Assembly (NCBI GenBank): GCA_021292165.1
Contig: CM037880.1
Span: forward strand, 185,563,970 to 185,627,969
From: Shinisaurus crocodilurus
Taxonomy: Eukaryota > Chordata > Lepidosauria > Squamata > Shinisauridae
DNA: 64,000 nucleotides
Direction: 5' to 3'
A program made the position numbers and the translations under genes. The notes under the pieces are model-generated. The model had not been told where the DNA came from. It searched no databases and worked only from the letters and a program-made list of their open reading frames with translations. Below, one piece after another: positions 1 through 64,000 of this stretch (its first letter is position 1; each line of letters opens with the position of its first letter).

Positions 1-50
1 GATGGACCCTTGGTCTGATCCAGCATGGCTCTTCCTATGTTCTTATATTC
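1..50 (+). repeat. LINE 3' tail fragment, CR1/L3-like
   Basis: The window opens inside the end of a dispersed repeat whose tail reads CTTGGTCTGATCCAGCATGG and closes with CTATGTTCTTAT. The same tail recurs on the + strand near 8.8, 29.0, 32.2 and 45.1 kb, so it is a family and not unique sequence. Its body is not visible here. The CR1/L3 assignment is from general resemblance and is tentative. Confidence 0.6.
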
Positions 51-712
51 ACTATTTAAAATGGTAGAAAATATATTTTAATTAAAGAGCAAGGTATTTC
101 TCTTGCTGTCCGTAATCTCAGTGGTGAAGCCACACTGGAGGTACGCTAAATGTGTTCTTCTTAAGCAATTTTCCTGTTCAAGGTTAACCTCATTGAACAC
201 TGGTTCTGCTGTGTTACAACAGCTGTCGGTGCACAGCTCAGATTGGCTTGTCCTTGTGATGTTACAGAACACACACACACAGCAGTTTTGCAACTTTTAC
301 AAATTGATCAGGCTTTTAAAAAACAAATGAACATTCTTTAAATGTAAACATGTGTTAAAAATGGACAGTCTTCCTGAAGCATGGGAAAAGAACAAGCCTA
401 AGGACTGAATCAGCATTGGAATTGCTAGTATGCTTTTCTGTTCTTTTCACAAAAGAAATAGGTAGAAGCTGGGTTTACCTGGGGAGAGTAAAAAACAACA
501 TAGACTACCCTGTTTTTAAGATACCATTGTAAATGCCTTATGGAGATGAAGAGCTATTCATTATTTATTGTTTCAGGAAATCAGATCAGGAAGACAAAAC
601 ACTGCAATTTGATTGACTGATCTATTCAGTAGTTATCTTATTAGATATAGAGTGGTATATAAATCTTGTGAGTAAGTAAATAATTAATTGGTTTTCATGT
701 CTGTTGTTTCAG

Positions 713-788
713 TACAAGCTGCCATCAGTAAAGAAGATGCCTACTACAGGAATAACACCACCAGCCTCATCACGCTTACCACAACCAA
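713..788 (+). CDS. ZC2HC1A: ZC2HC1A internal coding exon (first of four in window)
   Basis: The acceptor is TTGTTTCAG and the donor is A|GTAACG. The exon starts in phase 0 and ends with one base of a split Ser codon. It encodes YKLPSVKKMP... ending SSRLPQP, which matches the SSRLPQPS stretch I know from the vertebrate C2HC zinc-finger protein ZC2HC1A (FAM164A). This part of the protein is the Ser/Pro/Lys-rich, probably disordered linker after the two C2HC fingers; the fingers themselves are encoded upstream, outside the window. The join to the next exon at 2328 restores AGT (Ser) and keeps the frame open. Confidence 0.9.
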
Positions 789-994
789 GTAACGTTTGAA
801 AAATTGTTACAGATGTTGTGCATCAGGGATGCCTGAATAAACATGATGACAGGGCAGGGCTGCAGAACCTTTATCTGGTGGGGGGCCATCTATGTAGGCT
901 TTGGGGGCATTTCATTATCTTGGTGTCACTTCTGTAAAACTACAGGTCAGAACAAAGGGAAATAGAACTCTTTGCATGGAACTTGTTACCTGCA

Positions 995-1160
995 AGTGGT
1001 AGCTCAGTGGTAGAGCACATGGTTTGCATGTGTCGAGGTCCCTAGTTCAATCCCTGGCATCTCCAGATGGGGCTGGGAAAGACCCTTGACTGAAGCCGTT
1101 GAGAGTTGCTAATATTCAGTGCTGACAGTACTGAGCCAAATGGACCAGTGCCTTACGTTT
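995..1160 (+). repeat. tRNA-derived SINE (second SINE family)
   Basis: The head carries a pol III A box (TAGCTCAGTGGTAGAGC) and, about 35 bases later, a B box (AGTTCAATCCCTGG). A tail follows with the words CAGTGCTGACAGTACTGAGC and TGGACCAGTGCCTTACG. This head is different from the more numerous SINE at 2983 and elsewhere. I recognise it as the kind of tRNA SINE seen in squamates, but the exact family name cannot be confirmed here. Confidence 0.75.
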
Positions 1161-1965
1161 GTATAATCAGAAGGTGAACGAGGCCCTAGCTATGTATTTC
1201 TTGAGGTTGCATGCTACAATAAACTTTCAACCTTTTCTCTGCCATCACATCTTAGAGGCTTTATCTGAATTTTTTTTTAAACTGCGATGTGTAATCTTGA
1301 AAACAGTTGTGCAGTTACGATGGACCTACTTTTCAAGGCTAGTGTCAGTTACTCCTAGGTGAACAGCACACAGGAGACAGAGGTGCTACCACAGCTATAA
1401 ACTCTGCCTCTTTTTGCTCCCTGTGCTGCCTGTTGCAGTTGCTTCTGGTCATTTCAGACTGCATAGAAAAACCGTGGTGGTACTGGGATGCTCTTTCTGA
1501 CCAGGGCAAAGAAGGTTGCAATGACTGGGTAGGGAAACAGTGATCAAAGGGGGGGAGGGGAGGAAGGCTGGCAGACAGACAAATGAATGGATGGATTTTT
1601 AAATGTTTGCAAGGCTGCTTTAAAATATATTAAACTACAGCTTGCAACTAGGATACTGGCCTTGTTAGTGTTGTTGACAGTTTCTAAATAATGCAAATCA
1701 GCATTGTATAGTGTATAGACTGAGCTTTGGCTTTGGATGAGGAAACTTGGGTTGAAATCATTTCCCACTCAGGCATAACATCCTCTGGGTGACCTTGAGC
1801 AAATTGTGATCTCCCAGGGTGGTACTACCATTCTGATACTAGGGAGTTCCAGGGTCAACACTCTTATTGTGTATGACTTGGGACTTTGTATGACTTGGAA
1901 TTTCATTTCTATCTGTCTCAGTTGGTAAATCTTCCCCCACCTTGTTGCTTTCCCAGTAGAAATCT

Positions 1966-1967
<2 letters not shown>

Positions 1968-1998
<31 letters not shown>
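1968..1998. repeat. (CA)n microsatellite
   Basis: About 15 uninterrupted CA dinucleotides in the ZC2HC1A intron. Confidence 0.97.
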
Positions 1999-2000
<2 letters not shown>

Positions 2001-2327
2001 AGTTGCTGTTAGCCTTAGCTAGAGTAAGTGGATGAGCACAATTAACATATCTGTTTTTTGTTTCTTCCACTGGGGCTAATAGCAAGTTCAGGGTATATGG
2101 CAATTTTGATCAAGAAAGTAGCACTGGGGGTGGGGGGAGGATTAAATCCTGCCTCACAGCTGTTGCAGCCCTATTTGTCAGTTCTCACATCTGCTTTTAA
2201 TTAATTATTTTTGTAAATCAGAAGATCAGTTCATGGATCTCCCACATCATGTGTAGTTTGGTGCTGCAAAGTGGTGGGGGAAAAGAGTAAAGCTACTGAA
2301 ATGATGATTTCATGTTCACATTAAAAG

Positions 2328-2433
2328 GTGCACCTGCAAATAAAATAATGTCTCCAAGTGGCCCTGTGGGAAGCAAAATGCAGAGTTCCTCTCCAGCTCA
2401 TAAAAACTTGGCGAGGACAAGCCCACAAACAGG
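2328..2433 (+). CDS. ZC2HC1A: ZC2HC1A internal coding exon (second of four)
   Basis: The acceptor is TTAAAAG and the donor is CAGG|GTAAGT, a strong consensus. The split Ser codon is completed and the exon reads APANKIMSPSGPVGSKMQ, then SSSPAHKNLARTSPQTG, leaving two bases (GG). The human protein has the same alternation of Ser, Pro, Gly and Lys with LSPSHK-like wording in this linker. The pyrimidine tract before the acceptor is weak (AT-rich), but the frame continuity across all three junctions supports it. Confidence 0.88.
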
Positions 2434-2982
2434 GTAAGTACACCATCAGTGCTATGCACAGTTAAGATTTCACAGGATGACATCCAACATTGCACTGGTG
2501 GAAGGGAGTTGTTGGAAGCTAAGTTCCCTTCTCCTCCCTGGCACCCCCCTCAAAATGCTACATGGAGGCTTGGGGCACCCTCCCAAATGGGGTGAGCTAT
2601 GGCAAAAAATGGAGCTGTAGCCTTATAAGTTAGATGAAAACAAAACTGGCAGAGTTATTGTGAGACTTACTGTCAAGAGCTAAATATTCCTATCAGTATA
2701 ACACATCACAATAATCTTACTGTGTTGAAAGTTACTAGGACTTGGAGATATATATATTTTTATGGTAGATCTGGCAGGTTATATGCACACCTTATTTCTC
2801 TGTGTCTTCGCCAGCAGTACAGTTCGGTCGGACTGGTAAATCTGAGGGGAAAGAAAATTAAGAAAAACCAAAAACATGGCTGCAAAGGGAGGTAGTGATG
2901 GCCAGGAAGCACACATGTGAGGGTGGAGGATGAGAAGTGTTGGACAGTGGGAGGGACTGGAGACAGCAGTGGAGAGACCTGC

Positions 2983-3215
2983 ATAGGTATAGTGGTTAGA
3001 GTGTTGGACTGAGACTTGGGAGATCCAGGTTCTAGTCCCCACTCAGCCATAAAGTTCACTGGGTGACTTTGGGCCAGTCACTGACTCTCAGCCTAACCTA
3101 CCTCACAGGATTGTTGTGAGGATAAAATGAAGAGGAGTAGGCCCTTGTAAGCTGCCTTGGGTCCCTTGAAAGAGGAAAAAAGTTGGGACATAAATGTAGA
3201 AATAAATAAATAAAA
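2983..3215 (+). repeat. tRNA-headed SINE (main family), + copy
   Basis: The head reads TATAGTGGTTAGAGTGTTGG (A box) and GGTTCTAGTCCCCACTCAGC (B box region). A conserved core follows (GACTCTCAGCCTAACCTACC, then TTGTTGTGAGGATAAAATG), a LINE-like 3' part (AAGCTGCCTTGGGTCCCTTG) and an AATAAATAAA tail. The architecture of tRNA head, core and LINE-derived tail is like Sauria and MIR-type SINEs. Other copies lie at 18.4, 42.2, 44.5, 45.5, 52.5 and 63.7 kb. Confidence 0.9.
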
Positions 3216-3859
3216 CATTAGATGAGAACAAAGGCACTCTGTTCCTCATGTGGAACAGAGGAAGGTGAAAGAGAAAGAGGCTGAACATCCGCAGCATGGG
3301 GCCTTTTCCTAGGCAACTGCAACCTGTTCCTTTTCCACACTTTTAAAAGAGCAGTGTGTCTCTGAGCATGTGCAGGGGGCCTTGCCCTCCAAATATGAAT
3401 GGGCAGCTGCATCCTTCCCCATACACTTAAAAATAAGGAGTAGGGCTAAAGGGTGACTGCATCTCTCCCATGCAGATAACCCTGTCCACCTCTGTCTTTA
3501 GAAACAAGGCACTGCCTCTCCCAGCCTTCTTCACCAATTCTCCACCCTGTCCCTGTTTTCTCTCATCATAGGCACACACTTAGAATTAAGGAATGAGGTG
3601 CCTGTGAGCACTTCCTCAGCCTAAGAATTAGTTTTTCAGTACCAGAGCCAAGTCCACAGTTCTTCCACTCCTGCTTTTCTACCTAGCCAAATTACACAGC
3701 AAATTTTCATTGTTTGTAAAAAACCAAAAAAACAAAACTCTGCCTGCAATTGGAATGAATCAGCAGGAGCTGGCGCACCGGAAAGTATTTGGAATATAGT
3801 TTCAGAATGAGTGCTGGAGGCTGGGACTGCATTCTGGAGAGCCATCCTATGGACCCTGA

Positions 3860-4215
3860 GCGAGCATCCCAGGGACCATGGGATTGTTCAGATTCCCCCT
3901 TCTGAGGTCAGAGACAGCACTCCAACTTGGAAAGGGAAGTGGAGATCCGACCCTCCTCCCACCCCCTCTCAGCCAGCACAGAAAGAACGACACCAGCTGC
4001 CCTCTGAGGCCTGAAGTGAAAAGTAACCTCAGAGGAGGAGGAAAGGGGACGTTCCAGTGGGTGGGGAGACCAGAGAGGCCTGGATATGAGTTATCCTGAG
4101 CCTCTTCCAGCCTTCTTCCTTCCCCCCCTCCACAGTGGAAAAGCCCATCCAGCAAAATCTGCAGGGTGGGAGGATGGGGAGGCAAAGATCCATGCTGCAT
4201 TGGATGATCAGAAGC
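3860..4215 (+). repeat. GC-rich dispersed repeat, paired with 55.5-55.9 kb
   Basis: This stretch aligns by eye with the reverse complement of 55500-55900. Shared words include CTGAGGTCAGAGACAGC, GCCTGGATATGAG (GCCAGGATATGAG in the other copy) and CCAGCCTTCTTCCTTCCCCC. The order of the words is the same in both, so this is one repeat family in opposite orientations. It contains no recognisable coding sequence; the 134-codon reverse ORF over it is not conserved as a protein. Confidence 0.7.
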
Positions 4216-5619
4216 GCCCCCTCCCCGAGTTTCTTTTAACAATCCCCTCATTTTTGAAATGTTTCCTCTCTTAAAATCAAATGTGTCTCCATTGTACTGT
4301 TGGATGGCAAGGAAATCACCTGTTTTAAAGTCAGCCTATTTTGCTCCTGTCCTCTAGGTGGCAATATGTAACCTCTGTATGAGAAGCAGATGAACCTATT
4401 AGCAGCAGTAGCTTTTAAAGCTTGTTTCTGAGATGAAATTGAGAAATTACTTAGAAATTGTAGATTGTGGATGCTAATCAAAGGCATTCTATTTAATTGC
4501 TAATGGAACATGTATGTGGTGCTAATATATTTTTAGCATAGTGTTTCCTGAGGGTGGGGAAGCTTAGCTTCTTTCTCTGCTCCCCAGTATATTACATTTT
4601 AATTGTTTTTCCATTTCTCTCATCATTTTAAAGTTTTTTTCTTCTAACAGAAGTAACTAAAACTAAGTAAAGCTGTTTATCTTTGTACAGCAGCTCAGGC
4701 TAAACCTAGAATTGGTATCAATAAACACCCTTGAAAATTAATTTTCTGTGAGAAGTAGTACAGTATTATCCTAAGGAAGATAGATAAGTGTTTGTAGTTA
4801 CTTACCTGACCAGAAAATCTAACCTTTTAGTAGACCAGTCCAGCAGCTCCAAGTACATACAGCAGGGTCCTTATGTGCAGGAGCTTCCCTGTTTCCCTGC
4901 TCTGCTTTGAACTTGGAGATGCACGCTTGAAATTGCCTTCCCCCATTGAAGTGAATGGAGAAGCCTGCAGAAGTTGGTATTTCAAGTGCACATCTGAGCA
5001 CCTCTAGAATTTTAGAGCACAGCCAAAGCATTTGGCCTTGCAAACATTTGCAACCCCTATATAAACACTGAAGAGTTCCAGTCTCACCCCAGTACCCAGA
5101 GACGTTGTTGGTGGAACTAATTCGTGTGCCTTCCCAGTCAATGCAATGGCATAACACAACATTCTGGTGTATGGCAGGAAGCTTAGGAGTTTGTAGGTAG
5201 CACAGGACACTTCTGGTGTGGATGAAAAATTGCCCTGTTGGTGCATTGCCTAAGTGAGCCTGGGTTACAAGCACGTGACTTAAGAGATTATTAAAAGGCT
5301 TCTCATTAAAAGGCTTGTGTTCACTTCTTTCCATTTTTGGAGGAGGCTACTCGCCACCCTTCTGTATCACTGGGTATGTTATGGTAGAAAACATAGCTGT
5401 TTACTTGCTTGAACCCTTGGGTCATCTCCGGGGGCCCTCACTGAAGAAGTTACACAGGTGGCTACAAGAAAGTGCCTTGTCATAGTCACACCCCTTGTGA
5501 CTTTTTTGGGTATCTAGTACTCCCTGCTCCTTAGAGTTTGCCTGGGAATCTGCCTCAAAGTTTTAAATTACAAAACAGCATTTATTACAAATAAAACAAA
5601 ATACAGCAAAATGGGAATC

Positions 5620-5693
5620 AAATAAAAGTAGAGTTGGAAGGGGCCTACAAGGCCATCGAGTCCAACCCCCTGCTCAATGCAGAAATCCAGGGA
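5620..5693 (-). repeat. CR1 LINE 3' end fragment
   Basis: The sequence GAGTTGGAAGGGGCCTACAA ... CATCGAGTCCAACCCCCTGC is the reverse complement of the CR1 3' end that also closes the larger CR1 at 26.2-26.3 kb. It is a short, 5'-truncated insertion on the minus strand. Confidence 0.9.
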
Positions 5694-5972
5694 AAAGAAA
5701 GCAAGCACTAAAAACAAAACAACTTGCAAACTTACTGGCCTACCATAACCTTGGCATAGACAATTCTCACATAGGGCTGCCAGCCTCCAAGGCTTATCTG
5801 GAGAGGTGGCTCTCATTCCAAGCAGCCCCTGTCTATTTAACCTGGCCCAGGGAGAAGCAACATTCCTGTTTAATTAATAGCAAGCCCATAAACACATGGC
5901 ACCCATTACCCCCTCTTGAATACAGCTGGATGGATATTACTTAAAGAGGGAATAACCGGAACCCACTCTTAA

Positions 5973-6056
5973 CAGTCAATATACTGCTCATGGCTTAAAG
6001 ATACAGGCATCCAACCAGGAGCCTATATCTTTAAGCCATGAGCAGTATCTTGACTG
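5973..6056. repeat. Near-perfect 31-bp inverted repeat (hairpin)
   Basis: The arms 5973-6003 and 6026-6056 pair at 30 of 31 positions around a 22-nt loop. Each arm contains TACTGCTCATGGCTTAAAGATA or its complement. It lies in a ZC2HC1A intron, so it would be transcribed. It could be a fold-back MITE remnant or a miRNA-like hairpin; the sequence alone does not decide. Confidence 0.9.
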
Positions 6057-6269
6057 CTCCAGCCAGTATAAACACTTGCCGAAAACCAACTCAGTGTCAC
6101 ACCCCGTTTTTAGACTGCCCTCGCCAAGGAGCCTTGCCTAGCATCCACATTATGATCTTTTTGGCGCCAGGCAACGCTATCCCTCTTCTCCCAGGCATTT
6201 TAGATTTTATGGCCGATTTGATATATCTGACATTGCATTGTGTTGCATTTTATTCTTTTAGCTTTATGT

Positions 6270-6437
6270 CAGCCATCCCTAACCTGGTGTGGTATAAAAC
6301 TCCCAGCATACCTGGCTCCGGGATGCTTGGAGCTGTAGTCCCAACGCATCTGAAGGGCATCAGGCTGAGGAGGCTGTTTTATGTAATCTGCCCAGAGAAC
6401 ATTTATTATTGGGTGAATTAAAAACATAAATAAATAA
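6270..6437 (+). mobile_element. hAT-type MITE remnant followed by LINE tail
   Basis: The left end reads CAGCCATCCCTAACCTGGTG and the right end GGCATCAGGCTGAGGAGGCTG, a degraded version of the palindromic MITE seen intact at 8325. A short LINE/SINE tail (TCTGCCCAGAGAACATTTATT ending in AAATAAATAAAT) follows directly. Confidence 0.6.
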
Positions 6438-7150
6438 ATTACCTACTTGCCTCAAGAATGGTCTGTGTACATTTTCACCCTCATGTTGGCCTCCCTATTT
6501 GACACCCAGCTGCCATAGTTCTCTGTCCCAACAGTTTGGTTCCCAGCTGAAGTTGGGAAGAAGAGGCCCACCCTCTCTTTAGATTTACCAACATCAGGTT
6601 GCTGCTTAATGTTACATTTGGTGAGCCAAATGTCCAGTCTGCCCATATATGTGGTTATGCACAGACCATTCTTGAAAAACAGTAACAGGAAACCAACTTT
6701 TTTTTTCTCTGGTGGTACAAAGTGATGAAGCAGACGCAGATTGGATGTCTATTCAGCAGCTTCCCTTGGGAAATCATCATGTCAGCAGTAGTAGCTGCTG
6801 TTTCTCAAACCTTATCAATCCATACTAGTGATGATCCTACTACAGTCTGTAGTATGCTAGTGACTTACTTCCTTGCAGAAGGTTGGAAATGTTTTATTCT
6901 ATAGCAACATAAGGGGATAGTCTAGTCCCATCCCCCCACATGTACAGAGCTCATCCTACTGTCTCCTTTGCACTGCTGAGCACATAGGAGACCCCACCAT
7001 CAATCCCCAACCCCACTGGCAGCCCTCGTCAATGTAGATGGCTGTATATGCAGGAGACCCAATAGCATGTTGTGTGTTGAGAGTGGATTGTACCCTCAGC
7101 TTTCGTTTGTTTTTAAATTCTGACTCATTCACTGAATTAATATATTTTAG

Positions 7151-7261
7151 AGGGTCCATGAAATCGCGGACAGTAGTACCTACTAGTATGACACGAAATG
7201 CAGGAATGGGTATGATAGCAAACAAAAGGAAAGCCTATGGTACTGAAAGCTACTCAAACAG
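7151..7261 (+). CDS. ZC2HC1A: ZC2HC1A internal coding exon (third of four)
   Basis: The acceptor is ATATTTTAG and the donor CAG|GTAATT. After completing a Gly codon the exon reads GSMKSRTVVPTSMTRNAG, then MGMIANKRKAYGTESYSN, leaving AG of an Arg codon. The NKRK.Y.TESY segment is the part most like mammalian ZC2HC1A (TNKRKTYTESY). The frame is open through all 111 bases. Confidence 0.93.
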
Positions 7262-7578
7262 GTAATTCATTATTTTTGCAATCTTGTAAAAGAGAATTGT
7301 TGTTTTTACAAGAATATGATGGCTTGCAAATGCCTGAATTCTAATTTCACGAGGGGAGGGATAGAGTGGAAATGATTCAGAAATAAATGTGTCATCTAGT
7401 TTAGTGGCTTGGTGTGGAAGGATGATGTTGCAAGTACGTAACAGCTGAGGGGCAAGGGAAAACTGCCCTTTGGGATGGGATCCTAACGGGAATAATAGCC
7501 ATTTGAACACCCAGAGTCCCATAAGGATATATGAATCTGCAACTGGAAGAACAAGAAAAAATATTTATTATTTATCAA

Positions 7579-7789
7579 GGGCAGTATCCAAGTTGATATG
7601 GGCACTAACATAAATTGTGTTGCTCTAGTGTGGGGAACCTCTAGTGCAGTAGCAATAGCATTAGCTGGTACAATGGGTTTTCCAGGGAATCCTGTTGCAC
7701 CAGCTAATGCTATTGGTGTTGTGCTAGAGGTCCCTTATGCTAACGCAATGTAATTTACATTAGCACTCATGTCGATTTGTGTACCGCCC
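7579..7789. mobile_element. Palindromic MITE
   Basis: The left half starts GGGCAGTATCCAAGTTGATA and the right half ends TCGATTTGTGTACCGCCC; they are imperfect inverted repeats along their full length, with ATTAGCTGGT and ACCAGCTAAT near the centre. No clear target duplication is seen. There is no coding capacity. Confidence 0.8.
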
Positions 7790-8324
7790 AAAGTTATTAT
7801 ATTTTAAAGATACAGGCTTTCCCACAAGTTTACAATCTGAAAGTCAACAGGAATGAGGAAAAGGGGTATGACACAAAAGGAGAGAGGAAGAGGCAGAGAT
7901 TAGGGATCAAAGGCACAGAAGAAGAGGTACATTTTCAAACTCTGTTTAAATATTTGCAAGGATGTTGGGAGTCAGTGAGTTTCATAGAAAAGGGGCAGCA
8001 CGAGAGATGACACAGGCATGGAATAGAAGTATTACCGTAACCCAAACTTAACCAAGGGGAAAATAGAGTAATAAAGAAAAGAAGATAAAGAGGGAGGCAT
8101 AAATGAAAGAGATTTTTAAACAAAAAATATAATAGCTTAAACTGAACCCAATAAGGAAATAGTAGCCAATAAGGAAGTGTAGCAAAGGAGAAACATGGGC
8201 AAAACAAGATGGGGGAACTAAACATGCAACAGAGTTAAGAATGGAAGACAAAAAGGGAAAAGCTGAGAAAGAGACAAACCAGAAAGAAAAGAAGCAAGTA
8301 TAGGAAAAGAGTAAGAGACTAAAC

Positions 8325-8452
8325 CAGCCTTCCCCAACCTGGTGCCCTCCAGATCTTTTGGACCCCCAGCAGCCCGTCAGCATGGCCAATGGTCAGGAAT
8401 CCTGGGAGTTGTAGTCCAAAACTTCTGGAGTGCGCCAGGATGGGAAAGGCTG
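8325..8452. mobile_element. hAT-type palindromic MITE with 8-bp target duplication
   Basis: The termini CAGCCTTCCCCAACCTGGTG and CGCCAGGATGGGAAAGGCTG are inverted repeats, and the inner part carries CCTCCAGA ... TTCTGGAG. The flanks are GACTAAAC (8317-8324) and GACTTAAC (8453-8460), 7 of 8 identical. An 8-bp duplication and CAG... termini are the hallmark of hAT elements. Related remnants are at 6270, 14130 and 52745. Confidence 0.85.
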
Positions 8453-8689
8453 GACTTAACCAATGTCTTTGCAGTAGAAGGGGATAAAAAAAGAATGAGA
8501 AGGTGGCAGTGCACATTGTGTTATAAATGGGTCATTTTTATGAAATGTTTCTATACATTAAAGCTTGACTGGTAGATGTACCTGCATCCTATGGATCTTA
8601 AGGAACATTGCTGCATAAAGTACACACACCAAGTCATGCCTACTCATATCCCTTATGGCAAGATTCGACATTCGACCTATGATTAGAAT

Positions 8690-8832
8690 CTCCCATAGTT
8701 TGTACCCATAGCTATTGCATTCATGTCCTGCTTGCGGGCTTCCCAGAGGCATCTGGTTGGCCACTGTAGGAACAGAATGCTGGACTAGATAGGCCTTTGG
8801 TCTGATCCAGACTGGCTCTTCTTATATTCTGT
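8690..8832 (+). repeat. LINE 3' tail, CR1/L3-like
   Basis: The sequence includes TCATGTCCTGCTTGCGGGCT, GAACAGAATGCTGGACTAGA and TTTGGTCTGATCCAGACTGG, then CTTCTTATATTCT. It is a 5'-truncated copy of the same family as the tail at the left edge. Confidence 0.8.
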
Positions 8833-9495
8833 CAGGACTACTTTAAAGATGGGGGCAGTGTTGCTCTGGGAGTTGTTTAAACATTTCCTTCTTGGCCCCC
8901 TACTGCTTTTAGGTTTAGGGATAAGGCAGACAAGAGCAGCATCTTTTTTTCCCCTCGCCCTACGAAGCTAATACCAGCTTTAGGAGGAGGTATTTGCACC
9001 AGGGGAAAGGATAGAAAGGAATAAACACATCATCTGAGCACCACTTCCCTGATCTTCAGAGCAGCCCAGTGGGACTGTTGATTAACAAAACAAAAAGTGT
9101 AGGAGATCCTAATCACAGAATTTCCATTTCATGTTTGGCCCTTAGATTTCACTGTTTGACATGGTGACATGGGGTGGTGCCTACTAATTTAACTCTACCC
9201 TTTGTTGAGGGAAACAGATGAAAATGCATAAGGGGTGGTCCAGTTTAGTCCGTTGGCCTGATGTTCTCCATTGCTGGCATGGAGCATTAGTTGTTTAATC
9301 AAGTTACAATCAGGATTATGAAGTCATTTGTTTTGGGGTTTTGTAAAAAGCCCACATATTTAGAATGATTTAGTACTGAAAAGCTGTAACATGGGAAAAG
9401 TTAGAATGAATACTTTGTAAATCATGTATAAACTATTAATATTTATTTAGCTAACATTTGTAACTATCATTTTGAATTTTTAATGCTTGATGAAG

Positions 9496-9670
9496 AACTG
9501 GATACGAGAGTGGAGACTTCTCATCTTCTGTCAATGGAGGAAGTTCAAAAAGCAGTGAGGGGAATTCACCTGCACAGTTACCAAAATTCTGTTATGAATG
9601 TGGTGCCAAATATCCAGTTGAATCTGCAAAATTCTGCTGTGAATGCGGCGTCCGAAGAATGGTTTTGTGA
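9496..9670 (+). CDS. ZC2HC1A: ZC2HC1A terminal coding exon with zinc knuckle and stop
   Basis: ZC2HC1A is a little-studied C2HC zinc-finger protein; its biochemical role is not established. The exon completes an Arg codon, then encodes 57 residues and TGA at 9668-9670. The C-terminus reads [16 protein letters not shown], then [15 protein letters not shown]. It has two CxxC knuckles (CYEC and CCEC) 12 residues apart, nearly identical to the mammalian C-terminus. The preceding SSVNGG segment also matches. I chose the acceptor ending GATGAAG at 9495 because it keeps the phase; an alternative AG at 9510 would remove five residues. The reading frame used is not the one with the longest ATG ORF here. 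IL7 lies downstream on the opposite strand, as in mammals. Confidence 0.95.
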
Positions 9671-12600
9671 ACACATTGTATAAACCAGGAAAAAGCTGGC
9701 GAGCTCTTCGTTTGCTATGGCTACATGGAAATCTATGCTATACCTTCCCATCAGAACTTGTGCTAAAACACCATAGTAATTTTCTAAAAGCAATTCTTTT
9801 GGTTGCAAAGTAATTTATATAGATATATAAATATACTGTATATAAATGATAGGTACCTAAAAACTGTGCCATTCAAGAAGGTATTCTTGAGACACTGTTG
9901 GAAATGTCTTTAGATACTAACTCAAGAAGTAGGAGGGTTGTTTTTTGTAATCCCGCTATGTATTATATCCATAGATAGTTCTCTTATCATTCATCCATAA
10001 TGTTATCCCTAAATCATTTGGTCTAAAGAAAGTAATAAAGAATTCATATACATAGAGAATATTTGCTGATGCTCTTATAAGTCAGCAGGTAATTTGATGA
10101 GTGGCTCCTCATAAATCTTATTAACCATTGAAATAGTTTCAATTCAGATTTATTTTTATCTTCAGCTATATTATTCTGACGGATTGGCACTTTTTTCTGT
10201 GTCTGCTTCCAAAAGACTTGTGTACAGATGCTTCCCTCATGTATGGTGTAAGATTTCTACTCACCATTTTTCACATATCCGTGTTCAAATAGAATTTACA
10301 TAAGCTCTTGGGATCCTAGCTACTGATGTTCACCTCACAGTCATAAAAATAGTTATATTTGTTCAATGTGGCCTAAATTATTTCCCCTCCCCCCCCCTTA
10401 GAGAGAGCTCTGCAGTTGTTACAAGGGCTGTAAGATATGATAGCAATAGAAATCCCTTTATTTTTTACAATGTTTATGGAACAAATGAGTTTCAAAATAT
10501 GAAAACTAAATGCGTTTTTGTCTTTACAGTATCTTCTACTTAGGTGTTTTTGGTACCATCAAGGTCAAAGCAAAAGGAACTAGTTTCAAAGGGAATAAAA
10601 TGGCCCACTGAAGCTCTTAACCTGCATCAGTATTAAGTTGCTTCTACAAGTAATAGTTTACATTTTCACAGCAACTATTTTTCCTATGGAATCCTGTAAC
10701 ATTTAATTGTGCCTTTCCCAAAATTAGTTTTATCGCTCCCCCCCCCAACTGCTATTTCTAAGCCATCCTCACTCTAAGGATAGTAACAATTTAAGCTTTT
10801 GTTAGGGCACTTTTCAGCATTTGACCTTATACTGCAAGATTTGTAATCTAATTTTAAACTTTATTTTCATTCTTTTTAAAGCTTACTCAGTGTGTCTAAT
10901 GGCAACTGGAATATATTTGGTTGATCCAGTTCTTGTTCCTGCTTCTTTCTAGTACACTTGATGATGGCAAATTGCAGCTCCTAGACAATTAGAGTTAATG
11001 AAGTCAATGGTATGGAATTGTATTTGCGGATCTTAGGTTTTTCTGAAAAAAGTGCTGCCCCAATTTTGTGCTGTAACCCAATTCTGATTCTAGCAAAATG
11101 GTGGATATTCTGCCATTGTATAATATTTAGTGGATGTATTCATAGTAGCTATATGTAGTGGAACCACCAATACTGGACTTAAGAGACCAAGATGTATAGA
11201 ATTCTGTTGGGGCTTGTACCCATTATCCTGTATTCCTTTCTTGTGTACTCAGTTCAGATATATTTTGAATCATTATGAAGATTTCATCTGCAACCCAGAT
11301 TACCAGACTTGTATTCTATTATCCATTATGATATGCTTATATTTGAATTTTACTGGGAGGGTAAGAGTTAAAGTACAGTACTTTAGGCAGTTGCACTTTT
11401 AAAATATGGATGTCTTGTTAACGGACCCAACAGATCATACTGCTTCTTGGTAAAGCTACGATGTGTATGATTCATCCTAAACTAGAAAGATTATTATGTG
11501 AGTTGATTTAGAATTTGAATTCACGTTAAGATCTTGAGTGATTAGTTGTTATATATGAACTTGTCCGTGATAGAAATCTATAAGGGTATCAACAAATAGA
11601 TCCCAACCACTTATAATGAAAATGTGATTGATGTTAATGGAGGACTTCATCTCTGAATCAAACTTTGTATTGTTTCACAATAGAGCAGTTTTTAAATAGT
11701 AGTTGTTACTGTGTAAAATAATCACGATCAATTAAGGATGCAGTAACACTTCCATTTCTGGGTAGTGGTTTTTTCTTTTATGGTGTTTTTTCTTTCATTT
11801 TCTGTTTAGATCTCTTGCAGAGCTCTTGCCATTTTGTAACAAAGGTTCACTGCTGAGATCCATTTAATAAGATGTAGCAGGGCACAACATTCTGTGCAGG
11901 AGAGATATTCAGGGTCCCAGTTTCTGACTGTAGCCCTGTGTGTTCTGTGAAAAGCCACTCCTGAAGTTTGGGAAACCCTTTGGAGGAGGCTTTGATGTCT
12001 GCAATGAGCTTCATCCAAAAGAGGGTGGGAGAGGCAACAGCCCCTTCTTGTGTGTGCAGAAGTACTGTGCCTGCACTAAGCTCTTAGGATCCCAGCTATA
12101 GAGTTAAGGAGAAACTGAAATCCTCAAAATACTAAGGGAAAATCATTTCTCAAAATGTTCATTTTGGCTTTTCATTTCCCAGGAAAAATCAGTAAATCAA
12201 CTTTATTCCTACTTGGTAATAATGTTCAGGGCGCAATCCAAATAATCAATGGGAGTTTTCCCATGACTTCAAAGACAACTGGGTGGGTAACACCTTCAGA
12301 CTTGTTTACATGTTTAAAAGCTAGTGAGAAAAATGTCATTCACACAGTCATTTTTATCTAATTTGTATTTCCTTTATATATATGAACACTAAGCCTGACA
12401 GATTATGATTTCCCATGTAAATAATGACCTTCACAGAGAGAGGAGCTCAGTATATTTAAGATTTCACTCAGGGCTGCCTCGTGTTACATTTAGCTGCAGA
12501 GATTAATCTCTACCTTTGGGGGGGAAATGTATACCTTTTATTTCCCTAATGACAGAGTGGCACAGAGATCAGTCTTTGCATCTGAAAAGCGAATGAATAT

Positions 12601-13080
12601 TCAAACTTATTGGTGGAATTCTAGCTATAGATCTTTTGTATTCCACTGCATCTTTGACATTTGTGATAGACAGACTGGTATTTTGGGGCTTATACTAGAT
12701 AGTTCTGAACACTGCAGTTTCTGCTGAGATTCTACATGGATTGTTTTGTTTTTGGTTGTCAGCTATTTGGAGAAGACTTCATTTGCATCTTCGTTCACCA
12801 AAGATCCCACATTATTTGTTGTTTGCATGTGTTTCTACAGTGGCTTTATTACACCTACATAACAATACAGATTTCTTACTGCATCTGCCTGATACCTTCA
12901 ATATATTATCCTTGTTCTTTGTAACTAGCAAGGTCTAAATTTCTTCTAAAGTTATGTGAGCTTTATTCTTTGCTCTAGGTTTTCTTAAATGGTCAATTTA
13001 AATGCAAAAGCAGTCTGTAAATGCTTATTGTATGTTATCTAGTCCTTTGTTAACAATAAAGCAACTACTGTGAACAGAAA
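9671..13080 (+). other. ZC2HC1A: ZC2HC1A 3' untranslated region (probable)
   Basis: After the stop codon there are about 3.4 kb of AT-rich sequence in which I see no SINE, LINE or MITE, in contrast to the introns. An early polyadenylation signal AATAAA is at 10034-10039 and a second, likelier distal one at 13055-13060. Long repeat-poor sequence ending at an AATAAA fits a long vertebrate 3'UTR. The true end is inferred, not shown. Confidence 0.65.
13055..13060 (+). terminator. Polyadenylation signal AATAAA, candidate distal site
   Basis: TTAACAATAAAGCAACTACT, about 3.4 kb after the ZC2HC1A stop. Mobile-element fragments begin again within about 500 bases downstream, consistent with a transcript end here. 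Confidence 0.5.
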
Positions 13081-13588
13081 TTTTATTATGTCTTAATGTT
13101 GTGGAGTGGGTTCTTGTAGCTGGTGTTCCTGGCAGCAGCCATGTTGCCAGTATATCAGCTCTCAAACTCTGCTATCTCACTCAGTGCCCAGGCAGAGTGT
13201 TGCAAGTAACTACATGCTGGCAAGCTAATTGAATCCCGATGAGACAGACATAACAGGCAAGTATCTCTTGTCGAAGTATGGTGAAGGGGTAGGCTTAAGC
13301 TTTTAATAGGGACTCAGTCTTTGTTTAGAATTACATTTAATTGATTAATGTGTGTGTTTTATATATTGTAAGCTGAGCTGAACTTTAATGAAGAAGCCCA
13401 GTTTAAGAGATGTTTTTGTTTAGGTTTCCCCATAACTAGAAATGAGGTCACCGTTCATTCATCATGTCATAAGGAAAAAACCCATTAAATTATGAAACAT
13501 TTGGTTGTCTTAAACAAGTGGTGGCATACATTCTGCTACAAAACAAAATGAGGCTGAATAATTTGAGACTTGGCATTTATGTTGCTGC
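13081..13588. other. Intergenic sequence between convergent genes
   Basis: No gene, RNA or clear repeat was recognised. Confidence 0.5.
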
Positions 13589-13738
13589 TGAGCTTCCGTC
13601 GCTCATTAAAAACCTGGTTATTCAGGCAGGAATATGGGGTGGGTTAAGATTTTAAAATTTTTATATTGTTTTAAATGTATTTATTGTTTTTATTCTATGT
13701 ACATCGCCCAGGGTGGCCGGTTGCCGGCCAGATGGGCG

Positions 13739-13772
<34 letters not shown>

Positions 13773-13773
13773 T
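13589..13773 (+). repeat. L2 LINE 3' end
   Basis: It shares GAGCTTCCGTCGCTCATTAA, then CATCGCCCAGGGTGGCCGGT and GCCGGCCAGATGGGCGAT with the two larger L2 copies ending near 36.45 and 40.81 kb. It is a severely 5'-truncated copy ending in an (AAT)n tract at 13740-13773. Confidence 0.92.
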
Positions 13774-13859
13774 ATGTGCAATAGAAATAACTATAGTATA
13801 CTGTAGTCATGTGTGCTGATTAACTGGATGTGTCTACAGTTAAGGCTATACAGGTGACA

Positions 13860-14110
13860 AGTCAGCAACCCTTCAAAGTTTTATGTAATTTTTATTTAAA
13901 CTATGTACATACTGTTTTTATATTAAATATCCCAAATGGTTTACAAACAAAAGTTGATCAAACACAATAAAAAAGCAATAACAATTTAAAATAGCACCAA
14001 TAAGGGAAGCAGCCTAAAATCACAACATTAAGAATAAAACCAAGAAAATCAGCCACTGATTGCCTATTAAAAATCTCAAAGCATAAACAAGTCTTAACCT
14101 GGTACCTAAA
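13860..14110 (-). repeat. LINE 3' end fragment, reversed (tentative)
   Basis: TTTTTATTTAAACTATGTAC ... AAAATAGCACCAATAAGGG has the AT-rich, A-run-rich character of a reversed LINE tail. The family was not identified. The stretch ends before a hAT MITE fragment near 14130. Confidence 0.35.
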
Positions 14111-14429
14111 CAATAAGTATTAGTGCAACCTTCCCCAAGCTGGTGCTCTCCCAATATATTGGATTACAAGTTAGCCCTAAGGCTATATTAGTGCCTCCCA
14201 AATGGGTGGCATCACTGAAAATACTCTTCTTAGTCCACACCAGCCTGGTCTGTGAAAGTGAAGGAATCCAGAATCTGAAGCAGGCCATATGGGAAAAGAC
14301 AGTCCTTTAAGTATCTAAGATCTCCAGCCTTGTAAGGCTATAAAGGTCAAAACCAACACTTGTGGCTGAAAACACACTGGAGCCGATAAAGGCAGATGAG
14401 TTAAGGTTAGTCTCCAGTACATTTTTTGT

Positions 14430-14720
14430 TCGGTCTATGGAGCTGCTGTAGAATTGGACTAGCATATACTACTGGCTTGAATCAAGGGCTAGTTTGCATG
14501 ATCAAACAAGCCGCGCTGGCTTGTTTTAATACGTGGCGTATGCCGGCCACCATTTCCCTAATTTCCCACCTGAGCGTGTCATCCGAACCCAGGTGGCATG
14601 GCTTGTTTGGGGGGGGGGGGAGAGAACCCTCAACCCTATAGCAGGCGCACACTGCCGATTTGATCTTGCGAACCGTGGGTAAATAAGAATAGTTAGAAGT
14701 TTGGGAGACAGTAGTATTTA
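14430..14720. other. Unassigned sequence, MITE-like, before IL7 3' region
   Basis: A short self-complementary core (ACAAGCCGCGCTGGCTTGT) and a run of eleven G at about 14609 are visible. The vocabulary (GGCTTGT, CATGATCAAACAAGCC) suggests a DNA-transposon remnant. No coding sequence was recognised. Confidence 0.35.
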
Positions 14721-14779
14721 GGTCTGAAGGAAGAGTATACAAGTTTTAATAGATACTGAATTGCCTTCTTAGAAACAAG

Positions 14780-15838
14780 AAGGCATTTATATGTAGTCGC
14801 TATACATTTTTATAGTAGTATTATGTTAGCATTGTAAATGGATCCCAAATTTACTAAGTTTAATCCCTGAGAATGAGATCTTAGTTATAGTTTCAGCATT
14901 ACATTTTCAACAATCAGTTAGCAACTTTTTGCCTTCAAGCAGACCCTTTTGCTCAGCCTCCAATATTCTCCTATAGCTAACACTAGAACAGACTACCACT
15001 AAACATCGTTAAAAACCTAACATTTAGATACATCATTATGGATACTTCAATACTAAATAATCACTGTTGTATAAAATTGCAAGACTTACAACTATAAAAG
15101 CATTTGTTAAATTAAATAAACATTCTAGCTATACAATGCCAATAATATATAAAAATAATGTTTTAATATTTTAAGTTACATGGCTTTACTGCATTACATG
15201 GCTTGCACCCAAGAAGTCAACCCCAATTCCTGAGTATTTCAGTAAGAATCTTTCTGACTGCACATAACAAAGCACTGCTCTCCCTATATTCATAGTCCTC
15301 ACCTGCACTGCCTTTTTGCTGCCATTCTCCAAACTGACAGCCTACTGTTAAACTAGTTTTCAATTCCATTAAGTACAGTATCTGTAAAACTTATTCAGGA
15401 ACCCCTCTTTTTAAAAGATGTTTCAGAACCATTATGTATGTGTTAATAAAAACACATAGATTAAGTAAGCTATGTTCTTTGTAATATAGGTGTTACGATT
15501 TAAAAAATTATTTTAAAGGGCAGATAGATTCAAAGGACTGATGAAGTGCAGATTCCAGTTCTCTGTTCCATTTGTCTGTTCTATGCTTCCACTGGTGTTG
15601 AAAGCCTTCTTGAGATGCTTAGGGTCCAGCTTATATTCTTCCAACTTTTTCCTCTATGTCTCCCTCCCAGGAACAAAATTACAACAGTCTTCTCAGGACT
15701 TTGGCACAGAATATTTGCATAAGCAGAGAGGAGATACTTGCAGTGCATAGTTTTTTGTAGAAAAATGATCTGCTCTGAAAAACCATTCTGCATTGTGTAG
15801 TCCACAAAGTTTCACAATTGTAGTGACCTTTCAAAAAC
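14780..15838 (-). other. IL7: IL7 3' untranslated region (probable)
   Basis: This stretch directly follows the IL7 stop codon on the minus strand. It is AT-rich, and in the minus sense contains several ATTTA words (for example complements of TAAAT near 14836, 15055 and 15113), as expected for the unstable mRNA of a cytokine. No unique polyadenylation signal can be fixed; the left limit is a guess. An 18-nt match to IL7 exon 3a lies at 15191-15208. Confidence 0.45.
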
Positions 15839-15973
15839 TCAAGTGATTAACTGAAACCAACATGATTTGAAGTGTGAAACTATTTTCTTTATGCAACATA
15901 CAGGATCAAACTTTTTGCAGCTGTCCATGCCTTGACAACATCTCACATTTCGAGTGGTGATGCTATTACAGTT
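15839..15973 (-). CDS. IL7: IL7 last coding exon (helix D) with stop
   Basis: The acceptor on the minus strand is TATGTTTTTAATGTAG|AAC. The exon has 44 codons and TGA. Its C-terminal part reads KKFDPVCCIKKIVSHF, then KSCWFQLIT, which aligns with human KKLNDLCFLKRLLQEIKTCW. The Cys in VCC and in KSCW occupy the places of the two helix-D cysteines of IL-7 that make disulfides. The N-terminal part (NCNSITTRNVRCC) has extra cysteines absent from human IL-7 but reminiscent of IL-9. No ATG-started ORF covers this exon. Identification rests on the KSCW/KK motifs, the splice acceptor, phase and gene order. Confidence 0.9.
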   Translation of the reverse strand, partial: NCNSITTRNVRCCQGMDSCKKFDPVCCIKKIVSHFKSCWFQLIT

Positions 15974-16815
15974 CTACATTAAAAACATAAAACAGTTAAG
16001 CTGTGTATACTTCATATTTATGTATACTTCATATTTGTGACAAGAGTGTCAAACCCGTAAACTAGAGATTTTGTAATGGGTGTTTAAGGATACACTGGAT
16101 GCATTTGTAAATCATTGCAAAACAGCAAAAGCCTAAAGACAATCTAATGTATTTTAATGAATTGGCTTTAAAAAAAAGCCAACTTGTTACAGTAGGAAAA
16201 TATCTGCAATGTTTTTTGAGCCAAGAAAATCAGTGTCCATCCTACCAGAAGTATATAATGCAGCTATAGACAAATGGAAATGGGGTGGGGTGGGGTGGAC
16301 TTTTAATTGCCAAAAATGAAAAGAACTCTTTCCCCCTTTTTCATTGGTCAGTTCATACAGTGAACCAGATTGCTTTCTTCGCTTGGCAATCATCCCTTTG
16401 TACTAAGCAATCAGGTAGAACAAATGGGGCCCCACAACAAAATGTTGTCGTGTATCCCTGATGGGTATGTGTTAACTTGCTCTAAGAGTATGTCTTCATG
16501 GGCAATGTTTTTTATTTAAAAAAAAACATTTAAAAGTGCAACCAGTCTGCATGGAACATGAGGCTTTGGATTTGGCAGAAGAAGTCCAACAATATCTGGA
16601 AGACCACAGGTTCCCCACCTGAGTTAGCATCATTTCTGATAGTAAGTAATGGGGTGATCCAAGGGCTGTCTTAAAAAACATCTGTAACCTTGGTTGTTAT
16701 TGTTCATAGTTCCTCTTCAACTCTTTGCGCTGTGCACATATAAAGAGAGACTACAAGGGACAAATAAAAGCAAATGCATGGAAACTGCAACAATTATGCT
16801 CTTTTGCAGACATAC
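15974..16815 (-). other. IL7: IL7 last intron
   Basis: A 0.84-kb GT-AG intron. A 17-nt direct repeat (TGTATACTTCATATTT, twice) sits near 16002-16036, and a GGGGTGGGGT run near 16281. No equivalent of mammalian exon 5 with consensus splice sites was seen; an open stretch at 16187-16393 lacks a donor. Confidence 0.7.
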
Positions 16816-16938
16816 CTTCTTTAGCATTCCCTGTGTCTGATTTGAAACCGTTTCCATGCTCTCCTTTAACTCAGAAGTAGTGTTACATGTCTTAGATATT
16901 TTTTTAAGACACCGTGCCATGCAATTTATGGCTATCTC
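16816..16938 (-). CDS. IL7: IL7 coding exon 4
   Basis: Strong splice sites: acceptor ATATTTCTTTACAG|GAG and donor AAGAAG|GTATGT. Exactly 41 codons, phase 0 to 0: EIAINCMARCLKKISKT, then CNTTSELKESMETVSNQT and QGMLKK. Human exon 4 also starts with Glu in phase 0 and has AARKLR followed after a few residues by an N-glycosylation site (NST); here it is MARCLKK followed by NTT. A second sequon, NQT, is present. The three cysteines (NC, RC, TC) are like the NC..PC pattern of IL-9. The next exon upstream is 3b, 2.4 kb away. Confidence 0.93.
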
Positions 16939-17088
16939 CTGTAAAGAAATATATCTTAATGAGTTGGAATGTGCTGGGCTTTATAGAACAGTCTTGCAGA
17001 CTGAAACCATCGATTGCTGAATGGCTGGATACTCTTTACCATGGTAGCCCCAGACCAGACCAAAATTATAAAAGTCCTTAGAATCAAG

Positions 17089-17216
17089 GGGTTCAATCCA
17101 GACATAGGCATGTTTAGAGCAGACCCACTGAAATCAATGAGAGTCATGACTAACTTGTCCCACTGATTTTGGTGGGTCTACTGTAGGTATGACTTAAGTC
17201 TGAATTCAACCCATAC
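17089..17216. mobile_element. Palindromic MITE
   Basis: GGTTCAATCCAGACATAGGC ... GACTTAAGTCTGAATTCAACCC, with the inner inverted words CCACTGAAATCAATGAGAG and CACTGATTTTGGTGGGTC. Related pieces with the same vocabulary are at 46040-46155, 58175-58262 and 60705-60800. Confidence 0.75.
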
Positions 17217-17261
17217 GATCTTGGTAACTATGAGCCTCTTTGAAACTTAGGACTTCAAACA

Positions 17262-17487
17262 GAGGTGGGGAACCTGTGACCCTCCAGATGTTGGACAACA
17301 ACCCCTATCATCCCTGACCTTTAACCAGGCTGCCTGGGGCTGATAGGAGTTGGAGTCCAAAGCCTGCGGGCAGGGACTGTCTTGTTTAATTGCTGTAAAC
17401 CGCCCAGAGAGCTTCGGCTATTGGGCAGTATAAAAATGAAATAAATAAATAAATATCTGGAGGGCCATAGGTTTCGCATTCCTGACT
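17262..17487. mobile_element. hAT-type MITE containing a later LINE-tail insertion
   Basis: The outer parts (GGTGGGGAACCTGTGACCCT ... CTGGAGGGCCATAGGTTTCG) are inverted repeats. Between them lies TGTAAACCGCCCAGAGAGCT ... AAATAAATAAATAAAT, the tail of a LINE/SINE family also seen reversed at 35128 and 59370. The insertion falls inside the MITE right arm, so the tail element arrived later. Confidence 0.65.
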
Positions 17488-17714
17488 TAGTATTATTTCT
17501 GAATTTACAACTTAGAACTACTTTTAAATTTAGAATTTAAATTTAGAATTATTTTAGTGTCTAAGTCTTGTTAACCCTTAAAGTACTTTGAATGTTAAGT
17601 TGAAGTTTTAGGTTTAGCTAATCCTTTTAGTTCTAATCAGGCAAACACATTTCTATGCCTTAGCTCTCATATTTAAGTGCCATATTTAACCACTTGTGCT
17701 TCGAGAAACTTAAT

Positions 17715-17966
17715 GCAGTCATGCCTTGGGTTGAGAGCATAATTCGTTCCGGAAACGTGCTTGTAATCCAAAACACTCTTATATCAAAACGAAATCCCCC
17801 CAAAAAAATTTGTAGAGATTTTTAATTTAAGCCATACTACAGTACTTGTATTGCAAGATGTCGCTTGTATATCAAGTAAAAAATAAATAAATAAATATTT
17901 AAAAATTCGCTTGTCTTGCAAAACACTCTCAAACCAAGTTACTTGCAATCCAAGGTATTACTGTAA
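17715..17966. mobile_element. MITE, copy 1 of a matched pair
   Basis: Starts CAGTCATGCCTTGGGTTGAG and ends TCCAAGGTATTACTG; the ends are inverted repeats. The flanks share TAATG. The copy at 54581-54826 matches it along its length (GCATAATTCGTTCCGGAAAC and TTGTCTTGCAAAAC are shared). No ORF. Confidence 0.8.
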
Positions 17967-18402
17967 TGCTTATAGCTTAATGTGAAAATTATATTATTCA
18001 ACATGTTTTAGCTTTCACATTTAGGGTGAAGTAAAATATAGGAGGGTACTGATGGTCTCCCAAATCATGATCCACCAAATGCAAATCTTTAATATACCAT
18101 ATTAGTTATAAAATCAAAATCAGCAACTCATGAAACTACCTTGCAAACTCTTACATTTTATATTTCTTTTCAAAGAAAGTCTTAACTGCACTTTAGTTCA
18201 ATTCTGACACTGTGGGAGTGTTTTTGGACCTGGCTTGGTTACTCACTGGGGTGCTTTGAGCCTAGATGGCTACAAGCATCTGAAGTTAATAATTCTTATT
18301 GGCAAGTCAGCCAGTGTGGCACATTTTCAGCTGGGACTGACCAATAAGATCACATTATGCCAGTGCTTCACCAATAGCACTCACTCCCAGTTAGTTTCTA
18401 TT

Positions 18403-18646
18403 TTTATTTATTTATTTATTTATTACATTTATACCCCGCCTTTTTTCCTACAAGGAACTCAAGGCGGCTTACATAATCCTCCTCCTCCTCTCCATTTTAT
18501 CCTCACAACAACCCTGTGAGGTAGGTTAGGCTGAGAGGCAGTGACTGGCCCAAAGTCACCCAGTGAGTTTCATGGCTGAGCGGGGACTAGAACCCGGATC
18601 TCCCGAGTCCCAGTCCAACACTCTTACCACTACGCCACACTGGCAT
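18403..18646 (-). repeat. tRNA-headed SINE (main family), - copy
   Basis: Reverse orientation: TTTATTTATT tail first, then CCGCCTTTTTTCCTACAAGG, the core CTCACAACAACCCTGTGAGG, and the tRNA head complement CCAACACTCTTACCACTACG. It lies in the IL7 intron between exons 3b and 4, in the same sense as IL7 transcription. Confidence 0.92.
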
Positions 18647-19174
18647 AGGAAATATTTATTGGAAATTATTTATTGGAAATAAATAAAAATATTACAAAAT
18701 CTCATAAGTCTGCAGTGCTCTCTCCTTCCAAAGGAAACCAAACCCTGATAAACACTGCTTGCTGGAACCAATAGCCGCTTGAGAAAGTGGGAACAAGTGA
18801 AACAATATGAAACTCAAAACGGAAAGATGAAGTTAAAATGCCCAATTTCTTTCCCAGAAGTTTCAGAAACAGTTATCTCTGGCAATTATGCAATAGGCAT
18901 ATTTCTTATCACATTGGTATTGCAAGTTTAGTTAAAGACAAAGTTGGTCTGAGGCAACTAGCTTACAAGCCACTCGTTTTCGGAATGGCAGAATCTCAGC
19001 ATGGTTGGCAGGGGATAGCTTAGTGTTCGCATACCAAAGAGCTAGTATATTTGTATAAATTACAAGCAATATTCTCTATCTCAGCCTGCCACCTGCCTTG
19101 AACAAAATACCTATCCATGCTGGACTTATGGCTGCTCCAGGTGGAGAGGAAAGAAGGAAGGAGCACACACACCT

Positions 19175-19455
19175 TGCTGTCACTCTGGGCAGAGCATAAA
19201 CCAAGGGAAAGGGAAGGAAGGTCATGTCCCACAGTGGTGATAGCCTTCCCTACTTATGTCTACTTCACAGAAACTATATTAACTCCAGAAAAATCAACAT
19301 TACCTTATCTGAACTGCAGGTAAGTACTGTAGCATTACTCCACTTACATGTACCAGGATTTTGTCCAGTTATATTGACCTATAATAAATTAGAATGTAAG
19401 TAGCAACATTTAAATTGAGATGTTTCTGCATACCTCTTTCCAATGTAATAAACAT
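19175..19455 (-). repeat. IL7: Duplicated IL7 block, copy B (contains exon 3b)
   Basis: Matches 29040-29325. In the 51 bases just before the exon (minus sense) 48 are identical, and in the 29 bases from the donor on 27 are identical. Further out the copies share CTTCCTTCCCTTTcCC and GCAGAAACATCT with small indels. The two copies are in the same orientation. Confidence 0.9.
19304..19378 (-). CDS. IL7: IL7 coding exon 3b (duplicate third exon)
   Basis: Acceptor TTCTAATTTATTATAG|GTC; donor GATAAG|GTAATG; 25 codons, phase 0 to 0: VNITGQNPGTCKWSN, then ATVLTCSSDK. It fits directly between exon 2 and exon 4 in frame. Human exon 3 is also phase 0 to 0 (27 codons), has two cysteines and ends CDANK; this one ends CSSDK. 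The CKWSNATVLTC stretch also resembles the CHCSANVTSCLC region of IL-9. Two potential N-glycosylation sites (NIT, NAT) are present. Its relative at 29168-29242 is equally intact. Which is used, or whether both are, cannot be told from DNA. Confidence 0.82.
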
Positions 19456-20139
19456 AACTGATTCCAGAAATGATTACTCATTTGTAGACCAATGCATGAG
19501 CAGGGAGCGAGGACCTAGCAACTAGCCCTGCCCCCTGGTCTCCATGTATACAATTCCAGGTTATTCTTTATTTCATTTCTATACCACCGAATATCTGAAG
19601 CTCTCGAAGGTTGTACGGAAGTCTTCACAAATACAGCCATGCATGAAGACTGCCTCCATGGACAGGGTGGTTACCTGCTGGACTTACTTTGCCAGCCGGA
19701 CCTCCCCTTGCCCATCACCCACCCCAGGTTCCCCATTGCCAGTCACACATAACTGCGGTTATCTGCAGTTGCACACAAGGGCAGCAAGAATTTTTTTTTA
19801 AAAAAAGATCACAAATATTTGCGAAAAATTAGTGGGAGCAAAAAAATTAAAAAAATACTTGGCAACCACAGGTAGCCCCTCCAAGGTACCACTGGAGTAC
19901 CTTGTGGGGGACTGCTCATAGCTGTCAAAAGGGGGGCCACGAAAGCCCGCTTTACAGCTGGCTTTCACAGTCTGAAGGGGGGGAAATTAAGTGACAAAGA
20001 AGCTGCAGCAGCAAGCCTGAAAGGGCTCACAGCAGGGGGGGGGAGTCTCATTCCTCCCATGGTGTCCCCTGGGATACCCTCAGGAGGACTGCAGGGGAGG
20101 GAGGGGGCACTCTACCCATGATGTGCCTGATCGTCTGTT

Positions 20140-20700
20140 GGGCACATCAGGAGTAAGGACTATGCTCTAAATATGCCTGTGCTACGCAGTGTGGGTTATC
20201 ATGTGGTGCGAACCCACCCATTATTTCCTTCAGTTGCTGGAGGAAATACAATCTGATTTCAACTGGCATGTTGTCAAATTGCCTGCTCTCCTGGTATTCA
20301 AAACTTTGCATGTGCTGCTTCAGGTCACTGGCTGTTGTCCAGCTGCAGACCTGTCTCCCCCAGATCTCAAGTGTCCACATCCCATTTATCTTGGGTACAA
20401 TTTTCCTTGAGTGTAAACATTGTTCCGGTGGGTTTAGTCAGGACACTTCTCTCCTGCTGACATTCTTCTGCTTGATATCAGGTATGAATACACATCTTTC
20501 CAACAATTTTTTCTCTATTTTCAATGGATTTATCAGCTTGCTTTGCATGGCAACCTCATCAGACAGTTCCAGATCAGCTGATATGATTGCCTCATCATGC
20601 ACATGGCTCCTTGCTTTATGCTGTTTAGCATTAGAAAATACTACTGGAGACAACCTCAAGGCTTGAGTTGTCTTTCCTGAATGCATTTAGGAACAAATGC
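20140..20700 (-). other. Unidentified possible coding remnant
   Basis: Two adjacent minus-strand open stretches (20438-20686 and 20147-20380, 82 and 77 codons) in different frames have a protein-like composition, for example LSDEVAMQSKLINPLKIEKK. They could be a decayed transposase. No motif allows a family call, and the opposite strand is also open over 132 codons, so chance is possible. Confidence 0.25.
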
Positions 20701-20959
20701 ACTTTATTCCCAAGGGTTTTGAAGCTGGATAGAGAGGTCTTTTCAACACAGATCACAACCTTCCACTGAATGATATGCATTCAACTCCAACTCCCTTGTG
20801 GAACCCCTTTTCCCTGGCACTTTTATTGTTCCCTCCTACAAACCTATTTGATCAAAGTGTGTCCTATAAAACATCACCTTCTCTTCTTGTCTGGTTTTTA
20901 CTTTTATTTTTTTACCAGGCAACGTCTACCCACATTCTCCACCAATCTGTCAGAATTGT

Positions 20960-21410
20960 ACTAACGGGAATCCGATAGGTGAGTGAAAATCCAATGGATT
21001 TTCACAAATAGGCCCCACGGATTCCAGTGCATTAACCCCGCGCTAGTGCCAACTTGCTGTTGTGCGAGTTGAGCCAGCTTGCGGACTTCTGCTGCGGTTT
21101 CCACATTTTTCTAAACACTCTAAGGAAATTTGCACAAATCACGCTATTTGTGCAAATTAGAAGCTGAAAACCATGCAGTTCTATCACAATTTGCGCAAAG
21201 TGCTCTACAACTATGTAGTTTCCAGCTTCCAATTTGGGCAAATTGCATAAATTTGTGGAAATTGTGCCAATAGCATAATTTGCGTAAATTTCCTTAGCAT
21301 TTTTTTAAAATTTGCAAACCACAGCCCGCGGAACCCCACCCCACCCCGACTTGGCCTGGTTCTGATAATTGGATCAGAAATAGGCAGGAAGGCTGTTGAG
21401 GTCAAATGAG
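20960..21410. repeat. Inverted-repeat-rich repeat, TTTGTGCAAAT family
   Basis: Contains CGAGTTGAGCCAGCTTGCGG and many alternating words of the type ATTTGCACAAATCACG / TATTTGTGCAAATT. The 40860-41690 region has CACGAGTTGAGCCAGGTCGC and the same kind of alternation, so these appear to be two members of one non-coding repeat. Confidence 0.55.
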
Positions 21411-21627
21411 CCGGGCTTCATGTATTTATATAATCTTTTTTTAAAAAAGTTTTGTAAATAGGGTCTTGGATTGGGGCCTCAATTTTATGGGGTTCCATAG
21501 GCTTCTGTATAGATTATTTAGATTATTTTTTCTATCTCCCCAAGTGCTCAGTCTAGTACTCAGTCTAGAAGATACCAACAAAAAATGTTGCAGTTCTCAA
21601 ACTAGGTTTGTGTCTCCAGAAATACAT

Positions 21628-21715
21628 ACCGTATTTTTCGCTCCATAAGACGCACCCCCCCCAAAAAAAATAGGGGGAAATGTCTGTGCGTCTTATGGAG
21701 CGAATGTTGTTTAAA
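21628..21715. mobile_element. Short palindromic MITE (GTATTTTTCGCTCCATAAGACG type)
   Basis: ATTTTTCGCTCCATAAGACG and CGTCTTATGGAGCGAATGTT are inverted repeats about 50 bases apart with a C-run and A-run between. The same motif class, with GTATAAGAC, is at 33565-33740. Confidence 0.75.
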
Positions 21716-21839
21716 AAAATTTTTTCTTTCTTTTTTTTTTTTTACTCCCTTCTTCTGGTCCGGGGGAAGAGCGGAGGGCTCCTGGGCGTGGCGGGGCAAG
21801 CTCCCGCCTCTCAGCTGATTCCCCGCGGAACAGCTGATT

Positions 21840-21866
<27 letters not shown>
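21840..21866. repeat. (AT)n microsatellite
   Basis: About 13 AT units in the IL7 intron between exons 3a and 3b. It is flanked on both sides by CTTCTTCTGGTCCGGGGGAA, a direct repeat about 140 bases apart (21750 and 21881). Confidence 0.9.
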
Positions 21867-21870
<4 letters not shown>

Positions 21871-22424
21871 TATATTACTTCCTTCTTCTGGTCCGGGGGA
21901 AGAGGGAGGGCTCCTGGGCTGCCAGTCAACCAGTTTTACTCTCCTTTAATTCCTAGTCATAGCTGCTGGTTATTTGCTGCTCATTTCGCCTTCTCTATCT
22001 TTGCACAGTACTATAGTGCATTTCCACTTCTCTTATTGCTGCGGAGCCTGCACAGGTAGGATTGCACTATGCATAAAAACCCTTGTTCCAAGATCACACA
22101 TTTTTGTACCATTACAGGAGCTTAAAATGAAACATGAATGCAGTACAGACAAAGTAGGAAATCAGCTGTTGTAAGACAACATCTTACATCTTTGTAATTG
22201 GCTACAGCAGTGATGTTGCTTTTATTTTTAAAACAATTTGCTGGAACCATCTCTTAGAACCGTTGTTGTTGTTTTTTTAAACAAGCAATACCCTCCCAAG
22301 TCACATAGGTTATTACTAATAGATGAGCTTTGCTGCTCCGTAAAAGGCACAGTGCATGCTATTTTATTCTTGTGTAAAATAATTATTTTTTAAAGGGCTA
22401 AAGGCAAGTTCATCAAGGATCAAT

Positions 22425-22600
22425 GACTAAAGGCACACTCCTATAAATGTTTAGACAGAAAAACGGTTTACCATTCCCAGCATAGCTGGCTGGGGAATGC
22501 TGAGAGTTGTAAGACTTTTTTTTTCTGTCTAAGACTACAATCCTATGCAATTTACACAGAAGCACCAATGAGTAAAATGGGACTTCTGCATAAATACATA
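22425..22600. mobile_element. MITE remnant with TGTTTAGACAGAAAAA ends
   Basis: AATGTTTAGACAGAAAAACG ... TTTTTTTCTGTCTAAGACTA enclose CATTCCCAGCATAGCTGGCTGGGGAATGC, itself partly palindromic. A related, better preserved copy is at 55912-56008. Confidence 0.65.
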
Positions 22601-23400
22601 TAGGACTTTTCCAACATGCACAATACAATTAATATTCCCTCAAATTCTAAATAAAATTACGGTACTTGTTAACAGCAATATATGGATATGAGAAATAACA
22701 GATCTGATCAGCCCCATTTTCCAACTCTGACTGAAGTTATTCTAATCCTGGAGCTTTTTCCCCCTCCCAATATGATATAATGTTAGAAATTCTTAGAACC
22801 CCTATTAAAATCTCCAGGATTGCTTTCAATAGTTTCTTTCAGTGATGCTGATTCCTTTAGAGTGGCAGCCCTAGCTACTGTCCCTCTGCAACTTTGTGTA
22901 GACAAGGTCAAGCCTTTAACTCTCTCTCTGAAGCCTCTGTGGGCTTAAATTTGCCTGGAGCCCTGGCTGTGCCTGGCTAATGATCAGGCACAGCAGGGTT
23001 CCCTGGCCATATCTGCCCCCCTCTTCCCTCATTGATCCTCCAGCCGGTATCCCAGGGTACACTGCAGGAGCACTGAGTTCCCCCCCAAAGCTGTCATTTG
23101 CACTAATCCCCCCCACCAGCGCAGGGGATTCCCTCTGGTTTTGCCACTTCTCAAGGTGCTATCGACTTGGAGTAAATTCCAAAACTGAGGGGACAATTGG
23201 GGCTTCCCAGCACCCTAAAAAAAAAACCCAGGGATCCTGCGTGGAAGGGGGGAATTGAGGGGGTGTCCCCCAAAACACCCTTTTTTGCGGGATCTTGGGT
23301 TTATTTGGGGGGGCTTGCAACTCTGGGTTATCCACATATGGGAAAGTGAGGGCAGCCCAGGGGTACATGAGCCCCCCCAAAACCCCAAAGATTATGCTGC

Positions 23401-23597
23401 GAAGGGTGCTTTCCACTCCCCCACAATCTTCTTTTTAAAAAATGTAAAAGAAATAGCAGTGGGCTACAAAGTTCCATTTTGGCATGGACACTGTGTCCAT
23501 TCAGACAAGTGTCCATGCCAAATTGAAACTTTGTAGCCCATTGCTATTTTACATTTTTTAAAAGAAAAAAATGGCGGGAGTGGAAAGCACCCTTTGC
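23401..23597. repeat. Long palindrome, about 91-bp arms
   Basis: The left arm (23401-23492) and right arm (23508-23597) are near-complementary: GAAGGGTGCTTTCCACTCCC against GGGAGTGGAAAGCACCCTTT, and GGCATGGACAC against GTGTCCATGCC, with a 15-nt loop. It lies in an IL7 intron and is non-coding. It may be the core of a larger MITE starting near 23160. Confidence 0.85.
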
Positions 23598-23681
23598 TAG
23601 CCCCTTGGCAAGAGCAGCAGCCCTTGCTCTTTCCAAGGAGCTCTGTGCCTTTTTGGATTCTCAATGGGTTAGCCTGTCATC

Positions 23682-23836
23682 CGGGTTCAGTCAACACGCT
23701 AAACCTACTAGAGTTTTCTTACTGCAAGCCATGGCTTAGCAGGGTGGTTTCTAAGCCATACCACGCAAGGTTCAGACAACACACTAAGCCACTCTGCCAC
23801 TAAACCTACTGAGGTTTAGCGTGTTGTGTGAACCTA
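23682..23836. mobile_element. Inverted-repeat MITE
   Basis: GGGTTCAGTCAACACGCTAA at the left is complementary to TTAGCGTGTTGTGTGAACCT at the right, and AAACCTACTAGAG / CTACTGAGGTTT repeat internally. No coding capacity. Confidence 0.8.
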
Positions 23837-24129
23837 GTCACTGAAAGTGTCAATGAATAGAGGATTATTGGAGGTGGAATCAATCTGGGGAAGGAGAAGA
23901 AGCCTGGAGATAAATGCAATAAGGGAGGGGCAGGCAATAGAAACGAAAGTGAAACAATATGAGCAGAATACCTGACACAGTCTATTTAAAAAAAAGGGGG
24001 GGGGGGTTTAAATAAAAAAAAATCATTTAAACATCAAATTGGGAAAAAAAACACAAATGTTTAACTAAATTTTCAAAAAAATTCAAAAAACCCCATATCC
24101 TTGTTAAATATTGTATCTTTACCGCTTCG

Positions 24130-26300
24130 GGAACGCTGGGGGAAAGTGACCATGTTATACTTGAGTTCTTGATTCTAAGGGGAGCAAAAGCTGAGTGTAG
24201 CCAAACGTGTACCCTGGATTTTAGGAAAGCCAATTTTAACAAACTCAGAACAATGATAAGTAAGGTCCCATGGCAAGCAACTCTAATGAGAAAAGGAGCC
24301 CAGGATGGGTGGAAGTTTTTAAAAAAGGAAATTTTAAAGGCACAATTGCAAACAATTCCCACAAGGAAAAAAGGCAGAGGGCAACAGAAGAAGCCAATGT
24401 GGCTTCACAATAAACTCAAAGATGACCTGAAAACAAAAAAGAACACGTATAGGAAGTGGAAGGAAGGACAGGCTACAAAGGAAGAGTACAGGCAGGTAGC
24501 GCAGAACTGCAGGAATAGTGTCAGGAAGGCTAAAGCTGAGAATGAGCTAAGGTTAGCGAGGGATGCTAAAAACAACAAGAAAGCTTTCTTCAGATACATG
24601 CATAGTAAAAGACAGAGGAAAGAAATGGTGGTTCAACTACGCAATGGGGATGGCAAATTGATAACAGAAGACAAAGAAAAGGCAGAAGTGTTCAATTCCT
24701 ACTTCTGCTCGGTCTTCTCCCAAAAGAGGGTCTATGACCCCCCTGGCAAACCTGAAGTGCAGACTGAAGGGGCAGGATTGCAGCTTGAGATTGATAGGCA
24801 AATGGTCAAGGAGCACCTGATTACTCTGAACGAGTTTAAATCTCCAGGGCCTGACGAGCTGCATCCTAGAGTAATAAAGGAACTGGCAGAAGAACTCTCA
24901 GAACCACTGTCTATTATCTTTGAGAAATCATGGAGGACAGGTGAAGTGCCAGATGACTGGAGGAAGGCAAATGTTGTTCCCATCTTCAAAAAGGGCAAGA
25001 AGGAGGAACCTGGGAACTATAGGCCAGTCAGTCTGACATTAATCCCTGGGAAATTTTTGGAGCAGATTATAAAAAAGTCAGTTTGCAAGCACCTTGAAAA
25101 CAATGCAGTGATTACTAGAAGCCAGCATGGATTTGTCAAGAACAAATCCTGCCAGACTAATATATCTGGACTTCAGCAAAGCTTTCGACAAAGTGCCTCA
25201 TGATATCCTGATTAGCAAGCTAGCTAAAAGTGGGCTAGATGGAACAACTATCAGGTGGATCCACAATTGGCTACAGAATCGGACTCAAAGAGTGCTTATC
25301 AATGGTTCCTTCGCAAACTGGGGAGAGGTAACGAGTGGGGTACCACAGGGCTCGGACCTGGGCCCAGTGCTCTTCAATATTTTTATTAATGACTTGGATG
25401 AGGAGGTACAGGGAATGTTTATCAAATCTGCAGATGACACAGAGTTGGGTGGAACAGCTAATACTCTGGAAGACAGAAACAAAATTCAAAGCGACCTCGA
25501 TAGGCTGGAGCGCTGGGCCGAACAACAGAATGAAATTTAATAGGGATAAATGCCAAGTGCTGCACCTAGGGAAAGGAAACCAATGCACAGTTACAGACAT
25601 TTGGCTCAACAATACTACAAGTGAGAAGGATCTTGGAATTGTGGTGGATCACAAACTGAGTATGAGCCAGCAATGCGATGTGGCTGCAAAGAAGGCAAAT
25701 GCTATTTTGGGCTGCATTAATAGAAGTATAGCTTCCAAATCGCGTGAAGTGATGATTCCCCTTTACTCAGCACTGGTTAGGCCCCATCTTGAGTACTGCG
25801 TCCAGTTCTGGGCACCACACTTTAAGAAGGACGTAGACAAACTGGAGAGGGTTCAGAGGCGGGCAACAAGGATGATAAAGGGACTGGAAACAAGGCCCTA
25901 TGAGGAGAGACTGAAAGAACTGGGCATGTTTAGCCTTCAGAAGAGCAGACTGAGGGGAGATATGATCACACTCTTCCAGTACTTGAAGGGATGTCACACA
26001 GGAGGTCCAGGATCTCTTCTTGATCATCCCAGTTTGCAGGACACGGAATAATGGGCTCAAGTTACAGGAACCTAGATTCCACCTAAACATCAGGAAAAAT
26101 TTCCTGACTGTCAGAGCAATAAGACAATGGAATCAACTACCTAGGGAGGTGGTGGACTCTCCCACTCTGGAGGCATTCAAGGTGCAGCTGGACAGCCATC
26201 TGTCAGGAATACTTTGACCTGGATTCCTGCATTGAGCAGGGGGTTGGACTCGATGGCCTTGTAGGCCCCTTCCAACCCTACTTTTCTATGATTCTATGAC
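24130..26300 (+). mobile_element. CR1 LINE, 5'-truncated, broken reverse transcriptase
   Basis: A 344-codon open stretch (24169-25203) encodes the region between endonuclease and polymerase and the start of the reverse transcriptase (FKSPGPDELHPRVIKELAEE, SQHGFVKNKSCQTN). Then comes an internal deletion of roughly 25 codons at about 25163, where the frame jumps into IYLDFSKAFDKVPHD. Later parts continue through GVPQGSDLGPVLFNIFINDL, SADDTELGG (in place of the usual F/YADD) and LYSALVRPHLEYCVQFW in shifted frames at 25127-25540 and 25335-26051. The 3' end is the standard CR1 end, closing CTATGATTCTATGA. It is inactive. It lies in the IL7 intron between exons 3a and 3b, antisense to IL7. Confidence 0.95.
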
Positions 26301-26339
26301 AATACAGTGTTGTTTTAGTTAAATAAAATAGTTTCAGTG

Positions 26340-26560
26340 TTTGTCTGGAGTTGGGGTCGATTGTCCTAATAGAGTAAGGTAAGAAAATCCTCTGAATATT
26401 CATGATTAAGCTGTTCAACTGGAGATTGTTCACCTTCCAGTGCCTTCACAAATATCTGTTTCAATGAGCTTTGGTAACTCTGTGTAAAATATGTATTGAG
26501 GTTATAGCAAGGAGGAGTGCACTTTTTGGGGCAGAAAAATCACATGATTAAATCGAGTCT
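26340..26560 (-). other. Small unidentified open stretch in intron
   Basis: A 60-odd codon minus-strand stretch with YQSSLKQIFVKALEGEQ is open between stops. No homologue was recognised and no splice pair in a suitable phase for IL7 was found. It may be a transposase scrap. Confidence 0.2.
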
Positions 26561-26585
26561 TTCTGAGTAGTGATTTCAATTGTGA

Positions 26586-26682
26586 TTTGCTTTAAATCAA
26601 ATCCACCCTGGACCAAAGGCAGATAGACCAAAGGCAGCTGCTTTAAATCAAATCCACCCTAGACCAAAGGCAGATAGAAAAC
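26586..26682. repeat. Short tandem duplication within a dispersed repeat
   Basis: Two copies of TGCTTTAAATCAAATCCACC followed by CTGGACCAAAGGCAGATAGA-like sequence stand about 50 bases apart. The TTTAAATCAAATCCACCCT wording is common in amniote dispersed repeats. Confidence 0.75.
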
Positions 26683-27874
26683 ACTCCTCCATTCTAGTCC
26701 TGTGTGGAAGGAACACCTGGACAGGGGCCCCTCTCTCCCTGTTTCATCACGGAGAAATAATGATTTTGAGGCAGCTTAAACTCTTCTGTCAATGTTCTTT
26801 ATCTAAGAAACTCAGGTGACAATTTAAATTATGGCCTTTGTGATCTTGCAGTACTTTCACTTTTCAACACAGGTTACAGACTGTTTTAAGTTAACAATAA
26901 TCAAATTAGCCCTGTGCTGTGCTGAATCTACTATCTGTCCCAGCTGGCCTGATGAAAGAAGCCTTGTAGTGTGTTTTACTGTTCAAGAAGAGTTCAGGTA
27001 TTTGGGACACAAGTTGCACCATCTTGTGGTCAAGCAAACCTGAGGGTTAAAGAGGATGTGTCCTTACATTCTATCCACCATCTGAGGTTGGGTCATCTGT
27101 ATTTATACTCTTGGATAAACAAGTGTCCACTTCTCTGGTATGTTTAGATAATGGTCTAGTAAACAAGTTATCTGATAACCAGAAATACAGATGTCTATCT
27201 TGCTGGATACTGATAAACAAGTTATAATATTCCTAAGTCCATATTTAGCTAACCATCTGGATATGATGGCATTTCAAAGATGTTAAGCTGTCCAGTTTAC
27301 TATACTCAATGCACAATTGGGATTGTTCATCAGATGATCTTAACCTTCTTTGTAAACAAATTATTCTATCATTTCCAGGGGAACGCCAACATGAGGATGT
27401 TTGTCTCCACAAGTCTGTTTTGCATGTTTCAGGTCTGATTAAAAATTATTGGTGGCCCCATGCCAGAGGTGTAGGGTGCTTCCAGACAAGGCTTGTACTA
27501 TGCAAACACCCTGCCTCTTCCATGGAATTTTACAAGAGATCTAGACATTGTCTTCCACTAGTAATCCTCCCATGTTTTCCCAATGCTTCTTACCAGAAAA
27601 AAACCCACCAAGTTAAGGAGGGAATGTCGGAATTGCTGCACAATGCCTTTTAACTGGTAGCACCAGGAGCCCTTCAACTGGAAGTCTTGTTAGACAACAA
27701 GCAATACCCAAGAGCCTCAAACCATAAAATTTTAAGACATTCAGTCTCAGTCTACTGAAAAGTAAGACCCATGTTGGGATCGCAGACTAAGAGTCTTTGG
27801 AGCTTCTAGGCTATTTCCTAGGTCACAACATATTCCCTATAACAGCCCTCCCCACTGTAGCCAAATCCTTAAGT
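26683..27874 (-). other. IL7: IL7 intron sequence, mostly unassigned
   Basis: A MITE-like word (GGGTGCTTCCAGACAAGGCT) occurs near 27476; the same word opens elements near 50108 and 50757. Otherwise nothing recognised. Confidence 0.5.
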
Positions 27875-27879
27875 CAAAT

Positions 27880-28595
27880 TGTGGAGAAAAAGGTGTCAGA
27901 GTTTCCTGCACCACACACACACATACACACCTCCACATGTGTAAAAAAGTATAATCCCAGCTGGGGGCTGGGAAATGCAAAATGTACATAGTTACTCTGA
28001 TGGCTCCTGACTCCGCAGAGTCTCCCATGTCTTTGATGGCCGGTGCCACAGCTATTTGCATGCAAATGCAGCAAAGAGCCACCCCTCCCCTGCCTGGCCC
28101 AGATGAAGTTCATCCTGATTGGCTTAAGACACCTGGGCTACTGAAAGGAGGGGTGGGGGGAAGAATCTATACTGCTGCTGTGGCTTCTGGTTTGCGTTGT
28201 TGTCTGCACGCTTTCGCGGGAGTAGGGCTCTTTTGCTGAGGCAAGCCCTGGGAAGAAGACCAACCCCCAGACAAAGGGAGTGCCTGGGTATTTATATAGT
28301 AAAGAACTAGTTTTGTTGTTTTATAGCTCTACTTGTATGTACCAAAGTGTCTTTCTACCTTTCTCCCTCTTCCCTCATTCCCCACCTTTTACTGTAATCT
28401 GTTTACCTTAAATAAATTTTCCTGGTTTTACCCCACACGGTGTGTGTGGTCTCTCTGTGGTTCAGTGCTAAATCCAGTGTATAGACCAAGGGCAAGGCCC
28501 TGAGAGAATCAAGTCAAGACGGCAGAGCTAAGGCTGGCAGTTTTGCACCTTTGATCTCTGGTCTTGAGTCAAAGACCGGTTAGCAGTCCTTCACA
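27880..28595 (+). mobile_element. Solo LTR of an endogenous retrovirus-like element
   Basis: The element starts TGTGGAG and ends CTTCACA (TGTG...CACA inverted termini) and is flanked by the 5-bp duplication CAAAT (27875-27879 and 28596-28600). Inside, in the right order, are a TATA box (TATTTATATAG near 28290) and a polyadenylation signal AATAAA at 28411-28416, with a GT-rich stretch after it (GGTGTGTGTGGTCTCTCTGT). No internal retroviral genes are next to it, so it is a solo LTR left by recombination. It sits antisense to IL7 in the intron between exons 3a and 3b, about 570 bases from exon 3a. Confidence 0.88.
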
Positions 28596-28699
28596 CAAAT
28601 ATTTAGCCATGCTAAATGAGTACAGCTTCTCCAGGATTAGTACAAAAGAGGCTGGAAAGAGCAAGTGCACATGTCTTGCTCTCTTATAATGCTAGAACT

Positions 28700-29052
28700 G
28701 GGATCATCCAATGAAGCTGAATGGTGGGATATTCAATAAAGATAAACAGAAGTACTTCTTCACACAGCACAAAAACTATGGCATTCAACAAGATGTAGTG
28801 ATGGTCTACATTTTGGGATTAGACAAATTCATGGAGGATAAGGCTATCAGTAGCTAATAGTCACGATGGCTATATATTATTTCCAATAGCAGAGGCAATG
28901 TGTCCTGCGTACCAGCTGCATAAGTAGCAGGGTGCTACAGCACTCATGTCCTATTTGTGGCCTTTTCAGTGACTTGTTGGCCACTGTGTGAACAGAATGC
29001 TGGACTAGATAGGCCTTCAGTCTGATCCAGCATTACTCTTCTTATGTTCTTA
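28700..29052 (+). repeat. LINE 3' end, CR1/L3-like
   Basis: Longest copy of this family here: AGATAAACAGAAGTACTTCT, GGAGGATAAGGCTATCAGTA, GAACAGAATGCTGGACTAGA, closing CTTCTTATGTTCTTATGA. It ends exactly where the duplicated IL7 exon block begins, so it inserted at or near that boundary. Confidence 0.85.
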
Positions 29053-29325
29053 TGACATTCTGAACAGAGCATAGCCTGGGCAAAGGGAAGGAAGGTGGCC
29101 ATGTTCCACACTTGTGCTTACTTCAGAAACTATAGATGTATATTAACTCCAAAAAAAGCAACATTACCTTAGTTGAATTGCAGAAAATTATTCTGGCATT
29201 ACATGGCTTGCACACAGCAACATCTTGTCCAGTTTTTTGCTCCTATAATAAATTAGAATGCAAGTAGCAACATTTTAATTTAGATGTTTCTGCACTTCTC
29301 TTTTCAGTGTGATAAACTCACAATT
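29040..29325 (-). repeat. IL7: Duplicated IL7 block, copy A (contains exon 3a)
   Basis: Counterpart of 19175-19455, same orientation. The splice-site neighbourhoods are about 94% identical to the other copy over 80 intronic bases, apart from an 8-base insertion (CATCTATA in the minus sense) 29 bases after the donor. The left side abuts a LINE tail. Confidence 0.9.
29168..29242 (-). CDS. IL7: IL7 coding exon 3a (duplicate third exon)
   Basis: Acceptor TTCTAATTTATTATAG|GAG; donor ACTAAG|GTAATG; 25 codons, phase 0 to 0: EQKTGQDVAVCKPCN, then ARIIFCNSTK. Like human exon 3 it is symmetric and ends with a cysteine and a short charged tail (CNSTK; human CDANK). It has three cysteines to the two in 3b and one N-glycosylation site (NST). 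Against 3b it keeps TGQ, CK, NA, C, S and K but changes 15 of 25 residues. The two exons could be alternatives or be included together, since either choice keeps the frame. Confidence 0.82.
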
Positions 29326-29329
29326 ATTG

Positions 29330-31265
29330 TAGCAGTCAATGACATGATCATATTACTGTGATCAATTGTAGAAATGTTTCTGGAAAGTAATTATTTGCAA
29401 TAAATAGTGTATAGTTTGGTTGAGCATTGTTCATTTTTTAGTTCACTTCTAAATATTTATTTGAACAATGCAGTTCCTCTCTTTCTTAAAAGAAATTCTT
29501 CCATTTTCCAAACCATTGAAACATACTTGGTTGTATCCAGTAGTGCCCTTCTGCTGACAGAAGGCTCTTTGGTCCAAGGGAGGCTTCGATCAGCAGAATG
29601 GGGACAAAGGCAATTTTTGTAGATTCCCCTTCTCTCGTGCTGCGCCCCTCCAATCTGATCCAGAAGGTTGGGAAACCCTACTGAACACTGTGAGAGAACA
29701 GAGAGTGCAGGCGGGAAGGTGATTTAGAAAATAATGCCACCCCATTCTGCTGATGGAAACCTCTGGACCAAGAGCCTTCTGTCAGCGGAGAGACACCTTC
29801 AGATTCAACTCATTGTTGGCACACTTTCAACTTAATTTAACAACCTTGTTGGCTATTATTTTATTCTATTGACAAAATGCAAGCCAGAAAACTAGCTCAG
29901 CTTGCATGTGTGACTTGCTCTCAGTTTTATGCTGTTCACCTGTTTTTAGGAGATTTGGCTGTAGCTTGCATTAAAACATATATATTTCAAAATGTGTCTA
30001 TTTACTTTTTGATGATCTTAAAATGTATGTATTTCTTCATTTACCAACAATCTTAGTCTTATGAGATACTGTACTTTTAAAATCAATGGAATGCCATGGT
30101 TGGTACACAAGCACAATGCATCAATACTTATTGTACCAGCAGCTGCCACAAGTACCAGATACATCTCAGTTCGTTTTTGACCATAATTTATCCAATTTGC
30201 ACCTCCCCAAACCAAATGTGGACCTGAACTCAATCTGTGATCTGAAGTGCATTTCCAAGCTTGAGATGTGATTTGCACATCAAGAAATGCATTCAAAAAA
30301 TGTGTACATTTGAAAAATTCACACAAACATGCTTAAGTTAATGGGAGAAAAATGCATACATTTAAAAAATGCACACAATGCATACATTTGGAAACATGAG
30401 CATGAGGATATGCATGAATTTTCATGTGAAAAGGGAAAAAAAAGATCACAATATGATACAGACACACGTCAGAATGAGCTTCAAGGTAGAAATCAGAGAA
30501 TCTTGCAGAGCCCAAGTTTTGCTGATTCACACATCCCTATTAATGCTGGGATTCAAAGAGCTTGAGGCACAAGCAGAAATCATTTCCCTGCACGAGGCAG
30601 AGCTGGCAATTCCATACCACTGTACCACATTGCTTACTACTCTGGAGAATGCCTTCAACCTCAGAAGCAACTTTTGGGGTGCAAAGCAAAAGGGGGGCAG
30701 AAAGCACCAGTGCATATGTGACCCTTCAAATCTCAGCTACTGCGTACTGCTACTTTGCAAAGTTGTTAAGCAATTTATCTGATTCATCACTGTATGTGTC
30801 AAGACATGTCTCTTCAAAGAAAAGACAGAAGAGTAGCACTCAGACAATCTACAGAGATTGCACAACTGTTTAATTCTTTTCAAAAGAAGTAGGATTTTTC
30901 TGAGGTGTCAAAAAGAGATAAAAGGTGCATCGGGGAATGACCATTTGATGAATATAGGCGAATAAGTGCTTTGAGTGCCATTAACTCCCTTGAGTGCCAT
31001 TTTTGGGTAGAAAGGTGCGGTCCAAATCAAGTCAATAAATAAATAAACTTTAATTGTTTTCCACCATCAGCAGAGGAGAGAGATCTGCTACTTACTGCTT
31101 GCCATCTAGGCCAGAGGGTGTTTGACCCGATTTCTATTACTATCTGGGAAGGGCAACTGACCTTGCCTTCTTCTGAAGCTCTACTTCTGCTGCTAAAAAG
31201 GCCATACTCTACTTCTGCTGCTAAACAGCAAGGTCAGAGAGTGTTTCGCTCTTTGTTGGTAATGG
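29330..31265 (-). other. IL7: IL7 intron 2 sequence with one inverted-repeat element
   Basis: 29537-29805 holds a MITE whose ends AGAAGGCTCTTTGGTCCAAG and TGGACCAAGAGCCTTCT are inverted repeats, with CAGCAGAATGGGG / CCCCATTCTGCTG inside them. A LINE tail (AAAGGTGCGGTCCAAATCAA, AATAAATAAATAAA) ends near 31048. The overlapping ORFs at 30369-30873 show no known family. Confidence 0.55.
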
Positions 31266-31267
31266 AA

Positions 31268-31848
31268 TTATTCATTATAAGCCGACCCGAATATAAGCTG
31301 AGGCCCCTAATTTTACCCTCAAAAAAGCTGGGAAAGCTTATTGACTCGAGTATAAGCCTAGGGTGGGAAATGCAGCAGCTACAGGTACAGGTAAATTTAA
31401 AAATTACGGTAAATTTAAAAAATTTAAATTTAAAAAATAAAGATACGGTAGATACCAATAAAATTACGTACATTACGGTAATTGAGGCATCAGGAGGCTG
31501 ATGGGAGTTGGAGCTTTGGCGGCGAGGCTTTTTCGGCGGCGGGGGGGTGCAGGTACGGTGGCGGGGGGGTCTGGGGTGTCGGCGGAGGTCCTGGGGGGGC
31601 TTTGGCAGCGGCGGGGCTTTGGTGGCGGCGGGCCTTCAGCGGGGGCGGAGCTTTGGCGGCGGCGGGAAGGCTTTTTCGGCGGCGGGGGGTGCAGGTACAG
31701 TGGTGGGGTGGTGGCAGGGGGGGTCTGGGGGTGGGGGGTCCTGGGGGGGCTTTGGCGACGCTGACTCGAGTATAAGCCGAGGGGAGGCATTTTTCAGCAC
31801 AAAAAATGTGCTGAAAAACTCGGCTTATACTCGAGTATATACGGTAAT
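31268..31848. mobile_element. MITE with TATAAGCCGA ends and GGC-rich tandem core
   Basis: The sequence TTATAAGCCGACCCGAATAT ... CTTATACTCGAGTATATACG shows inverted, repeated GACTCGAGTATAAGCC words. Its centre (31510-31760) is extremely G-rich with two copies of a roughly 130-base unit containing GGCTTTTTCGGCGGCGG and CCTGGGGGGGCTTTGGC. The 162-codon Gly-rich ORFs over it are products of that composition, not genes. Confidence 0.7.
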
Positions 31849-31899
31849 TATTTTGATATGGATATTTTATTATTTAGATGCTATGAAATTATTCCAACT

Positions 31900-32205
31900 T
31901 TTCTTTAAGATGGATAGGAAAGTGTTGTTTTTTACATCATGCTTTCCTGTGAACCACTTTGAGTATACTCAATATGGAAAAGCAGTATATAAATAAAGTG
32001 ATTGATTACAACAGCATATCATGCATCAGATCAGATATCCAGTATCAGAGGCAGTATGCCTATGTACTCCAGTTGCTGGGGAACATGGGTGGGAAGGTTC
32101 TGTTGCACTCATGTCCTGCTTCTGGGATCCCACGGGCAACTGTGTGAACAGAATGCTGGACAAGATGGATCCTTGGTCTGATCCAGCATGGCTCATCTTA
32201 TGTTC
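31900..32205 (+). repeat. Two LINE tails in series
   Basis: First CCTGTGAACCACTTTGAGTA ... TATATAAATAAAG (to about 32000), then the CR1/L3-like tail (TATCAGAGGCAGTATGCCTA, GAACAGAATGCTGGACAAGA, TTGGTCTGATCCAGCATGG, ending near 32205). Confidence 0.75.
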
Positions 32206-33560
32206 ATGTAGACACCCCGTAAAAAGTGAGCAACAAAGAATGGCAATTCCAAAGTAAACACTTTGTGTGGAAGCACAATTCAAAGATAATCTAATCCAGT
32301 ACTTTGACCTATGGTAGCATTCCTTTGCATCAATCACATCTATACCACACATCAGCCCTTTTTACAGATTAATCCCATCATCTCAATTGTAGCATGCCTC
32401 AAACCACAGAGCAGGATTGAACAAAATCCTCCCATGTAAGAGGTTCCTGCAACATTCAATGAACAGTTTATTAAACTAATTCATATTACAAAAGTGACCC
32501 ACAGACTACATTCCTGTTCCTTTTAATCGATCACTTTCCTGTCATTCTGCTCTACAAGGGTAACCTCTCTATCTGAACAGAAGCACAGAAAGTCACCACA
32601 AGATGGCCTAAAGTAAATATATAGCATATTTCATTTCACAAGCATTTAATAAAGATCCAATCTTGTCTTAACTTCTAGCCACAGCAACAGTTTTCCTTTG
32701 TGAAAGGTTACTAACTGTTCATTCCTTGGCAATTAAAGTGCTTGCTGTATTTTCTACATTTTGGCACAAAGATGTCTGGCAATGGACCCACCACCATGAT
32801 GGGAAAGTGACTTGCAACTAAGCAGGGGGAAATCCCTTTCTCTAGAACAGAACACAAAAGGGATTAGTTTCGAAGAGGAAATGATAGCTGTTCCCTAGCA
32901 ATGTGTTATGGAATTGTGAAAATGTTTTGGCCAGCAATGTTCATACATTTGGGGGGAGGGGTATAAGGCACAAATGAATTCATCTTCAGGGGTAAGCGAA
33001 TTCTAATAATTTACAGAAAGTGGCCTTCCCTTTAAATAAAGGTGTTTTTTTTCTTTTACCCCTCCCCCCATCAAAAAAGGGGGGTGAATTAGCTGCTCTC
33101 AGCGGCCCAGCCATGTTTCTGGGACAGAATGCCCATGGGAACGTTATGTCATGCAACAGCATTGGTCCCATGGGCAGTCTTGGGAAGAAAAGATGGCTGC
33201 CCCTATTGTGGCCAATGAGGGTGGCCATCTTTCACTCCTTGGCTGAGAGCAGCCAAACCACCACTTGAAGCAATGGCAAGACGTTTTTGTTTTGGTAGTG
33301 TAAAAAACAACAACCAAATACTTGGTCACCTCATATTTAAAGTTAAGTGTCTTCCCCAAGCAATCTTAGAAATCAGACACCCTGAAAAGCACAGAATAAA
33401 AGAAACAACTAAACACTTGGTCACTTCATGTCTAAAGGTAAGTCATCCCCAAACAATCTTAGAATTCAGTCACCCCAAAAGGCATAGAATAGCTTTCGCC
33501 CACTTTTGTGGGGGGATGAATGGTGCTGTGAAAGGATACTTGGGCCAGCTTTACTTTTGG
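32206..33560 (-). other. IL7: IL7 intron 2, unassigned
   Basis: No recognised gene or well-defined repeat. A direct repeat is present near 33310-33480 (AATACTTGGTCACCTCATAT / AACACTTGGTCACTTCATGT, each followed by CAATCTTAGAA and CACCC), about 96 bases apart. Confidence 0.5.
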
Positions 33561-33564
33561 ATAA

Positions 33565-33739
33565 TCTACTACAGTATTTTTCCATGTATAAGACTATACT
33601 TTTTCCTAAAATTGTTAGACTAAAAATTGAGGGTCGTCTTATACACGGAAGTAAGCCAAGGAGAGAACCGCGCAGTTGCGAAACTGCCCAGTGGGGGGCG
33701 TCTTATACATGGGGGTGTCTTATAGACGGAAAAATACGG
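33565..33739. mobile_element. MITE (TATAAGAC/GTCTTATA type)
   Basis: Starts TACAGTATTTTTCCATGTAT and ends ATAGACGGAAAAATACGGTA; the ends are inverted repeats and GTCTTATACA words repeat inside. Abuts the presumed Helitron. Confidence 0.8.
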
Positions 33740-35050
33740 TATATAAATGTGAAAGTTCGTCTGCAGCTGTGCGGGTGCCGGGTGTGTGCAGTTTGTGTGT
33801 GTCGCATAGGTTCCTACACATTTGGATGGATCCGCTCCAAACTTGGCACGCATACTCTCCATCACCCAAGCACAAAGACTGGCGGGTTCAAATCTCCAAA
33901 AAACCCTCGCTGTGCCTGTACGGCCCAAAATAGATGAGAGCCAATGGCGTCACTTGGAATGTTTGCAGGGGCCATTCAGGAGCGGTTATGCAAATCACTC
34001 CAACGGCATTTAGAATGTTCGTATGAACTGCCACGGGCCCAATCAGGAGCGGATATGTAAATCTCTCCTACGTCCAAACAGAATGTTCATATGAACTGCA
34101 GCTGGGGCCTACATGGGGGGGGGAGCTGGGATTTCATTGTTGGGTAGTCCCGGGGGAGGAGGCAAACTGGGATTACATTGTTGTGTAGTCCTGAGGGGGA
34201 GGAGGAGCAGGGATTTCAGTGTGTAGTCCCAGGGTGGGGGGGGAGCAGGGATTTCAGTGTGTGGTCCCGGGGGAGCAGGGATTTCATTGTTGTGTAGTCC
34301 CGGGGGGGTGGGGGAGCAGGGATTTCATTGTGTGGTCCCGGGGGGGGGAGCAGGGATTTCATTGTGTAGTACCGGGGGGTGGGGGACAGGGAATACATTG
34401 TTGTGTAGTCCTGGGGGGGGAGGGAAGCTGGGATTCATTGTGTAGTCCCGGGAGGGGGAGCAGGGATTTCAATGTGCAGTCTGGGGGGCGGACAGAGATT
34501 TGATTGTGTAGTCCCGGGGGGGGGGGAAGCAGGGATTTCATTGTACAGTCCCGGAGGGGGGAGCGGGGAATTCATTGTTGTGTAGTCCCGGGGGGGGGGG
34601 TGAGCTGTGATTTCATTGGTGTGTGGTCCCGCGAGAGCTGGGATTTCACTGTTGTGTAGTCCGGGGGGTAGAGCAGGGATTTCATTGTGCAGCCCTGGGG
34701 GAAAGGGAACAGGGATTACATTGTGTAGGCCGGGGGGAGAGCAGGGTTTTCATTGTGTAGTTCCGGGGGAGCAGGTAGTCCTGGGGGAGCTGGGATTTCA
34801 TTGTGCAGTCCCAGGGGAGCTGGTAGTCCCGGGGGAGCTGGGATTTCATTGTGCAGTCCCAGGGGAGCAGGTAGTCCCGGGGGAGCTGGGATTTGTGTAA
34901 TCCTGGGGCAGCTGGGATTCCATTATGTAGTCCCGGGGGACCTTTCCTATGGAGGGATTCAAAATAGCGGACAGCTACCTTAAGGAATTTCGAACAAATA
35001 GTGCCTATAGGAAAATGACGACCTGTGCAATGTCGGGTAAAAAAAGCTAG
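33740..35050 (+). mobile_element. Probable non-autonomous Helitron
   Basis: The left end TATATAAATGTGAAAGTTCG and the right end TGCAATGTCGGGTAAAAAAA followed by GCTAG match the style of vertebrate Helitrons, which end in CTAG after a short hairpin with a TGCAATG-like loop. There are no terminal inverted repeats or clear target duplication, as expected. The middle is the G-rich minisatellite at 34095-34935. It has no helicase or replication-initiator coding. Confidence 0.55.
34095..34935. repeat. G-rich minisatellite, about 35-45 bp unit
   Basis: About twenty imperfect copies of GGGAGCAGGGATTTCATTG(TTG)TGTAGTCCCGGGGG. Units vary in length mainly by G-run length and presence of TTG; the last four are shorter and contain GGGGAGCTGGTAGTCCC. 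G-runs of 5-12 recur in every unit. The ORFs over it are low-complexity artefacts. Confidence 0.92.
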
Positions 35051-35109
35051 TAATGATATAAATTACATCAGTTCTGTAATCACTCCATGTCATTCAGTTG
35101 TCTATGTGA

Positions 35110-35192
35110 ATCCGGGTATGTATGTATGTATGTATTTATTCATTTTCTATACCGCCCAATAGCCGAAGCTCTCTGGGCGGTGTACACCAAAG
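35110..35192 (-). repeat. (TATG)n and reversed LINE tail
   Basis: GTATGTATGTATGTATGTAT, then ATTTATTCATTTTCTATACC and GCCCAATAGCCGAAGCTCTC; the latter is the complement of the tail inside the MITE at 17400. Confidence 0.8.
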
Positions 35193-35719
35193 TTGGGTAC
35201 TAATTTTTTTTTTAAAAAAAAATAGATTATCATCAGACTATAACTAGATTTGTTATGCAACTACCCCGTGAAGATTTACAGTTGGCTCAGCAGCTGAGAT
35301 ATTTGTGCTTGAGAAGATACTGCAAGTCAATAACATGGAAGTGGAAGAATTTCTCTTCCAAATCAAGCACTACTGAAGCAAATTAACAACAGCAACATTA
35401 TGTACATTTCTGTTGTTGCTTATTATCAGTGGTGGGAGGCAGCATCTTTCATTTCACCTATTAAGTACTTTTCCAACATCTTTCATCTTGCAGCTTCCAC
35501 ATTTTCTTATAACACCACCTTTTCTGATCTAAAGCCCTGTATCTGGTCTGATTTTCCATCACCATCTTACCCTCCATAGCTCTTCATTAAAGAACTAAAG
35601 AGAACATTGCAGTTTCTGACTATGGAAGGAGATTCAAGATGAAGAGCAACCAGGAATGCTAGCTTCTGAGAACGAAGAGTCTCCTCATTATGATCTGGTT
35701 CACAAGACATGACAGCCCA

Positions 35720-36480
35720 CCATGGTCATTCTAGACTCCCAGCTGTCCATGGAGGCTCAGGTGGCAGCTGTGAGCCGGGCAGCGCTGTATCAACTCCATC
35801 TGATACGGCAGCTGCGCCCCTACCTTCCTAATCACCTGCTCCCATCAGTGGTTCATGCCTTGGTCTCCTCTCGCCTAGACTACTGTAATGCGCTCTACGT
35901 GGGGTTACCCTTGAAGACGGTTCGGAAGCTGCAGCTGGTACAGAACGCGGCGGCTTGCCTGGTTAAAGGCAGCCGCCGGCGGGATCACATCACGCCAGTG
36001 ATGAAGGATTTGCACTGGCTACCAGTTGCTTGCCGAGCCGAATTCAAGGTGTTGGTTTTGACCTTTAAAACCCTATACGGCTCTGGTCCAGTTTATCTCA
36101 AGGAGCGTCTCCAGCAACACCAAGTGGGCCGCTCAACAAGATCTGCCACGGATGGCCTTCTCCTTGTCCCTTCAGCCAGAGCAGCTAGACTGGTGGGGAC
36201 GACGAAGAGGTCCTTTTCTGTGGCGGCCCCCGTACTGTGGAACTCTCTCCCGAGTGACCTCCGCCATGCCCCCTCTCTGATGAGCTTCCGTCGCTCATTA
36301 AAAACCTGGTTGTTCAGGCGGGAATATGGGGTGGGTTAAGATTTTAAAATTTTTATATTGTTTTAATGTATTTTATTGTATTTATGTATTTTATTGTGTG
36401 TACATCGCCCAGGGTTGCCGGTTGCCGGCCAGATGGGCGATAAATAAATATTAATAATAAATAATAAATAAATAAATAAA
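35720..36480 (+). mobile_element. L2 LINE, 5'-truncated, C-terminal reverse transcriptase region
   Basis: One open stretch of 205 codons (35722-36339) encodes the end of an L2-type ORF2: SSRLDYCNALYVGLPLKTV, HWLPVACRAEFKVLVLTFKT, then WNSLPSDLRHAPS and a stop. Its 3' end is CGCCCAGGGTTGCCGGTTGC and an AATAAATA tail. It corresponds closely, base by base, to 40087-40830 of the neighbouring L2, suggesting both are fairly young. It starts abruptly within the coding region (GGTCATTCTAGACTCCCAGC). Confidence 0.95.
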
Positions 36481-36639
36481 TATTGTGTCATGTGAACCTG
36501 GCCATTGCCTGTTTAGAGACATTAAGGATCCTCCAGTGGAGATTAGCCCCCTATGACCCGATCTGCACGTGTGCGCACACGCACACCCTTTTAGTACTCG
36601 GTAGAACCAACAAACATCTCAAACTCTGGCTCCTCTATT

Positions 36640-39600
36640 TGAAGTTCCAGGTTAGGAGCTCTACAGAAGATAAGGATGGGGATATTATATAGGTGTGGCT
36701 GGGGTTTTTTAAGAGGCCCTTCTTTTTTGAAGGACCGGGGGTTTTTAGGGGTTGGTTTTAGGGGTGGGTCTCCTGCCTGATTGGCGGAAGCGAGGGGGCA
36801 TGTGCCTCTCCCAGGGAGATGATGATGGAGGGAGTTCTGGGGGGCAAAGCATACCACTGTTGAGCGGCAGACGTTGGCAGAACGCTAGGGGCAGGCCACG
36901 CCGATTAAGGGGGACAAGGGATCGATGCTTAATACCTATCCCTTGTTCCGGGCCTGCCCAGAGCCAAGGGATAACTGGGGGATGTGCGGCTCCTCCCCAC
37001 ACCTTGCGTTTGCTGTTGTGCAATGCCAGGTCCGTTACCCAAAAAACATCTCTCATCCATGACTTGATCCTGGATGAGGGTGCGGACCTGGCATGTATTA
37101 CGGAAACCTGGCTGGACGAGGCCGCTGCTCCAACTCTGGCGGCCTTGTGTCCAGCTGGTTTCTCGTATGCCCAGCAGCCAAGGGTTGGGGGACGGGGAGG
37201 GGGAGTGGCTGTTATCTACCGGGAGTCCTTGGTCCTTACCAGACTCCCTCTCCGGAAGACCAAGTTTATTGAGTGCATGTACTGGAGGTTGGGTCCAAAG
37301 GGCAGTCTGGGGATTCTGCTTGTGTACCGTCCACGCTGCTGCATGACAGACTCCCTGGCCAAGGTGCTGGAGGTGGTCTCTGATGTGCGTGTGTTGTCCC
37401 CCAGGCTATTGGTGCTGGGGGACTTCAACGTGCATTCAGGGCTGCCCTCACGGGGGCACCTCGGGACTTCATGGAGACCATGGCTTCCTGGGAGCTGCAC
37501 CCTGTATTAACTGGACCTACCCATGTAGCCGGTCATGCACTGGACTTGGTTTTTGTTTCTGGAGAGGGGGGAAATGATCTGGAAATTGGGGGTATATCCA
37601 CCACCCCCTTGTCATGGTCAGATCACTATCTGGTGGGGTTGGGTTTCTCGATACCAGAACCCCTCTGCAGGGGTGAGGGACCTATTAGGATGGTCCGCCC
37701 CAGGCGTCTTATGGATCCGGATGGATTCCTGAATGCGCTTGGGGAATAGGAGCACACAAACGGTAGCTCGGTCGAGACCCTGGTGGACGACTGGAATGCT
37801 GCAATAACCAGGGCATTAGACCGAGTTGCCCCGAAGCGCCCTCTTCGCCTGAACAGAGCTCGTGCAGCACCATGGTTCACTCCTTCGCTGCGAGCTCTGA
37901 AACAAGAGGTGAGAAGGCTAGAGCGCCGATGGCGTAATTCCCACTCCGAAGACGATCGAACATGGGTTCGAGCTGCATCTTCAGCCTAACGGGTGGCGGT
38001 GGAGGCAGCAAAAGAGAATTTCTATGCTGTCTCCATTGCGTCTGCGGAGTGCTGCCCCAGGAGGCTGTTCCAAGTGGTCCGGAGTCTGGTCGGTCCAGCC
38101 GCTCCGGACCCAATGGAACAGTCTAAAGCCTCCTCTGAGGCTTTAGCGAAGCACTTCGCAGATCGGATTAGGAGTGGGATATTGTGCGTCAAGGACACAG
38201 GGAGTGAGCGGGAGGAGGCCAATGGCAGACCGGTTTTGTGGGATCGGTTCCAGCTTCTTCCTTCTGATGAAGTGGACAAGGTGCTTTCATCTGTGAGGCC
38301 GACCACCTGCTTGCTTGATCCTTGCCCGTTCTGGCTCATCATGAGCTGTAGGGAGAGACTGGGTGAGGGGATCAAGGCAGTGGTCAGGGATGGGGACTTG
38401 GACTCGAGGACTCGACTCGTGAGTCGGACTGAGTCCCCCCTCTGACTCAACTCGGACTCGAGTCCCAATATTTTTAATGGGACTCGAGACTTGACTCGGG
38501 ACTCGAGACCAAGGACTCTTCAACATCCCTGGGCTGTGCCAGAAGGAGTGGAGAGGAGCGTGATTGCCGGTGAAGAGCACATGGAAGCGAGGTGTGCCGC
38601 TGCTCGGCCACTATGGACGGCTACCAAGAGTGCAGCCCCAACAGTGTGTCAAGATTTATTTTGATTGATGTGTTGCGTACTTGGGAGAGGCAGAAGAAGG
38701 ACATGAGGTTACTCTGTGTGGCTGCTCTGACTGTGTTTCTGGTTCCAGCAAGTTCATCACCAGTGGAGCGGGTGTTCAGTGAGGGTGGAATTGTGATGAG
38801 TGGAATTGTGATCTCACCATTCCAGAATGGGGGCCAAACATTTAGAAAAAATCATGTTCCTCAAATGTCTGGGGTTCCCAGCCTCCTCTGCCTGCCTGGT
38901 CTCTTCTTGACCAGTTCAACAGTTGAACTGTCCAAGACAAAGGCCTCTGCCTGCCTGCTTCGGGGTTCCCTGCCTCCTCTGCCTGCCTGGTTATTTTGGG
39001 TTTTTCTGCCTGGTCTGTTCTTGCCAAAACCAGTTGCAGAGTTTTGAAATAAAAGGGCACACTTGTGCCTAGAACTATGTATTTAAGCCACACATCTGAA
39101 GTAGCCTTATTTTGTTGGGAAAACCCCCCATTGATTTTAATAGGGACTCGTGGAGTCAGCTTTGGGAGTGACTCGTGAGTCACCATTTAGGACCAAGGAC
39201 TCGGACTCGAGTCCAAAGACTCGTGACTCGACTCGTGACTCGAGACCAAGGACTCTTCAACATCCCTGGCGGTGGTGAATGCCTCCCTCGAGGAGGGAGT
39301 GATGCCATCAGCCCTCAAGGAGGCAGTAATAAGACCGCTTCTAAAGAAGCCCTACTTGGATCCCCAGGATCTAAACAACTTTCGCCCAGTCTCCAATTTA
39401 CCATTTCTGGGCAAGGTGATCGAGCGGGTGGTGGGTGCTCAGTTGAAGGCACACTTGGATGAAGCCGATTATTTAGATCCATGCCAGTCGGGCTTCAGGC
39501 CTGGACATGGGACGGAGACGGCCTTGGTGGATGATATGAGGAGGGCTTTGGATAGGGGTGACTGCTCCTTTCTAGTCCTCCTCGATCTCTCAGCGGCTTT

Positions 39601-40840
39601 TGATACCGTTGACCACGGTATCCTCCTGGACCGCCTGGAGGGGTTGGACTTAGGAGGCACTGTATTGTAGTGGTTCCGGTCCTTCCTCTCTGGAAGGTAC
39701 CAGAGGGTAGTTCTTGGGGAGGAGGCTTCGGACCCTCGGCTGCTCACTTGTGGGGTGCCACAGGGTTCCATCCTCTCCCCGATATTATTCAACATCTACC
39801 TAAAGCCGCTGGGAGCAATCATCAGGAGGTTTGGGGTGCGGTGTCATCAGTATGCGGATGACACGCAGCTCTACCTCTGTTTCAAGTTTTCACCAAGGTT
39901 GGCCGTTGAGACCCTGTCCAAGTGCCTGGAGTCAGTGGGTGGCTGGATGGGAAGGAACATGTTGAAGCTGAACCCCGACAAGACCAAGGTACTTCTGGTG
40001 GGGGACAAGGGGAGGTTAGGGGATGTTGACCTGGTGCTGAATGGGGTACATCTACCCCTGAAGGACCAGGTCTGCAGCTTGGGGGTCATTCTAGACTCCC
40101 AGCTGTCCATGGAGGCTCAGGTGGCAGCTGTGAGCTGGGCGGCGCTGTATCAACTCTATCTGATACGGCAGCTGTGCCCCTACCTTCCCAATCACGTGCT
40201 CCCATCAGTGGTTCATGCCTTGGTCTCCTCTCGCCTAGACTACTGTAATGTGCTCTACGTGGGGTTACCCTTGAAGACGGTTCGGAAGCTACAGCTGGTA
40301 CAGAACACGGCGGCTCGCCTGGTTAAAGGCAGCCGCCGGCGGGATCACATCACGCCAGTGCTCAAGGAGCTACACTGGCTACCAGTTGCTTGCCGAGAAG
40401 AATTCAAGGTGTTGGTTTTGACCTTTAAAACCCTATATGGCTCCGGTCCAGTCTATCTCAAGGAGTGTCTCCAGCAACACCAAGTAGGCCGCTCAACAAG
40501 ATCTGCCACAGACGGCCTTCTCCTTGTCCCTTCAGCCAGAGCAGCTAGACTGGTGGGGACTAGGAAGAGGGCCTTTTCTGTGGCAGCCCCCGTACTGTGG
40601 AACTCTCTCCCGAGTGACCTCCGCCATGCCCCCTCTCTGCTGAGCTTCTGGCGCTCATTAAAAACTTGGCTATTCAGGTGGGAATATGGGGTAGGCTAAT
40701 TATCTTAAAATTTTATATTGTTTAAATGTATTTTATTCTGTTTTTATCTTGTGTTTTTATCTGTGTACATCGCCCAGGGTGGCCGGTTGCCGGCCAGATG
40801 GGCGATAAATAAATACAAATAATAATAAATAATAATAATA
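36640..40840 (+). mobile_element. L2 LINE, nearly full length, broken, hAT inserted
   Basis: The apurinic-type endonuclease is at about 37000-37750: LLCNARSVTQKTSLIHDLI, ACITETWLD, LLVLGDFNVH, and WSDHYLVG after a frameshift near 37470. In-frame stops are at 37747 (TAG) and 37987 (TAA). The linker follows to 38376, then the hAT insertion, then the reverse transcriptase from 39270: [37 protein letters not shown], a stop near 39668, GVPQGSILSPILFNIYLKPL, and an intact YADD box (QYADDTQLYL). It ends like the 35.7-kb copy. Antisense to IL7, in intron 2. Confidence 0.95.
38385..39268 (+). mobile_element. hAT transposon, internally deleted, inserted in L2
   Basis: Terminal inverted repeats CAGGGATG ... 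CATCCCTG, flanked by 8-bp duplications GCAGTGGT (38377-38384) and GCGGTGGT (39269-39276), 7 of 8 identical. Both ends are full of GACTCGAG / GACTCGTGAGTC words. The middle (38592-39047) encodes a fragment with VPASSSPVERVFSEGG, the conserved hAT dimerisation (hATC) motif, so part of the transposase C-terminus survives. An extra copy of the right terminus (GAGACCAAGGACTCTTCAAC then ATCCCTG) lies inside at about 38506-38533. Confidence 0.92.
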
Positions 40841-40854
40841 ATAAAAAATAAAGC

Positions 40855-41690
40855 TCCAAATGGATGTGTGAGGAATTTGTTTGTAGGGTGGAAATCCATC
40901 AGTTTTCCTCGGTTTGCCCCCCCAGATTCTGGTTTGCTGCCCACACGCTGGCGTTGACTCACTGCAGCACGAGTTGAGCCAGGTCGCAGACTTCTGTCTG
41001 CAAGACGGATCGTAATTTGCGGGGGGATTTTGAACCCGCCAATGGGATTTATGCAAACAGGTGCTGGAAAAACACTTAATTTTAACGGGACTTGCACAAT
41101 TTGCGCAAATTTCACTGAGCCACGTGGTTTTTCTGGTGCCGTTTCTGTGCAAAAAAATTGCCCTTTTTGCACAAAACAGCATCTGGAAAACACATGGCTG
41201 AGATTTGTTCAAAAATGGCCAGTTTTTGCACAAAACAGCACTCGAAAAAACATGCGGCTTAGTGATATTTGCACATCTCGCGAACCCACCTGCTTTTCAG
41301 GTGCTGTTTTGTGCAAAAAAAATAGCCATTTTTGAACAAATCTCACTAACCCACATGTTTTCTAGGTGCTGATTTGTGCAACAACAAAAAAATGGCCCTT
41401 TTGCACAAAACAGCATCTGAAAAACACACGGGTTAGTGAGATTTGTACAAATCTCACTGATCCATGTGTTTTCCAGGTGATATTTTGTGCAAAAAGGGCC
41501 TTATTTGCACAAAACAGCAGCTGGAAAACAGGTGGCTCACACACATGCAAGTCTTAAACCACGTGTTTTCGCAGCGCCGGCTTCCGTAAATTCCATTGGT
41601 GGTTTTAAAAACACACTGACAAATCGCGGTCTGTCTTGCAGATGGAAGTCCACGAAAAAAAATTGATTCGGCCCACTTCCAATCCATCAA
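40855..41690. repeat. Non-coding element with alternating TTTTGTGCAAAA repeats
   Basis: After CACGAGTTGAGCCAGGTCGC there follow about six alternately oriented units containing TTTTTGCACAAAACAGCA or GTGCTGTTTTGTGCAAAAA with GGAAAACACATGG / CCACATGTTTTC. It resembles the 20960-21410 repeat. No protein; the ORFs over it change frame with the repeat units. Confidence 0.75.
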
Positions 41691-41999
41691 ATCTGAAGTG
41701 GGCAGGAAATCCAGTGAGCTCAAACAAGCTAGATTTCCCTGTTTTGGTACATCCCTACTTCTCACTAGCTCTTGGACTAGATTAAACTTATCCAACTTTA
41801 TTAAGCAGCATTTGGAATCCCTTTATCCACCTCTCTCAAGCACTAGTATTTGTTACCATAATCTGTTTCTTATTTTAATACACTCCTATTGAGGAGGGTT
41901 CCTGTGAGTATGGGGTGGGGGGGGGGAAATATTTGCAGAAACCTGATGTTTCCCTGACATCAGGCATTAGCATCTTTAACTCTGCCTATTCGAACCAAT

Positions 42000-42165
42000 G
42001 GAGATTTTGTGTCCTTTTAAAGTTTCAAGTTTTATTGTAATCTTCTGTTTTAATCACTGACTGATCTCACTGATTATTTTGTCTGTAACATATTGATTTT
42101 ATTGTTATTCTACAGCCCTGGGAACTCTCTGGTTGAATATAAGTGTGTTAAATAAGTAAATTTCA
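42000..42165 (+). repeat. LINE tail fragment
   Basis: GTTTCAAGTTTTATTGTAAT ... CCCTGGGAACTCTCTGGTTG ... GTGTTAAATAAGTAAAT has the form of a truncated L2-like 3' end. Confidence 0.45.
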
Positions 42166-42199
42166 GAGCATAGCATTTATTTATAGAGCCTACATTTTA

Positions 42200-42433
42200 A
42201 AATATATATATATATTTATAACCGCCTTTTTTCCTGCAAGGAACCCAAGGCAGCTTACATAATCCTCCTCCTCCTCTCCATTTTATCCTCACAACAACCC
42301 TGTGAGGTAGGTTAGGCTGAGAGTCAGTGACTGGCCCAAAGTCACCCAGTGAGTTTCATGGCCAAGTGGGGGCTAGAACTCGGATCTCCCGAGTCCCAGT
42401 CCAACACTCTCACCACTACGCCACGCTGGCTCT
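42200..42433 (-). repeat. tRNA-headed SINE (main family), - copy
   Basis: AACCGCCTTTTTTCCTGCAA, CTCACAACAACCCTGTGAGG and CCAACACTCTCACCACTACG, in reverse orientation. It ends 128 bases short of IL7 exon 2 on its downstream (intron 2) side. Confidence 0.93.
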
Positions 42434-42560
42434 ATTATACCTCATTTCCATTATGCAAGGCAATGAGGTTACTAGCATCAAAACTAGGAACATTGCTCAG
42501 CATGTTAAAATTGCTCACATACTTTATTATTTTTTTAAAAAAACATAAAATGCTACCTAC

Positions 42561-42688
42561 CAGATGACTAATGCTGGGGGATAGAATATTATAATAATCT
42601 TCTCGGATTTCATTCATGCAAACAGATGAAGCATCTGGCACCAGAGCTAGGAACAGTGGCAGAATCCCAAAGATATACCTTAAAAAAG
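42561..42688 (-). CDS. IL7: IL7 coding exon 2 (signal peptide and start of mature protein)
   Basis: Acceptor TTTTGTAATCTAG|CTT; donor CATCTG|GTAGGT; 128 bases, phase 1 to 0. Joined to exon 1 (ATGTTCCATG) it reads MFHAFLRYIFGILPLFLAL, then VPDASSVCMNEIREDYYN and ILSPSISHL. Human IL-7 begins MFHVSFRYIFGLPPLI and continues PVASSDC, so the signal peptide, its cleavage zone (DASS|VC) and the first cysteine line up residue by residue, and YYNILSPSISHL parallels YESVLMVSIDQLL. This is the strongest single proof that the minus-strand gene is IL7. An ORF scan only shows its second half. Confidence 0.97.
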
Positions 42689-42959
42689 CTAGATTACAAA
42701 ATTACATCGAATTAGTTAGTACCAAGATGGTATATGCTCAGTGGGCTATGGTAACATGCTATAATATTAAATAGTGGCTTCTTGGACATATGTAAGTTTA
42801 GTGCTCAGCAAGATTATTAAGAGCCAGATAGAGGCACTGACATTGTAACTAGAGATTACAGCAAATACTTGTCTTGTTAATCAAGAGGGTGGCAAAGCCT
42901 CCCATCAAATTCCATTGAGAAGTGGAAAATTAGAAACCAGATTTGTCATAGGATTCCTG

Positions 42960-43362
42960 GTTTGCCCGTAACAATAACCTTGGGCTCCAGAGGAACCCTA
43001 GCTTATAGTTTACGAGCAGCATGCTCATACATGCTGCCTGATCACTCCAACTGCAGGCTAAACAAATCCCAAACCTTCCATCCACAGTTTGCTTAGCTTT
43101 ATGTGTGAACTGGGAACTCTGGCTTCTCTCTTCCCTGACAAGCCAGAATCATAAGCCATGGTTTGCCATTGGTTTATGACTCTGGCTTGAAGCCAGCATT
43201 CCCAGTCTGAGAGACATCCCAGTTCCCAGAAAGTCTGTGATTTGTTTAGCCACACCTGCTCGCAGCATAAGCAATTGGGCAGCATGAACGAGCACGCTGT
43301 TCATAAACAATAAACCAGGTTTTCCCCAGAACCCTGGCTTATTGTTACGTGCAAAACAGGCC
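42960..43362. mobile_element. MITE with long inverted repeats
   Basis: GTTTGCCCGTAACAATAACC at the left is complementary to GGCTTATTGTTACGTGCAAAAC at the right; inside, GCCAGAATCATAAGCCATGG and TTTATGACTCTGGCTTGAAG form a second inverted pair. A broken relative is at 58920-59085. Located in IL7 intron 1. Confidence 0.85.
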
Positions 43363-43379
43363 TATAGTGTATTACTGAA

Positions 43380-44195
43380 AACGACTTCTCTAGGAAAGAC
43401 ATGATGTACGAACGAGACTGAATAATCTTGGAGGCTGAATAATCTTGGAGGCCCACACTATGTTACATTTTGCATTCCCAAATCTAATTCCAGAGTACAA
43501 AATACATATGTAGAGCTTTATTTACTTACAGGCATGTTAATAAATACCTGGAACTTTACCTACAATGTTTACCTACAATATTTTTTCCTGGGGGGGGGGC
43601 ATTTTTCAGGAACAATGTATAGATGTGTATGCCCTTCATGACTGATGCTACACATACATGTTATCTATTCAGGAACTGATTTCAAAGTACAAAAATAATA
43701 TGAAGGAGTGCTCAGTTTCTCCTTATTGGTCTCCGCTTATCATGCGATTCTGGCAGTATACTGTGCAACCTAGGCTTACTTCTACTGGTTGTGCACACTG
43801 ACAGGAATGAGGAAAGACCAACATGGGAAGAAACCAGTGCTCTATACTGGTTGCAGAGAAAGGTTATCCACTGGATGTATATCATTCTTCTGCAAAAATT
43901 TCCATATGGACATGCTCCAAGATATTCATTATCACATGTTATGGATGTAGGTAAATGTCCTATGGAGATTTTTTCCCCCATTATTTTTTCCCCATGAGGT
44001 TCTATGTAAATGTTCTCGAGTGCCTTGATGGGATATAAATTAACAACGTGCATAAGTGCTGGCAACACTTTAATGTAACTGTCTGCCTATTTATTATTAC
44101 TTTGTCTTATTATTAATCTTTGTAAGCCACTCTGGGAGCCTTTTTTTTTTGGCTGAAGAGGGTAAAAATGTTGTAAATAAATAAATTTATAGTCC
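43380..44195 (-). other. IL7: IL7 intron 1 with LINE tail
   Basis: A 118-codon reverse ORF at 43712-44068 has no recognised family. At 44080-44195 a LINE-type tail reads CTTTGTAAGCCACTCTGGGA ... TTGTAAATAAATAAAT. Confidence 0.5.
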
Positions 44196-44520
44196 ATCTA
44201 TCTGCATAGGCACTCAAGAGTCCATCTCATCTATCTGCCAAACCACAAAGAAAAAACAAAAACAAAAACCATAAAATAGGATATTATAACAACAGGATAA
44301 TAATTGTGATGTTTAACAAGTATCCTAACATTAAACATTGAGTAATTTTAAAGCTTTACTTTTCCACACATAACACCCCAAATTCTGCAAGGATGAGCTT
44401 CAGCAATGAATTCTAAAGTACTGGGACTACAACTGAAAAGGCCTTGTGCCAAGCCCCGTAAGTTTAACCAGCAAGGAAGCTCTGCCACATCTGCAGATCT
44501 TTATGGGTGAGTAGGCTCAT

Positions 44521-44750
44521 ATTTATTTATTTATTTATTTATTATATTTATATCCCGCCTTTTTTCCTACAAGGAACCCAAGGTGGCTTACATGATCCTC
44601 CTGCTCTCCATTTTATCCTCACAACAACCCTGTGAGGTAGGTTAGGCTGAGAGTCAGTGACTGGCCCAAAGTCACCCAGTGAGCTTCATGGCTGAGTGGG
44701 GACTAGAACCCGGGTCTCCCAAGTCCCAGTCCAACACTCTAACCACTTAA
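44521..44750 (-). repeat. tRNA-headed SINE (main family), - copy
   Basis: TTTATTTATT tail, CCGCCTTTTTTCCTACAAGG, CTCACAACAACCCTGTGAGG, then CCAACACTCTAACCACTTAA. The extreme tRNA 5' end is missing or mutated. Confidence 0.92.
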
Positions 44751-44944
44751 CATTTTACAAAAATTATCTGACAGGATAGGTTGGATTTGTACATTCCGTC
44801 CCACTCTATTGGTTTTGGATCAGATCCATCCAAACAGTCAAACTATGTTGTGGCCAAGCCCCTTTCAGAGGTTCAGCTTCCAGGCCCTATAACATATCAT
44901 TCAGCCCGCTGACCCAGGATCAATTAAGGTCTTGATAATACCGT

Positions 44945-45107
44945 TTTGATAATATGCTTCTCAGTTGCTGGGGAACACAAACAGGCAGGTGCTATTGACC
45001 TCATGTCCTGCTTGGGCACTTCCCATAGGCATCTAGCTGCCCACTGTGTGAACCAAATGCTAGACTAGATATGCCTTTCGTCTGATCCAGCACGGCTCTT
45101 CTTATGT
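44945..45107 (+). repeat. LINE 3' tail, CR1/L3-like
   Basis: GTTGCTGGGGAACACAAACA, CTAGACTAGATATGCCTTTC, GTCTGATCCAGCACGGCTCT and TCTTATGT. Confidence 0.8.
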
Positions 45108-45476
45108 CTTTCCTGCAAGCTGTTCTCATCCCCTGAAGTAAGGGCCTATTTGGACATTGTTCACATGTCTCTACAATAACCCTTACGCACAATGGGATCA
45201 GGAGAACGCTTCCGTTTTGTGCATTTCTTCCATGCTTATCTCTCCTGCTCCTCTCATCATGCCTAGACATGAACACAGGAAGAAAGGGAGTAAAAAAATC
45301 TACCCTGTACACAGATACTGAAATTCCTTTAAAATAACCGTGGGATTTACTGGTTCTGGTGCATACTTTTATGAGCAGTTAGAAAGTGGGGAGGAACCCT
45401 GCAAGGCAGCTTTATCCCAATCTCATTGCAAGTGTGGGAGATAATAACTGAATAGCCCTAAATAAGCTTAATCAAG

Positions 45477-45708
45477 AGAGCTAGCGTAGTGTACTGGTTA
45501 GAGTGTTGGACTGGGACTCAGGAGATCCAGGTTCTAGTCCCCACTCTGCCACGAAGCTTACTGGGCCAGTCACTGACTCTCAGCCTAACCTACCTCACAG
45601 GGTTGTTGCGAGGATAAAATGGAGAGGAGGAGGCGGCGGCAGGATTTCTGCCTTGTGTTCCTTGCACAAAAAAAAAAGGTGGGATGTAAATATAATAAAT
45701 AAATAAAT
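45477..45708 (+). repeat. tRNA-headed SINE (main family), + copy
   Basis: GTAGTGTACTGGTTAGAGTG, AGATCCAGGTTCTAGTCCCC and GACTCTCAGCCTAACCTACC; the ACTTTGGG before the second half is deleted. A short AGGAGGAGGCGGCGGC variation is inserted before the tail. Confidence 0.92.
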
Positions 45709-48190
45709 GCAGCTAACAAATCCTCAACAAAGAAATGACAGAGGATTTCTAAGCTGAAAATGATTTAAAAAACAAACAAAAAACAAATAGTTTATATATC
45801 TCTTGTACAGATTACAATTCATAAAGTGAAAAAGAGTGTGTGTGGTGAGTGTGATGCCCAGACACAATCTACTATAATGTCACAGATAGAAAAAGAGTTA
45901 ATTGTTCTTGCTGAGCTGGCACACCTTTTTCAACTTCCAGGAACGTAGTCGCACTGGATAATGATCTAGCACTGAAACTGTGGGAAGAGTTATGCACATT
46001 CAATAGCAATTCCACTTTAAATCCACTTCTATTTAGTACAGTGACAGCACAATCCTAAGCATCTCTACTAAATCCAGTGAGACTTACTCCCAGGTAAGTG
46101 CCATTGAACACAATGGGAATTACTTTTGAGTAGAGATATAGAATTGTGCCGCAAGCTACCGAATTACAGATGGGCTGGTGAATTCACACTATAAATGGGG
46201 ACACAGGCAACCCATTTATTAGGAAGACTGAGGCGACTGCTTGAGGCGCAGGATTCTATTGTCATTAAAAATACACAGGCGTATATTTTTAATGAGGGGA
46301 GGTGCAGTTAGGATTTCTGCTTCAGGCACAAAAATGTCTTAGGATGAAACTACATGCCAAAAGCAGTAACGTTATATTTCCTCCCAATTTAAATGCTTTT
46401 CCACTCACAGGGAAAAAAGATATAGCAGTCTCATGGATAGGAAAACATATAGGGGGCTAGTGGACCAACAAGAGGAAGGGAAATGGTTCAGTGGCCCCAC
46501 ACTCCTTTTTCAGCCTCCTGCAGCAGCTGATTGTTAATAAAAACAAACAAATAAGCAACAACTGTTTCCCTTTGATTGGCCCTGAATGGGTCTAAGTTTT
46601 AGCTACATCTGTCTGACTTAAGAAAACACATTGCAAGTGTTTTCTTCCTCCCCACAACTTCCTCCCCACCAATCCCCCCCACCGAAGAATCAACTCTACA
46701 CATTATTGTTTTGTAATATATAGTATTTTGTCAGGCAGCACGTAAGAATAATGTCTAAGCATATATTTATCGTAACTGGGGGCGGGGGGAGCATTGAACA
46801 GAAATGTAAAATAAGGTACAGTACAATTAATTACTTTCCCTTGGGACAGGGAGCATTGAACTCTGTGTACAGATGCAGTATTCTGAAGCAATGAGGCAAT
46901 AATGGAAACTTTTGTTGCATAGAATACAGGCATCTTCCTTCCAGATAGCACCTCCACAGCTAGAAAGCCAGGAGTCCAGTCACAATTTTCTGAATATGTG
47001 CTTTATTGAATATAACTAGTTTAAAGAGAAAGCAGTCCTGGTGGGCTTTCCCCCTGAAATAAGGCTCTCCCTCTTGCAAGATTTCCAACCTGCACCATCT
47101 TGATTTCTTTTTATCTGAACAAAATTGTGGACTGCAGGTGCATATACAATGGTAGCACTAAACAGAGAAGTTCTATTGCTCCTAACACATCTGTACACAG
47201 CCTGGGAAAGGAGAATGGTGGAGTTGAGAGCAACCCACCGAGAGGTGGCATACTTTATAACATTGTTTTTCTATCCAATAAGAAGAAACAGCAGTGAATA
47301 GGAAACAAATGAGCATGTGAACAAGCATGCAAACAAGCAAGAAGGCGGCACAGGGAGAAATACACAATGCAGGATTCCTTCTCTGAATGTTAAGTGGGAA
47401 CACAGTTCACATACTTCTGCAGTAGTGTTTTCCGATCCTCAACTGGCAGTGTTTCTGCATTACTGGGCATAGTCTGTGCATGGTTTCTGGGACTAGCAGC
47501 AAACATTGCTGCTCAGCAGGCTTATCTGTCTCATTCAGTTCTTCACCAACGAAACAGAAAGATTCCGCACCAACGACACATTAACTTCCAGAAAGCCTAA
47601 CACTGGGAATTAATATAGCTTTTTAAAAAGCACCAGACTGCCCTTGGCTTTGAGAGCTACTACCACACAAGCATCTTGGTTTTTCTCCCTATGGATTATA
47701 ATTTTGCCAAGATAAGAATGTTAATGGAAGAATGTTAATGGCACTTCCTATTGTCTATGCAGGCTATCTTAGGCTACATGCAGTACTTCATTTATGTCAT
47801 GGGGCTGCCAACTACTGGAACAGGAGTATTGCAGTATGGAAAACAAGGAACGTTCTAAATATTTGCTAACTGGCTAGCAGAAATCTATGGAACTGTAGTG
47901 ATCTGAAAGAAAACAGATGTTCCTGGTGGTGCGCATATGCAAATAAGGTATAACTGGCCACCCCAAGGGCAGCTCACTTGCTAGTCTTGAGGTTTGGACT
48001 GCAGCCTCACACGTTCGATAAGACAATTCTTGGAAAGGATCACATTAGGCACTCTTCAGGAAAACCCTAGGGGTCTACTCCAAACACACTGAAATCCTTA
48101 AGCTTTTTTTGGGCGGGGGGGGGAGGATGAATAAGAAACTCACCTAAGACGTTAGTATTTTTGTAATTTGTGATTATATCTTCAACGCTT
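45709..48190 (-). other. IL7: IL7 intron 1, largely unassigned
   Basis: 46040-46155 is a MITE (CACAATCCTAAGCATCTCTA ... GAGATATAGAATTGTGCCG). The rest shows no repeats that I recognise. Minus-strand open stretches at 47380-47520 (including ETLPVEDRKTLLQKYVN) and 46703-46957 look protein-like but have no identified family and no fit to IL7. Confidence 0.5.
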
Positions 48191-48199
48191 GGGCTTTTG

Positions 48200-49520
48200 C
48201 CTTATTCAATGGGTCCTTTCCGGAAAGCTTACGGGAAAATACAGCTCCCCGGGAAGCCGGAAAAGCACATGTAATAAACAAGTCCCGTTCTGGAAGACTT
48301 GCCAGCTGGAAGTTAGCCCCGCAAACTCGGGGAGGATATTCTCGGTCGCGTTTGGCGTCCGGACGCCGCGTTTCCGAAAACTTGGGAGCGGGAAAAGTAA
48401 GTCTGGAAAGCGGGGGGGGGGGGTTTGGCATCTGCCCTCTAGCACTGCTCGCTCCGACCTGCCCTCTTGCCCTGCTCGCTGCAAACTTCCCTATGACTTG
48501 CGTTTGCCCCCGAGATATTCCGGGCATTTCTTCCCAGTGCTGCTGGGAACAAGGCGCTTCTAGTTTCGTTCTGAACAAATAGCTGGGAAAATCCCGCCGT
48601 AAGACTGAGGGGATAAAAGCGAGAGCGAGAGCGCAGAGGCTTGGCACACCTCACACAGCGGCGACGCGAGGGACACTGCCGAGGGCGCGTGCTCGGGAAA
48701 AGCGCAAGGTGGGTGAGCGGCTGGAAAGCTGAGGAGAAGCGACCGGAACAGACGCGCTCGACGAAGGGGGTGGGAGAGAGGGTCTCCTCCGCTCCCTCCG
48801 AGTTCTACGCGCAGTTAAGCGAAAGGACTGGTGAACAGGGCGCTTGCGCATGTTGCGAAAGGCGAAAGCTTAGTCTGCGCGCGCGCAGCCTCTCCGTCTC
48901 CTTACCATGGAACATGGTCCGCGAGGAGGGAGTTTGCCGCTCATGGTGGTGCCAGGGTCGCGCCCATCGTGCTATCGCCTGGAGGCTGCAAATGGCCGGC
49001 TACGCGAGCTTTTTTTCTTTTTCTTTAAAGAAATAATTTAAAAATACAATTTTAAAAGTTGGGCGCCGCTATGCCTTTTTGCAGCCTCGTCTTCTGTGTG
49101 GGCACTTTTCGGGAGCGGAATAGGCAGAGCCGCTGTCGGAGGGAGCCGAACCTGGCTTGGCTTTTCTTCTGCCTAGGAGACTTCCGTTTGGGCCAAATTA
49201 CTTTCACTTTCCGGTAGTGGCCAGCGCCACTAGAAGCGGAGGGAGTCAGTCAGCTAGTCAGTATGTCACCACTCCGGCCTGGCTGGAGCGAAGGCGCGCG
49301 TTCTTCCACCTGTTGAGGAAAGGTCGAAAGACGCCCCCGTGAGAAGCGCGCCAAAGGTGCGCGAACGCCTTTCCGGGTTGCCGCCGCGGTGCTGTGGCTG
49401 GGCGCTCCCCTTGCTCTGCAGCACGCTCTTCAGTACTGCGCCGAGATTCTTCGGCGAGAGGCGTGGACAGCTTGTGGGTCTTCTCCTTGTCAAGACTAAA
49501 TGGCAGAGGAGGTGGGATTG
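48200..49520. promoter_or_regulatory. IL7: CpG island over IL7 exon 1 (presumed promoter)
   Basis: The only long CpG-dense stretch in the window that is not a G-rich repeat; CG occurs every few bases (for example GCGGCGACGCGAGGG, CTGCGCGCGCGCAG). It spans IL7 coding exon 1 at 48906-48915. Transcription start is not defined; sequence at 48920-49500 would be 5'UTR and promoter for IL7. Mammalian IL7 also starts in a GC-rich region. Several ORFs on both strands (for example 49339-49935 +, 48174-48647 -) are typical CpG-island artefacts. Confidence 0.8.
48906..48915 (-). CDS. IL7: IL7 coding exon 1 (start codon)
   Basis: Minus strand: GCGGACC ATGTTCCATG | GTAAGGAG. Ten coding bases, phase 1, followed by a consensus donor. 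Mammalian IL7 also begins ATGTTCCATG and, as I recall, is split at that point. The start has A at -3. It joins exon 2 at 42688 to give MFHAF. Because it is ten bases long no ORF scan could reveal it; the CpG island, donor and frame with exon 2 support it. Confidence 0.93.
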
Positions 49521-51670
49521 GCCGGATCTCCACTCCCAGCTCCCTCACCAGCGTGTTTACAGAGGTAGCAGTCAAGGCTACATGGATGGGTGGAAAGAAC
49601 CATTCATGGAAAAGCCAGCAAATGGGAGGTTGGGTGGGGTTTTCTCAGAGGGAGTGGGCTGGCAAGGTCTGACTTCTGAGTCTGGAGCTCTGGCGTTCAT
49701 ATGCCAGATATTTCAAACCACAAACTTTCTCTTCATCAGAGCTGCTCTTTTTAGAGGTCGAGCTTATTGTCATCCTCTGCCTGGGATGAAAGAAGAATCT
49801 TCCTACAGCGCAGTGGCTGGTGGGAGGAGAGAGGGTTGCCCTCCAACCTTGGCCCTTTCTTGTTCTATGCTACTTCAGAATCGGAATGATATGGACGAAT
49901 CTAATCTATTCAATATGTTTGCTTATGGAAGTTAATGCCAAAGTGCAGACAGATGGATGACCTGGCTACTTCTGCCATTACATGATTCTGCAGTTGTACG
50001 ATTTTTACCACAACTAAACTTTGCCCATATTTTGATTCTTTCAATGGAGAGAAATTTATGTAGTGTGGCTTAGCTGGTGAGGGCTATAAATAGAACAGGG
50101 TGTACCCTCAGGGTGCTTCCAGTTAAGGCTTTCATTGTGCAATTGCCATGCCTCATTCATGGAATTTTATGGGGGAATCTAGACGTCATTGACCCTGTTT
50201 GGACAATCAAAACAGCCCACCAGCATGGTGGGCTACAGCGCATGCCAGGCGGGTTTTGAATATTCAAGCTGCAGCTTGTGTCATCCCAACCTAGGAACAG
50301 TGGGTTATACGAGTGGTGTGTGTGCATGCAAGAAGTATATATCCTATACATCCATTTTTGTTGATTTGTAGAAAATCTCTTGATTAAAGTTTTGAGCCGT
50401 CTGCTGCAGGATTGTTCCATACAAAGATGTCAGCAGAAAGTGCAGGCTGACAAACATAGCTGTGGAAATGCTGATTTTGGGCATGTGGGCTAAGCAATGT
50501 GTTCAGCATTAATGTGGTCAAGGTGCATCATCCGCTATAGACAGCAAATAAATATCCCTCACATAACAGCAACCCTCACATAACCCATGGTCTGTTGTTG
50601 GGTGATGTGACAGTTGTTTAACTCTCACATAACCCATGGTCCCCGAGTTTGGACAACATCAGAAGCTGCAGCTGGGGCTTGAATACTCAAAATGGCCACC
50701 TTCCCCGGCCATGGTGGGCTGTTTGAACATGCAAACCAGCCCATTGTCTTCCATGGGTGCTTCCAGATGGAGGTTTCCTTGTGTTACCACTAAGAAGGTA
50801 TTGTGCCGCTATCCCGCCCTTTTTGTAAACAGATTTTCTGTGGCAAGAAAAAAGATGGAAGAAATGGTAGGAAAACATGGGTTACAAGTGGAAGACAGCA
50901 TCTGGTAAGGAACAGCAATGGTGTGATAAAAGCTTCATCTGGAAGCACCCCATTTGTACCCCTCCTGTGTTTGAAAGACAGAATAGCTTCACATGCCTTC
51001 TGATGGACAGTGCTAGAAATCCTCCATCTGGAAGCACATTGAGTCTCTGGAACAGAATCATTTATACAGAACATGAGAGAGAGTGAGTGGAAAGAGAGAT
51101 AAAGATAGTCATGTGTTTGGGGGTCAGATGAAAATAGGACAGCATCATGTACTAATGGACAAATCTTTTATGTTATTAAAAGCTAAATTTTCAAAAGCTA
51201 GCAATGAACAGCACCACTGAGAAACTTGGGCACACAATGCATGGATTAGTGTGGGGGGGGAGGGCAGAATCTACTACAGTGTTGCATTTCTAAGGGCTAG
51301 CACAGCAGTACTCAAATACTGGTAGGTAAAAACAGGGAGCCTTCCAGCTGCAGTATTGGCCATATACTAACTGCAGTGAATCGTATCTGCAGTTTTTTCT
51401 TGCTGAAAGGGTAATATTCTGTCTCAACAAATTGCTTAACAGAGAACTGTTAAATTCAGCTGCTTGGTTGAATTTAAACAAAGGAGAAATTGTGCAATGA
51501 TTTGTGAAGGAAAAAGCAGGGTGAAGAAAGAAGGACGTTGTTATATACCCAGTGCTATATTAAAAGTATTCAAAGTTTCCTGGAATAATGGAGTATGCAT
51601 ATTCTCAATTAACTTTGCAAGAATAATTCCTAAAAGGCAGGCTAGGGAAGCTTAGTTGCCATGCCACAAC
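49521..51670. other. Upstream of IL7; no gene recognised, MITE arms
   Basis: 49940-50100 unassigned. 50195-50300 and 50645-50745 form an inverted pair (AAAACAGCCCACCAGCATGG and CATGGTGGGCTGTTTGAAC). 50555-50645 has a doubled CTCACATAACCCATGGT. 50757-50953 is a MITE with GGGTGCTTCCAGATG and CATCTGGAAGCACCC ends. 51050-51670 shows nothing recognised. Confidence 0.55.
50757..50953. mobile_element. MITE, GGTGCTTCCAGATG ends
   Basis: Left end GGGTGCTTCCAGATGGAGGT, right end GCTTCATCTGGAAGCACCCC; inner arms GTGTTACCACTA / GTGTGATAAAAGC are loosely complementary. GTTTTTGTAAACAGA-like sequence in the middle. Other members begin at 50108 and 27476. Confidence 0.75.
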
Positions 51671-52319
51671 TCATGGGCAATAATAGCATATGGTTTCCTT
51701 TTCAGTAGCTAGGTTAGAACAGGTAGGAACATTTCCTAAACAAAATCCTTTGATGGGCTCCCGTTTGGAAGGCTTTGGGGAGCTATTAATTTGCAAGTTA
51801 TCTGCAAATGCTTCCAACTTCTTAATCTCTACTGCAGTCAGTGTAGCTGGAATGGGGGCCAAGTAAGACTCACTTAACTGTTCAAGATACACATGTTTCT
51901 GATCTGGTGATAAAATGCAAATATCAAGCTGGAGCACCTTCCTCAAGGATATATAGATGGTGCTCTTGAGAAGGTGCCCCATACTGAGAAATATAAGGCA
52001 CAATTCCCCAATAAATAATAGACAGGACCTGTGGTGGTATGTTTTGCCTTTTCTCATTCTTGAACAATGTGGATTGCAGTTTTGAGAATGAATACTCATC
52101 CTGAGACAAACATGAATTGCACAGATATTCAGGAGCATACCAGATTTGAACCCAGTTCTTTAAACTGCCCTTCATAATTCTTGAAATGTCCCTCATTTTT
52201 ACCATGTGTGCCTTGTCTTGTGGTTCCTGACAAATAATATTGAAATGGAACAGCTTCAGTTGCCTGAAGATCTCATTTTTCCCCCTTACTAGGGACATGT
52301 ACTTTCTTTCATGTGTCAA
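51671..52319 (-). pseudogene. Unidentified coding remnant, frameshifted
   Basis: Two overlapping minus-strand frames (52319-51924, 131 codons; 52138-51671, 155 codons) look like one protein broken by a frameshift near 51950. The first part contains KLFHFNIICQEPQDKAHMVK, the second SPDQKHVYLEQLSESYLAPI, then TAVEIKKLEAFADNLQIN and a stop after YYCP. Composition (few low-complexity runs, many charged and aromatic residues) is like a real protein, and no introns interrupt the 650 bases, so a processed copy of a cellular gene or a transposon gene is possible. I cannot name the family. Confidence 0.4.
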
Positions 52320-52374
52320 AGGAATCTAGTCCTGAGAAGTAAAGGCCCATGGACAGGCACTCTCCTTTAACCGT

Positions 52375-52448
52375 GGCCAGTTAGCTCAGTTGGTTAGAGT
52401 GTGGTGCTAATAACGCCAAGGTCGCGGGTTCGATCCCTGTATGGGCCA
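52375..52448 (+). tRNA. tRNA-Ile (anticodon AAT)
   Basis: A 74-nt cloverleaf beginning GGCCAGTTAGCTCAGTTGG and ending ATGGGCCA. The anticodon loop is CTAATAA in a GGTG.../...CGCC stem, giving AAT. The T arm carries the B box GGTTCGATCC. It differs from the common vertebrate tRNA-Ile-AAT at a few positions (A at 5, T in the D-arm, CCTGT for CCCGT), all still compatible with pairing through wobble or at a pair that is already mismatched in the usual gene. TTTT follows about 13 bases downstream as a pol III stop. No intron. It is distinct from the SINE that starts 15 bases later. Confidence 0.93.
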
Positions 52449-52462
52449 GTTGTTTCCCTTTT

Positions 52463-52690
52463 GAGAGCCAGTGTGGTGTAGTGGTGAGAGTGTTGGACTG
52501 GGACTCAGGAGATCCGGGTTCTAGTCCCCGCTCGGCTATGCAACTCACTGGGTGACTTTGGGCCAGTCACTGACTCTCAGCCTAACCTACCTCACAGGGT
52601 TGTTGTGAGGATAAAATGGAGAGGATGATTATGTAAGCTGCCTTGGGTTCCTTGCAGGAAAAAAGGTGGGGTATAAATATAATAAATAAA
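52463..52690 (+). repeat. tRNA-headed SINE (main family), + copy
   Basis: GAGAGCCAGTGTGGTGTAGT, GGTTCTAGTCCCCGCTCGGC, TTGTTGTGAGGATAAAATGG, AAGCTGCCTTGGGTTCCTTG, AATAAATAAAT tail. One of the best-preserved copies here. It sits directly behind the tRNA-Ile gene. Confidence 0.95.
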
Positions 52691-52744
52691 TTTAAGAACA
52701 ACACACACATCAACAATAGCTTTCCTAACAATAGCTTTCCAGCT

Positions 52745-52872
52745 TTCCCTAGCCTGATACACTGCAGATGATTTGGACTACAATTCCAAGCATCCCTGAG
52801 CACTGGCTGTACTGGCTGGGGCTGAAGTACAATGCATCTGGAGGGCAACACATTGGGGAAGGCTGGTCTAAC
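52745..52872. mobile_element. hAT-type MITE remnant
   Basis: ACTGCAGATGATTTGGACTA ... GCATCTGGAGGGCAACACAT and GGGGAAGGCTG at the right end, the same family as 8325-8452 with a damaged left end. Confidence 0.65.
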
Positions 52873-52879
52873 CTGGGGA

Positions 52880-53496
52880 TAGGCAAAGTGAAGCCTGTGG
52901 GCAGCTGCACACCCCTGGATACCTTCTTGGTGCCTGCTCAGGTGCCTGCCCTTTCCACTTAAAAAAAATCCACATGGAGAAGTGAAAGGAGTCTTTCTTA
53001 TTGGCAGCTGGGATAGTTTCAAAGCAAAGTGGAAGCTACCAGCCATTGCCATCTTCATTCCCCGGGAATGCATCTGGGCCACTCATGGAGTTCAAAGACG
53101 GTCTTTGGAAATTAAGATGGTGGGTGGCTGCAGGCTGATGCTTTCTTCTGCAGCTGGCCCAGCCACCAAGCGGGTGGAAATAGGACTCCTTTCACTTCTT
53201 TCTGGTAAGCTTGATGTGGGGGCTAAAGATAGAAATGGGGAGTTAGGGAGAGCAGGTGGGGGGAAACTAAGAAGGGCAGTAGTAAGCCAGCTGAGGGATT
53301 AGTAATGCGAGCGGTGGGGGGGGAGCCAGCTGGGAGCAACCTGTGGGGTCGGGGAAGGTTGTGTGTGCTTCTATATCTGAATGGACTGGGAGTTAAAGGG
53401 ATCCTTAAAAGAGTGAGTGTAGGTTTTCATGTACTTACAGGGAGAAAGAGAAGGGAGGGATGTGTGTATGCATGTACATCCATGCATGATGGATAC

Positions 53497-53544
<48 letters not shown>

Positions 53545-54575
53545 CATCTATCGGTGGTGACCCAGAATGAGAGAGAAAAAGAGATAGGGTGGGGGGAAAT
53601 GAGTTCACTGGTAGCGGCGGGGGAGAGAAAAAGAGTTTGTCTTCTGTGAAATAGGTTTCTGTTGGCACAGAAAACTGGATTCAAAGAAGTTGTTCAGGTT
53701 GTTGGGGCTCAGGTCCCTCCTCTGCCTTGAATTGAGTCTTTTGGGTTGGTTACTTCATTTATCCTTTGTGACTAGCTGTGCCTTCCATGGTAGCCATTTT
53801 GTGGTTGTACCCAGGACAGTTTTTTCACATTGCCCAATGTACCCACAGGCCCCAAAAGGTTGTCTCCCCCTCTAATCTATGCATGTTTACTCTGAAGTAG
53901 TGAACAGTGTCTGCGAGGCCAGGCTGAAGCAGCTCCTGCCAAGTTATTTCCCACCACCTTCCTCTGCAAGTGAATGCAGTGATTCCTCCATTTACTTGTA
54001 TGGAGCATGGGGGGGGGGGTCCTCCCTGCTGAAAAATGGCTGGAGCTGGGGGGGCAAAGTCCACCTCCCACCAAGGGCCCTTGGGGCAACAGGATCCTTG
54101 GTGGGGAGGGTTACCTTGGGCCCCCTTCCAGCTATTCTTCGGCAAGGGGGCTTTTCCTCTCCCTGCTAAATCAATGGACGAACCACAATAATGATCTGAA
54201 ATGAGACACAACATGAGGTACTCGAGTTTAAAGATAAAATTAAGTGATAATTTCAGTGTTTTGACTGCATTGTTTAAACTGCAATCCTAAAACATATTTT
54301 TAAGGGAGTAAGCCTTATTGAACACGGAAGGATTTACTTCAGAGCAGGGATCTCCAATCTCTTGGGGCCCATGGGCACACTTGCCATTTTGAAAAGTGCC
54401 CTCAGCACTACCACAAATTGTACGAGGGGGTGGTGGAAGGCCAATCACAAAAACCTCGGGACTGCCCCCTTTGTCTGTGTTTGCATGTGTGTAAGAATGT
54501 GTCCCCTGTGTTTGTGCTACTCATTCTGGCTTCTCTCTCTCTTTCAGCAGGGGGGACTCCCCCCCCCCCTCTATA
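52880..54575. other. Intergenic, no gene recognised
   Basis: Contains the microsatellite at 53497. Between 53930 and 54170 the words CACCTTCCTCTGCAAGTG, GTATGGAGCATGGGGGG and GCTGAAAAATGGC recur in part near 54830-54880, suggesting a repeat. 54290-54350 has MITE wording (AGTAAGCCTTATTGAACACG). Confidence 0.45.
53497..53540. repeat. (TG)n(AG)n microsatellite
   Basis: Nine TG units run straight into about thirteen AG units. Confidence 0.97.
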
Positions 54576-54580
54576 CAAGC

Positions 54581-54826
54581 ACAGTCATCCCTTGGATTGA
54601 GAGCATAATTCGTTCCGGAAACGTGCTTGTAATCCAAAACACTCTTATATCAAAACAAAATTCCCCCAAAAAAATTTGTACAGAGATTTTTAATTTAAGC
54701 CGTACTACAGTATTTGTATTGCAAGACGTCGCTTGTATATCAAGTCAATTTTTTAAAAATAAATATTTAAAAATTTGCTTGTCTTGCAAAACGCTCTCAA
54801 ACCTTGAAATCCAAGGTATTACTGTA
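54581..54826. mobile_element. MITE, copy 2 of a matched pair
   Basis: ACAGTCATCCCTTGGATTGA ... AATCCAAGGTATTACTG; partner of 17715-17966. This copy lacks about 13 bases of the AATAAATA tract and 11 near the right end. Confidence 0.8.
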
Positions 54827-54944
54827 AATGGAGGAATTACCCCATTGGGAGAGGAAAAGCCCCTGTGCTGAAAAATGACGAGGGGGACAATTCCACCACC
54901 CCCTACACACACCAAAGCACCCTTGGAGCATCAAGGTCCTCATT

Positions 54945-54998
54945 TCAGATCATTATTGTTATCATCATGATAACAATAATTATTGTTATCATCATGAT
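54945..54998. repeat. Perfect palindrome in a TTATCATCATGA repeat
   Basis: The 22 bases 54969-54990 are a perfect palindrome centred on AATAATTATT, with GATAAC arms. ATTATTGTTATCATCATGAT occurs twice around it. Confidence 0.9.
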
Positions 54999-55039
54999 CC
55001 CTTCTTTTCATTCATTTTAGAGAAAAATGGTCCTACATT

Positions 55040-55495
55040 TTAAAGCAGGGGCAGAGGGGTGGAAAAGTATGAACTGGATTCTCTTCCAAGCACATGTGTT
55101 GAGGATCATCAGTTTGTAGTTTAATCTCTGTTAATATTCGTGGTGGTGTAGTGATTGATTGCTTTCTCCCATACAACAGAGGTTTCATCTTTTGAGGGGG
55201 GGGGAAACAAGTATAGATTATAAGTAAATAGTAGTGAATGATTATTAATCAAAGAGGTAAGAATTACATGATTACTATTTATGACTTCTGGGGGAAATGG
55301 TGAACATTTGGTTTCAATAAATCGCAAGAAAAAGTATTTAGCATTTACCAATCAAGACTTTTCTAGAAAACAATAAACCATGGATTTTATCTTAGCTCCA
55401 CGCTCACGGTAGAACAGATCCAGGGCCAGTAGTGTAATATTCTTTCCCCACATAATGGAGTGGAAGGAGGGCCCTGTTTCAGAGGAAGCAGTCCA
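55040..55495. other. Intergenic, nothing recognised
   Basis: AT-rich sequence without a visible gene or repeat. Confidence 0.4.
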
Positions 55496-55499
55496 ACTT

Positions 55500-55900
55500 T
55501 GATAAACAAAGGGCACAATCGAACTCGGGCTTGCAAGCATCCTATACAGGAAAGGAGGAGCGGCAGAGGCAATCTTCGCCTCCCCGTCCTCGCACCCTGT
55601 ATTTTTGCTAGACAGGCTCTTTTGCTCATCTAGCACAAACATTTTGGAGGGGGAAGGAAGGAGGCTGGAGAGGTCTCAGGATAGCTCATATCCTGGCCTC
55701 TTCAGTCTCCTCCCCTCCCTGCCCACCGAAATGCCCCCTTTCCCCCTCTCTGAGGTTATGTTCCCGACCTTGGAGAGGCAGGCAGCCTCTCTGCGTTGGC
55801 CTCGAGGTCTGATTCCCTCCGCCGAGGTCGGGGCGCTGTCTCTGACCTCAGAGCTGGGAATCTGAAATATCCTATGACCTTTCAAATGCTGCCTAGGGGC
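55500..55900 (-). repeat. GC-rich dispersed repeat, partner of 3860-4215
   Basis: On the minus strand: TTCAGATTCCCAGCTCTGAG, GGCCAGGATATGAGCTATCC, CTCCAGCCTCCTTCCTTCCC and ACGGGGAGGCGAAGATTGCC, in the same order as the 3.9-kb copy. This copy is richer in CpG, so probably younger or less decayed. Confidence 0.7.
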
Positions 55901-55911
55901 TATGGCATTGC

Positions 55912-56008
55912 TCCAGAAGGGAGCAATCCTATGCATATTTAGGCTGGCTGGGGAATGCTGGGAATTGTAGGACTTTTTTCTGTCTAAACATGCATAGGAT
56001 TGCGCCTT
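55912..56008. mobile_element. Palindromic MITE
   Basis: GAGCAATCCTATGCATATTT at the left and AAACATGCATAGGATTGCGC at the right, around GGCTGGCTGGGGAATGCTGG. Confidence 0.8.
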
Positions 56009-56009
56009 A

Positions 56010-57395
56010 ATAAAATATTGTGTAATATTAGTTGTTTTATAGGCAGCTGAGGTGATAAAAGTCAATTTTTCAAAATATTAAGCTTACCGGTATGTCAGAT
56101 TATTGCTTACAATTTTGTTTACAGCTAATTTCGTCTAATTGTAGCCAAAGTAACAAGGAAACAAAACTTCAGTTTGGTATGTGTTCTGATCTTGCGAAAT
56201 CAGCTCTCTCATAGGCATGTTGAAATAAAGCCTCAAATGCTACCACTCAGAAGGAAGTGTTTCATAGATTTTTTTAAAATGTAAGCAACTATTATTTATC
56301 GTAAAATGTGAATGTTCCATTTGAACAGCTAGAAGTTTAAATAGATTGTATGTCTTCCATTTGCAAAGCTTTGCTTCCTTTACACATACATGTTCAAGAA
56401 ATCTGTTAATGAGCTATGCTGTATGAGCTATGCTGTAATGAAGATGTGTAGTTCATAGTATTTTTTCACAAGTACCCTCTTGAACTTGTTTGCATTTCCA
56501 TATGTTTACTAATTTCTAATACTATTTCAAACATATAGGCCTGCATAATGAAGAATGCAGGGCAGAATGTAAAAGGGTCTCAAAAACTCAACATGTATTT
56601 AAGGAAAGTAAGATCCCTACTGGATAACAACAATAGTTCATTTACCCAGCATCCTGTTTCCAACAGTGGCCAGCTCATATTCAAAAGCTCACATTCTTCC
56701 ATCATGCCCATAAAATTCACTTGAAACTATGCCAGACCTGGAACTGGTATAGTTGCTTTATTCCCACTGGAGTCAATCGGAGGGTAAAGATTTCTGCCTC
56801 CCGCCACAGCCAGGTGACAGGGCTAAGGATGTGGCAGCTACTCTGCTATGGTATCTCTCCCCCACCCCCACATTCTAGGACTAGATTACTCTGCTCACCT
56901 TGTTTGCTATTCTCTTGCCAACTCATCCAATTTAGAGAGAGATCTTTAGGGAACCCTTCACAGTCTGCTTGGGTTTTCAGTGTCCTGGATAGTTTGGTGT
57001 CATTCTCAGACTTGGCTACCTTATCGCTCTCCTGATTCCAGATCATTTATGAATAAATTAAATAGCACCAGTACCAATACAGATCCTTTGTTCCCAAGTG
57101 CTTGCTTTCCTCCAAATTGAGAACGGCTCATTTAATCCTAATCTCTGCTTTTGTTCTTAGCCAGTTGCTGATCAATAGGAGGACCCAATCTCATTTCATG
57201 TCTGCTTACTCGGCAGCTTTTGATAAGGGACAGTGTCAAAAGCTTTTCATAGATTAATTATTATTCACATAACTATACCACTTAATAGCCAAATCTCTCT
57301 ACTATTATTTTTTATACTTTATAAAATATTTATAACCTGCCTTTTGGCCTAAACAGGGCTCCCAAGGCAGTGTACAAAAAGGCAGTGTAAAAAGA
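56010..57395. other. Intergenic; dispersed-repeat-like stretch at 56.9-57.3 kb
   Basis: 56930-57270 (GGGAACCCTTCACAGTCTGC, GATCATTTATGAATAAATTA, AATAGCACCAGTACCAATAC, TCAAAAGCTTTTCATAGATT) reads like an old interspersed repeat widespread in amniotes; I cannot name it with certainty. 57320-57390 is a LINE/SINE scrap (AACCTGCCTTTTGGCC). Confidence 0.45.
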
Positions 57396-57403
57396 TTGAA
57401 GTA

Positions 57404-57650
57404 CAGGCAGTCCCCGGGTTACGAACGTCCTGACTTACGGACAACTCATACTTAAGAACGGACCACCATATACTATATGTAAAAATCTGAGTAAAATACA
57501 ATGGTTTGTACTTACGAATGCACGCACTATACTTTGTGACACTTTGCAACACTTTGAAAACATTGCACTGCTTCTGTTTCAACTTACGTACACATTTGAC
57601 TTAAAGACAGACTTACGAATGGATCTCATTCATAAGCCGGGGACTGCCTG
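57404..57650. mobile_element. Tc1/mariner-type MITE with TA duplication
   Basis: Ends CAGGCAGTCCCCGGGTTACG and TAAGCCGGGGACTGCCTG are inverted repeats, flanked by TA on each side (57402-57403, 57651-57652). Inside are repeated words CTTACGGACAACTC / ACTTACGAATG. About 247 bases, no transposase. Confidence 0.88.
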
Positions 57651-57659
57651 TATATAATT

Positions 57660-58266
57660 TTAATATGCATTATCATTGGGTGTATTTCACGGAACAGTTT
57701 CACTTTTACTCAGACAGACTTCCTTCCGTAAATCCAATATAGGGCCATAAACAAAATAGGGGGTTCCCCCCAAAATACTTTGATTAGTTTTCAGATGCTG
57801 ACACTTTCTACTGGCTAGAATGAATGTGTTACAAAGAAAATATGACTAGCTAATTCTGTTCTTCAGAGAGATTTGCCATCCTTTGCACACTTGGAAGTAA
57901 GCCCCACTGAAATCTTTCCAGAAAATTGTATAAAGCTTTCTATACAGCTTCCTTGTATGTGTTTTCTCATAAGGAAAAGAAATTTGCCATGCGTGTTGTA
58001 AGAAATGATAGTGTGTATTTAAGAAAGAAGATATTTTGAAATAGGCATGTTTTGTTTTTAAAACAAAAGCTCAAGTCTCTCTAGTAACCTTTAAGGTTAG
58101 GAGTAACTGATGGGCTTTGTCCCCCTGCATAAGAAGTTATTCACATAATGTATCTTCAAAATAATAGAAACAGGCTGCAGTCGTATGCATATCTACCTAG
58201 GAGGCATTCCCCTTGGACTCAGTAGAACTTCTGAGTAAACATGCATAAGATTCGGTTTAGTAAACC

Positions 58267-58303
<37 letters not shown>

Positions 58304-58910
58304 GTATTGAATATTGATAATCAATTTTAGGCTAAGATTTTTACGTGGGTAATAAGAGACAACTGGCTTTCCAGGTTTAAGATCAGCTTAAAATCTGGAC
58401 TTGTTTTTACAGGAAATTATGAAAGGATCTCTGAATAAGTGAAGTACGTTCTCAAAGTGAGGGGGGGGAATTCTGTTCATGCTGCAGCATGTGTTGATGA
58501 CTAAGTATTTAAGAAAAAGGGAAGGATCTATTATTTTTCTTTTTATTCTGTAAAACTTTCTAAAAGAACCTTAAGGAACAGATAAGGTCTTTTTGGATGT
58601 GTTAAACCTTTGTTCCCTTTCAAAATTATTTTATAGATAATAGAATATTTACATGCCTTTTAAGAATCAGAAGAAGTCATCATTGTTTTCTATTAATAAT
58701 AGAAACAAGAGAGCTGATAATATATTTTTGATGATATAATAGTAGAGTTGACACAATTTTGATTATAATTTTACAGTAGTAAACATCTTGAATTTTACAG
58801 AACATTGTGTTGTATATATATTTATATTGAAATTCCATGAGGCATTTTTCCCCACTTTTTATGATAGTATTAGGTGTTGTATACAATTCTAATGTTTAAA
58901 ATGTTATCGC
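57660..58910. other. Intergenic AT-rich DNA with MITE scrap and (ATT)n
   Basis: 58175-58262 is a decayed MITE (GTATGCATATCTACCTAGGA ... AACATGCATAAGATTCGG). 58268-58303 is an (ATT)n microsatellite. Nothing else recognised. Confidence 0.6.
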
Positions 58911-58919
58911 ATATTGGGT

Positions 58920-59085
58920 CAGCTTGCATTTAACAATAAACCAGTATTCTTTAGAATTCTGACTTATCGACTTGGTCAGCAGGAGCAGCTAAACAATCCA
59001 GGGACTCCCTTTTGTGGTTTGGTGACATCTGAATCAGGAACTCTGGCTTGTTGCTCTCCTAACAAGCCAGAGTCAAGCCAAAGAA
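58920..59085. mobile_element. Fragment of the 42.96-kb MITE family
   Basis: GCATTTAACAATAAACCAGT and GGCTTGTTGCTCTCCTAACAAGCCAGAGTCAAGCC-like wording (short arms GGCTTGTT / AACAAGCC) match the ends and inner pair of that element. Confidence 0.55.
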
Positions 59086-59343
59086 GTGTGCATGATATGC
59101 TTGCTGACAACCACTCATCTATTTCAACAGAGTTCAACTCTTTTCCAGTAAGATTGTTGAGGTTCTTATTAGTTCCTTTTCACACTGAGTCATAGATGTA
59201 TTTCAATGATACATGTATTCTCTCACATACCTGCTAGAGATAATAATCTGAAACAGAAAATTTTCTGTGGAAAAATAAAGCACTGGAAAATTTTCCAGAA
59301 AATGTCCAATGTTGGAAAAATTTCCACCCCACATTACTGGCTT

Positions 59344-59430
59344 AGTAGTAGTAGTAGTAGTAGTGTTTAATTTCTATACTGCCCAATAGCCGAAGCTCTC
59401 TGGGCGGATTTTTACAATATCAAAGCTACC
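59344..59430 (-). repeat. (TAG)n and reversed LINE tail
   Basis: Six to seven TAG units, then TTAATTTCTATACTGCCCAA and TAGCCGAAGCTCTCTGGGCG. Confidence 0.8.
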
Positions 59431-59995
59431 TTCTTTGAAACTTGCTCACACCCTGATCACCCGTAACTCTTTCATACCATGTGACTGTCTCAGCTGTACT
59501 GGAGGGCCTTTAAAAGAATTCCATTGGAGAATCGCTTATGCCCATGCGGAGATGGCAGTATTGAAACAATAGATCATGTATTATTATGTTGTGCTTTCTA
59601 TAAAGATCTAAGGAAAGAGGTGATTTCTCCACTACTGTCATCTATTCCAGGGCGGTCAGTTATTGCTTCTGTGTCTTTTCTTCTCGCAGATCAAAATAAA
59701 CAGGTCACAGCAAAAACCACTAAATTTTTAGCTGGGGTTATTAAAATAAGATCTTCCATCTTATTAGAGACCTAATTATTCACAGCTTCTTGACTGAGCA
59801 GAAGTCTATCTGTTGTTTTACTGATTCTATTTATGTCTGAAGGACTATGTATTTATGTATTAATCATGGCATTTTGTTCAATGCAAATTTTAAGAACGCA
59901 ACTAAGGTAATTTTAGTCAAGTATAATTTTGTTTTCTAGTTCTATATATTTTACTTCATGCTAAGGCCGGTGGCTGATGCAAATAAAGATTTAAT
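59431..59995 (+). mobile_element. LINE ORF2 C-terminal fragment and tail
   Basis: An 83-codon open stretch (59524-59775) has the zinc knuckle LCPCGDGSIETIDHVLLCCA (C-x-C...H-x4-C type) that closes reverse-transcriptase ORFs in many LINEs, then a stop, a short AT-rich 3' region and the end CTGATGCAAATAAAG. The clade is not determined. 5'-truncated. Confidence 0.75.
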
Positions 59996-59999
59996 ATCT

Positions 60000-62230
60000 G
60001 ACTTGTCTGTTACAATAAATTATTGTTTTAGTTCAGGAGTAGACAAACTTTTGAGCCCGTGATCACATTTGGAAATTTGAGAAACTGACCCGGACACAAC
60101 CATAAAATGCCTGCCATGGATGGCCATGGCTTGTCACAAAGGACATCTAACCTGCATTCATGGGAAATTAAGATTGCAGCATTGAAGGCTCCCACTTTGC
60201 TTTGAAACAATCTAGTTGCCAGTAATAAAATATATTAAAAATTAAATAAAAATTGGGAGGAGTAAGGTGTCTTGGTGGGAACCAAGGAAGGTGCCTGTGG
60301 GCACATTGCTTTCTCACAGGCACCACATTGCCCACCCCTGCTTTAGTTTTATTTTGTTGCATTTTTATACTGGATTTGGCATATCTTTACATTTCTCACA
60401 TTCTTTAGTAAAGCTTATTAAAATGTATTCCTGGTGTCTTTTTTGTATGGAGCACCAACCTAAAAGAGAGCATAGAGCATGTCATTTCCCAATGTCTGTC
60501 GGTTACAGCAGGCCTGACAGGCTTCTTTATGCTGCTATCTGGACATTACTCCTGTGTGGCTGGAACTCTTGTGCATAAGGGTCTTACATGGCTTCGGTTA
60601 GGCAGGTCAGGTCGGGGTCCAGGATCAATGTTGGTGCTTAGTTGCGCTTTTAAGGACTTTCAGAGCAGCACCAGGCTGCTTGTCACTTTTACAGTAGAAA
60701 AATGCTGGGGTTGGATCCAGAATGACATAGTCATAATTAGAGTAGACCCAATGAAATTAACAGGACTTAAAAGTTTGTCATGACTTACTTAAGTCCCATG
60801 GATTGCAATGTTTCCTTATCTGGCCAACTGTACAGTGCAGAATCTGGTGACTTGCTCCTCACTCATAGCCTGCCCTGCCCTAGAATATTCTCACAGATAC
60901 CATCTTATCTAAGCTGAGACGGCTCATGAGGTCTTGCCAAATGCTCTCAGCAAAATAGTGCCAGCCACCTCCATGATTGGGATTGGGGACTCTATCAGTC
61001 AGGCGATCACTCGTGACCAAGTAAGATTGTCTTCCAGGATAAAAGGAAAATTTACAAAAAGGAGATTTTAAAAGGAGGAGAAATCTAAAGAAAATTGTGT
61101 AGACTGCTAGCGATGGGTCCGTAAGTGACTGTGGAGGCCAATTCTAGATCCACACAGCTTCCCACAGTGAGGACACAGGTTACCAGATGGAAGATGGTCT
61201 TGTAAAGGATTCATTTGACTTGCTTTTCGCTTAACACGTTTCTCCCTTTCACCTTGCACTCAAGCTTCTTCAAAGTCCATAGAACCTTTGTGAAAGGCCA
61301 ACCTCCATTTAGATCGTTCATGGGCCAGAGCTTCCCAGTTTTTGATGTTTATATTGCATTTTTTTCAGATTAGCCTTAATGAACATCTTTAAACCTCTTA
61401 TATTGACCACCGATATTCCGCTTTCCATCCTTGAGTTGGGAATAAAGTAACTGCTTTGGGAGACGGCAGTCAGGCATTCAAACAACATGACCGGTCCACT
61501 GAAGTTGGCATTGAAGGATCATTTTTTCAATGCTAGTAGTCTTTGCTTCTTCCAGTACACTGACATTTGTTCGCCTATCTTCCCAAGTAATACAGCATAC
61601 AGCAGCATACAGTGTCTTAAGAATTTGCATTTACAGAGCATGCATGTTCACTGCATGATACATGCAACCACCACATGTATGTGATGCCTTAGACAGGTGT
61701 GAGCAATGGTGCATGCATGCACATTATCAGTGCTCTTATCAACTGAAAAATGGGCTGAACATATGAGAAACAAATGACAGGAGCATTAAAAGCAAGAACA
61801 GCTCAGTTTGAATTTGTTTTGCTTTGTATCCTCCCTGTTCCGGTAACTCCCTTGGTCAGCTGCCATACGCTGCATGGCCATGCGCTGCATCCCTCACTGG
61901 GCAGCTGCCAAGAAGATAACATTCTGGCTGGGTGACAGTGCTAACATCTGGTTTTGGAGGGTAAAGTGCACATAGGATTGTCCAGCGTACTTTGTCCAAC
62001 ATGCCAAGTATAGCAACATCCTTATCCTCAAAAAGGTTATTTGCTTTCACAATTCTCCCCACCCTCTGAGACTGCCTACCCAGACATACACTTGTTAACC
62101 ATTTGTGGCATACTCGTGGCCTAAAAAAGAGGAAAAGAACCAACTCTCTTCTGCTTTACAGACTGCTCTCTACAGTACATGGTAACCTTGCAGAAAGGTC
62201 TTATTCGCCACAGGTGGCCAAACAAGTGGT
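60000..62230. other. Intergenic, repeat scraps, no gene recognised
   Basis: 60040-60330 is repeat-like (GAGCCCGTGATCACATTTGG, GGTGCCTGTGGGCACATTGC). 60705-60800 is a MITE scrap (TTAGAGTAGACCCAATG). 60990-61590 (CAGTCAGGCGATCACTCGTG, GATGGGTCCGTAAGTGACTG) reads like an old, unnamed interspersed repeat. The 95-codon reverse ORF at 61856-62143 is unidentified. Confidence 0.4.
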
Positions 62231-62499
62231 TATTTTCAAGCCTGCATAACAGGCTAGTTTAGCTGCAGTGGTGCAACCAATTGTGCCAATATGGTTAAAG
62301 AAGCCTTAGGACAAAGCTCCAGGAGTATGAAATGCTATATGGTGGGGACATCCGCTGTACTCAGGGTATGTACACAGATTTTCTATCCCAAATAAGAATA
62401 TTGCAAGTGTGGCTCAATTTTTATCAAAAATGAACAGAAGTGAAATTCTTACCCATCTGTACCAGCCAAATTCAATAGGTACACCTATTTTTCTTGCTG

Positions 62500-62720
62500 C
62501 TGTTACTGTTTTTATTGTATATTTTATAAGCCGTTCCACATCAAGAGATATGGGAGCAGTGTACAACAAATTAGAATACAAAATATTTCCAGTATGGAGA
62601 GGGCCATGCTGTGTACCTGCCTGCCATATAAAAATGAGGAGCCTGTCAGAAAAAAAAGGGGGTGGCAACCCTAATTCAGCACCACAAACATGGTTGAATA
62701 ACAGGGATTCAAAGTCAAAC
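62500..62720 (+). repeat. LINE tail scrap
   Basis: TATTTTATAAGCCGTTCCAC, ATATGGGAGCAGTGTACAAC resembles the 3' wording of LINE tails in the window; weak. Confidence 0.35.
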
Positions 62721-63109
62721 TTTTAAAGGCTAAGCATTCAAAGTCCTGGCCCTGGATAGACGAATCTCTTGATTTCAGTTTCTCCCACATTCCTTTTTTA
62801 AAAATCTCACATTTTTTCCATCCTGTTTATGAAGAAATTTGCAAATTTTGATAAGTTATCAAAAAAACAAGCCCAACAAAATTCTCACCCATCCCTACCG
62901 GTGAGGCAACAAGGAGGAAGGCTCTCCTGAGCTGTCTAAGTAATCCTGGGGACAAGGAGGAGGACCTTGGGTGCTTGTGATCTTCCTTGTCCCTGTCTGA
63001 GGCTTGGAGCAACGTGTTGGCTGGACCAGAAGGATGGCTTCACAGGGTACCACTCTCAGGACATGCTCTAAGCATAACAGACTACATAACATTGTGAAAC
63101 TGAAAAGCT

Positions 63110-63612
63110 TGTGAAAAGTTTGAAATTTTTCATATGCAGTAATTTTCTTTATTTCTTTTTAGACAGTAGTGTAATTTTAAATTTTTATATTGAGCAAATA
63201 ACACAATGCAGGTTTCCAAAAGACCCACTTAGGGTTCTTTTGAATTATTTAAAGGATTTTGTACAAAAGGAAGATTTTGAGTTCATGATTTATCTCTTAA
63301 CAGCGGCAAAAATCTCAATTACTTCATTTTGGAAAAAGGAAGTCGCTTACTGTCTGATTGGTTTTTTAAGGTTTGGGATATTGCAATAATGATGAAATTA
63401 ACTTCTCATATTAAAGCAAGACAAGATCAAATGTTTGAAAGTAGGCTTATTGAGAAATGGAGTGTCCTTGTTGCATTTTGGATTGATACATTTGGGGGGA
63501 AATGTCCCATCCTTACTCTTTGTTCTCACTCATTTGAATTATTGTTAGAAAGAAAATATGTATTTGGTCATATTTACGTAATAAAAAAAGTAATTTTGAT
63601 ACCATAGGTTAA
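63110..63612 (+). mobile_element. L1 LINE ORF2 C-terminal fragment
   Basis: Two overlapping frames carry L1-type ORF2 tail motifs: LLTAAKISITSFWKKE (63111-63389) and, after a frameshift, WFFKVWDIAIMMKLTSHIK then FIEKWSVL-like RLIEKWSVLVAFWIDTF (63329-63607). LLTAAKI...W and the W-centred segment are typical of vertebrate L1 C-termini. It is truncated and broken. Confidence 0.82.
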
Positions 63613-63672
63613 TAAGATCTATTAGAAACTGGTTAGTTGTGGGTAAAACAACCGGTTAGTTGTGGGTAGTTG

Positions 63673-63935
63673 TGGAGCCAGTGTGGCGTAGTGGTGAGAG
63701 TGTTGGACTGGTACTCTGGATATCCGGGTTCTAGTCCCCGCTCGGCCATGAAACTCACTGGGTGACTTTGGGCCAGTCACTGACTCTCAGCTAACCTACC
63801 TCACAGGGTTGTTGTGAGGATAAAATGGAGAGGAAGAGCAGGATTATGTAAGCCGCCTTGGGTTCCTTGCAGGAAAAAAGACAGGGTATAAATATAATAC
63901 ATAAATAATAAATAAATAAATAAATAAATAATAAA
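63673..63935 (+). repeat. tRNA-headed SINE (main family), + copy
   Basis: GGAGCCAGTGTGGCGTAGTG, GGGTTCTAGTCCCCGCTCGG, TTGTTGTGAGGATAAAATGG, AAGCCGCCTTGGGTTCCTTG, long AATAAATAAATA tail. Confidence 0.95.
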
Positions 63936-64000
63936 AGAGGAGATAGGTTGTTTGAGCTTGGATTGTCATGCTGCAGTGTTAAGAATTTTGCCAATATAGA

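Follow-up and report, generated by a model that had tools for sequence, protein, structure and literature searches.

Two in-frame copies of exon 3 in a lizard gene assigned to IL7

The gene assigned here to interleukin-7 (IL7) in Shinisaurus crocodilurus carries two apparently usable, in-frame copies of exon 3, named 3A and 3B. The probability that the second copy arose by an old duplication, that both copies stayed coding and that they are mostly spliced in tandem, lengthening the AB loop of the protein, is put at about 0.55. The survival of lymphocytes and the development of T cells are under the control of IL-7, a cytokine known for its compact four-helix design.

IL7 was rebuilt complete on the minus strand of the window (the whole stretch of DNA analysed, 64 kb). 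Every intron is of the GT-AG type, and the introns measure, in gene order, 6217, 13318, 9789, 2365, and 842 nt. The coding exons and the nearest exon of the neighbouring gene are:

48906..48915, minus strand: first coding exon of IL7, ATGTTCCATG; phase 1 at its end, donor GTAAGG
42561..42688, minus strand: IL7 exon 2, encoding the signal peptide and the region of helix A; phase 0 at its end, donor GTAGGT
29168..29242, minus strand: IL7 exon 3A, 75 nt, EQKTGQDVAVCKPCNARIIFCNSTK
19304..19378, minus strand: IL7 exon 3B, 75 nt, VNITGQNPGTCKWSNATVLTCSSDK
16816..16938, minus strand: IL7 exon 4, 123 nt, phase 0/0
15839..15973, minus strand: IL7 last coding exon, stop TGA
9512..9667, plus strand: ZC2HC1A last coding exon, 71% identical over 52 residues to the human protein, E 5e-22

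The assignment of the locus to IL7 is based on synteny with ZC2HC1A and on the similarity of exon 2 and the last exon to human IL7. In tblastn searches of the window, human IL7 matched exon 2 with E 1.6e-5 (46% identity over 46 residues), while the last exon matched its human counterpart with E 4.7e-4. ZC2HC1A has at least four exons on the plus strand (713-817, 2318-2434, 7155-7262, and 9512-9667), so that the two genes are arranged tail to tail, as they are in mammals. Human exon 5 had no match in the last intron among the best eight rows per query. In the form with both copies of exon 3, 10 of the 16 cysteines sit in exon 4 and the last exon (15839-16938), and only about three of these 10 correspond, by alignment, to cysteines of human IL-7.

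In databases, the window protein had one match, the IL-7 of Podarcis muralis (NCBI, P0003), with E 3.7e-22 and 40% identity. The reading of exon 1 with exon 2, MFHAFLRYIFG, is the same as the start of that protein. The signal peptide is far better kept than the mature cytokine, the first 21 residues being identical in the two proteins. No match to PF01415 was obtained up to E 10 with five constructs (three spliced fragments and two full forms); the Podarcis record is also without any listed Pfam domain, and the Pfam IL7 profile thus seems to miss the lizard IL-7 proteins of both the window and Podarcis. Sequence searches of the PDB with a partial 3A form returned no IL-7 (top match, nociceptin receptor, E 0.063), and those with the full 3B form matched human IL-7 (3di2) weakly, with E 0.66.

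The copies 3A and 3B lie 9.8 kb apart, on either side of the 9789-nt intron, and each is an open 75-nt exon in phase 0/0. The acceptors of both end in TTCTAATTTATTATAG and the donors of both read AAG|GTAATG; a G is missing at +5 of the donors, which are possibly weak. Positions, strand, length, frame, phases and matching splice sites had all been given exactly in a preliminary description of this DNA, as had the end of exon 2 at 42561 and the start of exon 4 at 16938. The copies are identical at 49 of 75 nucleotides (65%, with 26 positions differing) and at 10 of 25 residues, and their two cysteines are in register. By comparison, random pairs of 75-mers from the locus averaged 25% identity, with a maximum of 35/75 in 2000 draws, and the upstream flank of the copies agrees at 66/75. 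BLAST within the window delimited two duplicated blocks of about 270 bp, which are 73.8% identical (E 2.3e-40):

29053..29317, minus strand: duplicated block around 3A (block A)
19178..19453, minus strand: duplicated block around 3B (block B)

Clear homology reaches from about -75 to about +115 relative to the exon and no further, with similarity down to noise beyond the block; the claim that the surrounding intron is homologous is borne out for this block and not for the whole intron. A profile search of the window found no third copy of exon 3 (next matches, E at least 0.11). Short BLAST matches of 21 bp of 3A to 15191-15211 (E 0.004) and of 37 bp outside the block (E 0.014) were unconvincing.

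Several repeated elements were found elsewhere in the window. Open frames with reverse-transcriptase-like sequence, which we take to be LINE-like, occupy 24031-26051 and 35713-40699, and 35724-36482 is 92% identical to 40084-40850. A dispersed repeat of about 230 bp, SINE-like by eye, occurs in both orientations at 18395-18644, 42203-42430, 44519-44747, 52465-52691, and 63675-63924, with 90-93% identity. The tRNA-like genes were called at 991-1066 and at 52374-52449, the latter adjoining one of the 230-bp repeats and being the only one reported by Rfam. Intron 2 includes a G-rich minisatellite (34115-34894) with overlapping periods of 34 to 213 bp.

Retention of the two copies for splicing is favoured by their intactness, their splice context and simulations. 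In the immediate splice context, 93 of 104 positions are identical, a closer match than in the exon itself (p 1.4e-4), and the same holds with the splice consensus left out (68 of 78, p 0.002). In simulations, a neutral copy that received 26 hits retained its reading frame, its splice dinucleotides and its two cysteines in 2.6-3.0% of cases, one with 13 hits in 13.5-15.2% and one with seven in 33-34%. The dN of 0.50 against a dS of 0.34 between the copies gives no sign of purifying selection on amino acids, and no claim is made for positive selection on them.

Two further measures were dropped as alignment-dependent. A faster rate of change in the exon than in the flanking sequence had p 0.0012 in the local and 0.043 in the global alignment, and p 0.79 and 0.60 with 40 and 80 extra flank bases. 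The lack of indels in the exon depends on the number of downstream gap runs, seven in the local alignment and two in the global one; in the local alignment, the probability of no gap in 75 columns was 0.009, with two compensating gap columns placed at the start of the exon. In the comparison with mammalian exon 3, for which 41 of 43 mammalian rows fitted the cutting pattern and the pieces cut out include part of exon 2, 3B had a mean score of 6.5 (best, 19.5) and 3A a mean of 0.7 (best, 17.5).

The preliminary description had proposed a search for a second copy in other reptiles, and an exon-3-like tandem is present in IL-7 of Podarcis muralis. In this single annotated protein, exon 2 is followed by ENQIGQNDGCNRSNTNRVFCNTME, then by VNTTGLEVFCNSALK and then by exon 4, with the borders of the stretches drawn on the protein by us and the record itself being an NCBI annotation. 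The first stretch scores 39 with 3A and 34 with 3B, both at the smallest p of 20000 shuffles. The second stretch scores 19 with 3A (p 3e-4) and 11 with 3B (p 0.004), does not align with sequence of the adjacent exons (p 0.76, 0.09), and has no resemblance to mammalian exon 3 (mean -8.1, best 2.0). It begins with VN-TG, including a sequon as in 3B, and ends with FCNS like 3A. Podarcis IL-7 is like the window protein in its start, in its overall identity of 40% and in having two exon-3-like units in tandem, as judged from the protein sequence. It differs in that the second stretch has 15 residues rather than 25 and one cysteine rather than two, and in the absence of a cysteine just after the signal peptide.

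This shortened stretch is a possible orthologue of 3B. The simplest reading would be one duplication shared by Podarcis and Shinisaurus; the second stretch might also reflect a separate duplication, gene conversion or decay. In our judgement, an annotation pipeline is unlikely to have picked so short an in-frame piece unless transcripts supported it. Podarcis IL-7 was the sole match of both protein searches with lizard queries. In a further search, the named rows among the 120 of 220 matches listed were mammals, Podarcis and one synthetic construct, with eight unnamed; other reptiles or birds are possible in the remainder of the 220.

In the favoured reading, some 270 bp were duplicated locally, long ago, in an ancestor of lizards, and this would have provided IL7 with a second exon 3 having its own splice sites. 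Both copies would have stayed coding and would mostly be spliced in the row 1-2-3A-3B-4-last, giving a precursor of 181 residues, and we infer that both are present in the mRNA of Shinisaurus. The AB loop would become about 25 residues longer and gain cysteines and N-glycosylation sequons, which may alter receptor binding or stability. This location of the duplicated segment, claimed earlier for the window gene, agrees with a model of the Podarcis protein. Forms with 3A only (156 residues, with an even number of cysteines, 14, as well), with 3B only (156) or with neither copy (131) are likewise open and in frame, because each copy is 75 nt long in phase 0/0, and could occur as minor isoforms.

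The earlier claim that exon 3 of IL7 was duplicated in tandem and in frame is supported, and of the two outcomes it had offered, the longer protein is preferred to mutually exclusive exons. Alternatively, a single copy might do the work of exon 3, the other being a cassette of rare use or an exon in decay; the main protein would then be a standard IL-7 with about 156 residues. The single-copy length fits that of many mammalian entries, which have 158-159 residues, the copies share only 10 of their 25 amino acids, and the second Podarcis stretch is shortened. Exon 3 can also be optional, as some tree shrew IL7 transcripts, in the available part of the source, skip it in frame (PMC4063794), which at the same time makes minor one-copy forms plausible. 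Such an arrangement is nevertheless rather unlikely, as frame, aligned cysteines and splice sites are intact in both copies, their splice context is conserved and the NCBI Podarcis protein has both stretches. Hardly credible is an assembly artefact or allelic duplication, for which no supporting point was found: 26 of the 75 exon positions are different between the copies, these lie 9.8 kb apart, and the window is free of N.

Mutually exclusive use of 3A and 3B would yield two IL-7 isoforms differing in the AB loop, and the cytokine would retain its usual size and its two exon 3 cysteines. Tandem duplicated exons are often treated as such pairs, and exclusive choice is stressed in the available part of work on them (PMC9741552). 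The title of a published prediction method (PMC3228551) refers to equal length, frame and homology. A model presents exclusive splicing, in the portion available, as an expected product of exon duplication, which itself could create competing RNA structures (PMC9013439), and this counts against tandem inclusion. In IL7, however, the reading frame survives double inclusion and nonsense-mediated decay therefore cannot enforce exclusion, steric blocking is ruled out by the 9789-nt intron, and the GT-AG sites of 3A and 3B do not differ in kind. No partner site was common to the perfect pairings of block A (3) and block B (2) when pairings of at least 12 with at least six G-C pairs were considered, with no chance control; the longest were of 14 bp, one of them joining block A with 19701-19714. 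Exclusive choice is accordingly regarded as improbable, and tandem inclusion is favoured over it because Podarcis IL-7 holds both stretches in a single protein and nothing was found that would enforce a choice.

It is tentatively possible, and doubtful at present, that the doubled exon 3 is common to lizards, whose main secreted IL-7 would then have a two-unit AB loop, extra cysteine and glycan sites and changed receptor engagement, with mammals keeping one unit. A cysteine-bearing loop exon doubled and kept in IL-7 would be a natural experiment on change of the AB loop and its disulfides with signalling kept. It would also caution against assuming that models of the IL7 gene in lizards, and reagents, are complete when they are built on the mammalian form.

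The duplication of exons in tandem is already known as a process, and its occurrence in this cytokine appears to be new: as the preliminary description had supposed, no report of IL7 exon duplication was found in the literature searched, with subscription papers and bioRxiv outside its reach. Tandem duplicated exon substitution events, as described in the available text of PMC9741552, similarly involve a pair of adjacent homologous exons that agree in length and phase; in contrast to them, no sign of exclusive choice was found in IL7, of which an annotated orthologue has both stretches. In B7-H3, also an immune gene, exon duplication led to a longer isoform according to the part of the source at hand (PMC3172298), in the Ig domains of a costimulatory molecule and not in the loop of a small cytokine. 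Compared with Interleukin-7 (PF01415; human 3di2), the window gene has two copies of exon 3, more cysteines and a sequence below Pfam detection. It has in common with Interleukin-7 the ZC2HC1A neighbour, the signal peptide in exon 2 and a cysteine-bearing exon 3; the last exon has KSCW where human IL-7 has KTCW. A four-helix fold is a possibility, suggested by a model of the Podarcis orthologue.
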